From Leptobrachium leishanense (Eukaryota; Chordata; Amphibia; Anura; Megophryidae), in contig CM019064.1 of NCBI GenBank assembly GCA_009667805.1, positions 72,724,400 to 72,788,399 of the forward strand: a stretch of DNA of 64,000 bases, given 5' to 3'. The notes below the pieces were generated by a model that searched no databases, was not told where the DNA came from, and saw only the letters and a program-made list of their open reading frames with translations. The position numbers and the translations under genes are program-made. This document shows, piece after piece, positions 1 through 64,000 of the stretch. How positions within the stretch are numbered: the first letter of the stretch is position 1; every line of letters starts with the position of its first letter.

Positions 1-970
1 AGTGTTCCCTTTGCTAATTCCAACATCATTCGCCTCATTCGTCTCATTGTCTCCAGCACACTCTGCGTCCCTCCAGACTCACTTGCAATCTCTTCTTCTT
101 GCTCACTCGTGAGTTTTCTGCACTGTATGTATAGGAAATTTGATTGTTCCTTTGTGTCAATTGTGTATATGTATGATGTCCAATTGAATTTGCTTGAATA
201 ACACCCTTCCTTTTTATGTGTGTCCCTATCTGGTCCTATTTGGAAACACCACTCTGGGGGGTATATGTACCCTATTATGGGGTATCCGGCTCATACATTT
301 CTGGTTGTTCCCTGGGTGGCCGAAAAGAGTGTATTGTGATATTCCCTGATGCAAACATACTCAGGTTCATAGGAACAGAAGCAAATGGGATATGAATTGT
401 CTCTGGGTGCATTCTGCTGCACACCCAACATGCTTTCTGCCCAGATTTCTTAGCATAGTCATATTTAAATTGCACAAGTAAATGTCCTCTTGGCAATATC
501 TCGGATGATACTTCTCGTTTTTGTCTCCACATGGTACGGTTCTCCATCACCGGGTGCGTACCATTCCAGATATGGGAAATATCCACTTTCCCAGCGGTGC
601 TTGTACAATTGGGGCATGCTCCACGTGAGAGTCCATAAATCAGATTTGCAAGATATAAAATCAGCACCACAAATGCCCCGAATGTCAGAATTCCTTGGGC
701 AATTCTTTTCACAGTCACATAAACCCAATCCCTCCCCACCGGAATTTCAAAAGTAAAGAACATTTCTGGATGATCAAGGGTGGGGGCCGGGCCCCTAAAA
801 AGCACCCTGTGGGTATCCCCCGTTGGCGGGTGGTCAGGACCTGTGCCCATCAAAACACCCACTTGTTGATCCTCTGTTTTATCTGGGTTAGGATCATTTA
901 GGTGCTCATGGCTGTGGTCTTTGTCAGCTTCAGCCTCAGCGGGTTGGTCTCGTTGGTAACGACCTTCCAT
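1..970 (-). pseudogene. env: Retroviral env, N-terminal part, frameshifted and cut by window edge
   Basis: An ORF of 231 codons starts at 970 inside the 3' end of the integrase frame (overlap of about 70 bases, as usual for gammaretroviral env) and stops at 275. Residues 1-90 are hydrophilic with no cleavable signal at the very start. Residues about 92-113 form one hydrophobic segment, so the protein has a long cytosolic leader followed by a signal-anchor, a layout reminiscent of foamy virus Env leaders. After it lie five N-glycosylation sequons (residues 121, 136, 144, 202, 210) and a CWVC motif at 181-184, the CxxC typical of gammaretroviral surface subunits. Another minus-strand frame is open from about 290 to position 1, so a single frameshift near 285-291 probably ended the first frame. 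The transmembrane subunit lies outside the window. Confidence 0.8.
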
Positions 971-2190
971 GCTGGTTCACGACTGGCTGCAGCTGCTTTC
1001 ACTCTGGAGTGATGTATCCACGGGACCACCTCGGCAACCTTTACTGCTGTAGGGGTTGATAACAGGACAAGATAAGGACCTCTCCATTTTGGACCTAGTG
1101 GATCATTTTTCCACTCTTTTACCCATACTGAGTCACCCGGACAATACTTATGCAGTGAAAGATACAGAAAATGCGGTATATTATCCCCCACCCAAGTATT
1201 TAATTTCTGCATTGATTTACCCAGCATTACTACCTGATCATTTAGTTTAGTCTCTCCCAATGCCCGAAGGTCCCCCCTTAGTCCATTAATCAGAGGGGTT
1301 GGCCGTCCAAACATAAGTTCGTACGGACTTAGCTTCAATTGGGGGGTTGGTCTGCACCTAATGTGCAAAAGGACTATCGGCAGCAAGTCCAACCAGCCCA
1401 GTGACGTCTCTTGGCACAGTTTGGACATCAAAGTCTTTAGGGTACGGTTCATTCTTTCAACTTTTCCCGAACTTTGGGGCCTGTAGGCGGTATGTAGCTT
1501 CCAGGTGATGCCCAGTAGCCGGGCAAGTTGTTGTAAACAGTTCTGGATAAATGCAGGGCCATTGTCCGACCCTATTTCAAGTGGAAGTCCGTAACGTGGT
1601 ATTATTTCTTTCATCAGACTCTTTACCACTTCTGTAGTCTTTTCAGTTCTTGTTGGGAAGGCTTCCACCCATCCTGTCAAAGTGCACACCATCACTAGTA
1701 AATATTTGTATCCTTTGCAGGGTGGTAACACTGTAAAGTCTATTTGTAACGATGCCATTGGGGATAGCCCGATTGGCTGTTTCCCTGGGGGTTGAGATGG
1801 TCCTGTTCTCGGGTTGTTTTTGGCACATGTTACACACTGCTGAGCTGTTGCTTTGCAGATTGCTGACAATCCTGGTACATAGAAATGTGGCTCCAACTGT
1901 TGCTCCATCATTTCTCTCCCTCCATGGGTACTTGCGTGAAGTGCTCTTACGATTTCAGGAGCCAGTGTTGCTGGTAGAACTATTCGTCCATTCTCCATCT
2001 GGAACCATCCATCTTCTCCATATCCTCCGGGTTCTTCTGTCAGCCACTTCTTTTCTTTCTCTGAGTACACAGGTGTCCATTCGCTCAGTGGCGCCGGTAG
2101 AAGTGCAGCCACCACTGGTTTTGGTTTGTATCGTGCCAATTCTCCATGATTTCCCCAGATAAATTCTTCTTTTGGAAATAGTATCGCCAT
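898..2190 (-). pseudogene. pol: Retroviral integrase (C-terminal part of Pol)
   Basis: A 430-codon open frame carries an integrase with all key residues. The zinc-binding HHCC is H85, H89, C119 and C122; the catalytic triad is D151, D209 and E245 with 35 residues between the last two (DD35E). The C-terminus (residues about 350-400) matches the gammaretroviral SH3-like region with a WxGPY element and a WIHHSRVKAA stretch. It would process viral DNA ends and join them to host DNA. The first about 24 residues are not integrase: they are the tail of the OGFr domain described separately, reached after a frameshift near 2185-2195. The annotated ATG is therefore probably not a real start; the domain belongs to the Pol polyprotein. 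Confidence 0.93.
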
Positions 2191-2749
2191 GCGAAAAATA
2201 ACAAATCTTGTCTGTCTTGTTAATCTCTTACTGCTGGTATGAAAAAGTTCATTGCACTTTTCTTCATTCTTGGCAGTCTGTTCTTGATAAGGATCTCCTT
2301 GAGGAAGAACCTCACCAGTGGGACTTGATATTCTTCTGCTCCCAATTCTCCCAGACTGTGCAGTATTCGTGTGATTCGTAGATTATTGTGAGGATTGATT
2401 GTCAAATTTTAAAATCGTGACGCGAAATTTTCTGCTCGTTCAACTTCAGTTATTTCTTTGTCTTCCTCCTCCCCCACTATTTTTACGCCGAAGAATTTCA
2501 GCATAATTTTGTAGGCTCTGCGCAGTCTTTGCTGAACTTCTGAGGTGTTAACCATTAGGCGTGTCTCTTGCGGATTTAGAGGAGTAGAGTAGAAATTTCG
2601 GCCTTGTGTCCGAGTTGGGAAAAGCCATTGGATGTAATCATGATTAAGTTCTAACAGTTCATAATCATCTTGCCATTTGTGCAGTATTATTTCAATGAAC
2701 TCGCCGTGGGGTTCAAACTTTCTCAAATTCATGTAGAACTCGTAATTTG
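2119..2749 (-). pseudogene. OGFr (opioid growth factor receptor) domain captured inside retroviral pol
   Basis: Directly after RNase H, in the same frame and without a stop, the translation becomes an OGFr conserved region. Seen: NYEFYMNL start (residue 157 of the frame opening at 3215), the hallmark NHDYIQWLFP (191-200), then RLRRAYKIMLKFFGVKI (230-246). After one in-frame TAA at 2409-2411 the same frame continues (2408-2223) with NNLRITRILHSLGELG, PLVRFFLKEIL and a KKSAMNFF segment. A stop at 2220-2222 and a frameshift follow, and the last piece (EEFIWG, then ELARYKP) lies at the start of the integrase frame. Together these follow, in order and at family spacing, the about 210-residue core of vertebrate OGFR, a nuclear-envelope-associated growth inhibitor that binds Met-enkephalin. 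The C-terminal repeats of OGFR are absent and no intron is seen. Its role in a retrovirus is unknown. It occupies the RNase H-integrase linker, the slot used by dUTPase in non-primate lentiviruses. Confidence 0.93.
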
Positions 2750-3635
2750 GCATGGAAGGTTGAGGTTCTTGCTTGCAGATCAGTACTTTAGCTTGATCTT
2801 CTGTTGGCGGTGGCGGTTTTGCAGCTGCTTTTGCGGCCTGGTCTGCGCGTCTGTTACCTTTTGGAATTTCATCATGGCCTTTTTGGTGGCCACGACAGTG
2901 CATGATGCTGACAGCACTTGGTTTCCATACCGCTTCCAGGAGGGCCGTGATTTCAGCTGCATATTTGATTAGTTGTCCTGAAGACGTGAGTAGGCCTCTC
3001 TCTTTGTAGAGTGCACCATGTGCATGGACTGTCATGAAGGCGTACTTGGAATCCGTGTAGATATTTACTCTTTTGCCTTCAGAAAATTCAAGGGCTCTGG
3101 TTAAAGCTATTATTTCAGCCAATTGTGCAGATGTATGGCCTGGCAGTGGCTTTGCTTCGATGACTTCTTCTGTTGAGACTACTGCATAGCCGGAGACTTT
3201 CTTCCCATCATCCATGTAGCTGCTACCATCGTGAATAGCTGTAGATCGTATTTGTCTAGGGGTACGTCTTTCAAATCTGGCCTGCTACTGAACACTTCTT
3301 CCATGACTTGGAGGCATTCATGATCTGGATCCTCTTCACAGTCAGGCAGTAAAGTAGCAGGATTCAGGGTAGCGATGAGGTCCAAATGAACCCGTGGGTT
3401 TTCACACATCATGGCTTGGTACTTCGTCATCCGGCTGTTGCTGAACCAGTAACCTCCCTTCACATCCAGCAGGCCTTGACAGCGTGGGGCACCTTGACAT
3501 GAAGAACTTGTCAAGGGTCAGCTTGTCTGCTTCTGCTATCAGCATTGCGGTGGCAGCCACTGCTTTCAGGCATGGGGGTAGGCCGCAGGCCACAGGGTCG
3601 AGTTGCTTGAGAGGTAGGCCACAGGCCTCAGCCAT
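2750..3635 (-). pseudogene. pol: Retroviral RT connection and RNase H domain, frameshifted
   Basis: Three overlapping minus-strand frames (3635-3402, 3514-3179, 3215-2409) cover the connection subdomain and RNase H of a gammaretrovirus-like Pol; at least two frameshifts lie near 3500 and 3210. The DGSS motif opening RNase H is at the frame switch near 3215-3235. The remaining acidic residues are present: E34 in SAQLAEI, D55 in YTDSKYAF and D125 in GNRRADQAA of the frame starting at 3215, with the HCRGHQKGH stretch between. It would degrade the RNA of RNA-DNA hybrids. The protein continues without a break into the OGFr domain through a proline-rich linker (KPPPPTEDQ). Confidence 0.9.
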
Positions 3636-4347
3636 GAGCCAAAGGTCTGGACCAATACTACTGTTGCTGTTTGATTATGTTCATGCACGAACAGCTGGAA
3701 GGGCTTGCTGTGATCTGGCAGGCCCAGTGCAGGAGCTTCCATCAGCAGAGTCTTTAATTTCTGGAACGCTGCTGTTTGCTCTTCTTCCCAATGGAAGGGG
3801 TCTTGTTCTCCCCCCTTCGTGGCTTGATGAAGCGGCTTGGCAATATCTGCGAAGTTGGGGATCCACAGGCGGCAGAAGCCTACAGCTCCCAGGAACTCAC
3901 GGACTTGTCTTCTGGTCTTTGGTTGGGGTATGCGGCACACCGCTTCTTTTCTTTCTGCCCCCAGTGCACGTTTGGTACCTGTTAACTGGAAACCCAGGTA
4001 TTTTACACTTTGTTTGCATATTTGTACTTTCTTTTTAGAAACTCTGTAACCTGCTTGGCTTAGCAGATGTAGCAGGGCTTTTGTGGCGGATAAACAGTCT
4101 TTTTCTGTTGGGGAAGCCAGTAATAAATCATGAACATATTGGAGTAGCACTACTTTGTCTGGCTGAGCGTTGAAGGCGAGGAGGTCTTGGCTAAGCGCGC
4201 ACCCGAAAATCGTGGGTGAATTTTTGAAACCTTGAGGGAGGCGCGTCCACGTCATTTGATGGCGCGCCCCCGTGGTAGACTCTTCCCACTGAAATGCAAA
4301 AAGGGGCTGGCTTGCTGGAGCCAGGCGGATGCAAAAGAAAGCGTCTT
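3566..4347 (-). pseudogene. pol: Reverse transcriptase, C-terminal part (palm, thumb), catalytic Asp lost
   Basis: The frame begins at the piggyBac insertion site (4348) inside RT motif A and is open to 3566. It contains the LPQGFKNSPTIF motif, the active-site box and the thumb. The active-site box reads YVHD (His codon at 4130-4132) where YVDD is expected for this lineage, so the first of the two metal-binding aspartates is missing. The C-terminus ends by frameshift near 3590-3640, where the connection domain continues in another frame. Confidence 0.93.
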
Positions 4348-4351
4348 TTAA

Positions 4352-4819
4352 ACCCCTTAGTGACCGGGCGTTTTACACAAATCCGTCCTTTAGGACCGCT
4401 GCTGTTTTACGTTTCTGCGTTGTTAGTGTTTACGTCAAATTTTCCTCTTACTCGTTTATGTTAACCCACAAATATTTTACACTGTTTTTCTCGTCATTAA
4501 ATGGACTTTATAAAAGATACCATTTTTTTTCATCATTCATATAATTTACTATAAAAAATATTGTGAAATATGACAAAAAAATTGAAAAAACACCACTTTT
4601 CGAACTTTGACCCCCAAAATTTCTTATGTATCAACAACCGTCAAAAAAAATTAATTCCTTAGTAGTTTCTAAATTTAGTACTGAGTTTAGCAATACCCAA
4701 TGTTTACATATTCCTCGCTTTTTTCCTTATTTTATGCAACAATAAGTGCAAGTAGCACTTTGCCATTTCCAAAGAGTTTATTTTCAAAACTAGTGCTAGT
4801 GACATTGTAACACTGATAT
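4352..4819. other. Left subterminal region of piggyBac element
   Basis: AT-rich sequence between the left terminus and the first recognisable repeat unit. No frame of substance and no hairpin series like that at the right end. Confidence 0.6.
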
Positions 4820-5022
4820 CTGTCACTAATTCCTGAATAACCCACCACCACATATACTATTTTTTTTAAGTAAGTACACAAATCAAGGTATTAAACTTGG
4901 GGTATTTTGACTCTTTCCATGCAAACCATTTTACCACAAATCTATGCCAAAGTTTGAGGAAAAAAAAGTTTTTGGTGATTTTTTTTTTGAACGCAATTTA
5001 AGAATACATGTACTGTGAACTT
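4820..5022 (+). repeat. Degenerate outlying copy of array 1 unit
   Basis: Stretches here align with the array 1 unit but are heavily diverged: a CACCACATATACTA element matches CACCCATGTATAG, and TTTCCATGCAAACC with ATCTATGCCAAAGTTT matches TTTCCATGCACTAGCTCTATGTCAAACTTT piece by piece. Divergence at the array edge and homogeneity within is what unequal exchange produces. Confidence 0.6.
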
Positions 5023-8000
5023 TAAGGTTTACTGCCAAAAGAGCACCCCAAAATATGTTCAGCAACATCTTCTGAGTAAATTGATACCACCCATGTATAG
5101 GTATGTCGGGTCATTTGGGGGCTAATAGGCCTTATTTGGGGTGCGCATTTCAGTTTTCCAACTTGGAATTTTCACATTTCGTCATCATGCACCCATGTCC
5201 TATTTGGGACATTTTTGAAGCCGGCCAAAGTAATTTACCCCCATCAAACCATATATTTTTAGAAAGGGCACACCCTAGGGTGCTTCAAAGAGTTGTATTT
5301 TAACACTTCCATGCACTAGCTCTATGTCAAACTTTCAGGTAGTCACTTTTTGGGTTATTTTTTCACACACATTGTACTTTAGGCATGAATTGTCAAATCC
5401 AGTTATGGGTTACTGCCAAAAAACACCCCAAAATATGTTCAGCAACATCTTCTGAGTAAATTGATACCACCCATGTATAGGTATGTGGGTCATTTGGGGG
5501 CTAATAGGCCTTATTTGGGGGTGCGCATTTCAGTTTTCCAACTTGGAATTTTTCACATTTCGTCATCATGCACCCATGTCCTATTTGGGACATTTTTGAA
5601 GCCGGCCAAAGTAATTTACCCCCATCAAACCATATATTTTTAGAAAGGGCACACCCTAGGGTGCTTCAAAGAGTTGTATTTTAACACTTTCCATGCACTA
5701 GCTCTATGTCAAACTTTCAGGTAGTCACTTTTTGGGTTATTTTTTCACACACATTGTACTTTAGGCATGAATTGTCAAATCCAGTTATGGGTTACTGCCA
5801 AAAAACACCCCAAAATATGTTCAGCAACATCTTCTGAGTAAATTGATACCACCCATGTATAGGTATGTCGGGTCATTGGGGGCTAATAGGCCTTATTTGG
5901 GGGTGCGCATTTCAGTTTTCCAACTTGGAATTTTCACATTTCGTCATCATGCACCCATGTCCTATTTGGGACATTTTTGAAGCCGGCCAAAGTAATTTAC
6001 CCCCATCAAACCATATATTTTTAGAAAGGGCACACCCTAGGGTGCTTCAAAGAGTTGTATTTTTAACACTTTCCATGCACTAGCTCTATGTCAAACTTTC
6101 AGGTAGTCACTTTTGGGTTATTTTTTCACACACATTGTACTTTAGGCATGAATTGTCAAATCCAGTTATGGGTTACTGCCAAAAAACACCCCAAAATATG
6201 TTCAGCAACATCTTCTGAGTAAATTGATACCACCCATGTATAGGTATGTCGGGTCATTTGGGGGCTAATAGGCCTTATTTGGGGGGTGCGCATTTCAGTT
6301 TTCCAACTTGGAATTTTCACATTTCGTCATCATGCACCCATGTCCTATTTGGGACATTTTTGAAGCCGGCCAAAGTAATTTACCCCCATCAAAACCATAT
6401 ATTTTTAGAAAGGGCACACCCTAGGGTGCTTCAAAGAGTTGTATTTTAACACTTTCCATGCACTAGCTCTATGTCAAACTTTCAGGTAGTCACTTTTGGT
6501 TATTTTTTCACACACACATTGTACTTTAGGCATGAATTGTCAAATCCAGTTATGGGTTACTGCCAAAAAACACCCCAAAATATGTTCAGCAACATCTTCT
6601 GAGTAAATTGATACCACCCATGTATAGGTATGTCGGGTCATTTGGGGGCTAATAGGCCTTATTTGGGGGGTGCGCATTTCAGTTTTCCAACTTGGAATTT
6701 TCACATTTCGTCATCATGCACCCATGTCCTATTTGGGACATTTTTGAAGCCGGCCAAAGTAATTTACCCCCATCAAACCATATATTTTTAGAAAGGGCAC
6801 ACCCTAGGGTGCTTCAAAGAGTTGTATTTTAACACTTTCCATGCACTAGCTCTATGTCAAACTTTCAGGTAGTCACTTTTTGGGTTATTTTTTCACACAC
6901 ATTGTACTTTAGGCATGAATTGTCAAATCCAGTTATGGGTTACTGCCAAAAAACACCCCAAAATATGTTCAGCAACATCTTCTGAGTAAATTGATACCAC
7001 CCATGTATAGGTATGTCGGGTCATTTGGGGGCTAATAGGCCTTATTTGGGGGGTGCGCATTTCAGTTTTCCAACTTGGAATTTTCACATTTCGTCATCAT
7101 GCACCCATGTCCTATTTGGGACATTTTGAGAAGCCGGCCAAAGTAATTTACCCCCATCAAACCATATATTTTTAGAAAGGGCACACCCTAGGGTGCTTCA
7201 AAGAGTTGTATTTTAACACTTTCCATGCACTAGCTCTATGTCAAACTTTCAGGTAGTCACTTTTGGGTTATTTTTTTCACACACATTGTACTTTAGGCAT
7301 GAATTGTCAAATCCAGTTATGGGTTACTGCCAAAAAACACCCCAAAATATGTTCAGCAACATCTTCTGAGTAAATTGATACCACCCATGTATAGGTATGT
7401 CGGGTCATTTGGGGGCTAATAGGCCTTATTTGGGGGGGTGCGCATTTCAGTTTTCCAACTTGGAATTTTCACATTTCGTCATCATGCACCCATGTCCTAT
7501 TTGGGACATTTTTGAAGCCGGCCAAAGTAATTTACCCCCATCAAACCATATATTTTTAGAAAGGGCACACCCTAGGGTGCTTCAAAGAGTTGTATTTTAA
7601 CACTTTCCATGCACTAGCTCTATGTCAAACTTTCAGGTAGTCACTTTTTGGTTATTTTTCACACACATTGTACTTTAGGCATGAATTGTCAAATCCAGTT
7701 ATGGGTTACTGCCAAAAAAACACCCCAAAATATGTTCAGCAACATCTTCTGAGTAAATTGATACCACCCATGTATAGGTATGTCGGGTCATTTGGGGCTA
7801 ATAGGCCTTATTTGGGGGGTGCGCATTTCAGTTTTCCAACTTGGAATTTTCACATTTCGTCATCATGCACCCATGTCCTATTTGGGACATTTTTGAAGCC
7901 GGCCAAAGTAATTTACCCCCATCAAACCATATATTTTTAGAAAGGGCACACCCTAGGGTGCTTCAAAGAGTTGTATTTTAACACTTTCCATGCACTAGCT

Positions 8001-8917
8001 CTATGTCAAACTTTCAGGTAGTCACTTTTTGGGTTATTTTTTCACACACATTGTACTTTAGGCATGAATTGTCAAATCCAGTTATGGGTTACTGCCAAAA
8101 AACACCCCAAAATATGTTCAGCAACATCTTCTGAGTAAATTGATACCACCCATGTATAGGTATGTCGGGTCATTTGGGGGCTAATAGGCCTTATTTGGGG
8201 GTGCGCATTTCAGTTTTCCAACTTGGAATTTTCACATTTCGTCATCATGCACCCATGTCCTATTTGGGACATTTTTGAAGCCGGCCAAAGTAATTTACCC
8301 CCATCAAACCATATATTTTTTAGAAAGGGCACACCCTAGGGTGCTTCAAAGAGTTGTTTTTAACACTTTCCATGCACTAGCTCTATGTCAAACTTTCAGG
8401 TAGTCACTTTTTGGGTTTTTTTTCACACACATTGTACTTTAGGCATGAATTGTCAAATCCAGTTATGGTTTACTGCAAAAAAACACCCCAAAATATGTTC
8501 AGCAACATCTTCTGAGTAAATTGATACCACCCATGTATAGGTATGTCGGGTCATTTGGGGGCTAATAGGCCTTATTGGGGGGTGCGCATTTCAGTTTTCC
8601 AACTTGGAATTTTCACATTTCGTCATCATGCACCCATGTCCTATTTGGGACATTTTTGAAGCCGGCCAAAGTAATTTACCCCCATCAAACCATATATTTT
8701 TAGAAAGGGCACACCCTAGGGTGCTTCAAAGAGTTGTATTTTAACACTTTCCATGCACTAGCTCTATGTCAAACTTTCAGGTAGTCACTTTTTGGTTATT
8801 TTTTCACACACATTGTACTTTAGGCATGAATTGTCAAATCCAGTTAGGTTACTGCCAAAAAACACCCCAAAATATGTTCAGCAACATCTTCTGAGTAAAT
8901 TGATACCACCCATATAT
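5023..8917 (+). repeat. Tandem array 1, about ten 382-bp units
   Basis: The marker TTGATACCACCCAT recurs at 5081, 5461, 5843, 6224, 6608, 6991, 7375, 7758, 8140, 8521 and 8900, so spacing is 379-384 bp. Units are nearly identical; differences are mainly homopolymer length changes. Each unit opens short plus-strand frames of 60-90 codons, but unit length is not a multiple of three and the frames break at each indel, so they are not genes. Confidence 0.97.
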
Positions 8918-9170
8918 AGATTTGTTCTGTTGTTTTTGGGGTTGCTACGCCAATTTTGACATGTGCTTGTCAATTTTCTAATTTGACATACAGTATCTCT
9001 TTGCTTATCTTCTTTTTAGGGCCTTTTTACATACCCCATTTATGAACGTGCATATATTGGTAAGCTAACACCCCAAAGGTATTGTAAATGGAGTGTTTTT
9101 ATGCTATGGATGCAACCGTTTGCTCCAAACAAATTGGATACTGTTTGGTGGTCATTTTCATTTTCACACC
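8918..9170 (+). repeat. Transition between the two arrays
   Basis: A single diverged unit linking the arrays: it begins like array 1 (CACCCATATATAG) and ends like array 2 (ATGCTATGGATGCAACC). It is intermediate between the two families rather than a clean junction. Confidence 0.7.
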
Positions 9171-11990
9171 CACATCAGTTTTGGACTGTGATTAGGAGAC
9201 ACGGTTGTTTGTTACTGCATGAAAAACTCCAGGTTGTTTTCTGCAAGGTCTCCTGAGTACACCCATGCCCCCCATGCATAGGTTTGCCAGGATTTTTGGA
9301 AGGTTCAAATACAATTTTTATGACTTTGTCATTGGAGTTGAAATTGAGATTATTTCTTCAGCTAGGCCTAGCTTTGGTTTTGGGTCTACCGCATACCCCA
9401 GTTTGAATTATTGCCAGAAAATTGTTTATATTTGTTATGTTGACACCCCAAGGTATTGCATATGGAGTGCTTTGATGCCATGGATGCAACGGTTTTAGCC
9501 CAAAACATTTGAGAAGGTGTGTGGTGTAATTTTTCAATTTTCAGATTTTCACACCCACATCAGTTTTGGACTGTGATTTAGGAGACACGGTTGTTTGTTA
9601 CTGCATGAAAACTCTCCAGGTTGTTTTCTGCAAGGTCTCCTGAGTACACCCATGCCCCCCATGCATAGGTTTGCCAGGATTTTGGGAAGGTTCAAATACA
9701 ATTTTTATGACTTTGTCATTGGAGTTGAAATTGAGATTATTCTTCAGCTAGGCCTAGCTTTGGTTTTGGGTCTACCGCATACCCCAGTTTGAATTATTGC
9801 CAGAAAATTGTTTATATTTGTTATGTTGACACCCCAAGTATTGCATATGGAGTGCTTTGATGCCATGGATGCAACGGTTTTAGCCCAAAACATTTGAGAA
9901 GGTGTGTGGTGTAATTTTTCAATTTTCAGATTTTCACACCCACATCAGTTTTGGACTGTGATTTAGGAGACACGGTTGTTTGTTACTGCATGAAAACTCT
10001 CCAGGTTGTTTTCTGCAAGGTCTCCTGAGTACACCCATGCCCCCCATGCATAGGTTTGCCAGGATTTTGGGAAGGTTCAAATACAATTTTTATGACTTTG
10101 TCATTGGAGTTGAAATTGAGATTATTTCTTCAGCTAGGCCTAGCTTTGGTTTTGGGTCTACCGCATACCCCAGTTTGAATTATTGCCAGAAAATTTGTTT
10201 ATATTTGTTATGTTGACACCCCAAGGTATTGCATATGGAGTGCTTTGATGCCATGGATGCAACGGTTTTAGCCCAAAACATTTGAGAAGGTGTGTGGTGT
10301 AATTTTTCAATTTTCAGATTTTCACACCCACATCAGTTTTGGACTGTGATTTAGGAGACACGGTTGTTTGTTACTGCATGAAAACTCTCCAGGTTGTTTT
10401 CTGCAAGGTCTCCTGAGTACACCCATGCCCCCCATGCATAGGTTTGCCAGGATTTTGGGAAGGTTCAAATACAATTTTTATGACTTTGTCATTGGAGTTG
10501 AAATTGAGATTATTTCTTCAGCTAGGCCTAGCTTTGGTTTTGGGGTCTACCGCATACCCCAGTTTGAATTATTGCCAGAAAATTGTTTATATTTGTTATG
10601 TTGACACCCCAAGGTATTGCATATGGAGTGCTTTGATGCCATGGATGCAACGGTTTTAGCCCAAAACATTTGAGAAGGTGTGTGGTGTAATTTTTCAATT
10701 TTCAGATTTTCACACCCACATCAGTTTTGGACTGTGATTTAGGAGACACGGTTGTTTGTTACTGCATGAAAACTCTCCAGGTTGTTTTCTGCAAGGTCTC
10801 CTGAGTACACCCATGCCCCCCATGCATAGGTTTGCCAGGATTTTGGGAAGGTTCAAATACAATTTTTATGACTTTGTCATTGGAGTTGAAATTGAGATTA
10901 TTTCTTCAGCTAGGCCTAGCTTTGGTTTTGGGTCTACCGCATACCCCAGTTTGAATTATTGCCAGAAAATTGTTTATATTTGTTATGTTGACACCCCAAG
11001 GTATTGCATATGGAGTGCTTTGATGCCATGGATGCAACGGTTTTAGCCCAAAACATTTGAGAAGGTGTGTGGTGTAATTTTTCAATTTTCAGATTTTTAC
11101 GCCCACATTAGATTTGGACTGTGATTTAGGAGACACTGTTGTTTGTTACTGCATGAAAACTCTCCAGGTTGTTTTCTGCAAGGTCTCCTGAGTACACCCA
11201 TGCCCCCCATGCATAGGTTTGCCAGGATTTTGGGAAGGTTCAAATACAATTTTTATGACTTTGTCATTGGAGTTGAAATTGAGATTATTTCTTCAGCTAG
11301 GCCTAGCTTTGGTTTTGGGTCTACCGCATACCCCAGTTTGAATTATTGCCAGAAAATTGTTTATATTTGTTATGTTGACACCCCAAGGTATTGCATATGG
11401 AGTGCTTTGATGCCATGGATGCAACGGTTTTAGCCCAAAACATTTGAGAAGGTGTGTGGTGTAATTTTTCAATTTTCAGATTTTACGCCCACATTAGATT
11501 TGGACTGTGATTTAGGAGACACTGTTGTTTGTTACTGCATGAAAACTCTCCAGGTGTGTTTTCTGCAAGGTCTCCTGAGTACACCCGCCCCCCATGCATA
11601 GGTTTGCCAGGATTTTGGGAAGGTTCAAATACAATTTTTATGACTTTGTCATTGGAGTTGAAATTGAGATTATTTCTTCAGCTAGGCCTAGCTTTGGTTT
11701 TGGGTCTACCGCATACCCCAGTTTGAATTATTGCCAGAAAATTGTTTATATTTGTTATGTTGACACCCCAAGGTATTGCATATGGAGTGCTTTGATGCCA
11801 TGGATGCAACGGTTTTAGCCCAAAACATTTGAGAAGGTGTGTGGCGGTAATTTTTCAATTTTTTATTTTTACGCCCACATTAGATTTGGACTGTGATTTA
11901 GGAGACACTGTTGTTTGTTACTGCATGAAAACTCTCCAGGTTGTTTTCTGCAAGGTCTCCTGAGTACACCCATGCCCCCATAGGTGTGCA
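9171..11990 (+). repeat. Tandem array 2, about seven 387-bp units
   Basis: The marker CTGCAAGGTCTCCTGAGTAC recurs at 9241, 9628, 10013, 10401, 10789, 11176, 11563 and 11948, giving 385-388 bp spacing. The unit shares an ordered set of blocks with array 1 (GTTACTGC, CTGAGTA, CCCATG-ATAGGT-TG) in the same orientation. Repeated 65-96-codon frames are by-products of the array. Confidence 0.97.
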
Positions 11991-12137
11991 AAGATTTTGG
12001 CAAAATACAGCACCAATTATAGAACATAAAAATGTACGAATAAAATGTAAAAGTCTGGTGCAGTAAAAGAAAAAAAAACTAAACTGAACTAACTAACTGG
12101 AGTGTGAGAAAAAATAGAAAGGAAAAAAAAAATCACA

Positions 12138-13844
12138 GATCACGCACAGTGTGATATATCTTGAAACAGTCCCCAAGACACAGACCGGGTTGTCCAGGGC
12201 ATTCTGGGCAGTAAAAGATTGTGTCTCTCCTCTGCCCCCTCTTGAAACACACCCTGCACCTTTTTTGGGGTTTCTGTTTGCCCTCAGTAGGGGGATTTTA
12301 TAAATAAAATGCGTAGCCCCAACTCTGTCCCCCATCACCGCCCGGGGAGCAGGTGCATCCTGGTACAAAAGCCCCGAAATGACCTGGAGCTGAAACTGTA
12401 AAAAGGACAGCGTCACTCCGGGGTTTGCCTTTTTGCAGAGCAAAAAGGCATTGTGGGTTGCAATTTGCATCAGGTAAATTGCAACCTTTTTGTACCAGGC
12501 CCTTGACTTCCGCATAATCTGGTAGGGCTGGAGCAGCTGATCTGCCAGATCAACCCCACCCATATGCCGGTTATAGTCTTTGATGCACACTGGCTTCCTG
12601 ATGCGCTCAGCTCTGCCACGTACAGAGACCTCCACAGACCTCTCAGTGTGGATGGTGGATAGAAGGTATACATCCTTCTTGTCTCTGTACTTGACCGCCA
12701 ACAGCTCCTCTTGGCGCAGAGCTGAGGTCTCCCCCCTTTTTAGCCGGGTGCGGACAAGCTGTGCTGGAAACCTACGCGGTTCTTGCGAACAGTACCGCAT
12801 GCTGCTGTATCAAAACAATACAGCAGCTTGAACAAAGGGACACTTGTATAAAAATTATCAACATACAAGTGGTACCCTTTGTTCATCAGGGGAAAAAGTA
12901 GGTCCCACACAATCTTGCCACTGGTTCCCATGTGTTCTGGGCAACCTGGAGGGTCAAGGCTACTATCCTTTCCCTCGTACACCCGGAAGGCCTGAGTATA
13001 CCCACTCTCGCTGTCACAGAGCTTATACACCTTCACTCCATACCTGGAGCGTTTGGAAGGAATATACTGCTTGAATCCCAGCCTTCCCTTGTATTTCATT
13101 AGGGATTCATCCACGCAGATATTCCTTCCAGGGTGTATAAGCCTCTGCAAACCTGGCGGCGAAGTGGGTAATCAGGGGGCGGATTTTATACAGCCTGTCA
13201 AACTGGGGATGCTCTCTAGGAGGGCACAGGCTGTTGTCACTGAAGTGCATGAAACGCAAAATGTTTCATACCTTCTACGTGACATTGATTGGGGGTAAAT
13301 GGGGGTAGAGCAGATGGGGCTACTGCTCCAGTAGGAGCGAATTGAGGGCTTCTTTATGATGCCCATCAGCATAGTAAGTGCCCAGAATTTCAGAAATTCT
13401 GGCACATCTAGCGGGGTCCATTGCTGCCTTGCCAAGTAGGAGTCTGGCTTCGCAGCACAATGCTGATGGGCATACAGATTTGATTGGGCCACGATGTGGC
13501 CCAACAAATCATCCCCCATAAACACCTGCAAAAACTGTGGCGGTAAATCCTGCAACATCAATATTGATGCCAGGATTTGCCGTGAAAGGAGGGATATCTG
13601 GCCTCTGGCGATGAGGCACTACCCACTCCTCAGCTGGAGCTGTGCGTCTCCTGCTGGCAGGTGGTGACCCAGGATCTGCATCAGAAACATCACTAGATAC
13701 ATCAGCCAGCGTAGATGATGTATCTAGCGACGTCTCTGAGCAGTTGGCGGGGTCAAAATCAGGGTCGGAGTCTGACGCAGATGCCTCAGATTCTGACGCC
13801 AGGATGGCATATGCCTCCTCGGCGCTGTACACCCTCTCAGACAT
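12138..13844 (-). pseudogene. piggyBac-like transposase, several frameshifts
   Basis: The N-terminus starts at 13844 with MSERVYSAEEAYAILASE, acidic and Ser-rich as in PGBD-type proteins. Successive pieces lie in different frames: 13844-13509, 13561-13172, 13150-12740 and 12800-about 12280, with a C-terminal piece to 12138. Catalytic aspartates remain: VDES (13109-13111), VDNFY (residue 98 of the frame starting at 13150) and GGVDLADQ (residue 84 of the frame starting at 12800). The C-terminal cysteine-rich zinc-binding domain (CRVC, YCPECPGQPGLCLGDCF) is present in yet another frame and ends at a natural stop near 12138. It would cut and paste the element at TTAA; here it cannot be translated. 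Confidence 0.93.
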
Positions 13845-13859
13845 TATATAAATAGATTA

Positions 13860-14250
13860 TAAAATTTTATAATTATTATATATAATAAGCGGATTGTTGG
13901 TTCTTAGAAGAACCGTTGGGTTTCACAAGAAAATACAAATAAACACCTAAATCTCTCTAAATCACTCTAAACCTGCCTCAATTCTTCTAAATCTCCCTAA
14001 AATCTCTCTAAATCTGCCTAAATTTTTCTAATCTCACTAAAATCTCTCTAAATCTGCCTAAATTTTTCTAATCTCACTAAAATCTCTAACCTGTCAAATC
14101 TGATCTCTCTCTCTCGCTCACCAAAACACAAGTGAGGAGAGGGAGGGAGAATCACAGAGGTCAGAGCCAATATTTACAAAATATTGACCTGACCTGACAA
14201 ATTAGAAAATTTATTTTGATTTTTTTTTACTTCTGATTGGATGTTGCTAG
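13860..14250. repeat. CT-rich degenerate short repeats upstream of transposase
   Basis: From about 13945 to 14100, variants of AAATCTCTCT and AAATCTGCCT alternate, including a 41-42-bp block repeated twice, followed by CT/GA-rich and AT-rich sequence. This lies where a transposase promoter would be; a TATATAA-like stretch abuts the ATG. Confidence 0.6.
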
Positions 14251-14640
14251 CCTGCCTCTCTGATGAGGCAGGCTAGGAACATCCCACTCAGCCCAAGATG
14301 ACCCTGCCCTTAGAAGGGCAGCGCCATCTTGGCTGTCAGTTTATTTTATTTTATATTCATTTTTATTGATTTTTATTTTACTTTTTTACTTTTTTACACT
14401 TTTTTTTACTCTGCTGGGTGCCTTGATCCCTCGAGGCACCCAGCAGAGCACCTGATCACTCATGTGATCGTTTTGTACTGAGTGCCACGATACCTCGTGG
14501 CACTCAGTACTTCCTGCCGCTACCGGAAGTGATCGCTCGGGGGAGCGATCACTTAGCGGACCGGCGGCAGGTAAGCATATTGCAAGGATGCCTCGATGTC
14601 GAGGCATCCCTGCAATATACACAGAGCAGCTGGAAGCGAT
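14251..14640. repeat. Cluster of perfect hairpins, piggyBac right subterminal region
   Basis: Consecutive inverted repeats: 14409-14423 with 14434-14448 (15 bp), 14475-14490 with 14495-14510 (16 bp, 4-base loop), 14528-14537 with 14544-14553 (10 bp), and an imperfect one at about 14577-14620. Each is separate and not nested in its neighbour. Confidence 0.9.
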
Positions 14641-15000
14641 ACCGATCGCTTCCAGCGCTCTCTAGAAGTGCCGGGCACCTCTCCGGTGAAACCGGATGTT
14701 GATCGCTCCCGGGAGCGATCACAAGGTGCCCCGGCACTTCTCACCGCCATTGCACGGATGCCTGGACTCCCAGGCATCCTGCAATGGCGTTTGAGCTGCT
14801 GAAGCGATCCGATCGCTTCCAGCGCTCTTAGAAGTGCCGGGCACCTCTCCGGTAAACACGGATGTTGATCGCTCCCGGGAGCGATCACAAGGTGCCCCGG
14901 CACTTCTCACCGCCATTGCACGGATGCCTGGACTCCCAGGCATCCTGCAATGGCGTTTGAGCTGCTGGAAGCGATCCGATCGCTTCCAGCGCTCAAAAAA
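14641..15000. repeat. Two-copy tandem repeat of a palindrome-rich 167-bp unit
   Basis: GATCGCTTCCAGCGCTC occurs near 14645, 14811 and 14979; the intervening units are nearly identical. Each contains GATCGCTCCCGGGAGCGATC, a perfect 20-bp palindrome, and inverted pairs around GGATGCCTGGACTCCCAGGC. Confidence 0.9.
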
Positions 15001-15002
15001 CC

Positions 15003-15066
15003 GCAGGACGTACCATGTACGTCAGCGGGTCTAAAGAGACCCGCTGCAATGACGTACATGGTACGT
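15003..15066. repeat. Terminal hairpin of piggyBac right end
   Basis: GGACGTACCATGTACGTC and GACGTACATGGTACGTCC flank a second inverted pair AGCGGGTC/GACCCGCT, forming a compound hairpin just inside the right terminus. Such ends occur in many frog TTAA elements. Confidence 0.85.
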
Positions 15067-15088
15067 CCTGGGTCCTTAAGGGGGTTAA

Positions 15089-15392
15089 ATCAAGCACTGT
15101 GTAATAATTTTGTATCTCCGGGAATTAATGCAGCACAATTGTATGGATTAAGAACCACAGGGTGTAGTTTTACTGTGGCCTCGTTGACAGCTCGTAAATC
15201 TTGGACAGGGCGGTACTCTTGTGTCCCCTCTTTCAGTACTGGCAATAAGGGTGTGTTCCATGGTGACACGCAGAATTTTAATATGCCGTGATCTTTAAGT
15301 CTCTGTAAATGTATCTGTATATTCTGCATGGCTTTCTGTGGGATATGATATTGTCTCAGGGCCACAGGTGTTGCGCCGGGCTTTAATTCCAC
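15089..15392 (-). pseudogene. pol: Reverse transcriptase, N-terminal part (fingers), split by piggyBac insertion
   Basis: This holds the fingers of a gammaretrovirus-like RT: KPGATPVALRQY, then SPWNTPLLPV and YRPVQDLRAVNE. The frame stops at 15090-15092 because of a frameshift a few codons upstream of the transposon junction at 15085-15088. The remainder of the enzyme resumes at 4347 on the other side of the 10.7-kb insertion. The ATG at 15392 is internal; protease and linker precede it at 15400-15990. Confidence 0.93.
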
Positions 15393-15399
15393 GTATACC

Positions 15400-15990
15400 G
15401 GGGGGTATATTTATGGCAAGTCCGGGCGGGTTTCCTCCGCCCATACCCCAGGGAATTTCAAGGAGTAGTGCGTGCGGATCCAGCGCGGCAGGCAGATAGT
15501 AGGTGTCCGTGGCGCCATTTCTTCCTCCCTTGGCAATAACTACTGCGATTTTTACAGATTGTGGTGATTCTGGGCTCTGGCTGGGTTATGCTGCCGAGCA
15601 GAGCTGCCACCCTCCGGCAGGTCATAATGAGCGTGACCCCGGGAAGGAACGTTAATTTTGGGCTTTGCAATTTGCAAAGGATATCCCGCCCCAGGAGCTG
15701 GATGGGACATTAGGGCATATACAAAAATTCATGTTCAACCATTATGCCACCCACACTACATTTTTCTAGAAGCAAGAAAAGGATATTTAGCAGACACCCC
15801 CATTGCTCCCATAATATCAACCTCATTTTCCATTGGAGGTGCAATTTGTTTTGTTACAACAGAATATTCAGCACCGGTATCAACCATAAAATCTCATCTT
15901 TATTTCCACTCTCATTTGTGACCGTGGGCTCGTGGTTACCGAGCGGGATGGGCCCAGGTCCCCGTCAATATGCATCCTGCCCTTTCAAAT
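15400..15990 (-). pseudogene. pro: Retroviral aspartic protease and protease-RT linker, degraded
   Basis: In the minus strand the active-site motif VDTGA is encoded at 15870-15884, followed by EYSVVTKQIAPP. A stop codon interrupts the frame near 15753-15755, and the flanking sequence (to about 15640) is recognisable only in shifted frames. It would cleave the Gag-Pol polyprotein as a homodimer. Position between the nucleocapsid knuckle and RT fits a gammaretrovirus-type gag-pro-pol order. Confidence 0.75.
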
Positions 15991-16129
15991 GATGTCCCCC
16001 GCCAGTCCCACAAACCCCGCTCCATTCCCCTCACTTCTTTCATACCTTCCGTCTGTTACCTGGCCATTAGGGCTCTTGACCTCCCGCCTCCCCAGCTTCA
16101 CCCTGTCCCCAAATTTAGCCAAAAATGCA

Positions 16130-17804
16130 GGACAGTGTTTTTTCCAGTGACCTTCACCGGCACCACGCGCACTGATTGGGTCCTAGGGGTTCCCTAGGGG
16201 CTCCCCTTCCTCTTCCTCTAGCCCCCCTACCCCTTGCCTCCCTCTGGTCTGGGCCACCTCGTCCTCCACCATTCCCCATGTATCCGACCACCCCGGTAAT
16301 GTCCCTTCTGTTTCTTTATCTCCTCTAGGTCCCGGTTATGATACACCTTATTAGCGATCTCAATTAATTCACTAATACCTTTCCCCAAAAACCCATCTAT
16401 TCTCTGTATTTTGTTCCGTATATCCCTCTGTGACTGACCCACAAACGAAGAGTTAATTAACCTCTGATTCTCCGTTGCCTCAGGATCAATGGGACTATAC
16501 ATCCTGTACGCATCCAGCAATCTCTCTAGAAACGCACTTGGGGATTCTTTAACCTCTTGTATCACATCTGCTATTTTTCCCATGTTCGTGGGCTTCTTCC
16601 CTCCCGCTTTAACACCCATTATTACTGCTGTTCTGTATGTCTGCAAATGGGCAACTCCTTCAACTGTATTGTACGGCCATTTAGGATCTGTTTTGGGGTA
16701 GTGTTCCTCTGCCCATGCTTCTGGATGAGGCTTAGCATCTGCTACGGCTTGGGCGAGTAAAATCTTTTGCGCGCTACTATTTATTCGGGCTCTTTCCTCT
16801 GTGGTAAACATTGTCAACATTAATTGCTGACAATCTGCCCATGTGGGGTTATGTGTGAGCATGACTGACTCTATCATACTGGCCACTGCGGGATTGGTGG
16901 AATACAGTGGTGTGTGTGTTTTCCAGTTAAAAAGATCTGTTGTCGTGAATGGGACGTATGTGTATTGCATTGGCCCTGGATTCCCATCCGCTAATGGGGG
17001 GCCTGGCACCTCCCGCAAAGGCATCTGCATAGCGCTCTTGTAGGGATTGTGTTGGTACGGATCCCGGTGTTTATATATGTTATTCGCTGCGCGTGTGGTA
17101 ACTCCCTGGTTCTCATCCTCCTTTTCACTATCACCATCCCCGTGGGGCACTAATTTATATATGCTTCCATCGGGCATCTCAATCTTCTCTGGTGGAGCCT
17201 CTCTGTCCCCTCCACCCGCTGCACCCTGCTCCTCTTCCGCAATCCCACGGGACGGAGCTGAGGGAGCTGACCGAGACACAGCAGCTGCCCGCTCCCCCCT
17301 CTCCGCCCGCGCAACCGCGGCACTCAAAGCTTCTCTGGCTGCCCCATAACATGATGGGTAGGACGGGGGCAAAACATCACTCTCTTCCGGTTGTTCTACT
17401 AACACCGGTCTCCCTCTCTCTTCATTATTCAAGGGGTCCTGCTTCTTATTTTTCCCCGCTATCATTATAAAATGACTCTTGTTTTTAATACAATATCTCC
17501 ATATATCTATATACGGGTACTGTTCAGGATGTCCGTACTGCTCTGTGACTTGGGAATGTACCTTCTGTACTAACTCTGGGTCCATTGACCCCTGCTCTGG
17601 CCATCCTGGGACTAATAACGGCCACACAACTGTACACATTACTTTTAACTTCTCTTTTGTCAATTCTACACCATAGTCATGCGTTTTATATAATGCTTCG
17701 AAATTCCGCACCATATATTCTAGGGGCGTCTCACCCTCCTTCACCTTCTTGGGCTTAGATGACCCGTTACCCATTATTACTCCTGAAAACAGTACCCTTT
17801 GCAA
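16130..17804 (-). pseudogene. gag: Retroviral gag: matrix, capsid and broken nucleocapsid
   Basis: A long frame (17804-16227) encodes matrix and capsid. The likely start is the ATG at 17774, giving MGNGSS, an N-myristoylation signal, rather than the upstream ATG at 17804. A PPSY late-domain motif (residues 146-149 counted from 17804) would recruit NEDD4-type ligases for budding. A charged, Glu/Gly-rich region precedes the capsid, which begins near PLREVPGPP. The frame ends in a basic stretch at 16227. The nucleocapsid zinc knuckle (CxxC, then GH and a final C) lies downstream at about 16135-16175 but in two different frames, so one frameshift precedes it (around 16240-16260) and another sits inside it. 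Confidence 0.92.
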
Positions 17805-18869
17805 TACAGATATATTATTTCAACAACAGTTAAAATCTACAGTCTGATACTTCAGCCAACAATTCGTTCGTGTCTGAGGCGCTTCCCCCGTCAGTAGCCG
17901 ACTGCAGTCGCCTGAGCCGGAAACGTACGTTAGGGGTCAAAACTCGTATTTGCTTCCTCGCGGAGCGAGTAGGCGCACGTTCACTCACAGCACTCGAGTC
18001 AATTCATTCACAGCACATACTGTATCAGATACTTTCAGCACATAACAAAACATAGACACTTCAACTCTTTCTACTAGCCGAGGGTACTCAGTCCCTCCTC
18101 TGTGGCTCCTTATACCCCGTAATTTGAACTCTAACTCTTGACTGCGTGTGACTATGTGCACCCCGTTCTATATCTATACTCCCGTCTGCAATTCCAATTT
18201 GCCTATGAGTAATCCTACCCACCCGGCACCACTATCTCTGCAGCTACCGCTGGCTCCAATATGAGCCCTCTTCACTACACGACGTACACACTAGCACTGA
18301 CTCAGGCTCTCAGCCCAGTCACAGAAAATCCCTCCTCCTTTCCCTTTTACCCACGTGGCGAAGCTCTGTTTACAAACACTGACTAATATGACTATGCAAC
18401 TCCACATGGCTACCTTCTCCCTCTCTTACAGAACTACCCTTTGGTTGGCATTCAATTCCCCCGAATCCAGACACGCGCTAGCCACTCTGGCTCCTTAGCA
18501 ATGTCCGTGCTATCAGCGGCGGGCTAGATATGCCAACGGGATGGTGGCCATCGCATCCCCTTATCCGTCTATCTCAGTCGGACGTTTCCCTTAGATACCG
18601 GTATCTCCTTTAGACATACAAAACACAGAAGACACGTTACCTATCGCCGGCACTGCTTGCTGTTTCCTCAGACTCAGTGGTGTCCCAGTTCCCGGGTCAG
18701 GAGTCCGTTTGGGACGAGACGAGGTCCACTGAACAGGAAATCCTGCTTGGCGCCTGCAGATGTCAGCTCACCTTCAACGGACGCCCAACCAGCGGGATTC
18801 TTGCACCTGCAGTCAACCGCCACAGTGTGTTCAGCAGCCCGTTACTGTGTGCCCGAAAGGGCCCGTATC
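17805..18869 (-). other. Retroviral 5' leader with candidate splice donor
   Basis: About 1.07 kb separates the primer binding site from gag. A good splice donor match (AG followed by GTAACG on the minus strand) has its exon-intron border at 18641/18640 and could serve env mRNA. Packaging elements are expected here but I cannot pick one out. No convincing reading frame is present. Confidence 0.6.
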
Positions 18870-18887
18870 CCGGCACTCGAGCCCCCA
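18870..18887 (-). promoter_or_regulatory. Primer binding site, proline-tRNA-like with an internal difference
   Basis: The minus strand reads TGGGGGCTCGAGTGCCGG, five T residues after the LTR end. The first ten bases equal the tRNA-Pro site used by many gammaretroviruses; the rest looks like that site with three extra bases. It could be a mutated Pro site or the site of an unrecognised tRNA. Confidence 0.65.
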
Positions 18888-18987
18888 AAAAATGTAGGCG
18901 GACAAAAACAGATTCATTTTCAAGACGGCGCCGGACCGGACACAAGTAAGGATTGTCAGAACACGAGTCTCTTCAGGAAAGGCAAAC

Positions 18988-18993
18988 TTTATT
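18988..18993 (-). terminator. LTR polyadenylation signal
   Basis: AATAAA on the minus strand sits between the TATA box and the LTR end, as expected for the R region of a gammaretrovirus-like LTR; cleavage would fall near 18960-18975. Confidence 0.6.
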
Positions 18994-19067
18994 GTGTCGT
19001 CACACAAGTGCTCACACAGGATTGAATCGCAAAGAGTGAGCCCCTTCTCCCCCCCGTGCAAGGGGTC

Positions 19068-19072
19068 TTATA
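19068..19072 (-). promoter_or_regulatory. LTR TATA box
   Basis: TATAAG on the minus strand, about 75 bases upstream of the AATAAA signal, marks the likely U3/R promoter of the provirus. Confidence 0.6.
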
Positions 19073-19440
19073 CCCAAAAATACGTAATTAGGTACATCCC
19101 AATTAGCCCACCTCCCGATGACACTTTATTCCACCCCACGTGGGTTAATACCTCCCATCGTTAGTACAAAGAAATGCCACATTCTAGCTATAAATTGATA
19201 CACTTCATGTTAGTTTGACAGTCCGTGATTTGTTGTGCTGTCTTTCTCAGGGCAGTGCCGTCCTCCCTATAGGCTGTGTTTATTTGAGATAGCTTGGGGC
19301 CTGGTCTGTTCTCTACGATCTCTTTGTTTCTCTACAAGTCTCAGTGACCTTGCCCCATTCATTCATCTTCCTGTCTCTCCGTGCCAAGAACCGGCCGGAT
19401 TCTGCCTGGTTTTATTGCTAGTTCCCTAATCTACCACACA

Positions 19441-19715
19441 TTCTTTGAATTCTATGTAAGCTTCGTTTTTCACATCTAATAAAATCTATTCTATTTACTG
19501 GTGAACCAATATTCTGAACAAGATGGCTGCCTGGCTCATAGTAGCAACCATCTTTCAGCCTGATTCGACTTCAGCACGAGAGTGTCTATTATGATGTAAG
19601 ACAAAAAGGCAAGAAAAAAAGTAGAATGAATCTACTTTAAACCAAACAAATAAAATTATATGTAGTTATATTGTGGATTGGGGATATATAATATACTGTA
19701 TATATACTGTATATA
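19441..19715. other. Unassigned flank between retrovirus and Tc1 element
   Basis: AT-rich, no frame, no repeat boundary recognised. It is the host-side flank of the provirus. Confidence 0.5.
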
Positions 19716-19983
19716 CAGTCAGGTCCAGAAATACTGGGACATCGACACAATTCTAACATCTTTGGTTCTATACACCACCACAATGGAGTTGGAAATGGAA
19801 TGAAACAAACACAATGTGCTTTAACTGCAGACTGTGAGCTTTAATTTGAGGGTATGTACATCCAACTCAGATGAACGGTGTAGGACTTACAGCAGTTTGC
19901 AGATGTGCCTCCCACTTGTTAAGGGACCAAAGGTAATGGGACAATTGGCTTCTCAGCTGTTCCATGGCCAGGTGTGTGATATT

Positions 19984-21514
19984 TAGGGATGGGCCAAACT
20001 TGCTCAAGTTCGGTTCGCCATCGAACCCGAACAATACCCAAAATTTGCGTTCGCGTGCAAGTCAATGGGATTCAAATGTTAGTTTTTTAGAGCGCCCTCC
20101 AAGAGGGCATATATGCAAGATATTTGCCATAAAAGGTGTATGGGGGTCCGGGTAGCGCCCTGGTGGACAGAAAACAAGGAAAAAAGTTTTAAAAAAAAGT
20201 TTTTAAAGGAACAGTGAGTCTTCCATGAAATAAGGGTTAAAAATAAAAACGAAAAATTCCTTCAAATATCGTGCCTAGGAGGTCCCCATAACCTGCCCGT
20301 GAAGTGGCGGATTTTTTGGATGTATAGAAATATGTAAAAAACAAAAAATGACATTTGAAATGACGGTAAATGGTTTTACTTTAATCTATCCATAAACAAC
20401 TGCTTGGGGCGGCAGTCTGTATGAAAAGAGGAGACATTTTAGAACACGCAGAACAAGTTTAGTGATTTTTTGGCTAAATTATTCTTAAACTTATGCAGGC
20501 TTTGGATGAAAGTAACAATAGGTGCTTTAAAATTGGGCCTTTAGTGTCGGCAACAGAGCCGTCACACCGTAACCCCTCTGTGTTATTGTGGAAGAGTGCA
20601 GGGTTGGACCCTGTGGTCCAATATTAAAATTATATGAATCTGGTAATAAAGGCGTCAGTGGCAGTGCACCCAAATATTGTGCCTTTGGTGGCAGCAAGTG
20701 CCTTAACACCGTAAGTAACAACTCTGTGGTATTGTGGAAGAGTGCCGGGTTGGACCATGCAGTCCAATATTAAAATGATATGAATCTGGTAATATAGGCG
20801 TCAGTGCACCCAAATATTGTGCCTTTGGTGGCAGCAAGTGCCTTCACACCATAAGTAACCCCTCTGTGGTATTGTGGAAGAGTGCAGGGTTGGACCCTGC
20901 GGCCAAATATTAAAATGATATGAATCTGGTACAGGCGTCAGTGCACCCAAATATTTTGCCTTTGGTGGCAGCAAGTGCCCTGATAGCTGACTGTCAGTGA
21001 CTGAGAAGATACACATTCCACCACCATTTCCAAGATATCTGCAACAAGTGAGCCCCCAAAATTGCTGCTGTCAGTGACTGAGAAGACACACTCTCCACCA
21101 ATTCCCAGATATCTGCAACAAGTGAGACCCCCCAATAGCTGTCACTGGCAGTGAGAAGACACACTGACAGAACAATCTCCTCTCACTCCTGCAGAAAAAC
21201 ACGTGCTGGCTGGGCTGGGTTGAAAGCTTTATATAGTGTGCTGCGGGCTTAGCTCTGTGAGCCCATGATTGAGCAAAATTTGCCCAATCAGGACTCTGAG
21301 CCGTGATTGGCATAGTCTTACACCTGTCTTGTGGTCAGGTCCGAGGCTCTAGCCAATTACAAGCTTCAGGGAAGTGCACTGCATTGTGGTCCATAGTGGT
21401 GCATTGTGGGCGAACTCGAGAAGAACACGTGGAAATGTTCACAGTTCGTGAACTGTCGAACATGCGATGTTTGATGCGAACTCTCGAACGCATCGAACCG
21501 AACGCCCATCCCTA
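19984..21514. mobile_element. hAT-like non-autonomous element 1 (1.53 kb)
   Basis: Perfect 11-bp terminal inverted repeats TAGGGATGGGC/GCCCATCCCTA and an exact 8-bp duplication GTGATATT (19976-19983 and 21515-21522) show a hAT-type insertion into the Tc1 element. No transposase is encoded. The part at about 20180-20440 is the reverse complement of the right part of the elements ending at 37635 and 46403, so these are one family. Confidence 0.93.
20520..21170. repeat. Two internal minisatellites within hAT-like element 1
   Basis: A 140-146-bp unit recurs about three times (GAAGAGTG at 20591, 20737 and 20877), then a unit of about 70 bp recurs about three times (around GACTGAGAAGA-ACAC, 20990-21165). 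Confidence 0.85.
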
Positions 21515-21618
21515 GTGATATTCCCTCATTACCCCAATTACAATGTGCAGATAAAAGGCCCAGAGTTCATTTCAAGTGTGCTATTTGCCTTTGGAATCTG
21601 TTGCTGTCAACTCTCAAG

Positions 21619-22629
21619 ATGAGATACAAAGAGCTGTCACTATCAGTGAAGCAAGCCATCATTAGGCTGAAGAAACAAAACAAACCCATCAGAGAGATAG
21701 CAAGAACATTAGGCGTGGCCAAAACAACTGTTTGGAACATTCTCAAAAAGAAGAAACACACCGGTGAGCTCAGCAACACCAAAAGACCCGGGAGACCACG
21801 GAAAACAACTGTGGTGGATGACCGAAGAATTCTTTCCCTGGTGAAGAAAACACCCTTCACAACAGTTGGCCAAATCAAGAACACTCTCCAGGAGGTAGGT
21901 ATATGTGTGTCAAAGTCAACAATCAAGAGAAGACTTCACCAGAGTGAATACAGAGGGTTCACCACAAGATGTAAACCATTGGTGAGCCTCAAAAACAGGA
22001 AGGCCAGATTAGAGTTTGCCAAACAACACCTAACAAAGCCTTCACAGTTCTGGAACAAGATCCTATGGACAGTTGAGACCAAGATCAACTTGTACCAGAG
22101 TGATGGGAAGAGAAGAGTATGGAGAAGGGAAGTAACTGCTCATGATCCTAAGCATACTACCTGATCAGTGAAGCATGGTGGTGGTAGTGTCATGGCGTGG
22201 GCATGTATGGCTGCCATTGGAACTGGTTCTCTTGTATTTATTGATGATGTGACTGCTGACAAAAGCAGCAGGATGAATTCTGAAGTGTTTCGGGCAATAT
22301 TATCTGCTCACATTCAGCCAAATGCTGCAGAACTCATTGGACGGCGCTTCACAGTGCAGATGGACAATGACCCAAAGCATACTGCACAAGCAACCAAAGA
22401 GTTTTTGAAGGGAAAGAAGTGGAATGTTATGCAATGGCCAAGTCAATCACCTGACCTGAATCCCATTGAGCATGCATTTCACTTGCTAAAGACAAAACTG
22501 AAGGGAAAATGCCCCAAGATCAAGCAGGAACTGAAGACAGTTGCAGTAGAGGCCTGGCAGAGCATCACCAGGGATGATGACAACATTCCCCATATGCAGC
22601 ATAAAACTCTGGGTAAGATATGCATATGA
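21619..22629 (+). pseudogene. Tc1-like transposase, inactive
   Basis: From the ATG at 21619 the frame has a paired-type double helix-turn-helix (about residues 20-115 counted from 21601), a GRPRK AT-hook-like motif, then the DDE domain. The first catalytic Asp is Val (codon 22072-22074, WTVET). An in-frame TGA at 22162-22164 splits the protein, and translation resumes from 22165 with HGGGSVMAWACM, the second Asp (MDNDPKHTA) and the Glu (NPIEHAF). Two independent lesions make it non-functional. The C-terminus ends at 22629 in sequence unlike other Tc1 transposases. Confidence 0.93.
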
Positions 22630-22640
22630 AGTCTGCAGTT

Positions 22641-22883
22641 TCTCACCTTTTTGCATCCTGGGTCTGTTTTAACACATAAACCCCTTGCCTGTTCAACACC
22701 ATATTAAATGGCTTTTTAGCAAAGGTCAGGTGATGCAATGAGTCACAGCCACTCCTGTACAGCTGTTTCAGGCTATTTTCCCCTCATCAGCAGGAGATAG
22801 GGGACAACTCATTGCTATTTGATGTTTAACCCGTGGGGCAAATCAATACAAATTTAAGTTGTGGTGAAGGGCAAATATATATA
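22641..22883. other. Spacer between the two Tc1-like elements
   Basis: Not assignable to either element with certainty; no frame or inverted end seen. Confidence 0.4.
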
Positions 22884-24518
<1,635 letters not shown>

Positions 24519-24520
24519 TA

Positions 24521-25356
24521 GGTACTTCATGAGCTAATAAAAATTATTTGTTGTAACTTTGTTCTTCCTGCTGGATTTTCTTGTTCTGTTAGTGCATTCT
24601 CTCGAAAAACACATTGTTGCTTGAGAGAAACAGTTCTAACAGTGGGTGAACAGGATATGGAGAAGAGAAAAGGTTGCCATGGAATTCTTTGTCCATGAAA
24701 TGTGGCTTTATTTTTTCTCCTGATTGATAAAGCCTTGAACTAAACATAATATCATTACACTAACTTCATTGTGTTATAAAAGTCACTTAGAAACAGGTTG
24801 CCTTTTTCAAAGACTATTTGTTTATGGACTGGCTCCATGACAGCTCGCTTTATTCCAGGAACAAAGAGGAAATCCTAGTGAGATGAAGAATGTGTAAAAT
24901 ATGAAATAAAATCACTCAAACTGCAGTTATTGTTAAAAGATTTCAAAGAATATTTTACTTTATAAGAACATGCTCACCCATTAGAAAGGTGCACTGTTGA
25001 AAGACAATTATATATTACCATTTCCACAATGCAAAAAGTATGCTACATAATATATAATACTATTTCTTATTATATGTATAATAGAGTAGATACTCATTTT
25101 AAACAATATGTTAAGCATGAATGTTATTTGTTTGAATACTCAGTGGAATATATATATGTTTTAATGTTATGTATAGTACTTGAAAATCAGTAGTAGGGAA
25201 AGACCTTTTTGGTTTAACTAGACGTTTGTGTTGTTAAGGGATATGCTAACATATCTGTTTTAGTACATCATTAGTAGAACACTAGTAGAATTGTTGTGGG
25301 AAGGCAGACACACATATACAACTCACGGTCCCCAAAATATGGAGCTGATGGAACCC
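24521..25356. other. AT-rich stretch, no gene seen
   Basis: No supported frame or repeat boundary. Confidence 0.5.
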
Positions 25357-25364
25357 AAATTGGA

Positions 25365-26534
25365 TAGACATGTGCATTCGTTTTAGTACTAAAACGATTT
25401 AGTCAGAATTTTGGGATAATTTCTTTTTAGTATGACTCAAGAGAAACGAAACTGCTCAGTACAAAAAACGAAAGAAACTAAAATAAAATGCACTACATTT
25501 TAGTTTCAGTCCTTTTTGTGATATTACATTGATGAGTGAAGGAGACCAGCAATGAAGAGCAACATCGCAACATCCAAAGTTCTGCACCCTCCACGTGCCA
25601 ATGCAGTAGGATGATCTATACAGAGAGGGGCATTAATTAATGCAGGAGGATGTTCTATACATTATACAGAGAGGGCTATTAATGCAGGAGGATGTTATAT
25701 ACATTATACAGAGAAAGGTATAAATTGAGGAGGATGTTCTATACAGAGAGAGACATTAATTAATTCAGGAGGATGTTCTATATATTATACAGAGAGGGGT
25801 ATTAACTAATGCAGGTGGATGTTGTATACATTATACAGAGAGGGGTATTAATTAATGCAGGTGGATGTTGTATACATTATACAGAGAGGGGTATTAATTA
25901 ATGCAGGAGGATGTTCTAAACATTATACAGAGAGGATCCTTTTTTTCAGCCCTTTAAATCCAGTGGCTGTGAGCGTTGAGATCGGCTGCTTGTTACATTA
26001 TCTCTCAGTACAATGTATCAGGCTCAGTTGTTACAGTAACTGACTGTAACAGCGTTCAGAGTTTCAGTAAAACAAGGAAATAATATTGTTCTAACCTCTT
26101 ATATGTAAAATTATTATTTACTAGTTTTACTGAAACTCTGAGCGCTATGATGAGTAGCAGTCAGTTACTGTAACAGCTTTGCATGACACGGGGCAGTATT
26201 ATAATGTTGGTGCTAACTTAACCAGAGCTGTTGTAAACTGAAAACCTCCATAGGCTATAATGGCTCTGGGAAGTTTACAACAGCTCTGGTTATGTTAGCA
26301 CCAACTATGTAATATGGCCCACATTGTGCTGAGAGTGAGAGATACTGTAACAAGCAGCGATCTCAGCCCTCTGAGGAGCCACTACAATAGTAATTGTATC
26401 CATTGGTTTTCGGATGAATGAAATTAGTTTTCATACTAAAGAACTGAAAACGAATTTCTTTAGTAACTAAATAAATTGCATTTTAGGACTAATCCATTAG
26501 TTCAAAACAATATTTTGTGCTGTGCACATGTCTA
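25365..26534. mobile_element. hAT-like element, TAGACATGTGC family, copy A (1170 bp)
   Basis: Ends TAGACATGTGCA and, inverted, TGCACATGTCTA; exact 8-bp duplication AAATTGGA at 25357-25364 and 26535-26542. Inside are a 46-bp minisatellite (25620-25940, GCAGGAGGATGTTCTATAC repeated with variation) and a large imperfect inverted repeat (about 26030-26190) centred near 26105. No coding capacity. Confidence 0.93.
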
Positions 26535-26572
26535 AAATTGGATATCCTGTGATATTCTAGGACGATACCACC

Positions 26573-27000
26573 CTACCTGAATAGACTGCTTCCCCTAGCA
26601 GTTCCCTCATCCTATAACCACTTTACTTGCAATACCATAAAACAAAAAGAAAGTGTCTCGATCTTCATTTTCCTACAGATCACCGCAAATATGGAATGAC
26701 CTTCCAGATACCATCAACTCTTCCTCAAGTCTAAAGTCACTTAAGAGATCTCTATTAACATACCTCAATACAGAATGTACCTGTTAACATGTAACATAGT
26801 GACTATATCTCCTACATATTTATTTTCTGTGTTAATCTGTATATTTGTGTTTTGCTTTTAATATCTTGCATTTATTACTTTGTATTTCTGTAACGACTGT
26901 AACAATTCAATGTTCTTGAACCCAGGACATACTTGAAAAGGAGAGAAAACTCAAGGTATCCTTTCTGGTAAAATACTTTACAAATAAATAATAAATAAAA
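26573..27000 (+). mobile_element. Non-LTR retrotransposon 3' fragment
   Basis: It matches the last part of the element ending near 31432 (ACCACCCTACCTGAATA onward) over coding end, 3' UTR and the ATAAATAAATA tail; diverged, with several frameshifts. Only the C-terminal codons of ORF2 remain. Confidence 0.85.
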
Positions 27001-27439
27001 TTTCCTTTACAATATTCCCCTACGATATTGCATAAACACAAAAACAGAAAGGTACACAACTTTTAAACTAACTTTATTTTGTAAACTCAGATTTTTCAGA
27101 GAGCTTGCACAATATTATATGAAATCACAATCGTCATTGTGTAGTGTGTACAAATGCAAGTAAAATTATCCAACTGCACAGTACTTAGAACTACATGAGT
27201 CATTTGGTAATTAAAAAAGTAATATACAGTATAATGAGAAGAGAAAGTGGGGGATGCCTCTGGGGTGGATCACGGCAATGTGAGTTTACGGAACCATGGG
27301 GACAAAATCTTGATTTAGACATTAGGGTTATCATTCAGTTGTGCTGTAAGATGTGCAAAAATGTAATTTAATAAGTACACATAAAGATGACTAAAAGTAT
27401 CCCTTAACAAAACAGATGGCATGAACAAATTAGTGTATG
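27001..27439. other. AT-rich stretch, no gene seen
   Basis: No supported feature. Confidence 0.5.
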
Positions 27440-27447
27440 TGCAAGCA

Positions 27448-28080
27448 ATATAATGAGAAAAAAAAATTTTTTTGAGGGTCCTTAGGACTAGCAACGGTAC
27501 TAGTGTCCGTCACTATGGGGGGGGGGCGGCTCAGGTCTCACAAGGTTTTAGGTGGATTGTGCCATTACAGGGATGACTGCTCCATATGCAAATCAGACTA
27601 TCACCCAGAAAGGGTGGCCAGTACTGAATGCCAAGGATGTCATTCCTACATGAGAGATGCAGCAACCCCCGATGATTGTCTCGGCCTTGTTAGGCCTTGT
27701 CAGACGGGTTTAACTGAAGGCTCGTCCTCAGGAGCCTCGCAAACCTCTTTTTACTCACTGCAATTTTACAGGGTAATCTGGACGTGGACCCCTTACTCAA
27801 TGTGCCTAGAGTGTCAGTTATACCCTCCTGACGAGGCCTAACAAGGCTGACATGATCGTCAGGGGTTGCTGCACCTCTAGTGCAGGGATGTTGTCCTTGG
27901 CATTGCAGTACTGGCCACCCTTTATTGGTGATAGTCTGATTTGAATTTGGAGCAGTCATCCCTGTAATGGCACAATTGAGCAAAAACCTAGTGAGACCTG
28001 AGCGGGCCCCACTATAGAGCAGGCCACTAGCGCCATTGCTCATCCTCAGGATTCTCGCAAAACTATTTTTTCTCACTATA
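27448..28080. mobile_element. Foldback element, two arms of about 250-300 bp
   Basis: The left arm (from TGAGAAAAAA, through GGTCTCACAAGGTTTTAG and CACCCAGAAAGGGTGGCCAG) is repeated inverted in the right arm, so the whole could form one long hairpin. TGCAAGCA at 27440-27447 and 28081-28088 is an exact 8-bp duplication. No coding capacity; frames in it are shadows of the arms. A second copy lies near 62262-62650. Confidence 0.88.
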
Positions 28081-28088
28081 TGCAAGCA

Positions 28089-29900
28089 TTGTTGCAGTAT
28101 AATCTAAAACTCCCGACCAACTCTTGCCTGCTGTAATCCAGACTACTCTTGTTTAATGTACAAATGGTTTAGGATGACAAGGACAGTCTTATGTCATGCC
28201 TTCCTGCCCAGCGCACCACTCTTCTCAAGGTACTGCCCTGCGGAAAGCACCATCTTTACCCTACACGTTTGCTATGGTGCTCAACCTGGCGCAGCACTCA
28301 CCTTGCCGTGCCACTTTGCAGCAGGTGCAGCCCTCCATGTCATCCATACAGACATAGACCTGGCCCTCTGTACTCAGGACAGCCCATTCTTGGAGCACAG
28401 CTCACCATGGCACTATGGCCCTCCTCGGGCTCCCTAAACCCATAATCATAACAAGGGCTCTTGTTTTGGCCTGGGTATGTGTCACATACAGATACACCTA
28501 TAAATAATCAGATGAACCACAGAGGAGGTACTTGGTATCTGTGCTCCTACCTGCTGTAAATCCATTGTGTACCTTTATGTCTAGTGTACCTTACCATTAC
28601 CAATCCCTTTCCTTGTACCTCTTGCATGCTACCTACCATCAGCCCTTGACTTTTGACTTGTCCATGACCATTATTCCTGGCCTCTGTGTTCCCCAGTTGC
28701 CTATCTGTATTTAGAATTTCTGCACAATTGGGCTCCAGTGCTAACCTCCACTGTTTTGGTCACTCATCACTGTGGGAACAATAAAATGGAGTCCACAGGG
28801 AGAAAAAGATACAGGACATAGATGATAAAACTGATATATATACAATTAATTGTAAGATCGGAAGACTGAAGTGGTCACAGATTCTTGGAAATGACACGGT
28901 CCTTAAAAAAGTCTGGATTGTCACCATTGACTCACGTGATGTGTGACATGCCACCCCATCTTCCTGGACGTAACTCTGCGCTCTTCCAAAAAGTAAGTCA
29001 TTATGGGTTATTCTCTTGGCTGTGCACTTGTGTGGCTGTGTTGCCACCTAACAGCCACATCCAGCAAGTCCTGTGGGGGGAATGTGCTCTACATAAGAGT
29101 AAGTACCTTTCCTGAAACTCTCATTAATTTCCTTTTATTCATCTACGATCTATAACAAAATTGTAGGGTGTCCGGTCTATATGAATTACCTTGTATATAT
29201 GCATGCATGTGTGTGTTTAGTATATCTATTTATAACAAAGTTTTCTTGAATTCTTTAGACCTGTTTAATATAATAAAATCTTATATTCAACTAAGTTAAA
29301 ACCTTTATTTTAATGAGCTAGTCTAAAAAAATGTTTCTTTCTCATTTTATTCTGTGCCTAACTACTTCAGAGACAAATATTTCTTTCCTAAGGCTATAAT
29401 TTGCTTATGTAACAAAATTTAACTACACAATTGCAATACAGATATGCTTTTAGTTTCTGTTTTTACAGTATATGCTGGCCTACATGTGTCCCTTTGCATT
29501 ATTGTACACAGTTTACAAATACAGGATTTAATTAGCTCGGGGAAAAACTATATGGGCTTATGAGCATTTATTTGTGTAAGGCTTGCAGATTTCTGCTCTA
29601 CTAATCACTATCATGTTTTCTGATAATGTGTTCTGAATGTTATATGGAAATTATGTATGCAAGGTATTTTAAAAAGCCAAGAGCCCACAGAATATTATTT
29701 TAATATTTAACCACATACCCCGGTATTGTGAAAAAATAAATTTAAGTATACCACGTACAGACTATCCATTCATGGCAATTGTGTAAATTGTTTAGGGTCC
29801 TTATTTAGCAATAATTCATAGAGATAGCTTTTGACTTGCTGTTGGTTAATTCCAAGAGGTAGGCAGAAATCTCTGGGTGCTTCATGTCATTACCTTCATT
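28089..29900. other. Long stretch without supported gene
   Basis: Frames of 60-110 codons exist but show no domain, no splice-supported structure and low-complexity composition. No repeat boundary recognised. Confidence 0.45.
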
Positions 29901-29919
29901 GACAATGTTCAGTCTACAT

Positions 29920-31432
29920 TGGGGCAACCTGTAATGCCAAAAATTCAGGAAAAATGTGTCTACACTCTATTACGTGATTATTATCAGTATCGGAACTATT
30001 TAACCCCAGATCAGTCAGGCTTTCGCCCAAATCATTCAACTACAGCTGCCCTTTTAAACGTTTGTACTGATATCCAAGCTGGCATGGAACAAGGAAATCT
30101 AACTGGAGCCATCTTCCTAGATTTTGCCAAGGCCTTTGACACAGTAGACCATGGCATCCTATTACAAAAACGTAAAAACTCTGGTATTGGTGATCGCACG
30201 CTAACCTAGTTTCAATCATATGTATTTGATCGGTCGCAATATGTGTCCATTTCTGACAGCTCCTCCCTCCCCCTCCCAGTCACATGCGGTGTATCCCGAG
30301 GCTCGATACTCACCCCCTGCTATTCACGATATTCATAAATGATCTGCCCAATGTCTGCAAAGCCTCAACTGTACACATGTACGCAGACAGCACTGTAATC
30401 TAAAGCAGTAAACCAAATTTCCCGCAGCTGGAGGCCGTGCTACAAGAACAATTCACAGAGATAGAAAAGTGGATCAAACACAACGAACATTTTCTAAATC
30501 CTGACAAAACTGTTACAATGCTCTTTGGAACAGCACATAAAATATACAAATTGCAAACACACCATCTATGTGTCAGGACAAGATAAAATGCCACGCTGAC
30601 CACAGTCACTTCCCTCAAATATCTAGGTATGTGGTTAGACCCAAATCTATCATTTGGCCCCCACATCGAAAAACTCTCATCTAAACTTTACCCTAAACTA
30701 GGTGCCCTGTACAGAAACAAATCCTGCCTGAGCCCAGTGGTAAGAAAGCAGATTGTACAACAATTGCTTATGCCGGTTATTGATTACGGAGATGGAGTGT
30801 ATGCAGCTGCCCCGCAAACGCACATTCATAAACTTACTACAATCTATAACTCATTCTGGCGCTTTGTGCTACAATGTAACTACATGACCCACCATTGTGA
30901 CATGGTAAAAGAACTAAACTGGCCATCGCTGGAATCTAGACGCACCCTTCACCTTTCCAATCTGGTGTTTAAGAGCTTTTCTGGGAAGCTACCACCCTAC
31001 CTGAATATGCTGCTTCCCTCAGCAGTTCCCTCATCCTATGACCTCCGATCCAGGACAGCATCTTACTTGCAATACCACAATATAAAAAGAAAGTGGCTCG
31101 ATCCTCATTTTCCTACAGAGCGCCGCATTTATGGAATAACCTCCCAGACACCATCAACTCTTCCCCCAGTCTAAAGTCCCTTAAGAGCTCCGTATTAACA
31201 TACCTCAATGCGGAATGCACCTGTAAACATGTAACATAGTGACTATATTTCCTACATATTTATTTTCTGTTAATCTGTATATTTGTTTTGTGTTAATATC
31301 TTGCATTTTATTACTTTGTATTTCTGTAACAACTCAATGTTCTTGAACCCAGGACATACTTGAAAAAGAGAGAAATCTCAATGTATCCTTCCTGGTAAAA
31401 TCCTTTATAAATAAAATAAATAAATAAATAAC
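29920..31432 (+). pseudogene. Non-LTR retrotransposon (CR1/L2/Jockey-like), 5'-truncated RT
   Basis: The RT begins inside the palm: LTPDQSGFRPNHSTTAALL and GAIFLDFAKAFDTVDHG (motif A). A stop at 30207-30209 and frameshifts follow. The active-site YADD is YADS here (around 30380). The RT thumb and C-terminal part continue in the frame 30629-31174 (WLDPNLSFGPHIEKL, then YGDGVYAAAP). A 3' UTR ends in an ATAAATAAATAAATA tail near 31410-31432. It copied itself through target-primed reverse transcription; this copy is dead. Confidence 0.93.
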
Positions 31433-32185
31433 ATAATACATTGCATTTTTTGAGTACTAAAACAAATTTGAAACACTACATGAAAACATGGAATCAAAAG
31501 CACAAATGGGCCATTATCAATAGGAAAAATTTAGTAGCCAATCATATTGATAAAATCTTGATATAAAAATGAGTGAATGAATAATTTTAACCCACTATGT
31601 GTGCAGCATCATAATTCTGCTACACATATATTATTTTGATGGGTAGTGAACCTTTAGTATATAATCTGAATGTTATCAAGTATACTGTTTACTGCAATCC
31701 AAAAAATATCAGTAGAAGGTTCATTAAAAACTACAATTCATCCTTCTATCATATGTTGTACCACGCTTAGGATTTCCTTTGCTTAATCATCACTAATCAT
31801 CAAGTGATCACTGCTAGACTGAAAATATGGCTGTTTTGCATGTAAACGAGAAGATTGCAACTTGAAAAATAGAAGATTCACGGCTGAGAGCTAAATCCAT
31901 AAGGTTTTATCCACCTCGTCATAAGAGGTGTAGGAACCAGAACTCACATGTTCGAGGAGTTGTGAAAGTTGTAAAAAAAATATGTACTTACCTACTTCAC
32001 AGTATTGGCTGTGTAGTGTAGTGGAAAGTCTCTATTCTACAAAGTTGAAGAAGCCAGTTCAAAACCTAAACGGACCTCCAGACCAGCATGTCTGTCCTCT
32101 ACAACCATGGAGAAGCCGGTTGTTGCCTTACAACAATAACTATGGAGAAGTGGGTTTAACCTCACCACTATCAGGGTTACTCAGA
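31433..32185. other. AT-rich stretch, no gene seen
   Basis: No supported feature. Confidence 0.5.
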
Positions 32186-32302
32186 GATAGGTGAAAACCA
32201 GAAGAATGACTGGAGAAGCGAAAATTCTAGGTCAAAATAGCGAAACCAGAAAAATTCTCCCATTTATCTCACTTTCCAAATTGGCTATTTGACATTGTGG
32301 AG
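32186..32302. mobile_element. Palindromic MITE fragment
   Basis: Begins CAGGGTTACTCAGAGA and matches the left half of the about 180-bp palindromic family (AATTCTCCCATTTATCTCAC core); the right half is missing. Confidence 0.8.
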
Positions 32303-33438
32303 AGTTCTGTAGGGTTGCGCTAGGCTCCATGAAGTCCTATAGACTACTGGAGCCAATACCACTTATTGGCACATGATATCTATTAGTGGCTCACAAATAT
32401 GACAACCCGAGCCACTACGGCTGCGGTCACACAAGCATTCTTTGAGCAGAATGACCGTCCGTGAGAGTGGATGTTCCTTTCACTCTGATGCCCATGTGGC
32501 CACCTCGCTGAGCACAGTTAGTGCGCTCAGCACTGCAAGGGTCAATCCTCCTATGCAGCCCCATTTTATTCAGGAATGGAAATGCCGTTATAACCGCCAT
32601 TGAAAACCCCAAACTATAAAATTGAAAAAATATGGCATAAAAAGGTCCCGATTTCAGCTATCGGGCCGCATTAAATCCTGGCGTTGGTTAGAATTGGGCC
32701 CAGCATTGTGCGAAACATCTACAGTATGTTAATAAAGATGAGATAAAAAGAAATAGTTATGAAAGATATATTTTCAAATATATTTTCAAGGACGTTTCCA
32801 CAATCGCTGGCATAGGGATTTATCTGTAGGTACCGGACATGTCAGGAACGGTTTGCTCAACCTCCAGATTTTTGCTCTAAACAAAGATATTATTTGACCT
32901 TGGACAGACTCCCTTTTCTCTCTTGCCTCCTTTTCTCATTGATAGATAGACTTGTTATTTACAGATATTTTTCCTTATGCTTCTATTCAAACATAGTATT
33001 TGCTATACTTGATTTTATCTTGTGTAACAAGTCATAGAATAGTCTTACATAAAACCTGGTCATGTTTGGTATCAAAAGAATAGTCTTACATAAGACCTGA
33101 TCATGTTTGGTATCATTGGAAAGGTCATGACTCTGTAGCTGCTATGGAGCTGCAGATACAGGGGTTCAAATACCCATGATGCAGACATAGTTATCCTTTC
33201 TCTGGGCTTATTATAGGGCATGTGCCTGGAGCTACTGCTCCAATAGCCACTATGTAAATCTGGCCCTGATGTAGGCACATGACTGGAACAGTTTGCTCAA
33301 CCTGCAGGTTTTTACTCTAAACAAAGATAATCATTGACTTTAGACAGACTTCCCTTTTCTCACTTTCCTCCTTTTCTTATAAATAGATGGAATAGTTATT
33401 TACAGAAATTTTTCCTTATGTTTATATTCAAACATAGT
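32303..33438. repeat. Unassigned region containing a diverged tandem duplication
   Basis: About 32865-33015 (TTTGCTCTAAACAAAGATAT to TGCTATACTTGATTTTATC) recurs at about 33300-33438 plus 33975-34005; the second copy was later opened by a MITE. A short block (AATAGTCTTACATAA) also repeats at 33040 and 33078. No gene. Confidence 0.75.
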
Positions 33439-33974
33439 GGGCTCTATCACCTCCTTCAAGCTAACACTAACGTCAGCATTAGCGCTGACTGAAAGCTACC
33501 ACCAGCTCAGAGGTGTAGGTAACGGATTGCGTTGCTGCAGATTCCGTTACTTGCAGCTCAAACCCCCCCACCAAAAAATCACATAGTCACTTCTCATCCT
33601 GTGGCGAGAACGGCGGTCTGATCCGCTGCTTCTGGCCGCCAGGAGCAGAGTGAGGCTGGGGAAAGAAAGTCCAGTGACTCCCTCCGCAATCACTCGGCCT
33701 ACCAGCAGGATCTCACGTAGGCGAGATCCTGCCGGTCATGTGACCCGGCAGCACGATCCTCCATGGTGTCCTATGGATGCCCTGATGGGATGCTGGGGAT
33801 GGTGCTGTAGTGCTGCCCCAGCATCCGAGAGACCAATGATTGCTATGAGGTGGGCTGCCAGACTCGGAGCCTACCTCGCAATCTGCTGGGGAAACGGGAC
33901 GTTAAAGGGAAATTAGCAACTGCTATATTTTCCCCTTAGCGCCCTGGTTTTAGTTCAGGGCACACAATATGCCC
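33439..33974. mobile_element. MITE with GGGC ends and 3-bp duplication, copy 1
   Basis: Starts GGGCTCTATCACCTCC and ends GCCC; AGT is duplicated at both borders. The uninterrupted duplicate at about 32990 gives the empty site directly. Interior is GC-rich with no real frame. A longer inverted relative is at 46947-47668. Confidence 0.85.
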
Positions 33975-33977
33975 AGT

Positions 33978-35422
33978 ATTTGCTATACTTGATTTTATCT
34001 CTTGTAGTAAATGCAAAAGGATTTCAAATGCTAAAAGGTGTTGATAGATCAATTTTCAGTCAAAAAACTGGAGGGAATCCTAACCTATAAACATGTGTAC
34101 AAACTATACCAGTTAATCTGTGAGTACAGAGCTTTGTTGCAGCTGTACCATTTAAAAACTGTGAAAAAATATGCATTTGGCATTTCTAGAACTGCTGATT
34201 AAAATATACGTATCACAATGAATGTGGAGCGATCAGTGAACAGTTGCAATCTGGATGGATGGCACAAGGACACAATGTTTCCTCCAGATTGTAACATACC
34301 ATTAGCTTTATAATTTCCTTACTACAGCTAAAGTCGAAGACTAAGAGCCAGAATGAGAGGCCAGAGGGTAAATTATGCCAATGCCAGAGGAACTGAAGCA
34401 TTGTGCCTAGCCATTCTGTTCCCATGAGCCTATTTCCAAGAGAAATGAGCAATATAAATGCTGCAGCTGCAGGGATATTAGCTCCTTGGGAATCCAGACA
34501 CAAACCCCAATACGTTCCCAAAAGGCACGCATGCAGATATCAAAAACAAGAATTCTGGTAGCAACTAAGATGTAGTATCATAATTGATCTGCAATACAAA
34601 GCACAACAAAACATTTTATTTCACTTTTATTATAAGGATAATAAATATACAATAACAGCAGGGAGCAGATTGCGGAGAATAAAAAAAGAATATGGATAAA
34701 AATAAGTATGAAGAGAAATATTCAGTTGAAAACAAACCCAACATGCCTATTTTTATTTTTTTATTTAGGGAATTACAATAAAAAAAAATTCTAAAAACAG
34801 ATATAACAAAACTATAATTTGGCTGCAGTGATTTAGATTAACAAAATGTGGAAATAATGTGAATACAATTTATAATAATGTAAGATTAGTTTGTAATTTA
34901 TTAATTTATTTATCCCAATTTTTCAATATACTTGAAGGAACAATACCCCTTACACAAGCTGTAACTAGAGTACTTGTGTATTACAAATAAAACCATTTTA
35001 TAAAACACCTGCGGCTGTTTTTTTTAAAATTAATTGCATGTAAAAAAGGAAGAATAAAGTTAGGTATTTTAACTCCTGTTTCCATTTTGTGTATTTTTTC
35101 CATGATGCAACACTTACCAAAATCTGTGCATAAGTTTTATCCTACCGCTGTGGTTTATCTTATATAGTATTTAACAGTCCGTGGCGTGGAGGAGTGAATG
35201 TTTAGATATGACTGCAGGTGGTGTGTTGTGTTCTCCAGTCTACTCAAGATAAGAGCTGGCAGTTGAATGAGATAAGGCAAAGAGCTTAAAAGACTTCTAA
35301 TGTACCCGCGGTGATCTCTTTTGAATACATCCCACACAATACAATGTTTTGAGTTGGCTGGCTGACCATAGATTCCATTCTATGGCCAAGGCCACACAGC
35401 GAGGAGCAAGTGATATAAAGAT
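33978..35422. other. AT-rich stretch, no gene seen
   Basis: No supported feature; short frames only. Confidence 0.5.
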
Positions 35423-35425
35423 ACA

Positions 35426-35597
35426 TAGGTCTATTCAAAGAAAGGTGAAAAACAGGAGAATTGGCAAGATAAGAAAACAATCTAGACCAAATAGCCGATT
35501 TGTAAAGTGAGATAAATGGGAGAATTTTTCAGGTTTGGCTAGAATTTTCACTTCTCCAGTCATTCTCCTGCATTTCACCTTTCTATTAATAGACCTG
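35426..35597. mobile_element. Palindromic MITE (172 bp) with 3-bp duplication
   Basis: TAGGTCTATTCAAAGAAAGG and its inverted partner at the right form a near-palindrome of the whole element; ACA flanks both ends (35423-35425 and 35598-35600). The centre reads GAGATAAATGGG, the uninterrupted form of the site used by the Harbinger-like element at 36474. Confidence 0.85.
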
Positions 35598-35738
35598 ACA
35601 GAGTGTGTGAGTGTGGAGGGGGGTAGGTTACAAAACAAAGGATCAAAAAATGGATACACCCAGTGACACATGTAGAGGATAGTATTTTCTAAACTAAACA
35701 TTCCAAAGAAAAACAAAACACCTGTAAGATATCAACAA

Positions 35739-37635
35739 TAGGGATGAGCTGTTCAGGTTCGGACGGTTCGGAGTTCGACCTGAACTTTGGCAGTTCGAAA
35801 GTTTGCGAATTTCAAACTTTTTGGGCGTGTTCGGTTCGGGTTCGAAAAAAAAAAAGAAATTTTGAAAAAAGGATAGAAAATGCTTAAAAAAATACAAAAA
35901 AATCTAGAAATAAAGAGACTCTTTACTGCAGAATATTATAAGCAACGGTTTATTAAATATTGAATTAAAAACTAATGTGTACGTGGAAAGATTATCAACT
36001 CTAAATGACCTCTGTTCACAAACGGGCATAACACCAGGTGTTTTCAGTCTGGTAATCAATTTGATACATTGTATAATATAGTGAGGGGGTGGGGTGGTGT
36101 CTGTTTCTGATTGAGAATTAATTTCCCTCCTAATACATCCTAATATGCTGCATTAACTGGTGTTTGAAAAAAATCTAAAGCAATGTTATTTTTCACCTCG
36201 GGATTAAACATTCACAGGGTTATTCAGAGAGCGGTGTAAAGCAGGAGAATAACTGGAGAAGTGAAAATTCTAGGTCAAAATAGCCAAACCAGAAAAATTC
36301 TCCCATTTAACTCACTTTCCAAATTGGCTATTTGGTCTAGATTGTTCTCTTCTCCTGCCAGTTCTCCTGGCTTTCACCTCTCTCTCGGGTTGTTCAGAGA
36401 AAGGTGAAAACCAGGAGAATGGCAGGAAAAGAGAAAAATCTGGACCAAATAGCCGATTTGGAAAGTGAGATAAGGCTAGGGTCAGACTAACGCATTTTTC
36501 GCAGCGACCGTCAAAAAGTGCGTCCGAACGCATTGCCGTACTTTTTCACGGATTGCGCGAAAACGGTCATACGATGCGCATTTTTGTGCATGATTTTTTA
36601 CGGATCCAAACCAGGAAACTTTGGGTGTCTGGACGTTATGTTGGCCGGACATGAGCAGGGTCTGACGTCTCCAAATCACGCACACACGCCGCTAGTGGAC
36701 GCAGCGCACTCTGTACGTCCGTACTAGCGGTTCTGCGTTCTCGAAAAAATGCGTTCATTTTCCACTTGCGTTGCGCAGCCGGACTTTCGTGCGACTGTAC
36801 TTCGTATATTGGCTGTCATTGCCCGTCATTTGCTGCTAGTGCGGCCGTGATTAAGTGCGCCTAAACGCACGTTAAAAATTCGCTAGTCTGACCCTAGCCT
36901 AAATGGGAGAATTTTTCTGGTTTGGCTATTTTGACCTAGAATTTTCCATTCTCCAGTCATTCTCCTGCTCTTCACCGCGAGAAAGGTGAAACTCAGGAGA
37001 ATGACTGGAGAATGGAAACTTCTAGGTCAAAATAGCCGAACCAGAAAAATTCTCCCATTTATCTCACTTTCCAAATCGGCTATTTGGTCTAAAATTTTCC
37101 ATTCTCCAGTCATTCTCCTGCTTTTCACCGCCAAAAAATCAGTAAACTTTTTCTGCGTGTCCGAAAATGTCTCCTCTTTTCATACAGACTGCCGCCCCAA
37201 GCAGTTGTTTATGGATAGATTAAAGGAAAAGCATTTACCGTCATTTGAAATGTCATTTTTTTGGTTTTTACATATTTCTATACATCCTAGAAATCCGCCA
37301 CTTCACGGGCAGGTTATGGCGACCTCCTAGGCACGATATTTGAAGGAATTTTTCGTTTTTATTTTTAACCCTTATTTCATGGAAAACTCACTGTCCCTTT
37401 AAAAACGTTTTTTTTTTTACTTTTTGTCCTTGTTTCCTGTCCCCCAGGGCACTACCCGGACCCCCATACACCTTTTATGGCAAATATCTAGCATATATGC
37501 CCTCTTGGAGGGCACTCTAAAAAAACGAATTTTCAGCCCCATTGACTTGCATGGGGGTTCGGGTTCGGACCCGAACAAATGGGAAGTTCGGGTTCGGGCT
37601 CGAACCGAACTCGGGGGGTGTTCGGCTCATCCCTA
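35739..37635. mobile_element. hAT-like non-autonomous element 2 (1.9 kb) with nested MITEs
   Basis: TAGGGATGAGC/GCTCATCCCTA ends and an exact 8-bp duplication ATCAACAA (35731-35738 and 37636-37643). It contains three copies of the palindromic MITE (about 36215-37135), one of which is split by a Harbinger-like element. Same family as the elements at 19984, 41029 and 42828. Confidence 0.93.
36474..36899. mobile_element. Harbinger-like MITE (426 bp), nested
   Basis: GGCTAGGGTCAGAC and GTCTGACCCTAGCC ends, TAA duplicated at 36471-36473 and 36900-36902. It lies in the centre of a palindromic MITE. No transposase. Confidence 0.9.
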
Positions 37636-37643
37636 ATCAACAA

Positions 37644-39348
37644 CATAAAATAAACACAATAAGGACATTTCATTTTTTGGTGGTAGTGGCCCTTTGAATT
37701 TATGTCCATTTCATACATTATTTCAGATGTATCAATCATTTTAATTTTTTTCTCTGTTTAAGATGCTCACCTGTAAAGATGTGTATGAGATTTTAGAAAA
37801 ATAAAGGCTTTATATATATATGAAAGTTATTCATAGAATCATATTTATAAAACATGTATTTTCCTCATAATGTGTTTTTTTGTAGCCGCCAGACACACAG
37901 GCTCCATTATGCATGAACGCTGGTGTAATTTGCATAACTTAATCATAAACACACAGCCTATCTCTCCCCCTCTCTCCCCACCTATCACTTCACATCGATG
38001 CTACCAAACATCTGTGCTTCATCAGGGTCACCAAATTATACAGCATGTCATCAATACATGAATGCCACATAATGAGATACAGTTTGCCATTGGTGGACAA
38101 AATTAACTCTTTAGCCAGTAAGGGACTGACAATACCTATCATGGACATCACATGACAGCTCCAGCTGCTGGCAGCCCAATCAGACGGTGGATCCTCCTGT
38201 ATGATGCACTTCATAGTCACCTCAGTCCATTCTCCAGCTTGTTCGGGTATCTTTCATAGACGGAGATCTGCCTCCTCAGGTCAAACATGGATGGGAGTCA
38301 GGGACGATCATTAAGACGTCCCTGGCATGTATTATTAGTGTTGTGACAGGGATAGCTACAAAGTCTCTAATGTTTATCCCCACTGTTTTGAGTTTTGCTG
38401 CAGTAAACTACTGATGGCTGCTCACAATTTAGGTGATATGCCCCCAGCTGCACATAGATTCTATGGGTGTGATTGTGACCGAATAAGTGTTCACTCATTT
38501 TATTTTTATTTTATATTTTTACAGACTGCAATGGTAGCTGGCAATCAAGTGCTAGCTATTCACCACTTAATGCGGACATCGTCACAGCGCAGAAACAAAA
38601 CGAAATTGAGTCATGGAGTGATTCATTGGTAATTTTGTTGCGGAGATGTTTTATTTCATTAAATACAAATCGGCCAAAATTCTTCAGAATTATGATTCGA
38701 AATAAAAACAAATTGCACATGTCTATTACATAAACCATTGGCATTAAAAGACAAGTATCGGCAGATTTTAGATCTGTTTGCTCAGGTGAATTGAAGTCCC
38801 AACTTATTAAAAAGTCACTCAAACAATTCAGGGCCATGTTACAGATTTCCGGGATACTCTATCAATGTACTATCTGATAAAATTAGCTGAACTGTAATTC
38901 ACCTTTTATTTCATATAAATTTTGAGAAGAAAAAAATTAACTAAAAACAACTTGCCGTTATTACAAAGCTATTATATAAGCTACATGGCATTAAAAGACA
39001 AGGATCAAGCACGAGGATCTATACAAAAACATATGCTGGGTGACGTTTCAGAGTTCAGAGGCAAAATTATTAAGTGAATTTTGCCCTAAATGTCTGGACA
39101 TCAGTTGTATATATGCAAATTTATTGTATATACAGGCATTATGTATATATATATAAACCACAGGGGGGTTGCACTCAACCTAAACTTGCAACATAAGCGG
39201 GTGCATCTAAGTCATAAAATACAAAACACCAGGAAAGAGCACTCCATATCAATGAGCACCTTCATCCACCATTTTCTGCAACAAAAAAACACATTTCAAA
39301 AGTTCAAAAAACCTGACTGAGGTAAAATGATGGGGATTCAGTTTACAA
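37644..39348. other. No gene seen; one hAT-type end
   Basis: Mostly unassigned. TTGCACATGTCTA near 38713-38725 resembles an end of the TAGACATGTGC family, but no partner end was found. Confidence 0.45.
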
Positions 39349-39497
39349 AGTATGATCATAGTTTGCGTAAGCCTGTCACAATCGCCAATGTACATGAGTT
39401 GATCCTGTAAGTGCAGATACGGTCAAGTTAGATAGGACCTGTCAACAATGGGGTACATTGGCGACTGTGACAGGCTTACGCAAACTATGATCATACT
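39349..39497. repeat. Long hairpin, 45-bp arms
   Basis: 39349-39393 and 39453-39497 are inverted repeats with one mismatch in 45, separated by 59 bases. No gene inside. Confidence 0.93.
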
Positions 39498-39499
39498 TT

Positions 39500-39798
39500 T
39501 AAGTGGTGCCTGGCATGTCATGCTAGGACCTCCCAATCGGGAGGGAGAGGGATCAGAAAAGGATCCCCCCTCCTTCCAGGCAATCTCCCGCGCCCGGTGC
39601 AATGACGTCAATTATGCCGGCAGGCCTATAAAAGCGGCATCTGACTTCCCTGAAGTCAGAACGCCGTGGGACCCCAGAGAGAGAGGTGAGTAGCTCTCCC
39701 AGGGCTCCTGCTAGCAGATGATGTGTGGGGAACGTCCTCCGCATATAGCAGGTGTCAATGAGGACGTTCCCCACACGTCACCTTCAGTGAAGGGGTTA
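39500..39798. repeat. Hairpin-rich TTAA-type segment
   Basis: Runs from TTAAGTGGTGCCTGGC to CAGTGAAGGGGTTAA. Contains a perfect 16-bp hairpin (TGTGGGGAACGTCCTC with its inverse at 39755-39772) and CCTCCCAATCGGGAGG. The right border resembles piggyBac-type termini; the left does not match it, so boundaries are uncertain. Confidence 0.55.
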
Positions 39799-40749
39799 AA
39801 GAGATATGCATGTCTAGAATTTTTTTTTCTAAATTGAAATTTAAACATTTTCATACCTATAGACAAACTAAAATAAATCAATAAAAGTTTTAAAAATGTG
39901 CAATCTTTTTTTATTTCTTGCTTTAAACAGTATCATTTCATCTTCTCTGTCCACGCCCTCAGCTTGGGGTGTTCCTTCAGCTCCCACTCCCTTAATATTC
40001 CCTGCCCACTACTCCACCCACTACTCCCCCCATCAAAGCTTCACATGAACTAGCACAAGCTGTGCACGTGAGTCCCTGTGCACGATGAGGACCTCAGACC
40101 GGGGAAACTGAGGAACTGAATATTAGCATCTCTGCTACTGTGAAAGCAAAACACACTCACACTGGCTCACACTCACTCACCCACTGACACGCTCTTTCAT
40201 GGTTTACATACTCACTGTCTCACTCAAACTCCCTCACACAGTAGCTCACTCTCTCACTCTTTCTTGTGCTGTGTCTTTTGTGCGTTCTCTCCCACTGCAC
40301 CTTTTCTTGTGCTGTCTCTACTTTATCTTGCTGTCTTTCTCTCTTTACCATTTCTTGCTGTGCCTCTGTGCTTTTCTTTGTTGTCCCTCCCTCTGCGCTC
40401 TCTTTGTCTCCCTGTGTGTATTGATTTCTTTCTTTCACTGTATCTGTAGTAGCTGGGGGTGAAAGTTCAGCCACGCCCTCCCCTGAGCTCACAGTGCAGG
40501 AGGGAGGAGGAGCAACTCAGACACACATGCTCAGTCCGTTTTTTTACTCTATACGTAGGTATACACACTGATTGGTTAGCTTAAAGTGCCTCCTGAGGTG
40601 GGAGTGGAAAACACCAGGAAAGAAAAGCAGGTAAAATATGAAAAAAAAATCATATTTTCTTGCTTTTTCTGCAAGCTGAATGAGACCACTGACTTAACAA
40701 AAGCCATTGCACATTTTTGAAAACAAACTAGCTAAGCACACATGTCCTT
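39799..40749. other. No gene seen; CT/CA-rich tract
   Basis: Includes a CT-rich, CACTCAC-rich tract (about 40150-40440) whose Leu/Ser-rich frames are compositional artefacts. Confidence 0.5.
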
Positions 40750-40752
40750 TTA

Positions 40753-41785
40753 GGCTGGGCTCAGACGAACGCAGTGTGAACGTGCGTTCAGCCGCACTTT
40801 ATTACGGCCGTAGTAGCAGCAAATGACGTCCAATGAAGGCCAATATACGAAGTACGGCCGCACGAAAGTTCGGCCGTGCAACGCAAGCGGCAAACAAACG
40901 CATTTTTTCGAGAACGTCGAACTGCTAGTACTACTGACGCACAGAGTGCGCTGCATCGGCATAGCGGCGTGTGTGTGATTATTAGACGTCAGACGCTGCA
41001 CCATGTCCGGCCTACATAACGTCCAGAGTAGGGATGGGCGTTCGGGTTCGAATCGAACATCAGCCGTTCAGGTGTTCGGCGAACGCCGAGCATTATGGGA
41101 TGTTCGCGGTTTGTGATGAGGCATGGGGCAGAGCTTTAACCAAGCTCTGATTGGTTAAAGTCGGTGCAAGACTTTAACCAATCAAAGCTTGGTTAAAGCT
41201 CATCTTCATGCTGAGCTCTGATTGGGCAAGGTCCTGCACCTGACCTGGACTTTGCCCAATCAGGGCTCAATATTGAATTAGAAGCCCAGGTCAGGCGCAG
41301 GACTTTGCCCAATCAGATCATTCAGCATGAAGATGTGGGGCAGAGAGGAGCCACGGCCAGACGGACCGGAGGAGCTGACAGACCGGGGAACAGGAGGCTG
41401 GGACAGCTGCAGGACAGGTGAGTTACGGGGGCTGGGGGCCGCAGCCACAGGTCTCCTAAATGTACCGGCAGCCGGTACATTTAGGAGTACTGTGAACACA
41501 TTTTGCGTGTTCGGCCCCCGTTGGTTTACATTGTGTTCGAGTTCGTATTCAAACATTTCGGCCGTTCGGATACGAACCGAACACAGGGGTGTTCGGCTCA
41601 TCACTAGTCCAGAGATGCAAACTTTGGTTACTCAGATTTCTCTTTTTTTTCTAGCTCCGTCAAAAATCACGGCCGTAATTGCGCACCGTATGACCGCTAT
41701 CGCGTCTTCCGTGAAAAAGTGCATCCGGACGCATGGACGCACTTTTTGACAGTAGACGTGAAAATGCATTCGTCTGACCCTAGCC
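40753..41785. mobile_element. Harbinger-like element, interrupted by a hAT-like element
   Basis: GGCTGGGCTCAGACGAACGC and the inverted GTCTGACCCTAGCC at the ends, TTA duplicated at 40750-40752 and 41786-41788. Same family as 36474-36899. It is split by the element at 41029-41606. Confidence 0.88.
41029..41606. mobile_element. hAT-like non-autonomous element 3 (578 bp)
   Basis: TAGGGATGGGC left, GCTCATCACTA right (the right end has two mismatches to the family), exact 8-bp duplication GTCCAGAG at 41021-41028 and 41607-41614. Contains inverted GATTGG(G/T)(C/T)AA-type blocks. No gene. Confidence 0.9.
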
Positions 41786-41788
41786 TTA

Positions 41789-42819
41789 AGTAGCAGTCGA
41801 GAAATCAAGACTGGACAGGAAGCAGTTGAGGCTTCTCTCAGGTAAGCAGGGCAGAAAATAAAATCTGGACTCAAACACAGATACAGGATAGGTGCTGCCG
41901 GAGCTCATGTCCCGGCAGCACCGGCTCGAAGATGGGTTTTCCTGCGTTCCTTTGGTGTTCAAAGACATGGTATGTAATATTGCAAATCATGTGACATCAT
42001 CGATTGTTTAGAACCCTTCAGTCTGATGATATTTCCACACAGGACAAAGAATAAGTGATATAGTAAAGCTGCGGGCATTCACATTATTTCATTATCTATT
42101 TTACAGTAGCAATCTGTACACAAAATAGTTTTTCATAATTTTTTTTATATGCCAACTATACACTACTTGTTTAAAACAGATATTGCGGTTATGTTTCTTC
42201 CAAAGAAAGTACTTGGTAGTAAAGAGGTTAATAAAGAACCAACACAATTATTTTTTAAATATTAGATTTTCCTTTCAGAAAATGAAATCCCATAAAATCG
42301 AAGGGTTTAAATTATATTTCTTTTTCAACTTCAGACAGGTTTTCATTACTTTTAGAATTAAATAGATACATTAGGGATCTACCATTAAATTGTTCTATAG
42401 CATTAAATCATTTTATAACCGTATGGCGGTTTTTAAATATTAAATGCATTTCAACTTTAAAACTTTCATTTCTGAAAATCAAATTATACAAGGAACATGT
42501 TAGGCACAATTATCTCTATTAAAAATTGCACAAAGCTGTCCAACGTTTTGTGCTTTGTAGGGACTATGTATCTTCAGCTAAAGTTATGGCCAGGTTCGTC
42601 ACCTCAAATGTGTTATGGAAAGTATTAACAGGGGTCAATTAGAGGGGGGATGTGTGGAAATGCAGTTCCTACACTATTTTTGCAGAGGGAACTGAGTTCC
42701 CGTGCTTCCCATACACTATATAGATTGTATTCAGGTGTTCAATCATCTGTTTTTCTGTTAATCACAAAAAAGATGATTTAACTGAGTTTGCCCAGGGGTG
42801 GGGTGTTAACATTGGTGGG
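41789..42819. other. AT-rich stretch, no gene seen
   Basis: No supported feature. Confidence 0.5.
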
Positions 42820-43553
42820 ATGTACAATAGGGATGAGCTGTTCGGGTTCGGACGGTTCGGAGTTCGACCCGAACTTTGGAAGTTCAAAAGTTCACGAATT
42901 TCGAACTTTTTGGGCGTGTTCGGTTCGGGTTCGAAAAAAAAAAGAAATTTTGAAAAAAGTATAGAAAATGCTTAAAAAAATACAAAAAAATCTAGAAATA
43001 AAGAGACTCTTTACTACAGAATATTTTAAGCAACGGTTTATTAGATATTGAATTAAAAACTAATGTGTATGTGGAAAGATTATCAACTCTAAATGACCTC
43101 TGTTCACAAACGGGCATAACACCAGGTGTTTTTAGTCTGGTAATCAATTTGATACATTGTACAATATACTGAGGGTGGGGTGGTGTCTGCTTCTGATTGA
43201 GATTTGAGAATTAATTTCCCTAAAACATCCTAATATGTTGCATTTAACTGGTGTTTGAAAAAAATCTAAAGCAATGTTATTTTTCACCTCGGGATTAAAC
43301 ATTCACAGGGTTATTCAGAGAGCGGTGAAAAGCAGGAGAATAACTGGAGAAGTGAAAATTCTAGGTCAAAATAGCCAAACCAGAAAAATTCTCCCATTTA
43401 TCTCACTTTCCAAATCGGCTATTTGGTCTAGATTGTTCTCTTCTCCTGGCTTTCACCTCTCTCTCAGGGTTGTTCAGAGAAAGGTGAAAACCAGGAGAAT
43501 GGCAGGAAAAGAGAACAATCTGGACCAAATAGCCGATTTGGAAAGTGAGATAA

Positions 43554-43974
43554 GGCTAAAACTAACGCATTTTTCGCAGCGACCGTCAAAAAGTGCGTCC
43601 GAACGCATTGCCGTATTTTTTCACAGATTGCGCGAAAACGGTCATACGATGCGCATTTTTGTGCGTGATTTTTTACGGATCCAAACCAGGAAACTTTGGG
43701 TGTCTGGACGTTATGTTGGCCGGACATGAGCAGGGTCCGACGTCTCCAAATCACGCACACACGCCGCTAGTGGACACAGCGCACTCTGTACGTCCGTACT
43801 AGTGGTTCTGCGTTCTCGAAAAAATGCGTTCATTTTCCACTTGCGTTGCGCAGCCGGACTTTCGTGCGACCGTACTTCGTATATTGGCCGTCATTGCCTG
43901 TCATTTGCTGCTAGTGTGGCCGTGATTAAATGCGCCTAAACGCACGTTAAAAATTCGCTAGTCTGACCCTAGCC
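43554..43974. mobile_element. Harbinger-like MITE, first of an adjoining pair
   Basis: Flanked by TAA at 43551-43553 and 43975-43977. Its left end is eroded (GGCTAAAACTAACGC lacks part of the terminal repeat); the right end GTCTGACCCTAGCC is intact. Confidence 0.88.
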
Positions 43975-43977
43975 TAA

Positions 43978-44402
43978 GGCTAGGGTCAGACTAACGCATT
44001 TTTCGAGTTGTCCGTGAAAAAGTGCGTTCGAACGAATGGACGTATTTTTTCACGGAATACGCGATAGCGGTCATACGATGCGCATTTTCGTCTGTGATTT
44101 TGTACAGATCATAAATAAAACCCTTTTTGTGTCTGGACGTTATGTTGGCCGGACATTAGCAGCATCTGACATGTCCGAATCACGCACACACGCCGCTAGC
44201 GGACGCAGCGCACTCTGTATGTCCGTACTAGCGTTATCACGTTCTTGCAAAAATGCGTTCGTTTGCCACTTGCGTTGTGCAGCCGCATTTTGTGCGGCTG
44301 TTCTTCGTATGCTGCCCGGCATTGGACGTCATTTGCTGCTAGCACGGCCGTGATTTAGTGCTGCTAAACGCACGTTAATACTGCGTTAGTCTAACCCTAG
44401 CC
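43978..44402. mobile_element. Harbinger-like MITE, second of an adjoining pair
   Basis: Begins GGCTAGGGTCAGAC right after the shared TAA and ends GTCTAACCCTAGCC before TAA at 44403-44405. Diverged from its neighbour, so it is a separate insertion rather than a local copy. Confidence 0.88.
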
Positions 44403-44919
44403 TAAATGGGAGAATTTTTCTGGTTTAGCTATTTTGACCTAGAATTTTCCATTCTCCAGTCATTCTCCTGCTCTTCACCGCTCTCTGAATAACCCTGAAA
44501 GGGTTATTCAGAGAAAGGTGAAACTCAGGAGAATGACTGAAGAGAAAATTCTAGGTCTAAATAGCCGAACCAGAAAAATTCTCCCATTTATCTCACTTTC
44601 CAAATCGGCTTTTTGGTCTAGAAGTTTCCATTCTCCTGCTTTTCACCGCCAAAAAATCAGTAAACTTTTTCTGCGTGTCCGAAAATGTCTCCTCTTTTCA
44701 TACAGACTGCCGCCCCAAGCAGTTGTTTATGGATAGATTAAAGGAAAAGCATTTACCGTCATTTGAAATGTCATTTTTTTGTCTTTACATATTTCTATAC
44801 ATCCTAGAAATCCGCCACTTCACGGGCAGGTTATGGGGACCTCCTAGGCACGATATTTGAAGGAATTTTTCGTTTTTATTTTTAACCCTTATTTCATGGA
44901 AAACTCACTGTCCCTTTAA

Positions 44920-46158
44920 CCCTTTCGCTGCTGAGGCTTTTCACACCTCTGTGCTGAGGTCATTTTTACCGGTTTTGCTCATCATGTTTAAACGTGTTTT
45001 GAAGGCTTATTTTAGTATATTACCCAGACATATATATATCGTTCTTTCCGTCAGACTCGGTAGATTCATAATATGTCATTATTATATGTATACGTTATGG
45101 CATGTCTGTATATTATAACAAAAAATGCAATAAAATATGTATTTTCAACAATTTACAACGTGTAAAGTGTTTTTTTTTCACATTTTAACATGCGAGCAAT
45201 TGCGGTTATATTTTGTATGGGGTGCGCTTGTTAAAAAATTAGAGATGGGGTCTCGTTACATTTTTTTTTGGGGAAAATTACGCGATTTTTAACAAACGCA
45301 CCGCATACAAAAATCGTTAGTGCAGCATCATTGTTCACATTATAATTGAAATGGGAACAATATTGCTGCATTAACAAACCAAAAAAAAGAAAAAAAAATG
45401 TTTTTTTTTTTTTTTATAATTTTGTTTTTAAATATATTTTTATTTTTAATTTTAATTTTTATTTTTTTTAAAAAACTTTTTTCACATTCGAGTTTGGTAT
45501 CGTTGGAACGGCCATGCTCTGGCCGATCCAACCATACCAAACTTTAACCCCTAGCTGCCACGGATCGGGAGATAGGGAGTTCATTGGAGCTCCCTATCTC
45601 CACCGTTGGTGGCAGTTAGGGGTTAACTCTAGGACTGGCGTCATCGTGCTATGCACGATGACGCCAGTCCTCAGGGGGAGTTCCCAGAGGCTTGACCGAC
45701 ATCCAAGATGTCGGCCAGCTCCGGGAAAGGATCGCGAACAGGCGCTTTTCAGCGCCGATTCGCGATCCAGCTCCCCAGGGGTTAATGCCAGGCACCATTT
45801 GGAAGGGCAGGCTGTGCCCTTCCAAATGGTGCCTGGGTTAACCCCCGCAATGCCGCCGATCGGAGGGAGAGAGGTCCTAAGGACCTCCCCCCCTCCCTTT
45901 CAGGCGCCTCCTCCGCACATGCGGGGGGGGGGCGCCTGAATTAGGTGTCATCGCGCTGCCGCGATGACACCTAATTTCAGCGGCTGCGGTTCCGGATGCT
46001 GGGCTGACATCGAGGATGTCAGCCCGCACCGGGGGGGCCAGCAATCGGCCGGAACCCGGCCGAACGCTGACCCCAATGGGAGGACGCGCTCAGCGCGTCC
46101 TCCGCATACCAGCAGTAATGCGGAGGACGCGCTGAGCGCGTCCTCCGCATTGAAGTGG
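44920..46158. mobile_element. TTAA-type (piggyBac-like) non-autonomous element, hairpin-rich
   Basis: TTAA at 44916-44919 and 46159-46162; the element is absent from the matching position of element 2 (near 37400), which serves as the empty site. It contains hairpins such as GGAGATAGGGAG/CTCCCTATCTCC (about 45568-45600), TTTGGTAT with its inverse (45494-45542) and the GAGGACGCGCTCAGCGCGTCCTC palindrome series (46080-46150). No gene. Confidence 0.85.
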
Positions 46159-46411
46159 TTAAAAATGTTTTTTTTAAAAAACTTTTTGTCCTTGTTTCCT
46201 GTCCCCCAGGGCACTACCCGGACCCCCATACACCTTTTATGGCAAATATGTAGCATATATGCCCTCTTGGAGGGCACTCCAAAAAACCGAATTTTCAGCC
46301 CCATTGACTTGCATGGGGGTTCGGATTTGGGTTCGGTCCCGAACAAATGGGAAGTTCGGGTTCGGGCTCGAACCGAACTCGGGGAGTGTTCGGCTCATCC
46401 CTAATGTACAA

Positions 46412-46946
46412 GGCACACCACTGCGGGGACTGCATAGTATGCCCCGTGGCTGTGAAATGTTAACATATATTTTTGATGAGTTCCACATAAATATATATAC
46501 ATGTGTAAATTGAGAAAAGTCCACAAAGGACTGGAAAGACGAAAACCATCTGTAGACATAATAAAATATTTAATTATACAAGACTCCTGGAGTGAGCATC
46601 TTCCTAGTGAACCAAATATTTTGCAACTATTAAGCACCAGAAAACAGCCTGTTTCATAGATCCTGACTGTGGGTCATATATATATATATATTATATATTT
46701 TACAATGAGCAAAATGATGCATATGCTCTAAAAATGATACACAGGGTGGAGCATATGCTTCAAAAGTGACACACAGAATTGAGCATATGCTTCAGAATAA
46801 ATATGCACAAAAAATGGTTTCGCAATTCGATCCCTCCTGGGCGGCTGCACAAACCATATATATCACTTCATGTATAAGACATAACAAGAAAAAAAGGTTG
46901 TCATTTGTGCTTATTCCCATAGCTCCAAGCAAGATAAAACACTGCA
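46412..46946. other. No gene seen
   Basis: AT-rich; a short block around AGCATATGCTTC repeats near 46730-46795. Confidence 0.45.
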
Positions 46947-47668
46947 GGCGCTATCAGCTGCCCTGAGCTAAAATCGGGACGCTAAGGGGGAAATTAGCAT
47001 TCACTAACTTCCCCTTAGCTTTCCAGTTTCCCCAACAGATCGCAGGGAAGGCGCCGAGTCCGGCAGCCTGCCCCTTAAAGATCGCTAAGCTCGCGGATGC
47101 TGGGGGCAGCGCTACAGCGCCGTCCCAAGCATCCCTCCATGGCGTCCATAGGACTCCATGGAGGATCGTACTACCGGGTCACATGACCAGCATGGTTGGC
47201 GGAGTGATTGCGGAGTGAGACAAGGGACTTTCATCCCCCAGTCTCCTTCTGCTCCCGACAGCCAGAAGCAGTGGATCGGGCCATCATTCTTGCCGCAGGA
47301 TAAGAGGTGAGTATTTGTTTTTTGGGGGAGTTTTGAGCTGCAGGTAACGGATTCTGCAGCAGCGCAATCCATTACCTACACCTCTGAGCTGGTGTTAATT
47401 ATTTTAGGTAGTGCCAGCTCTTATTAACTAGGGTTAGGATCGGGTGATCCTAATGCTAGTTACTCTGTGCTTGCACTTTGCGCTCCCCATGTTAGGTATA
47501 GGGAGCTCAAGGTACAGTAAACTCGTGCTACAAATCGCTAATTAACGAGCACTAACTTTTTTTTAACCCGTTAGCTATTCAAAGGCGATGTGGCCACAGC
47601 GCTATGACCTCCTTTAAGCTAATGCTAACGCTGATGCTAGTGTTAATTTGAAGGAGGTGATAGAGCCC
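46947..47668. mobile_element. MITE with GGGC ends, copy 2 (inverted relative of 33439-33974)
   Basis: Reverse complement of copy 1 over most of its length, with an added internal part. It ends GGAGGTGATAGAGCCC, the inverse of copy 1's start. Left boundary and target duplication are not sharp. Confidence 0.75.
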
Positions 47669-48514
47669 TATAGAGGTTCTAGTTTATTTGAATGGCCATT
47701 GAAGGGTTAAGCCCACCCGCCACACCACGTGTCTTTTTTCATGGAACAGGACTGAGAACTAATGCAAATTTTTGGTAAATAACTAAAGTTAAAAATAGTT
47801 GATAAATTATGCATTCATAGAAAGAATATAGTTTTCCTATATCACTGAGAAGGGGAATTTTACATTTCTAAAGTATATTGTAAACAAAGAAAATTGATTT
47901 GGGAATGACAAATTTGCCAGGAAGAACTTAGTGGAGAAATGCACCATTTTTTATACCTCTGTACCTTTTGTTTTCATCCCAGGGTTACGTGCTTTATATC
48001 TGATATTTCAAATAAATGTTAAGCATTTGTCACAACCGATGACTGGACAGAAGTTATTTTATTAAATCTCAGCTGTCTGGATTGCAAAAGAGGAAAAAAG
48101 AGCAAAAAGGGAATGCTCCATCAATAATCATCAAGCGCAAACAAGTATGTTCTAAGAGAAGATATCAGCAAAAAATAAAATACTAGAAAAAAACATTATA
48201 AAAAAATGTGACAGGGAAACAAGAAAAATACAATAAATTGCAGTAACAGAAGTAGAGTAATGAATGTAGAATCTCCAAATGTGTGTTATCTCATATTATA
48301 AGGTGTAGAGTTCAGAGGTTGTGTATAATTGCATACAAGCAGCAACTATTTGCTATTAAACATGTGCAATTGGTTTAGTAATGAATCGCAATTCGTCCGA
48401 TATTCTGTTAATTCATATTACAGAAGTACTTCCGAAATAAGAGTATATTTCAAGCGAATAGCAGTAGAAAATATACATACAGTTACAAGCATTTATAAAG
48501 CGCCAATAAATTCC
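47669..48514. other. AT-rich stretch, no gene seen
   Basis: Only a hAT-type start-like motif, AACATGTGCAATTGG, near 48360. Confidence 0.45.
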
Positions 48515-49287
48515 TTCCACACGTTCGGTAACTTTTCATTCGGTGCGATTCGGCGATCCCATTTCGGCGACCCTGCAGTGTATTCAGCAAACACCACAGG
48601 GCCGACGTAGTGCAGGGAAAATCCGCCGCAAACTCACCGAACACTCACCGCAAAACCCGGCGAACGCACACCGAAACCCGCAAAAACATCTGGATTAACC
48701 CCGCCGAACACTCCGGAGAAACCCGAGCAACCGCCGATCACAGCGCAGAGCAGCCGCCAGAAAAATGCCTGGAATTTACATATAAGATCCAATGAATGAT
48801 AATAAAAAGGACTGTTACAGAAAAAAGAAAAAAACGATTTAAAAAAACAAACGGAAAAAAAAATTTCGCTAAAAAATCTGAAAAATGCCTAAAAGATCCT
48901 AAAAAATCTATCAATAAAGAGACTTTTTACTGCAGAATATTATAATTAGCGGTTTATTAGATATTGAATTAAAACGGGAATATTTTTAACATTGAAGCCT
49001 ATGGGATTCAACTGAATAAATCTGCCGAATTAAACCACCGAACAGCAGGGCAATTCGGCAACTTTTCACTGCTGGTTTTTGTTCTCTGAATAGACAAAGC
49101 ATTGCTTCTCTATGGGGTTTTCACTGCCCTCGAACAGGCAACGAACAGGCACTGTATGTGCAGGCAATTCACCAAGATTTGGTGAACTGCCTGCTCTCTG
49201 GATAGCCGAATGGCCAGGAAAGGTGACCGTACACTGAATTTCACTGTTTGGTTACCTTTCGGCCAGAATTCGGATCTCTTTGAATAA
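48515..49287. mobile_element. CAGGGTTATTCAAAGAG-family element, copy A, truncated
   Basis: Inverted relative of 57569-58391; its intact end is CTCTTTGAATAACCCTG at 49271-49287. The other end is missing. The GC-rich part gives a frame (48610-48795) that is not a gene. Confidence 0.8.
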
Positions 49288-50715
49288 CCCTGATAGTGTC
49301 AAAACACTGTCTCAAAACCAGAAAAAAAAAACTATGCCGGCATGCTGAAATGGGGTTTCAGCACCAAGGAGAGCAGCACAGAACGCAACTGGACAGAATA
49401 AAAGAAGAAAAAAAAGCCGCATTCGCCAGAGAAAAAAAAGCCTCTTCTTTTTTAAAATAAATTGGGACTCCAAAATATTTGCCAAAAAAATACAAGTAAT
49501 ACTCAAAAATTTCAAAAAAAATAAACATAAAAAGGCTTTTTGCTGCGGATGAAAAGAATAAACGGTTGAATAAAAAAAATTTAGATTAAAATTAAATTTT
49601 TTTTTACATTGAATCCTATGGGATTCACCTGTCAAACTGAATCACTTCTCTATGGGACACTTTTCCTGCTGTGGAACAGCAGTTTATCTATACAATTCAC
49701 CTTTTTTTCATGTAACTTGTATCAGATTGTCTGATTTCTTCTGACAAATCCTCTTCAAATTGGAAGGATCGCTAATCTGATGTAGTCACAAAAAAATCAG
49801 ATTATATTGGATAATTGCACCATCATGGACCCAGTGGACAGCCAGCCTCACACCTCACCGCACCGCATCCCTGTCAATTGGCCACGGTGCTGAATCTGCA
49901 GCAAAGGCCAATAGACAGCAAAATATGGTACCGTTAGGCGGTCTTTGGCGGCAGTGAAATTGTCCCATAGAGATCCATTGAATGATTCAATGATTAATTC
50001 AATGGATCTCTAAAGGTCAATTTTGCTGCTGCCGAACTGCACCATCGTTTGTTGGCGCTATAAAGAATAATAATGAAATAAATAATAACTCCATTGCATT
50101 ATTCCCTGTCAATTGGCCTCCTGTGGTGCTACTCAATCGATTTCAACACCACAGGAGACCAAGTTACCAAACTTAACTCTGCTATTCTTAAAAGGTGTTT
50201 AAAACAATGAAAATGTGTGGAAATAATAAACAAGGTCCTATAAAGATATTTAAAAGGTCTGCACGGAGTAAAATAAAAATGTGTTTAACAAAAATTGGGA
50301 AACAACATTTTCACCAAAAAGTTAAAAAAATACAATATTTTTCACAAAAAATAAATAAAAAAATTATTTGCTTAAAATGAAAAGAATAAACGGTGAATAA
50401 AAATAAGATAAAAATAATATATTTTTACATTGAATCCTATGGGATTCGTGTGTTTAAACCTGTCAATCTGAATCACTGAAAATTAGGCCATTTCACTGAC
50501 ACGTCGGTGCAGTTTGGCGTTCTGTGAATAGATTAACCATTACTTCTCTATGGGACAGTTTTGCTGAAGCCAAAGTTCGCTGAATTGTGGCGATCTGCAG
50601 GAAGTGCATCGTATTTTGCTGTCAAATCACCAGTATTTGGTGAATTGACAGCTTACTGAACAGCAGGACTGCCACCAAATTGCACTGTACGGTGAAATTC
50701 ACCACTCGGTGCTCT
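49288..50715. repeat. AT-rich region with two diverged blocks of the same family
   Basis: ACATTGAATCCTATGGGATTC occurs at about 49605 and 50427, each preceded by GAAAAGAATAAACGGT. These are old fragments of the CAGGGTTATTC family, about 820 bp apart. No gene. Confidence 0.6.
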
Positions 50716-51090
50716 TCGGTGGTAAGATAGAAACATAGAAACATAGAAACATAGAAAAATGTCGGCAGATAAGAACCTTTCGGCCCATCTAGTCTGCCCA
50801 ATTACATGGATACTTTACCTGGATTTATCTTTTGTTTAGGATAGCCTTATGCCTATCCCATGCCTGCTTAAATTCAATTACTGTTTTGGCCTCTACCACT
50901 TCTACTGGAAGGCTGTTCCATGTATCCACCACCCGCTCAGTAAAATAATGCTTTCTGATGTTACTTTTAAACCTTTGCCCCTCTAATCTAAGACTATGTC
51001 CTCTTGTTTTGCTATTTTGTTTCCTCTTTTGTTTCCTTGCGCTCTTTGAATAAACCTTATAGATTTGATTTACATAACGTTGGCACAGTG
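50716..51090 (-). pseudogene. Non-LTR retrotransposon 3' end (CR1-like ORF2 C-terminus)
   Basis: On the minus strand: LRLEGQRFKSNIRKHYFTE, then RVVDTWNSLPVEVVEAK and FKQAWDRH, ending at a stop near 50825, then a conserved 3' UTR (GGGCAGACTAGATGGGCCG) and a CTATGTTTCTATGTTTC tail. Strongly 5'-truncated, otherwise well preserved. Confidence 0.9.
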
Positions 51091-51142
51091 CACCAAAAAC
51101 ATGTAAATTGCCACAAACATTAAACAGATGACAAAACCACAA

Positions 51143-51858
51143 TAACTGCTCAGTTTGAGACAGTAACTGTCAAAAAGTATAGAGTATTGAAGAGCATATA
51201 CAGTATATATATAAGGAGGAATTAAAACAAAAAACATGAAAATTAAAAATAAAATAATAATTAATGCAAGGAGTTATACAGATCTGCTAACCCAGTGCAG
51301 ACACTCTAAATCATTACTAATTTTTATCTTTTCTTTCTCCATACACAGTCTTTGTTCATTAAAGGTACATCATGCCTATTATTCATTTCCAGTGAGAGAT
51401 ACAGAGAATTGATTGTTTGCCCTTGTCCTCTAGTGTGCCCAGAATGCATTAAAGAAAATAGATTCTTTCGGGGAAAAAAAAGTTAATTGCCTGATTTCCA
51501 CAGAAACAAACACATAATCATATAATTTTGAAGCCTATATAAATTCCCAACAGATAAAAACCGCTAGTAGTTGTGCAAAACAATAATTGTGGTTACTCTT
51601 GGGATATATTAAATGTTAATCTCTTTTTATGAAAGTATATCGTGTTCGGTACGCTCAGTAAGTATTGATTCATCTTAACAATAAATCGCTTACATATTGG
51701 AGGATAAATTCAAAGGCATTAGCAATTTTATCCCTATATCTCCACAATAGGGTCAGGTTGCATGAGCGGTATTGCCAGTTGAGTTTTGTCATTAGAATTT
51801 GGATCTGGTTATAAAGTGAGTTCAGTAAATATTAACAGGATTATATAATCATTTCCTA
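51143..51858. other. AT-rich stretch, no gene seen
   Basis: No supported feature. Confidence 0.5.
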
Positions 51859-51862
51859 TTAA

Positions 51863-52293
51863 CCTCTTTACTACCGTAATCATACATACATGATTGGCAG
51901 TAGCAGGCACAGTAGCCCGAGATCGAGTGTTAACACAATCTGGAGCTATGCTGTACCGTTTCCTATGCATGTGGGCTCCATAATATGCATCTAAAGTTTT
52001 AGCACGGTGGGCATTAAGCTTGACATGCTACCACTTTTTAAAACCAGCTGAGAAATGTCTCTGACAGCTCCTCAGCTCATCTTGCTTAAAGCCAAGAACT
52101 GTAGTAACTCCTTTTGGCCAGCAGATGGTGAGATCTGCCTGCCAAATAGGTTATTACTATAAGAAATACATTGGGAACATTCCCTAATATTTCTTATTGC
52201 ATAATAAATAAAGCTGCTTAAAAAAAAAAGCAAAACGCTGGTTTCAGACAGTGTTTTTTTTTGGGTTTTTTAAATCAATTGGTAGTGAAGGGG
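51863..52293. mobile_element. TTAA-type MITE (431 bp)
   Basis: TTAA at 51859-51862 and 52294-52297. Ends CCTCTTTACTACC and, read inward from the right, CCCCTTCACTACC: 13-bp inverted repeats with two mismatches. No gene. Confidence 0.85.
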
Positions 52294-52297
52294 TTAA

Positions 52298-52771
52298 TAT
52301 CAGTTTGTGTACTAATCTGGAACTGAATATCTTTTATCATAATGGAAAATACAATGATTTCTACATGTGAAACATGTTCTACATGGAACCTATATATTAG
52401 ATTTACACATCAAAGCATAACGTTGCTAAAAACACCCTGGCATTTTTATTATTCTTTATTTTTCTCTAATTTTAAATGATTTAATATCCTAAATATGCAT
52501 TATAAGAAATTTGGGGGAGGAAGGGACAGTACCATAGTAGACATACAGAGTAGAGTGCTACAAGTTTATATACCAAAAAAATACTGCCAAACCACTTTAA
52601 AAATGTTAACACAACATGCAAACACTTTTATGTGCTCTGGTGATTAATGAAACTTGCTCCAGTTGACAGATCTACTTTAGGTTTGCTCCAAACAATGTAT
52701 TTTTACCTGGCATGCATATTTGTTTTGGGCTGTTATCTGTCATTATCACTTTCTCTGTACTAAAAACACTA
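52298..52771. other. AT-rich stretch, no gene seen
   Basis: No supported feature. Confidence 0.5.
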
Positions 52772-52779
52772 GCATTTAA

Positions 52780-53778
52780 TAGACATGTGCACAGCACAAA
52801 ATTTCGTTTTGAACTAATGCATTAGTACTAAAATGCAATTTATTTAGTTGCTAAAGAAATTCGTTTTCAGTTCTTTAGTATGAAAACTAATTTCATTCAT
52901 CCGAAAACCAGTGGATACAATTACTATTGTAGTGGCTCCTCAGAGGGCTGAGATCGCTGCTTGTTACAGTATCTCTCACTCTCAGCACAATGTGGGCCAT
53001 ATTATATAGCTGGTGCTAACATAACCAGAGCTGTTGTAAACTTCCCAGAGCTATTGTAACTGAAAACCTCCATAGGCTATAACAGCTCTGGTTAAGTTAG
53101 CACCAACATTGCAATACTGCCCCGTGTCAGGCAAAGCTGTTACAGTAACTGACTGCTGCTCATCACAGCGCTCAGAGTTTCAGTAAAACTAGTAAATAAT
53201 ATTTTTATATATAAGACGTTAGAACAATATTATTTTCTTGTTTTACTGAAACTCTGAGCGCTGTGATGAGCAGCAGTCAGTTACTGTAACAGCTGAGCCT
53301 GATACATTGTACTGAGAGATAATGTAACAAGCAGCCGATCTCCGCGCTCACAGCCACTGGATTTAAAGGGCTAAAAAAAAAAAAAGGCTCCTCTCTGTAT
53401 GTTTAGAACATCCTCCTGCATTAATTAATACTCCTCTCTGTATAATGTATACAACATCCACCTGCATTAATTAATACCCCTCTCTGTATAATATATAGAA
53501 CATCCTCCTGAATTAATGTCCCTCTCTGTATAGAACATCTTCCTGCATTGGCATGTGGAGGGTGCAGAACTTCGGATGTTGCGCTCTTCATTGCTGGTCT
53601 CCTTCACTCATCAATATAATATCACAAAGAGGACTGAAACTAAAATGTAGTGCATTTTATTTTAGTTTCTTTCGTTTTTTGTACTGAGCAGTTTCGTTTC
53701 TCTTGAGTCATACTAAAACTAAATTATCCCAAAATTCGGACTAAATCGCTTTAGTACTAAAACGAATGCACATGTCTA
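52780..53778. mobile_element. hAT-like element, TAGACATGTGC family, copy B (999 bp)
   Basis: Exact 8-bp duplication GCATTTAA at 52772-52779 and 53779-53786, ends TAGACATGTGCA and TGCACATGTCTA. It is the reverse complement of copy A (25365-26534), including the internal inverted repeat and a shorter minisatellite. Confidence 0.93.
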
Positions 53779-53786
53779 GCATTTAA

Positions 53787-55077
53787 ATGATCAGTAATAA
53801 TAATCATCAAAGAACAACTTACTCTTACAAGAAAGGATAGTTTTTCATTGTCTTAAAAAATACAAGCACGCAAGGCAATTTTTCACTTTTTATGTCATTA
53901 TAGTTTTTTGTCCTCTAATAAACTATTCTAAAAATGAGGGAAGGTTTTCTGAAAAACATTTAAAAGTTTGCATCATTACATATACAATATTTACTATTCC
54001 TTTCTCTTATATATAAGAATATACCTTACAAAGGCGGGGTTTAACGCTAAAGAAAATTTGCTGGTGGTAAAGTGCTTTCAAGAGGCTTGTGGTTTAATTG
54101 TGAATAAAGTGCTGTATTCCCTGGTTGTTAATAAGCTAACTACAGAAAACGTTTCACATAACATCTCCTGTGGATAGTTTATCGACGGGAAACGTGATTC
54201 CATTGTTGCCGCAAGCTGAGCCTGTGGCTCGGATGCAACTTTTTTGCAGCATGAGGTTACTGTACAATAACATCTCCTATACTTATTATGGGAGACGTTA
54301 ATGTGCACCTCAGTGTGGAAGTGCAGACTATTGCAAGCCTACACTTCTACACAGAGACGGTATTTCAGGGTGAAATACCGACTTCTAAAAACTGTTGATA
54401 AAGGATTTAGCAAATACCGGGATGGGCAAAGCTCCATGGCGTCCTATGGACTCCATGATCTGATACTTGCGGTGGAGCGGAGCACACTGCTGTTATTTGT
54501 ATTTAGCCACTTTGAAGTGCGTCCCGAGGCAAAGTGCTGAGATACCACTTACCCCGGGAACAATTTGGTAAAATGGAGACAGTAAGGGAAAAACTGCAGG
54601 AGCAGATTTTCCTGCTTAACGTTTCCATTTTACCTTTTATCTATTTCTTGCCACAGGGCATATTATGCAGTCTCTGTGGCAGGTGTACCTTGAAGCTGTG
54701 GACTAGCATTTTACGGCTCGCTGACTTCATTGGACCTCCTTCACCACACCCACAAGTTGGAAAGCAACGCACGCCATTCAGCTTCATTGTGAAGTTGATG
54801 TTGTTTCATAGTAGCATAGTACTGAAGTTTAAAACCAGACGTAGGTCAATCAAGTACAGACTTTCCCATTTTTTGTGTTGATGCTATTGATACAAAATGA
54901 GACTTCAATAAGTAAGTAAATAAATAATTTATAATAAAAAAACAACCACTGAACTGTAGCCCCTTACTGCTGGCTATTTGCATTTTGATGGGCATCAAAC
55001 AAACCCAGCCAAAGCAAGCTCGTCTGAGGTTTGAATGTAGATTTTATCTGCTTCACACACACCTTATTCCTGTCGTA
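53787..55077. other. No gene seen; short inverted and direct blocks
   Basis: ATAACATCTCCT repeats at about 54159 and 54268; an inverted pair around GGTAAAATGG/CCATTTTACC spans 54566-54635. Probably an unrecognised old element. Confidence 0.4.
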
Positions 55078-55519
55078 ACCCCTTAATGACAGAAAATGAA
55101 AGCCACATTTGCCATAATGTGCTAAATAGCAATAGTAAACAGGATTTTTTTCTTTCACACACTGAAGTTTAGTATACTCAGAAGAAAATGGGTAGGATTG
55201 GTGTTCAGTTTATTTTCCCCAGATAATAATAAAATCACTTTTTTCACTTTTAGATTTTTAATACTGAAAAAATTGTTATGTATTCATCTTGCGGCTGTTT
55301 TCTGGTTTACAGTTGTAAACAATGAATTCATGGCCATATTATTTGCCTCATTAATAGGAATTTGTCTCTAAGGTGTCTTCTCTATATGGGATTGACCACA
55401 TATTTTGGAAATAGTAGTGCCATATATACATATTCCAATTCATGATTAAAAACATTTGTGTTTCTAGTCTGGCCACCACTGCATGGAAGCATTTGCAGTT
55501 GTGTCCCAAAAGGGATTAA
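55078..55519. mobile_element. Possible TTAA-type MITE
   Basis: TAACCCCTTAATGACA at the left and TGTCCCAAAAGGGATTAA at the right resemble inverted piggyBac-type ends, but the left TTAA has a G in place of the first T. Boundaries uncertain. Confidence 0.4.
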
Positions 55520-57568
55520 ATCCTTCTTGAACTGCTAATGGAAATGAAAGTTCTCACTGGAGCAACAAATAATACTATTTTTTAATTCTTATATCCCTGC
55601 ATGAGAAGCTTCATCAGAAAAGTAATAAAGACCACAGGCGTACTGACAAGATTGTGTCTCCTGTGCAGTAGGAGATCATGGGACCCCATCATTGTGGGGG
55701 TTCTAGCCACTTGGCCTCCACATGTAAGAACTCATTGCCAGCTTGGGGCCCCACCTAATAGTCATTTCAGTGCAAATGGCAGTATGGTCCAGGGCTCCTT
55801 TACTCTTGTCATTCCCTATGCATTTGCACAAGGGTGGATACTGCCCCCTCTGCATCTCTCTTGACTGTTAAGCAGCGGTCAGCATTAAAGTCGACTTCTG
55901 ATATTATTTCCCCATTATTTTATCTGCAGTGTCGTTGTGCCCCACTGAAGGGAATGGAATGACAAATGTTTAGGGTGTCCCCTCCTAAGCCATAGCCCAC
56001 GTGCAGTGCCATATTTCCCCAAAAGTAAGTATGCTCCTGATATTGTTTTAAAGACATTCATCGCATCATGCAAAAATTCTTCAAATAAAAAGTATATATG
56101 ATACTTAATATAGGCTTGTGTAACGAGCAGATACCTTGTATTTTCTTCGCTCCTATTAACGCAGCCATATCAAATCCTGCAGTGTGACCGGCTTTTCCTT
56201 GGCTATGTATTTCTGGGAACTAATAGCCGTACCCTGCTGTGTGGAACCTGTTGTGATTGATTTCCTCGTGTGTGTTTACACTAACCCTTGTATACCTTAA
56301 AATAATAATATTTGCTTCCCAAATTAGAATTAACTATTTAAAATATAATGTTATCTCCTGTCAAATAAAACCCTGCTCCATATTTGAAATCATTTCATTT
56401 TGAGAACAAATACTGTAAAATACATAAAATACCCATTTATGTAGAGAGTGAACATTTTGTATCCTGTGAAACACCCAGTAGTTTTTTTTTTTATATAATC
56501 GCCAGAATATTCTTATTCTCTTTACTGAAAGGCTTTTACTAAATTCATAGGACTTACTTATTGTCATAAATCTGACAAGGTTTAATGAAGCCAGGAAATT
56601 GGTCTCTTTGGGAAGAAATAAACCAATGTTAATTTGATACTAAAGAAAATAATTATTTGATGTATGACAACTTTATTCTTCTGTATAAACTTTCAATAAA
56701 ATGGGTATCCTTTAAATTTGTATCTATTTTAAAGCCTAAAAGTGCAGTGACATTAGTTTATAGGATCTCGGACGTGCCATGCAATAGGGCTTTCTGTATT
56801 ATAGCATTGTCTTTTTGACATAGTTAAACAATGACATTGCAGTAGGGATGTGAAGAAACGGTTTACATACATAGAAGTAAAAGTTAGAAGACACCAAATG
56901 AGAATGAGGTTAACGAAGGATCTCAGCAGAGCCCGGAGGTGTTTGGGTCTCTGGAGACATCTATAAAAGGAACAGATCAAATAGTGGAGCTTTCAGAAAA
57001 CTTCAGAAGCATAAAAAATATCAACAGTAGTTTGGGAAGCCAACGACTCACACATCTATTGTTCACATCATTAAACTCAACAATGTCCTTCATATACTAA
57101 TGTTTTATGCACAGCAATAAATTAAGAGAGTATCTGAATGATTTAAGTGATTTGCATGCACAGGACCATTAAAAATCACTTTAAGGATTTCAGGTGAGCA
57201 TCATAATAGCAATACTAACTAGACTTGTGCAATCGGCTGAATTGCGAAGCACCGAACCACCAAACAGATGAAATTAACTAATTACGAATCACCACGGCAG
57301 TTTTGCTATTTATTTTTATTTACCTTTATAGTTGCATATGTTTTGAATCAATGGAAAGGCCAGATCCTGACTTGTCTAATGGCTTCGCACAAGACTTTGT
57401 GGGATGCACAGAAATGGAGATATTTAAATAAACTTAAAAAAAAAATACATTTCCGTTTATTTTCTAATGCCTTTGCATTGTATGAATTTCACTTAAGCGA
57501 GCAGTGCCACTGCATTTACTCACCTTCTCATTTCCCACAACAGGAGTAAGTGCAGTGTTTTATACCTA
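55520..57568. other. AT-rich stretch, no gene seen
   Basis: Contains a hAT-type start-like motif (TAGACTTGTGCAATCGG near 57222). No supported frame. Confidence 0.45.
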
Positions 57569-58391
57569 TAGGGTTATTCAAAGAGATCTGAATTGGGGCC
57601 GAAAGGTAACCGAACGCTGAAATTCAGCGTACGGTTACCTTTCCTGGCCATTCGGCTATTCGGAGAAGAGCAGGCAGTTCGCCAAATGTTGGAGAATTGC
57701 CTGCACATACGGTGCCTGTTTGAGGACAGTGAAATCCCCATAGAGAAGCAATGCTTCGGCTATTCAGAGAACAAAGACCAGCAGTGAAAAGTTGCCGAAA
57801 TGCCCTGTCATTCGGTGGTTTAATTCGACAGGTTTATTCAGGCGAATCCCATAGGCTTCAATGTTAAAAATTTTCCTGTTTTAATTCAATATCTAATAAA
57901 CCGTTTATTATTATTTTTTATTTTTTTAAAATCGTTTTTTTCTTTTTTCTGTCACAGCCCTTTTTATTAACATTCATTGGATCTCATATGTAAATTTCAG
58001 ACATTTTCGTTCTGTAGTTTCTTTGCAAACAGCGTTTTACTTTTCAAACATTCAAGCGTACTGTTTTTTTTTTTTTTACTCCATTTGTCTGCGGTGTCGG
58101 GTTTTTCCGGCGGCTGCTCTGTGCTGTGATCGGCTCCTGCTCGGGTTTCTCCAGCGTGTTTGGCGGGGTTAATCCAGATGTTTTTGCGGGTTTCGGTGTG
58201 TGTTCGCCCTGGTTTTGCGGTGAGTTTTCGGCGGGTTTGCGGCGACTTTTCCCTGCTTTACGGGGGCCCTGTAGTGCTTGCTGACTACACCGCAGGGTCG
58301 CCGAAATGGGATCGCCAAATCGCACCGAATTGAAGAGAACGAAAAGTCACCGAACGTGCGGTGACTTTTTGATTCTCTTTGAATAACCCTG
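57569..58391. mobile_element. CAGGGTTATTCAAAGAG-family element, copy B (823 bp)
   Basis: 17-bp inverted ends (TAGGGTTATTCAAAGAG and its inverse CTCTTTGAATAACCCTG) flanked by CTA at 57566-57568 and 58392-58394, a 3-bp duplication. GC-rich right half; no gene. Copy A is inverted at 48515-49287. Confidence 0.85.
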
Positions 58392-58667
58392 CTAGTCATA
58401 TTACTTAGGTAACACGATGTGCCTAAATAATATGAAAAAAATATAGCCTATTGAAATTTTTGTGAAAATTGCTTGTTTCCTCAGAAAAATGCATCAACAT
58501 ATTCTCCATTTCTGATTTTTCAGTGTATGGTGGTCTCTAAGAATGGCTGGAGGAGTGACGTGTGAGTGGCCCCTCTCCCTGATTGTCCTATTTAGGATTA
58601 ACGTCTAAACTATGCAAAGGGGGAGGAGGCACACTGTTGCCAGGTTAGACGTGACACTAAGGACAAA
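58392..58667. other. No gene seen
   Basis: Short unassigned spacer. Confidence 0.4.
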
Positions 58668-59040
58668 AGGGTTATTCAGAGACTACCGAATTTGTCACCA
58701 AATTGCACCGATCAGTGCATTTCCTAGTATGGTCCAATTTCGTGGGCAATTCGGCTATTCAAAAAGCTGGCAATTAGCCAAATTGTAGCAAATTGCCAAT
58801 AAAATACAGTGCAATTCGGCGGCTGTGAAATTCCCCATACAGAAGCAATGGTTAATCTATTCAGAGAATTCCAAACAGCAGGGAAAAGTTAGCAAAATGC
58901 CCAGATATTCACTGGTTTCATTCAATAGGTGACAAACAGGCGAATCCCATAGGTTTCAACGTAAAAAAATATTTTTTATTCAACCGTTTATTCTTTTCAA
59001 TTGCAGCCAAAAGCCTTTTTATTATTTTTTTTTCAAATCT
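58668..59040. mobile_element. CAGGGTTATTC-family element, truncated
   Basis: Starts AGGGTTATTCAGAGA and follows copy B through GGCGAATCCCATAGGTTTCAA, then ends at the retrotransposon 3' tail near 59060. Confidence 0.7.
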
Positions 59041-59061
59041 TTAGGCATTTTTTTTACATTT

Positions 59062-60050
59062 GTTTATTATTACTCTTTATTTATATAGCGCTGGCATATT
59101 CCGCAGCGCTGAACAATGGGAACAGCGTAGACAGGGTTTCAATACATTCAGACTGAATGGCAATTGATATACTAGTACAGGAGGAAAGGAGGGCCCTAAT
59201 TCCGCGGGAACGTACAGTGTAGAAGGTTTGGGGGTGGAAACCGGAGGAGGGGACTGCAAGGGAGAAGCTAGGCGCAGGTCACTGTTTGATCTTAGGGAAC
59301 GGGCTGGGGTGTATTTGGTGATTAGTGAGGACAGGTAGTGGGGAGCTGAGTTATTGAGAGCTTTGTAGGTTAGTGTCACATCTGGGTCTCATGGGGGGGC
59401 TTCAGGCCACTCCAAGGGGTTTCCAGTACCCAGCAGCACCATCTACACCATCGACTAGCCAGGTGTCAGGCGATGCACAGGCTTCAGGACATCGCGTGGC
59501 TGCTCAGGAGGCGGGGTGCAGCATTATAACGTGGAGCCGCCGAGTTTAAAGGCAGACGGCGCGATCCGGCTCATTGCCCTGTCGTGGAGTTGCTGAGTGA
59601 TTCGAATTGTGCGATTCACTGACTCATTTGCGTTCATTCTGATTCTATTGTGATTTGGCTTTGTATGAGAACCGCCCCTTATGTACCAGTTTGGCGATCT
59701 CTGACTATTCTAACCTCTATATACGATTTGGAGAAATATATCTATCACGGTTTGTGTTCTGTCTCCCCTTGTCTGTATACTGCTCAGGCTGCTCCTGTTA
59801 ACCCTGTCCTGTTTGTGCATATCTGCAGGAGGAGTATATCTGTGAAGGCCCGTTTGTTGTATGCATCCTGGGGCCTGTTAACCCTTATTTGTGTTTGTGC
59901 CCCTGAGGAGAGCCAGATTACCTCAAAGATCGGAGGGATAGATAGGGAACTGTCTAAAGGGACCAGCGTCATAGTATCCGGAGGGATTCGTGACAGTCAG
60001 GGTAAGGATTTTGAATTTAATTATACAGGACAAATTGCCACAGAACATCT
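59062..60050 (-). pseudogene. Non-LTR retrotransposon 3' fragment, split by a solo LTR
   Basis: The minus-strand frame before 59373 reads LTYKALNNSAPHYLSSLI and YTPARSLRSNS, the C-terminal region of an L2/CR1-like ORF2. The same frame continues on the other side of the solo LTR at 59996 (FKIL). A further frameshift falls in the IWNSLP-type region. The 3' end has the TATTTATATAGCGCTGG block. Confidence 0.8.
59374..59995. mobile_element. Solo LTR (622 bp)
   Basis: TGTCACATCT to TTCGTGACA, with 6-bp inverted ends, TG...CA termini and a near-perfect 5-bp flank (GTTAG at 59369-59373, GTCAG at 59996-60000). The retrotransposon reading frame joins at this point, fixing the boundaries. Family (Ty3/gypsy or retroviral) cannot be told. 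A 135-codon frame inside it is not a gene. Confidence 0.85.
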
Positions 60051-60310
60051 TCCCTGAAAAAGTCCTTTTCGCATAACTATGAAGCGTACATGATTTTTCA
60101 GTTTATGGTAACCAAACTTTTTTTTCCCCACCTCTGGCAGCTTACCGCTTACCTTTGTACCATTTCAGATTATTCGCTGGAATTGAACTGCTTAAATTTT
60201 AATTAAAAATGGAAAAATGGGGGTGTTCTAAAACATTTGATCGGTAACATACATTAGTGTGTGTGTTTGCACTGGAGCTAAGTAGAGGGATTGAAAAACA
60301 GAAAAACCTA

Positions 60311-60492
60311 CAGGTCTATTCAAATAAGTGAGAAAATCAGGAGAATCGACAGGATAAGAGAACAATCTTGACCAAATAGCCGATTTGGAAAGTGAGATGA
60401 ATGGGAGAATTTTTCTGGTTTGGCTATTTTGACCTAGAATTTTCACTTCTCCAGTCATTCACCTGAGTTTCACATTTCTTTGAATAGACCTG
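60311..60492. mobile_element. Palindromic MITE (182 bp)
   Basis: CAGGTCTATTCAAA to TTTGAATAGACCTG; near-palindromic throughout, same family as 35426-35597. Flanks CTA and ATA match at two of three bases. Confidence 0.85.
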
Positions 60493-61528
60493 ATAATCCT
60501 TGAGAGTTAATATTACATTTTGAACACCCTCTCCCCTGTGGGGTACTCCTGGCTGCACACAATGAGCGATCAATTACACAGCTTTAGAAAGGGCAACTCC
60601 CACAAGCAAAGATGGCTGCCTCCATGAGAACAGGAGTTAGGAGTTAAGAACTAAAAAAACTCACAAAACTCCATTTGAAGTTGTAAAAAAAAAAAAGGTT
60701 TCCTGGTTTAACTTAGTTATAACAAAATACATATCAAAAAGGCCCACAGCAGAAGGAGGCTGCACTTTATAAACAAAAAGGCTCCTCAAGCTGTGAAGTA
60801 AGTGTTCTTTCACATTGCATCCAGTGGTTTTCCTCCACTAATGATTTTGTTTACAGAAACAGAGAAATTGAACCTGTGACAAACAATGTTTGGCAGGGAG
60901 ATGAAATATATTGTGACCTTTGGAAATGGCTCCTCTGCATAATTTCTTGAGAACGCATTTCATTTTATCCTTAGTGATTGAGCTAACGGAATGAAAACTC
61001 ATGGAAGGTAGGTTTTTCAAGAAATATATCCTGTAACTTCGAGATTTCACATTTTATTTTTTTTCACTCTCTTTAAGCAACATAGTTTGCAAGTCTCATA
61101 TCTAATTATATTCCAATGTCATTTCTCCTATTGTACTGAGGACATCAAAAGCACATCACGAGATGATCCATCTTAAAACTTTTCGCAAGGGCAGAATACT
61201 GTAAGTGGATTGATCTTTACGAGTGTAGAAGTTGCTACTCAACTCCCCTCTTTAAAAAATAAGAAATTCAGGGACGCAGAGCCAAACTAATTTTAAGTTT
61301 CAATGAGAATGGGGTTATGCTATTCTCTTTGCTCTTTCTCTCTCTAAAGGGAAATGAGGAATTATTTTCACATTAGATTTGTAATGTAGTCAATGAAACA
61401 TGAGTTGAATATTCAACAAGGCCCTAGAGGTAGATTCTCTGTCACAGTGCATAAGGATTATTGTCAATGCATGGCATTAGAACAGTAATGTTTGATGAAA
61501 ATTTTTACATAGATAGAGTATTTCATTG
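60493..61528. other. AT-rich stretch, no gene seen
   Basis: No supported feature. Confidence 0.5.
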
Positions 61529-62254
61529 TTAACCCCTTTCACCCCTGACATTTTCGGGCAATAAGACCTTTAGGAACAGACTATTTAGCTGGTCATGTCT
61601 TGAGAGGCATTTTTCTTGCCTACGGTTCAAATAATGATAAGGGCCAATCATGCTTTAATGATAAATAAATGATCCAAGAATACATGCAAGTGTGCTTTTC
61701 AGTTAAGTGGAACAGCTCATGAATGCAGATTGTATTCAATGTAAATTACAATACATACCCTTATATAACATTTAAAAATGTGCTGTTTTTAAACAAAGTT
61801 TCACCGTAGTACCAGATGTTTTTCACTTTGATAATAACAAAGTTGGCTTTGGTCCCAGGAGGATTTCAGATCTCTAATAAAGATCATAACCAGGACATAT
61901 TCCCTAGTAAGAATTGTAGACATTGATCCCTATTTATAAAAGAATAATAACGGTGCCACATGCACACCCTCTCTATCTATTGCTCTGCACCTGACGCCCT
62001 TGGGTAGGATTAGAGGAACACTGGTATTCTCCTCCACGTTTGTTAACAGCACCTTCTCGACTGCCGGAGGTGGAGGCCTGTGAGGGCAGTGGCATGTCGC
62101 TGTCACATTTATTATTATAAGCCCCAAGCCACTGGGCATGAGTAGTGTCTTTGGGGTGTGTATATCCTCGCCATTTCCATACCCCTCTATCCGAATCTCA
62201 TTTTTTTATTATAGCCGCACACATCACACAAGGGTGGAGACTGGCATGTCCATC
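61529..62254. other. One TTAA-type element end; otherwise unassigned
   Basis: TTAACCCCTTTCACCCCTGA at 61529 is a typical frog TTAA-element start; no right partner was found. Confidence 0.45.
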
Positions 62255-62261
62255 CCCCAAC

Positions 62262-62650
62262 GAGAAAAGACGTTTGTGAGGGCCCTAAGAACGAGCAACT
62301 GTACTAGTGGCCTGCTCTACTGATGAGCCCACTGAGGTCTCACAAGGTTTTAGCTCAATTGTGCCATTGCAGGGATGAGTGCTCAATATTCAAATCAGAC
62401 TAGACTCACCCAGAAAGGGTGAAGTGCCAAGGATGTCATCTCTGCACAAGAGGGGTAGCAACCACCGACAATTGATTCAGTACTGGCCACCCTTTCTGGG
62501 TGATAGCATCTGATTTGCATAGGGAGCAGTTATCCCTGTAATGGCACAATCAAGCTTATAACCTTGCAAAACATGAGCGGGCCCCACCATAGAGTAGACC
62601 ACTAGTGCCATTGCTCGTGCTCAGGACCCTCACAAACCTCTTTATTTCAC
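62262..62650. mobile_element. Foldback element, copy 2
   Basis: Two inverted arms matching the element at 27448-28080 (GGTCTCACAAGGTTTTAG, CACCCAGAAAGGGTG, GCGGGCCCCACCATAGAG). Target duplication not clear. Confidence 0.82.
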
Positions 62651-62659
62651 CATACCCCA

Positions 62660-63557
62660 AGGGACTGTATCCCGCATCTAACACCCATGAGTTTGAGCCA
62701 ATGGGAACAACTGAAAGATCCTTCTCCATTCATTGTTAGTAATGTTACATCATTGTTAGTAGCAACAGCTGTTCAGTCCATAGTATTTAACTTCAGTGGT
62801 GCTGGTATAGTAGCAGCAGTCGATGGTTGCTCGCCATTACACTGATATCCCCCAATGAAAACTCAACAGGCCGTTTTTTTTTGCTATTCTATCTCTTATA
62901 ATGGCAGCTGGTTAGACACCACTTAATTTTGCATGTATGAATAAATGAATCACTGGATGAAAATGCATGCATTGAGCTATTCAGTTTTCGTTTGTTTTGC
63001 CCATGTGATGGTTACTTGATTTGTTATGTGTCGAAAAGTAGGATGGGTCGCTATTGATACAAAAATGGACCCACAAGTCTACTGATAAATCCGACAGAGA
63101 GACAGATCTGTACAGCTTGGTATTTGTAAAGAATGTTTGACTTGTTATACTGCTTAAAGTGTTTGTCTCTTGTAAAAACAATGTAACCATTCTAATCTCT
63201 ATGAATCCTGATCTTCCATCATCTAACTTTGTCACAGAACAGAATCTACTTTTATGCTTTCCTGTGTTTATTCTTTCAGCTTAAATAATTAAAATGCTGC
63301 AAACAAACAACCCAACTGAGTGTTGTGAATGCAACCCTCATACAAGCATGTTTCTGAATAATATAAATATGAACACTTTGTAAATAAATGAAGATGGCGA
63401 TAGCAAAACATAATATCAAGTAAAAAATAAAAAAAATGGCAAAAACAGCGAATATATACTGTAAATACTAAATAAGTAGACGATGCTCACAAACCATTTA
63501 ATGTAAATAAGTATTGCTTCAGGGAACCACTGTAAATAATTGAAAGATAAAATAAAC
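62660..63557. other. AT-rich stretch, no gene seen
   Basis: No supported feature. Confidence 0.5.
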
Positions 63558-64000
63558 TAGAGATGTGCAATTTGTTTCGTTCCAAATTGAAATTCGGATG
63601 AAATTCACCATTTTCGTGGTTCTGGAGCATTTCCGAAAACGAAATATTGACCACCCGAAATTTCGAATCAATCCGAAATTTCGGATTGATTCGATGCGAT
63701 GATTTGGATCATTCAGTGATTCGGATCATTTTGGTGAATTGGATCATTTTGGAGATTCAGATCATTTCGGCGATCCGGATCATTTCAGGTGATTCGGATC
63801 ACTTGGTTTTTCGCTTTTTTATGAGTTATTTCATTTTTTTACTGCTTATTTAAGAATGGGAAGTAGATTACTACCAATAGAATGTAAGTTTCTTTACTTA
63901 ATTATACTTTAGGATTTTTTAGGCATCTTTTGGGTGAAACTTTAGGTTTCCTAACTTTTTTTAAAGAAACAAGGCTTTTTAACCCATAGGTTTCAATGCA
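63558..64000. mobile_element. hAT-like element start, cut by window edge
   Basis: TAGAGATGTGCAATTTG resembles the TAGACATGTGC ends; inside, GATTCGGATCATTT-type blocks repeat (63715-63800). The other end lies outside. Confidence 0.6.

What the first reader, a model, noticed from the sequence alone, without database searches (positions are those of the whole stretch)
2119..2749. A host OGFr domain is fused into retroviral Pol between RNase H and integrase
Seen: the RNase H frame runs through a proline-rich linker straight into NHDYIQWLFP, then NNLRITRILHSLGELG and PLVRFFLKEIL, and, after a frameshift, EEFIWG and ELARYKP at the start of the integrase frame. Known: these motifs, in this order and spacing, define the vertebrate opioid growth factor receptor core. 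Inference: an ancestral retrovirus captured OGFR mRNA sequence and expressed it as a Pol domain. The slot is the same as that of the dUTPase of non-primate lentiviruses, so this linker may be a recurrent landing place for captured genes. I know of no described retrovirus with an OGFr domain.
Basis: partly seen in the sequence, partly recalled or inferred. Interest (0 to 1): 0.96.

Follow-up and report, generated by a model that had tools for sequence, protein, structure and literature searches.

The report
Toad retrovirus carrying captured OGFR domain
In a toad genome (very likely Leptobrachium leishanense) a large family of endogenous retroviruses carries, inside its polymerase gene between the RNase H and integrase domains, a piece of the host's own OGFR gene that was likely captured once from host messenger RNA, has likely been kept by selection, and would probably travel in the virus particle to help it in the newly entered cell.

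Summary
An OGFr_N domain (Pfam E=6e-34 and 4e-22) lies in the RNase H frame and runs into the integrase of an endogenous gammaretrovirus-type Pol, window 2122-2756, minus strand. This copy is dead: a stop and a frameshift in the domain, RT split by about 10.7 kb of later insertions. A sister retrovirus in the same genome has 9 residues where three OGFr proteins have 239-243, which pins the site. The viral domains tested form one clade, sister to the toad's own OGFR: one capture, after the split from Pelobates. A host OGFR gene has this region in at least five blocks; the viral domain has no such breaks, so spliced mRNA was the likely source. dN/dS is about 0.12, against 0.94 and 1.55 in shifted frames. 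The one copy dated has LTRs differing at 2 of 689 positions. Function is untested; I favour a virion-delivered early factor. Searches of the held literature listed no paper on it.

The parts
2820..3233 (-). RNase H domain of Pol, same open frame as the first part of OGFr
   Evidence: PF00075 E 2.9e-24
2757..2819 (-). linker between RNase H and OGFr
   Evidence: domain limits; alignment
2412..2756 (-). OGFr domain, first part (profile 5-115)
   Evidence: PF04664 E 6.2e-34; motif places
2409..2411 (-). in-frame stop inside the OGFr domain of this copy
2223..2408 (-). OGFr domain, second part (profile 117-178)
   Evidence: PF04664 E 4.2e-22
2122..2169 (-). end of the OGFr domain (EEFIWG to ELARYKP), after a frameshift, in the integrase frame
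   Evidence: alignment of relatives
2077..2103 (-). LLPAPLSEW, the right-hand anchor of the insertion site shared with the OGFr-free sister
1807..1974 (-). integrase zinc-binding domain (H2C2)
   Evidence: PF17921 E 2.6e-10
1477..1761 (-). integrase core (rve)
   Evidence: PF00665 E 2.4e-17
991..1152 (-). MLV-type integrase C-terminal domain
   Evidence: PF18697 E 5e-18
278..976 (-). env-like open frame by position; part matches the end of a Leptobrachium gene model (P0133); no Pfam match
3566..4372 (-). second part of reverse transcriptase (RVT_1, RT_RNaseH_2)
15108..15608 (-). first part of reverse transcriptase, separated from the rest by about 10.7 kb
16230..17819 (-). gag open frame (Gag_MA and Gag_p30, MLV type)
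   Evidence: E 6.3e-11 and 4.8e-54
18771..19573 (-). 5' LTR remnant with the adjoining leader end (89% identical over 821 columns to the same part of the L048 copy)

Best explanation
A gammaretrovirus-type virus of megophryid toads carries an OGFR-derived domain in its Pol between RNase H and integrase, likely acquired once by recombination with spliced host OGFR mRNA, likely kept by purifying selection, and likely packaged in the virion, where it would act on the incoming reverse-transcription and integration complex. Shown: the in-frame architecture in many copies; grouping of the viral domains with the toad's OGFR; the host region split into blocks and the viral one unbroken; a sister virus without the insert; low dN/dS; one copy with near-identical LTRs. 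Inferred: capture by template switching with a co-packaged OGFR mRNA; release by the viral protease as a separate product or as an extension of RT or IN; delivery in the core at the stoichiometry of RT and IN; and the mechanism, which I take to be binding of the same nuclear partner(s) as host OGFR through the residues that both keep, helping the complex reach or use the nucleus. I put about 0.35 on that last step against the rival functions, and about 0.95 on capture plus constraint.
For: Identity: Pfam. Family trait: 150 of 150 scored places pass the cut-off, nine of them in an open frame of exactly 1440 aa (capped list out of 5871 candidates); of 68 copies read, picked for OGFr, RNase H lies upstream in 64, integrase downstream in 67, both in 63; 21 of 68 have RNase H-OGFr-IN in one stop-free frame; UniProt gene models of L. 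leishanense carry these domains in one chain (P0001, P0122, P0123, P0220), and P0122 is found letter for letter, unspliced, in copy L026. Origin: 31 viral rows form one clade (100/99), sister to two L. leishanense OGFR proteins (100/97), then Pelobates OGFR (97/90); a smaller tree agrees, with AU p=0.029, 0.020 and 0.021 against three alternatives, named after the first tree was seen. mRNA: an OGFR gene in this genome has the region in five blocks with gaps, the viral domain is unbroken (636 nt for 212 aa in L055); copy L015 also keeps host residues 5-65 in frame. Site: sister L083 has 9 residues between anchors where P0220, P0121 and P0010 have 239-243 (3 of 6 OGFr proteins tried had both anchors). 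Constraint: dN/dS 0.117 over 501 pairs with dS 0.1-1.0; frames +1 and +2 give 0.94 and 1.55 over 1468 and 1257 pairs; 56 columns at least 95% constant in 41 host rows are 91% kept in 72 viral rows, against 27% for 86 variable columns. Fold: AF2 pLDDT 93, pTM 0.90. Youth: LTR pair of the L048 copy differs at 2 of 689 positions, with TG...CA ends and a 4-base target duplication. Position argues for an early, virion role, as for lentiviral dUTPase (PMC4531489, passages).
Against: Nothing here tests expression, cleavage, packaging or function. The 68 copies were picked by OGFr profile score, which favours good domains and lowers dN/dS by an unknown amount. RNase H and integrase of the same copies are more constrained over most of the range (RNase H 0.04-0.06 at OGFr dS 0.1-1.5; IN 0.05-0.06 above dS 0.1), so OGFr is the more tolerant part; at dS under 0.1, RNase H and OGFr hardly differ or OGFr is lower (0.128 and 0.134; 0.23 and 0.15). 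Pairwise dN/dS counts related pairs many times. The place of L083 as sister has moderate support (81/82; OGFr clade 93/89; one OGFr-free row). The host exons found belong to an OGFR gene 92% identical to P0135 in its longest block; the P0135 gene itself was not among the capped rows. The AF2 alignment included host rows, so it does not show that the viral domain folds by itself. Only one copy could be dated. A nuclear role of OGFR is recalled, not from a call.
Confidence: 0.85

Rival explanations
1. Decoy: the viral OGFr domain works in the infected cell as a competitor of host OGFR and relieves its growth-inhibiting activity, so that more cells divide; a gammaretrovirus that needs mitosis for integration would gain from this.
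For: Only the conserved core is kept, without the long C-terminal tail of host proteins such as P0142 (559 aa) and P0161 (660 aa), as one would expect of a dominant-negative fragment; host-constant residues are kept. OGFR as a growth brake and the need of gammaretroviruses for mitosis are recalled, not from a call.
Against: A Pol domain is made at low level and mostly leaves in particles (recalled); a decoy would be expected as its own spliced gene. No binding data.
Confidence: 0.25
2. Enzyme or ligand-binding cofactor: OGFr_N has an unrecognised catalytic or metabolite-binding activity that helps reverse transcription, in the way dUTPase does in lentiviruses.
For: Same slot as lentiviral dUTPase (PMC4531489, passages); polar residues (such as H, N, R and T in HNNLRITR) are nearly invariant in hosts and virus; a giant virus also carries an OGFr protein.
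Against: No solved relative found and no activity of OGFr_N known to me; the best structure matches are generic helical arrangements.
Confidence: 0.2
3. Spacer or passenger: the insert only lengthens the RT-IN linker, is tolerated, and does nothing specific.
For: The domain has about two to three times the dN/dS of RNase H over most of the range, and the linker next to it varies in length between subfamilies (P0006 and P0007 are longer).
Against: dN/dS of about 0.12 over deep divergence and 91% retention of host-constant residues are not expected of a passenger.
Confidence: 0.1
4. Artefact or chance: a later insertion of an OGFR pseudogene into a single provirus, or a gene-model or assembly chimera.
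For: The window copy is broken and is interrupted elsewhere by other elements.
Against: 63 of 68 copies on many contigs have the same order RNase H-OGFr-IN; divergent subfamilies and a sister without the insert.
Confidence: 0.01

Closest known systems
dUTPase of non-primate lentiviruses (FIV, EIAV, visna, CAEV)
   Same: An extra domain inside Pol between RT and integrase, fixed across a virus lineage (PMC4531489, passages seen).
   Different: The domain is OGFr_N, not dUTPase; a gammaretrovirus-type virus, not a lentivirus; the host donor gene is identified and the capture is traced to one host lineage.
Retroviral oncogene transduction (v-src type; recalled)
   Same: Host mRNA sequence without introns is taken into a retroviral genome.
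   Different: Here the host piece is an in-frame Pol domain beside RNase H and integrase, kept through a long radiation, instead of replacing viral genes in a defective virus.
Vertebrate OGFR (opioid growth factor receptor)
   Same: Same conserved region (host residues from about 5 in copy L015 to about 277), 91% of host-constant residues kept.
   Different: Lacks the C-terminal tail and, in the main subfamilies, a recognisable N-terminal region; part of a Pol frame.
OGFR-like protein of Marseillevirus LCMAC202 (A0A481YX38)
   Same: The only viral structure match below E 0.001 in BFVD.
   Different: A giant DNA virus, its own protein of 186 aa, 22% identity.
Class I / gamma-type endogenous retroviruses of birds, reptiles and mammals
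   Same: Gag_p30, MLV-type integrase C-terminus; RNase H mostly 50-65% identical.
   Different: The six aligned have a short RNase H-IN linker and no OGFr.

Membership tests
OGFr_N (PF04664) | Significant match to the curated profile | tested here: met
   117.8 and 79.1 bits against a cut-off of 22
OGFr_N (PF04664) | Groups with OGFR rather than OGFRL1 in a tree | tested here: met
   (100/97 with L. leishanense OGFR), grouping with OGFRL1 rejected at p=0.020
OGFr_N (PF04664) | Binds the opioid growth factor (met-enkephalin; recalled) | not testable with these tools
   needs a binding assay
Gammaretrovirus-type (class I) endogenous retrovirus | MLV-type Gag (MA, p30) and MLV-type integrase C-terminus | tested here: met
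Gammaretrovirus-type (class I) endogenous retrovirus | LTRs at both ends with TG...CA and a short target duplication | tested here: met
   L048 copy: 689 nt, 2 differences, 4-base duplication. In the window copy only a 5' remnant was found; in the L014 copy the repeat found does not look like an LTR end
Gammaretrovirus-type (class I) endogenous retrovirus | Gamma-type Env | tested here: inconclusive
   two env-like frames had no Pfam match
Pol-borne dUTPase of non-primate lentiviruses | Extra domain between RT/RNase H and IN | tested here: met
Pol-borne dUTPase of non-primate lentiviruses | dUTPase domain | tested here: not met
   one search lists OGFr_N and no dUTPase between RNase H and IN
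Transduced oncogene (acute transforming virus) | Host gene replaces viral replication genes | tested here: not met
   21 of 68 copies keep RNase H, OGFr and IN in one frame

The most novel reading that the evidence does not exclude
A retrovirus lineage turned a host growth-control protein into a permanent extra domain of Pol: every particle carries a processed OGFR core next to RT and integrase, which works in the incoming complex through host OGFR's own nuclear partners. The RNase H-integrase joint is a general docking site where retroviruses accept host domains, as lentiviruses did with dUTPase.
Probability: 0.35. Interest if true: 0.96.

Novelty: new variant of a known kind. Interest (0 to 1): 0.88.

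Why it matters
Host genes taken up by retroviruses are best known as oncogenes that cripple the virus, or as old enzymes such as dUTPase whose donor is hard to trace (recalled). Here donor, spliced template, insertion site, insert-free sister, an early copy with more of the host gene, and a large radiation with at least one young copy are readable in one genome. This makes it a clean natural experiment on how a retrovirus gains a Pol domain. It is also an independent handle on OGFr_N, a conserved domain for which no solved structure was found: the virus shows which residues matter outside the host setting.

Full report
What is in the window. On the minus strand of the first 20 kb lies a dead provirus. 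Gag (16230-17819) matches Gag_MA and Gag_p30 of the MLV type. RT is in two pieces (15108-15608 and 3566-4372), separated by about 10.7 kb that contains two tandem arrays (5022-8919 and 9160-11979) and broken DDE_Tnp_1_7 transposase frames (12096-13618; piggyBac type by recollection). RNase H is at 2820-3233. From 2756 down to 2122 runs an OGFr_N domain: the first part is in the RNase H frame (E 6.2e-34), the second follows an in-frame stop (E 4.2e-22), and the last motifs follow a frameshift in the integrase frame. Integrase zinc-binding, core and MLV-type C-terminal domains follow. A 5' LTR remnant with the end of the leader is at 18771-19573; comparison of window 14001-24000 with the 4.5 kb left of the window found no shared LTR.

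It is a family trait. In the window's own genome (3.54 Gb) the OGFr profile gave 5871 first-look candidates; the 150 that were scored all pass the cut-off, and nine of them report an open frame of exactly 1440 aa. I read 68 of these 150 places as pieces of up to 3.6 kb (8, 60); they have OGFr by choice. RNase H lies upstream on the same strand in 64, integrase downstream in 67, both in 63; the other five lack one neighbour within the piece at E 1e-8. In 21 of 68, RNase H, OGFr and integrase share one stop-free frame. UniProt gene models of Leptobrachium leishanense show the same chain of domains (P0001, P0122, P0123, P0220). P0122 is identical over all 622 residues to copy L026, and P0106 over 292 residues to L014, so the window is very likely from this species.

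The donor. A tree of 73 OGFr domains (31 viral, 42 host; copies with more than one stop were left out) puts the viral rows in one clade (100/99), sister to two L. leishanense OGFR proteins (100/97), with Pelobates OGFR next (97/90) and OGFRL1 far away. A smaller tree with three decayed early copies agrees, and AU tests reject toad OGFR plus Pelobates OGFR without the virus (p 0.029), virus plus OGFRL1 (p 0.020) and virus plus Pelobates alone (p 0.021); these groups were named after the first tree was seen. I read this as one capture from OGFR after the split of the Leptobrachium line from Pelobates. An OGFR gene on contig C12 shows this region in five blocks with gaps between them, while the viral domain is unbroken, so the template was probably spliced RNA. 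The longest block is 92% identical to P0135, so this is a paralogue or variant of that gene.

The site. A retrovirus in the same genome without OGFr was found with an OGFr-free query: 10 of 138 listed matches start within RNase H and reach residue 231 or beyond without interruption. One of them, L083 (891 bases, no stop), is sister to the OGFr viruses in RNase H (81/82; OGFr clade 93/89). Between the shared anchors it has 9 residues; P0220, P0121 and P0010 have 239, 240 and 243 (three of six OGFr proteins tried had both anchors). Early-branching copy L015 also holds host residues 5-65 in frame, so the first capture probably reached almost to the host start codon and ended near host residue 277. 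The main subfamilies no longer show this N-terminal part, and one (P0006, P0007) has a longer linker.

Selection. By pairwise Nei-Gojobori counts on stop-free copies, OGFr dN/dS is 0.115-0.162 in all dS bins, RNase H 0.037-0.083 and integrase 0.046-0.060 above dS 0.1; below dS 0.1 they are 0.15, 0.23 and 0.10 (58, 39 and 24 stop-free copies of 68, 47 and 38 well covered). On the same 398 pairs of 36 copies OGFr is 0.115-0.117 and RNase H 0.037-0.062 at OGFr dS 0.1-1.5; on 105 pairs of 16 copies with all three domains OGFr is 0.067-0.101, RNase H 0.019-0.059 and IN 0.051-0.065. Frames +1 and +2 of the OGFr alignment give 0.94 and 1.55 (all). Of 56 columns at least 95% constant among 41 host rows, the 72 viral rows keep 91%; for 86 variable columns the figure is 27%. 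The domain looks constrained much as in the host, though less tightly than RNase H. The copies had been picked by OGFr score, which biases dN/dS downwards to an unknown degree.

Age. In the L048 copy the two LTRs (689 nt) differ at 2 positions, begin with TG, end with CA and are flanked by the same 4 bases; a primer-site-like stretch next to the 5' LTR looks like that of a proline tRNA, by recollection. This insertion is young. A second attempt (L014) failed, so one copy is no survey.

Structure. The viral domain is predicted with high confidence (pLDDT 93, pTM 0.90) and shows the same order of helices and one strand pair as the host model (pLDDT 86). No relative is solved by sequence (one search) or found by Foldseek at E<=0.001. 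In BFVD the only hit below that is an OGFr protein of Marseillevirus LCMAC202.

How it probably works. A domain inside Pol is made in a fixed ratio to RT and integrase and would go into the particle; [quoted passage not shown] That favours a role early in infection. The retained host-constant residues favour use of the same partner(s) as host OGFR, a protein that I recall to be nuclear. I therefore commit to a virion-delivered early factor for the incoming complex, at about 0.35, with a decoy of OGFR (0.25) and an enzyme-like role (0.2) as rivals. Nothing here tests any of these.

Novelty. Searches of the held PMC library list no paper on OGFr in a retrovirus. The paper that names L. leishanense among hosts of recent retroviral invasion has no OGFr or opioid in its main text (word search; passages). 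The domain architecture is visible in UniProt records; I found no discussion of it in these searches, and preprints and most subscription journals were not searched. I rate it a new variant of a known kind: host-domain capture into Pol.

Noticed in passing
window 5022-8919 and 9160-11979: Two arrays of about 381-bp and 387-bp tandem units (98% matches) lie inside the region that splits the RT of this provirus.
   Followed up: partly
window 12096-13618 (-): Broken transposase frames with DDE_Tnp_1_7 (piggyBac type by recollection) in the same split.
   Followed up: partly
window 21475-22161 (+): A Tc1/Tc3-type transposase frame (HTH_Tnp_Tc3_2, E 7.8e-23).
   Followed up: no
L079:1450-1861 and L080:1586-2137: Tandem units of about 41 bp flank the L048 provirus on both outer sides: it seems to have inserted into a minisatellite array.
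   Followed up: partly
L081:1-486 and L082:23-494: A 99.4% direct repeat with tandem units of about 44 bp around the L014 copy that does not end like an LTR; its nature is unclear.
   Followed up: partly
L015:1345-2148: An early-branching, decayed copy keeps the host OGFR N-terminus in frame, apparently a fossil of the first form of the capture.
   Followed up: yes
P0006, P0007, L020: One subfamily has a longer linker between RNase H and OGFr.
   Followed up: no
P0134-P0136 and P0152; L077: L. leishanense seems to have more than one OGFR gene (P0135 and P0152 are 90% identical over 206 residues).
   Followed up: partly
BFVD A0A481YX38: Marseillevirus LCMAC202 carries its own OGFr protein: a second, distant viral OGFr.
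   Followed up: no
P0253: A Bombina OGFRL1 gene model contains a transposon-like stretch (RT_RNaseH_2); it looks like a gene-model chimera.
   Followed up: partly
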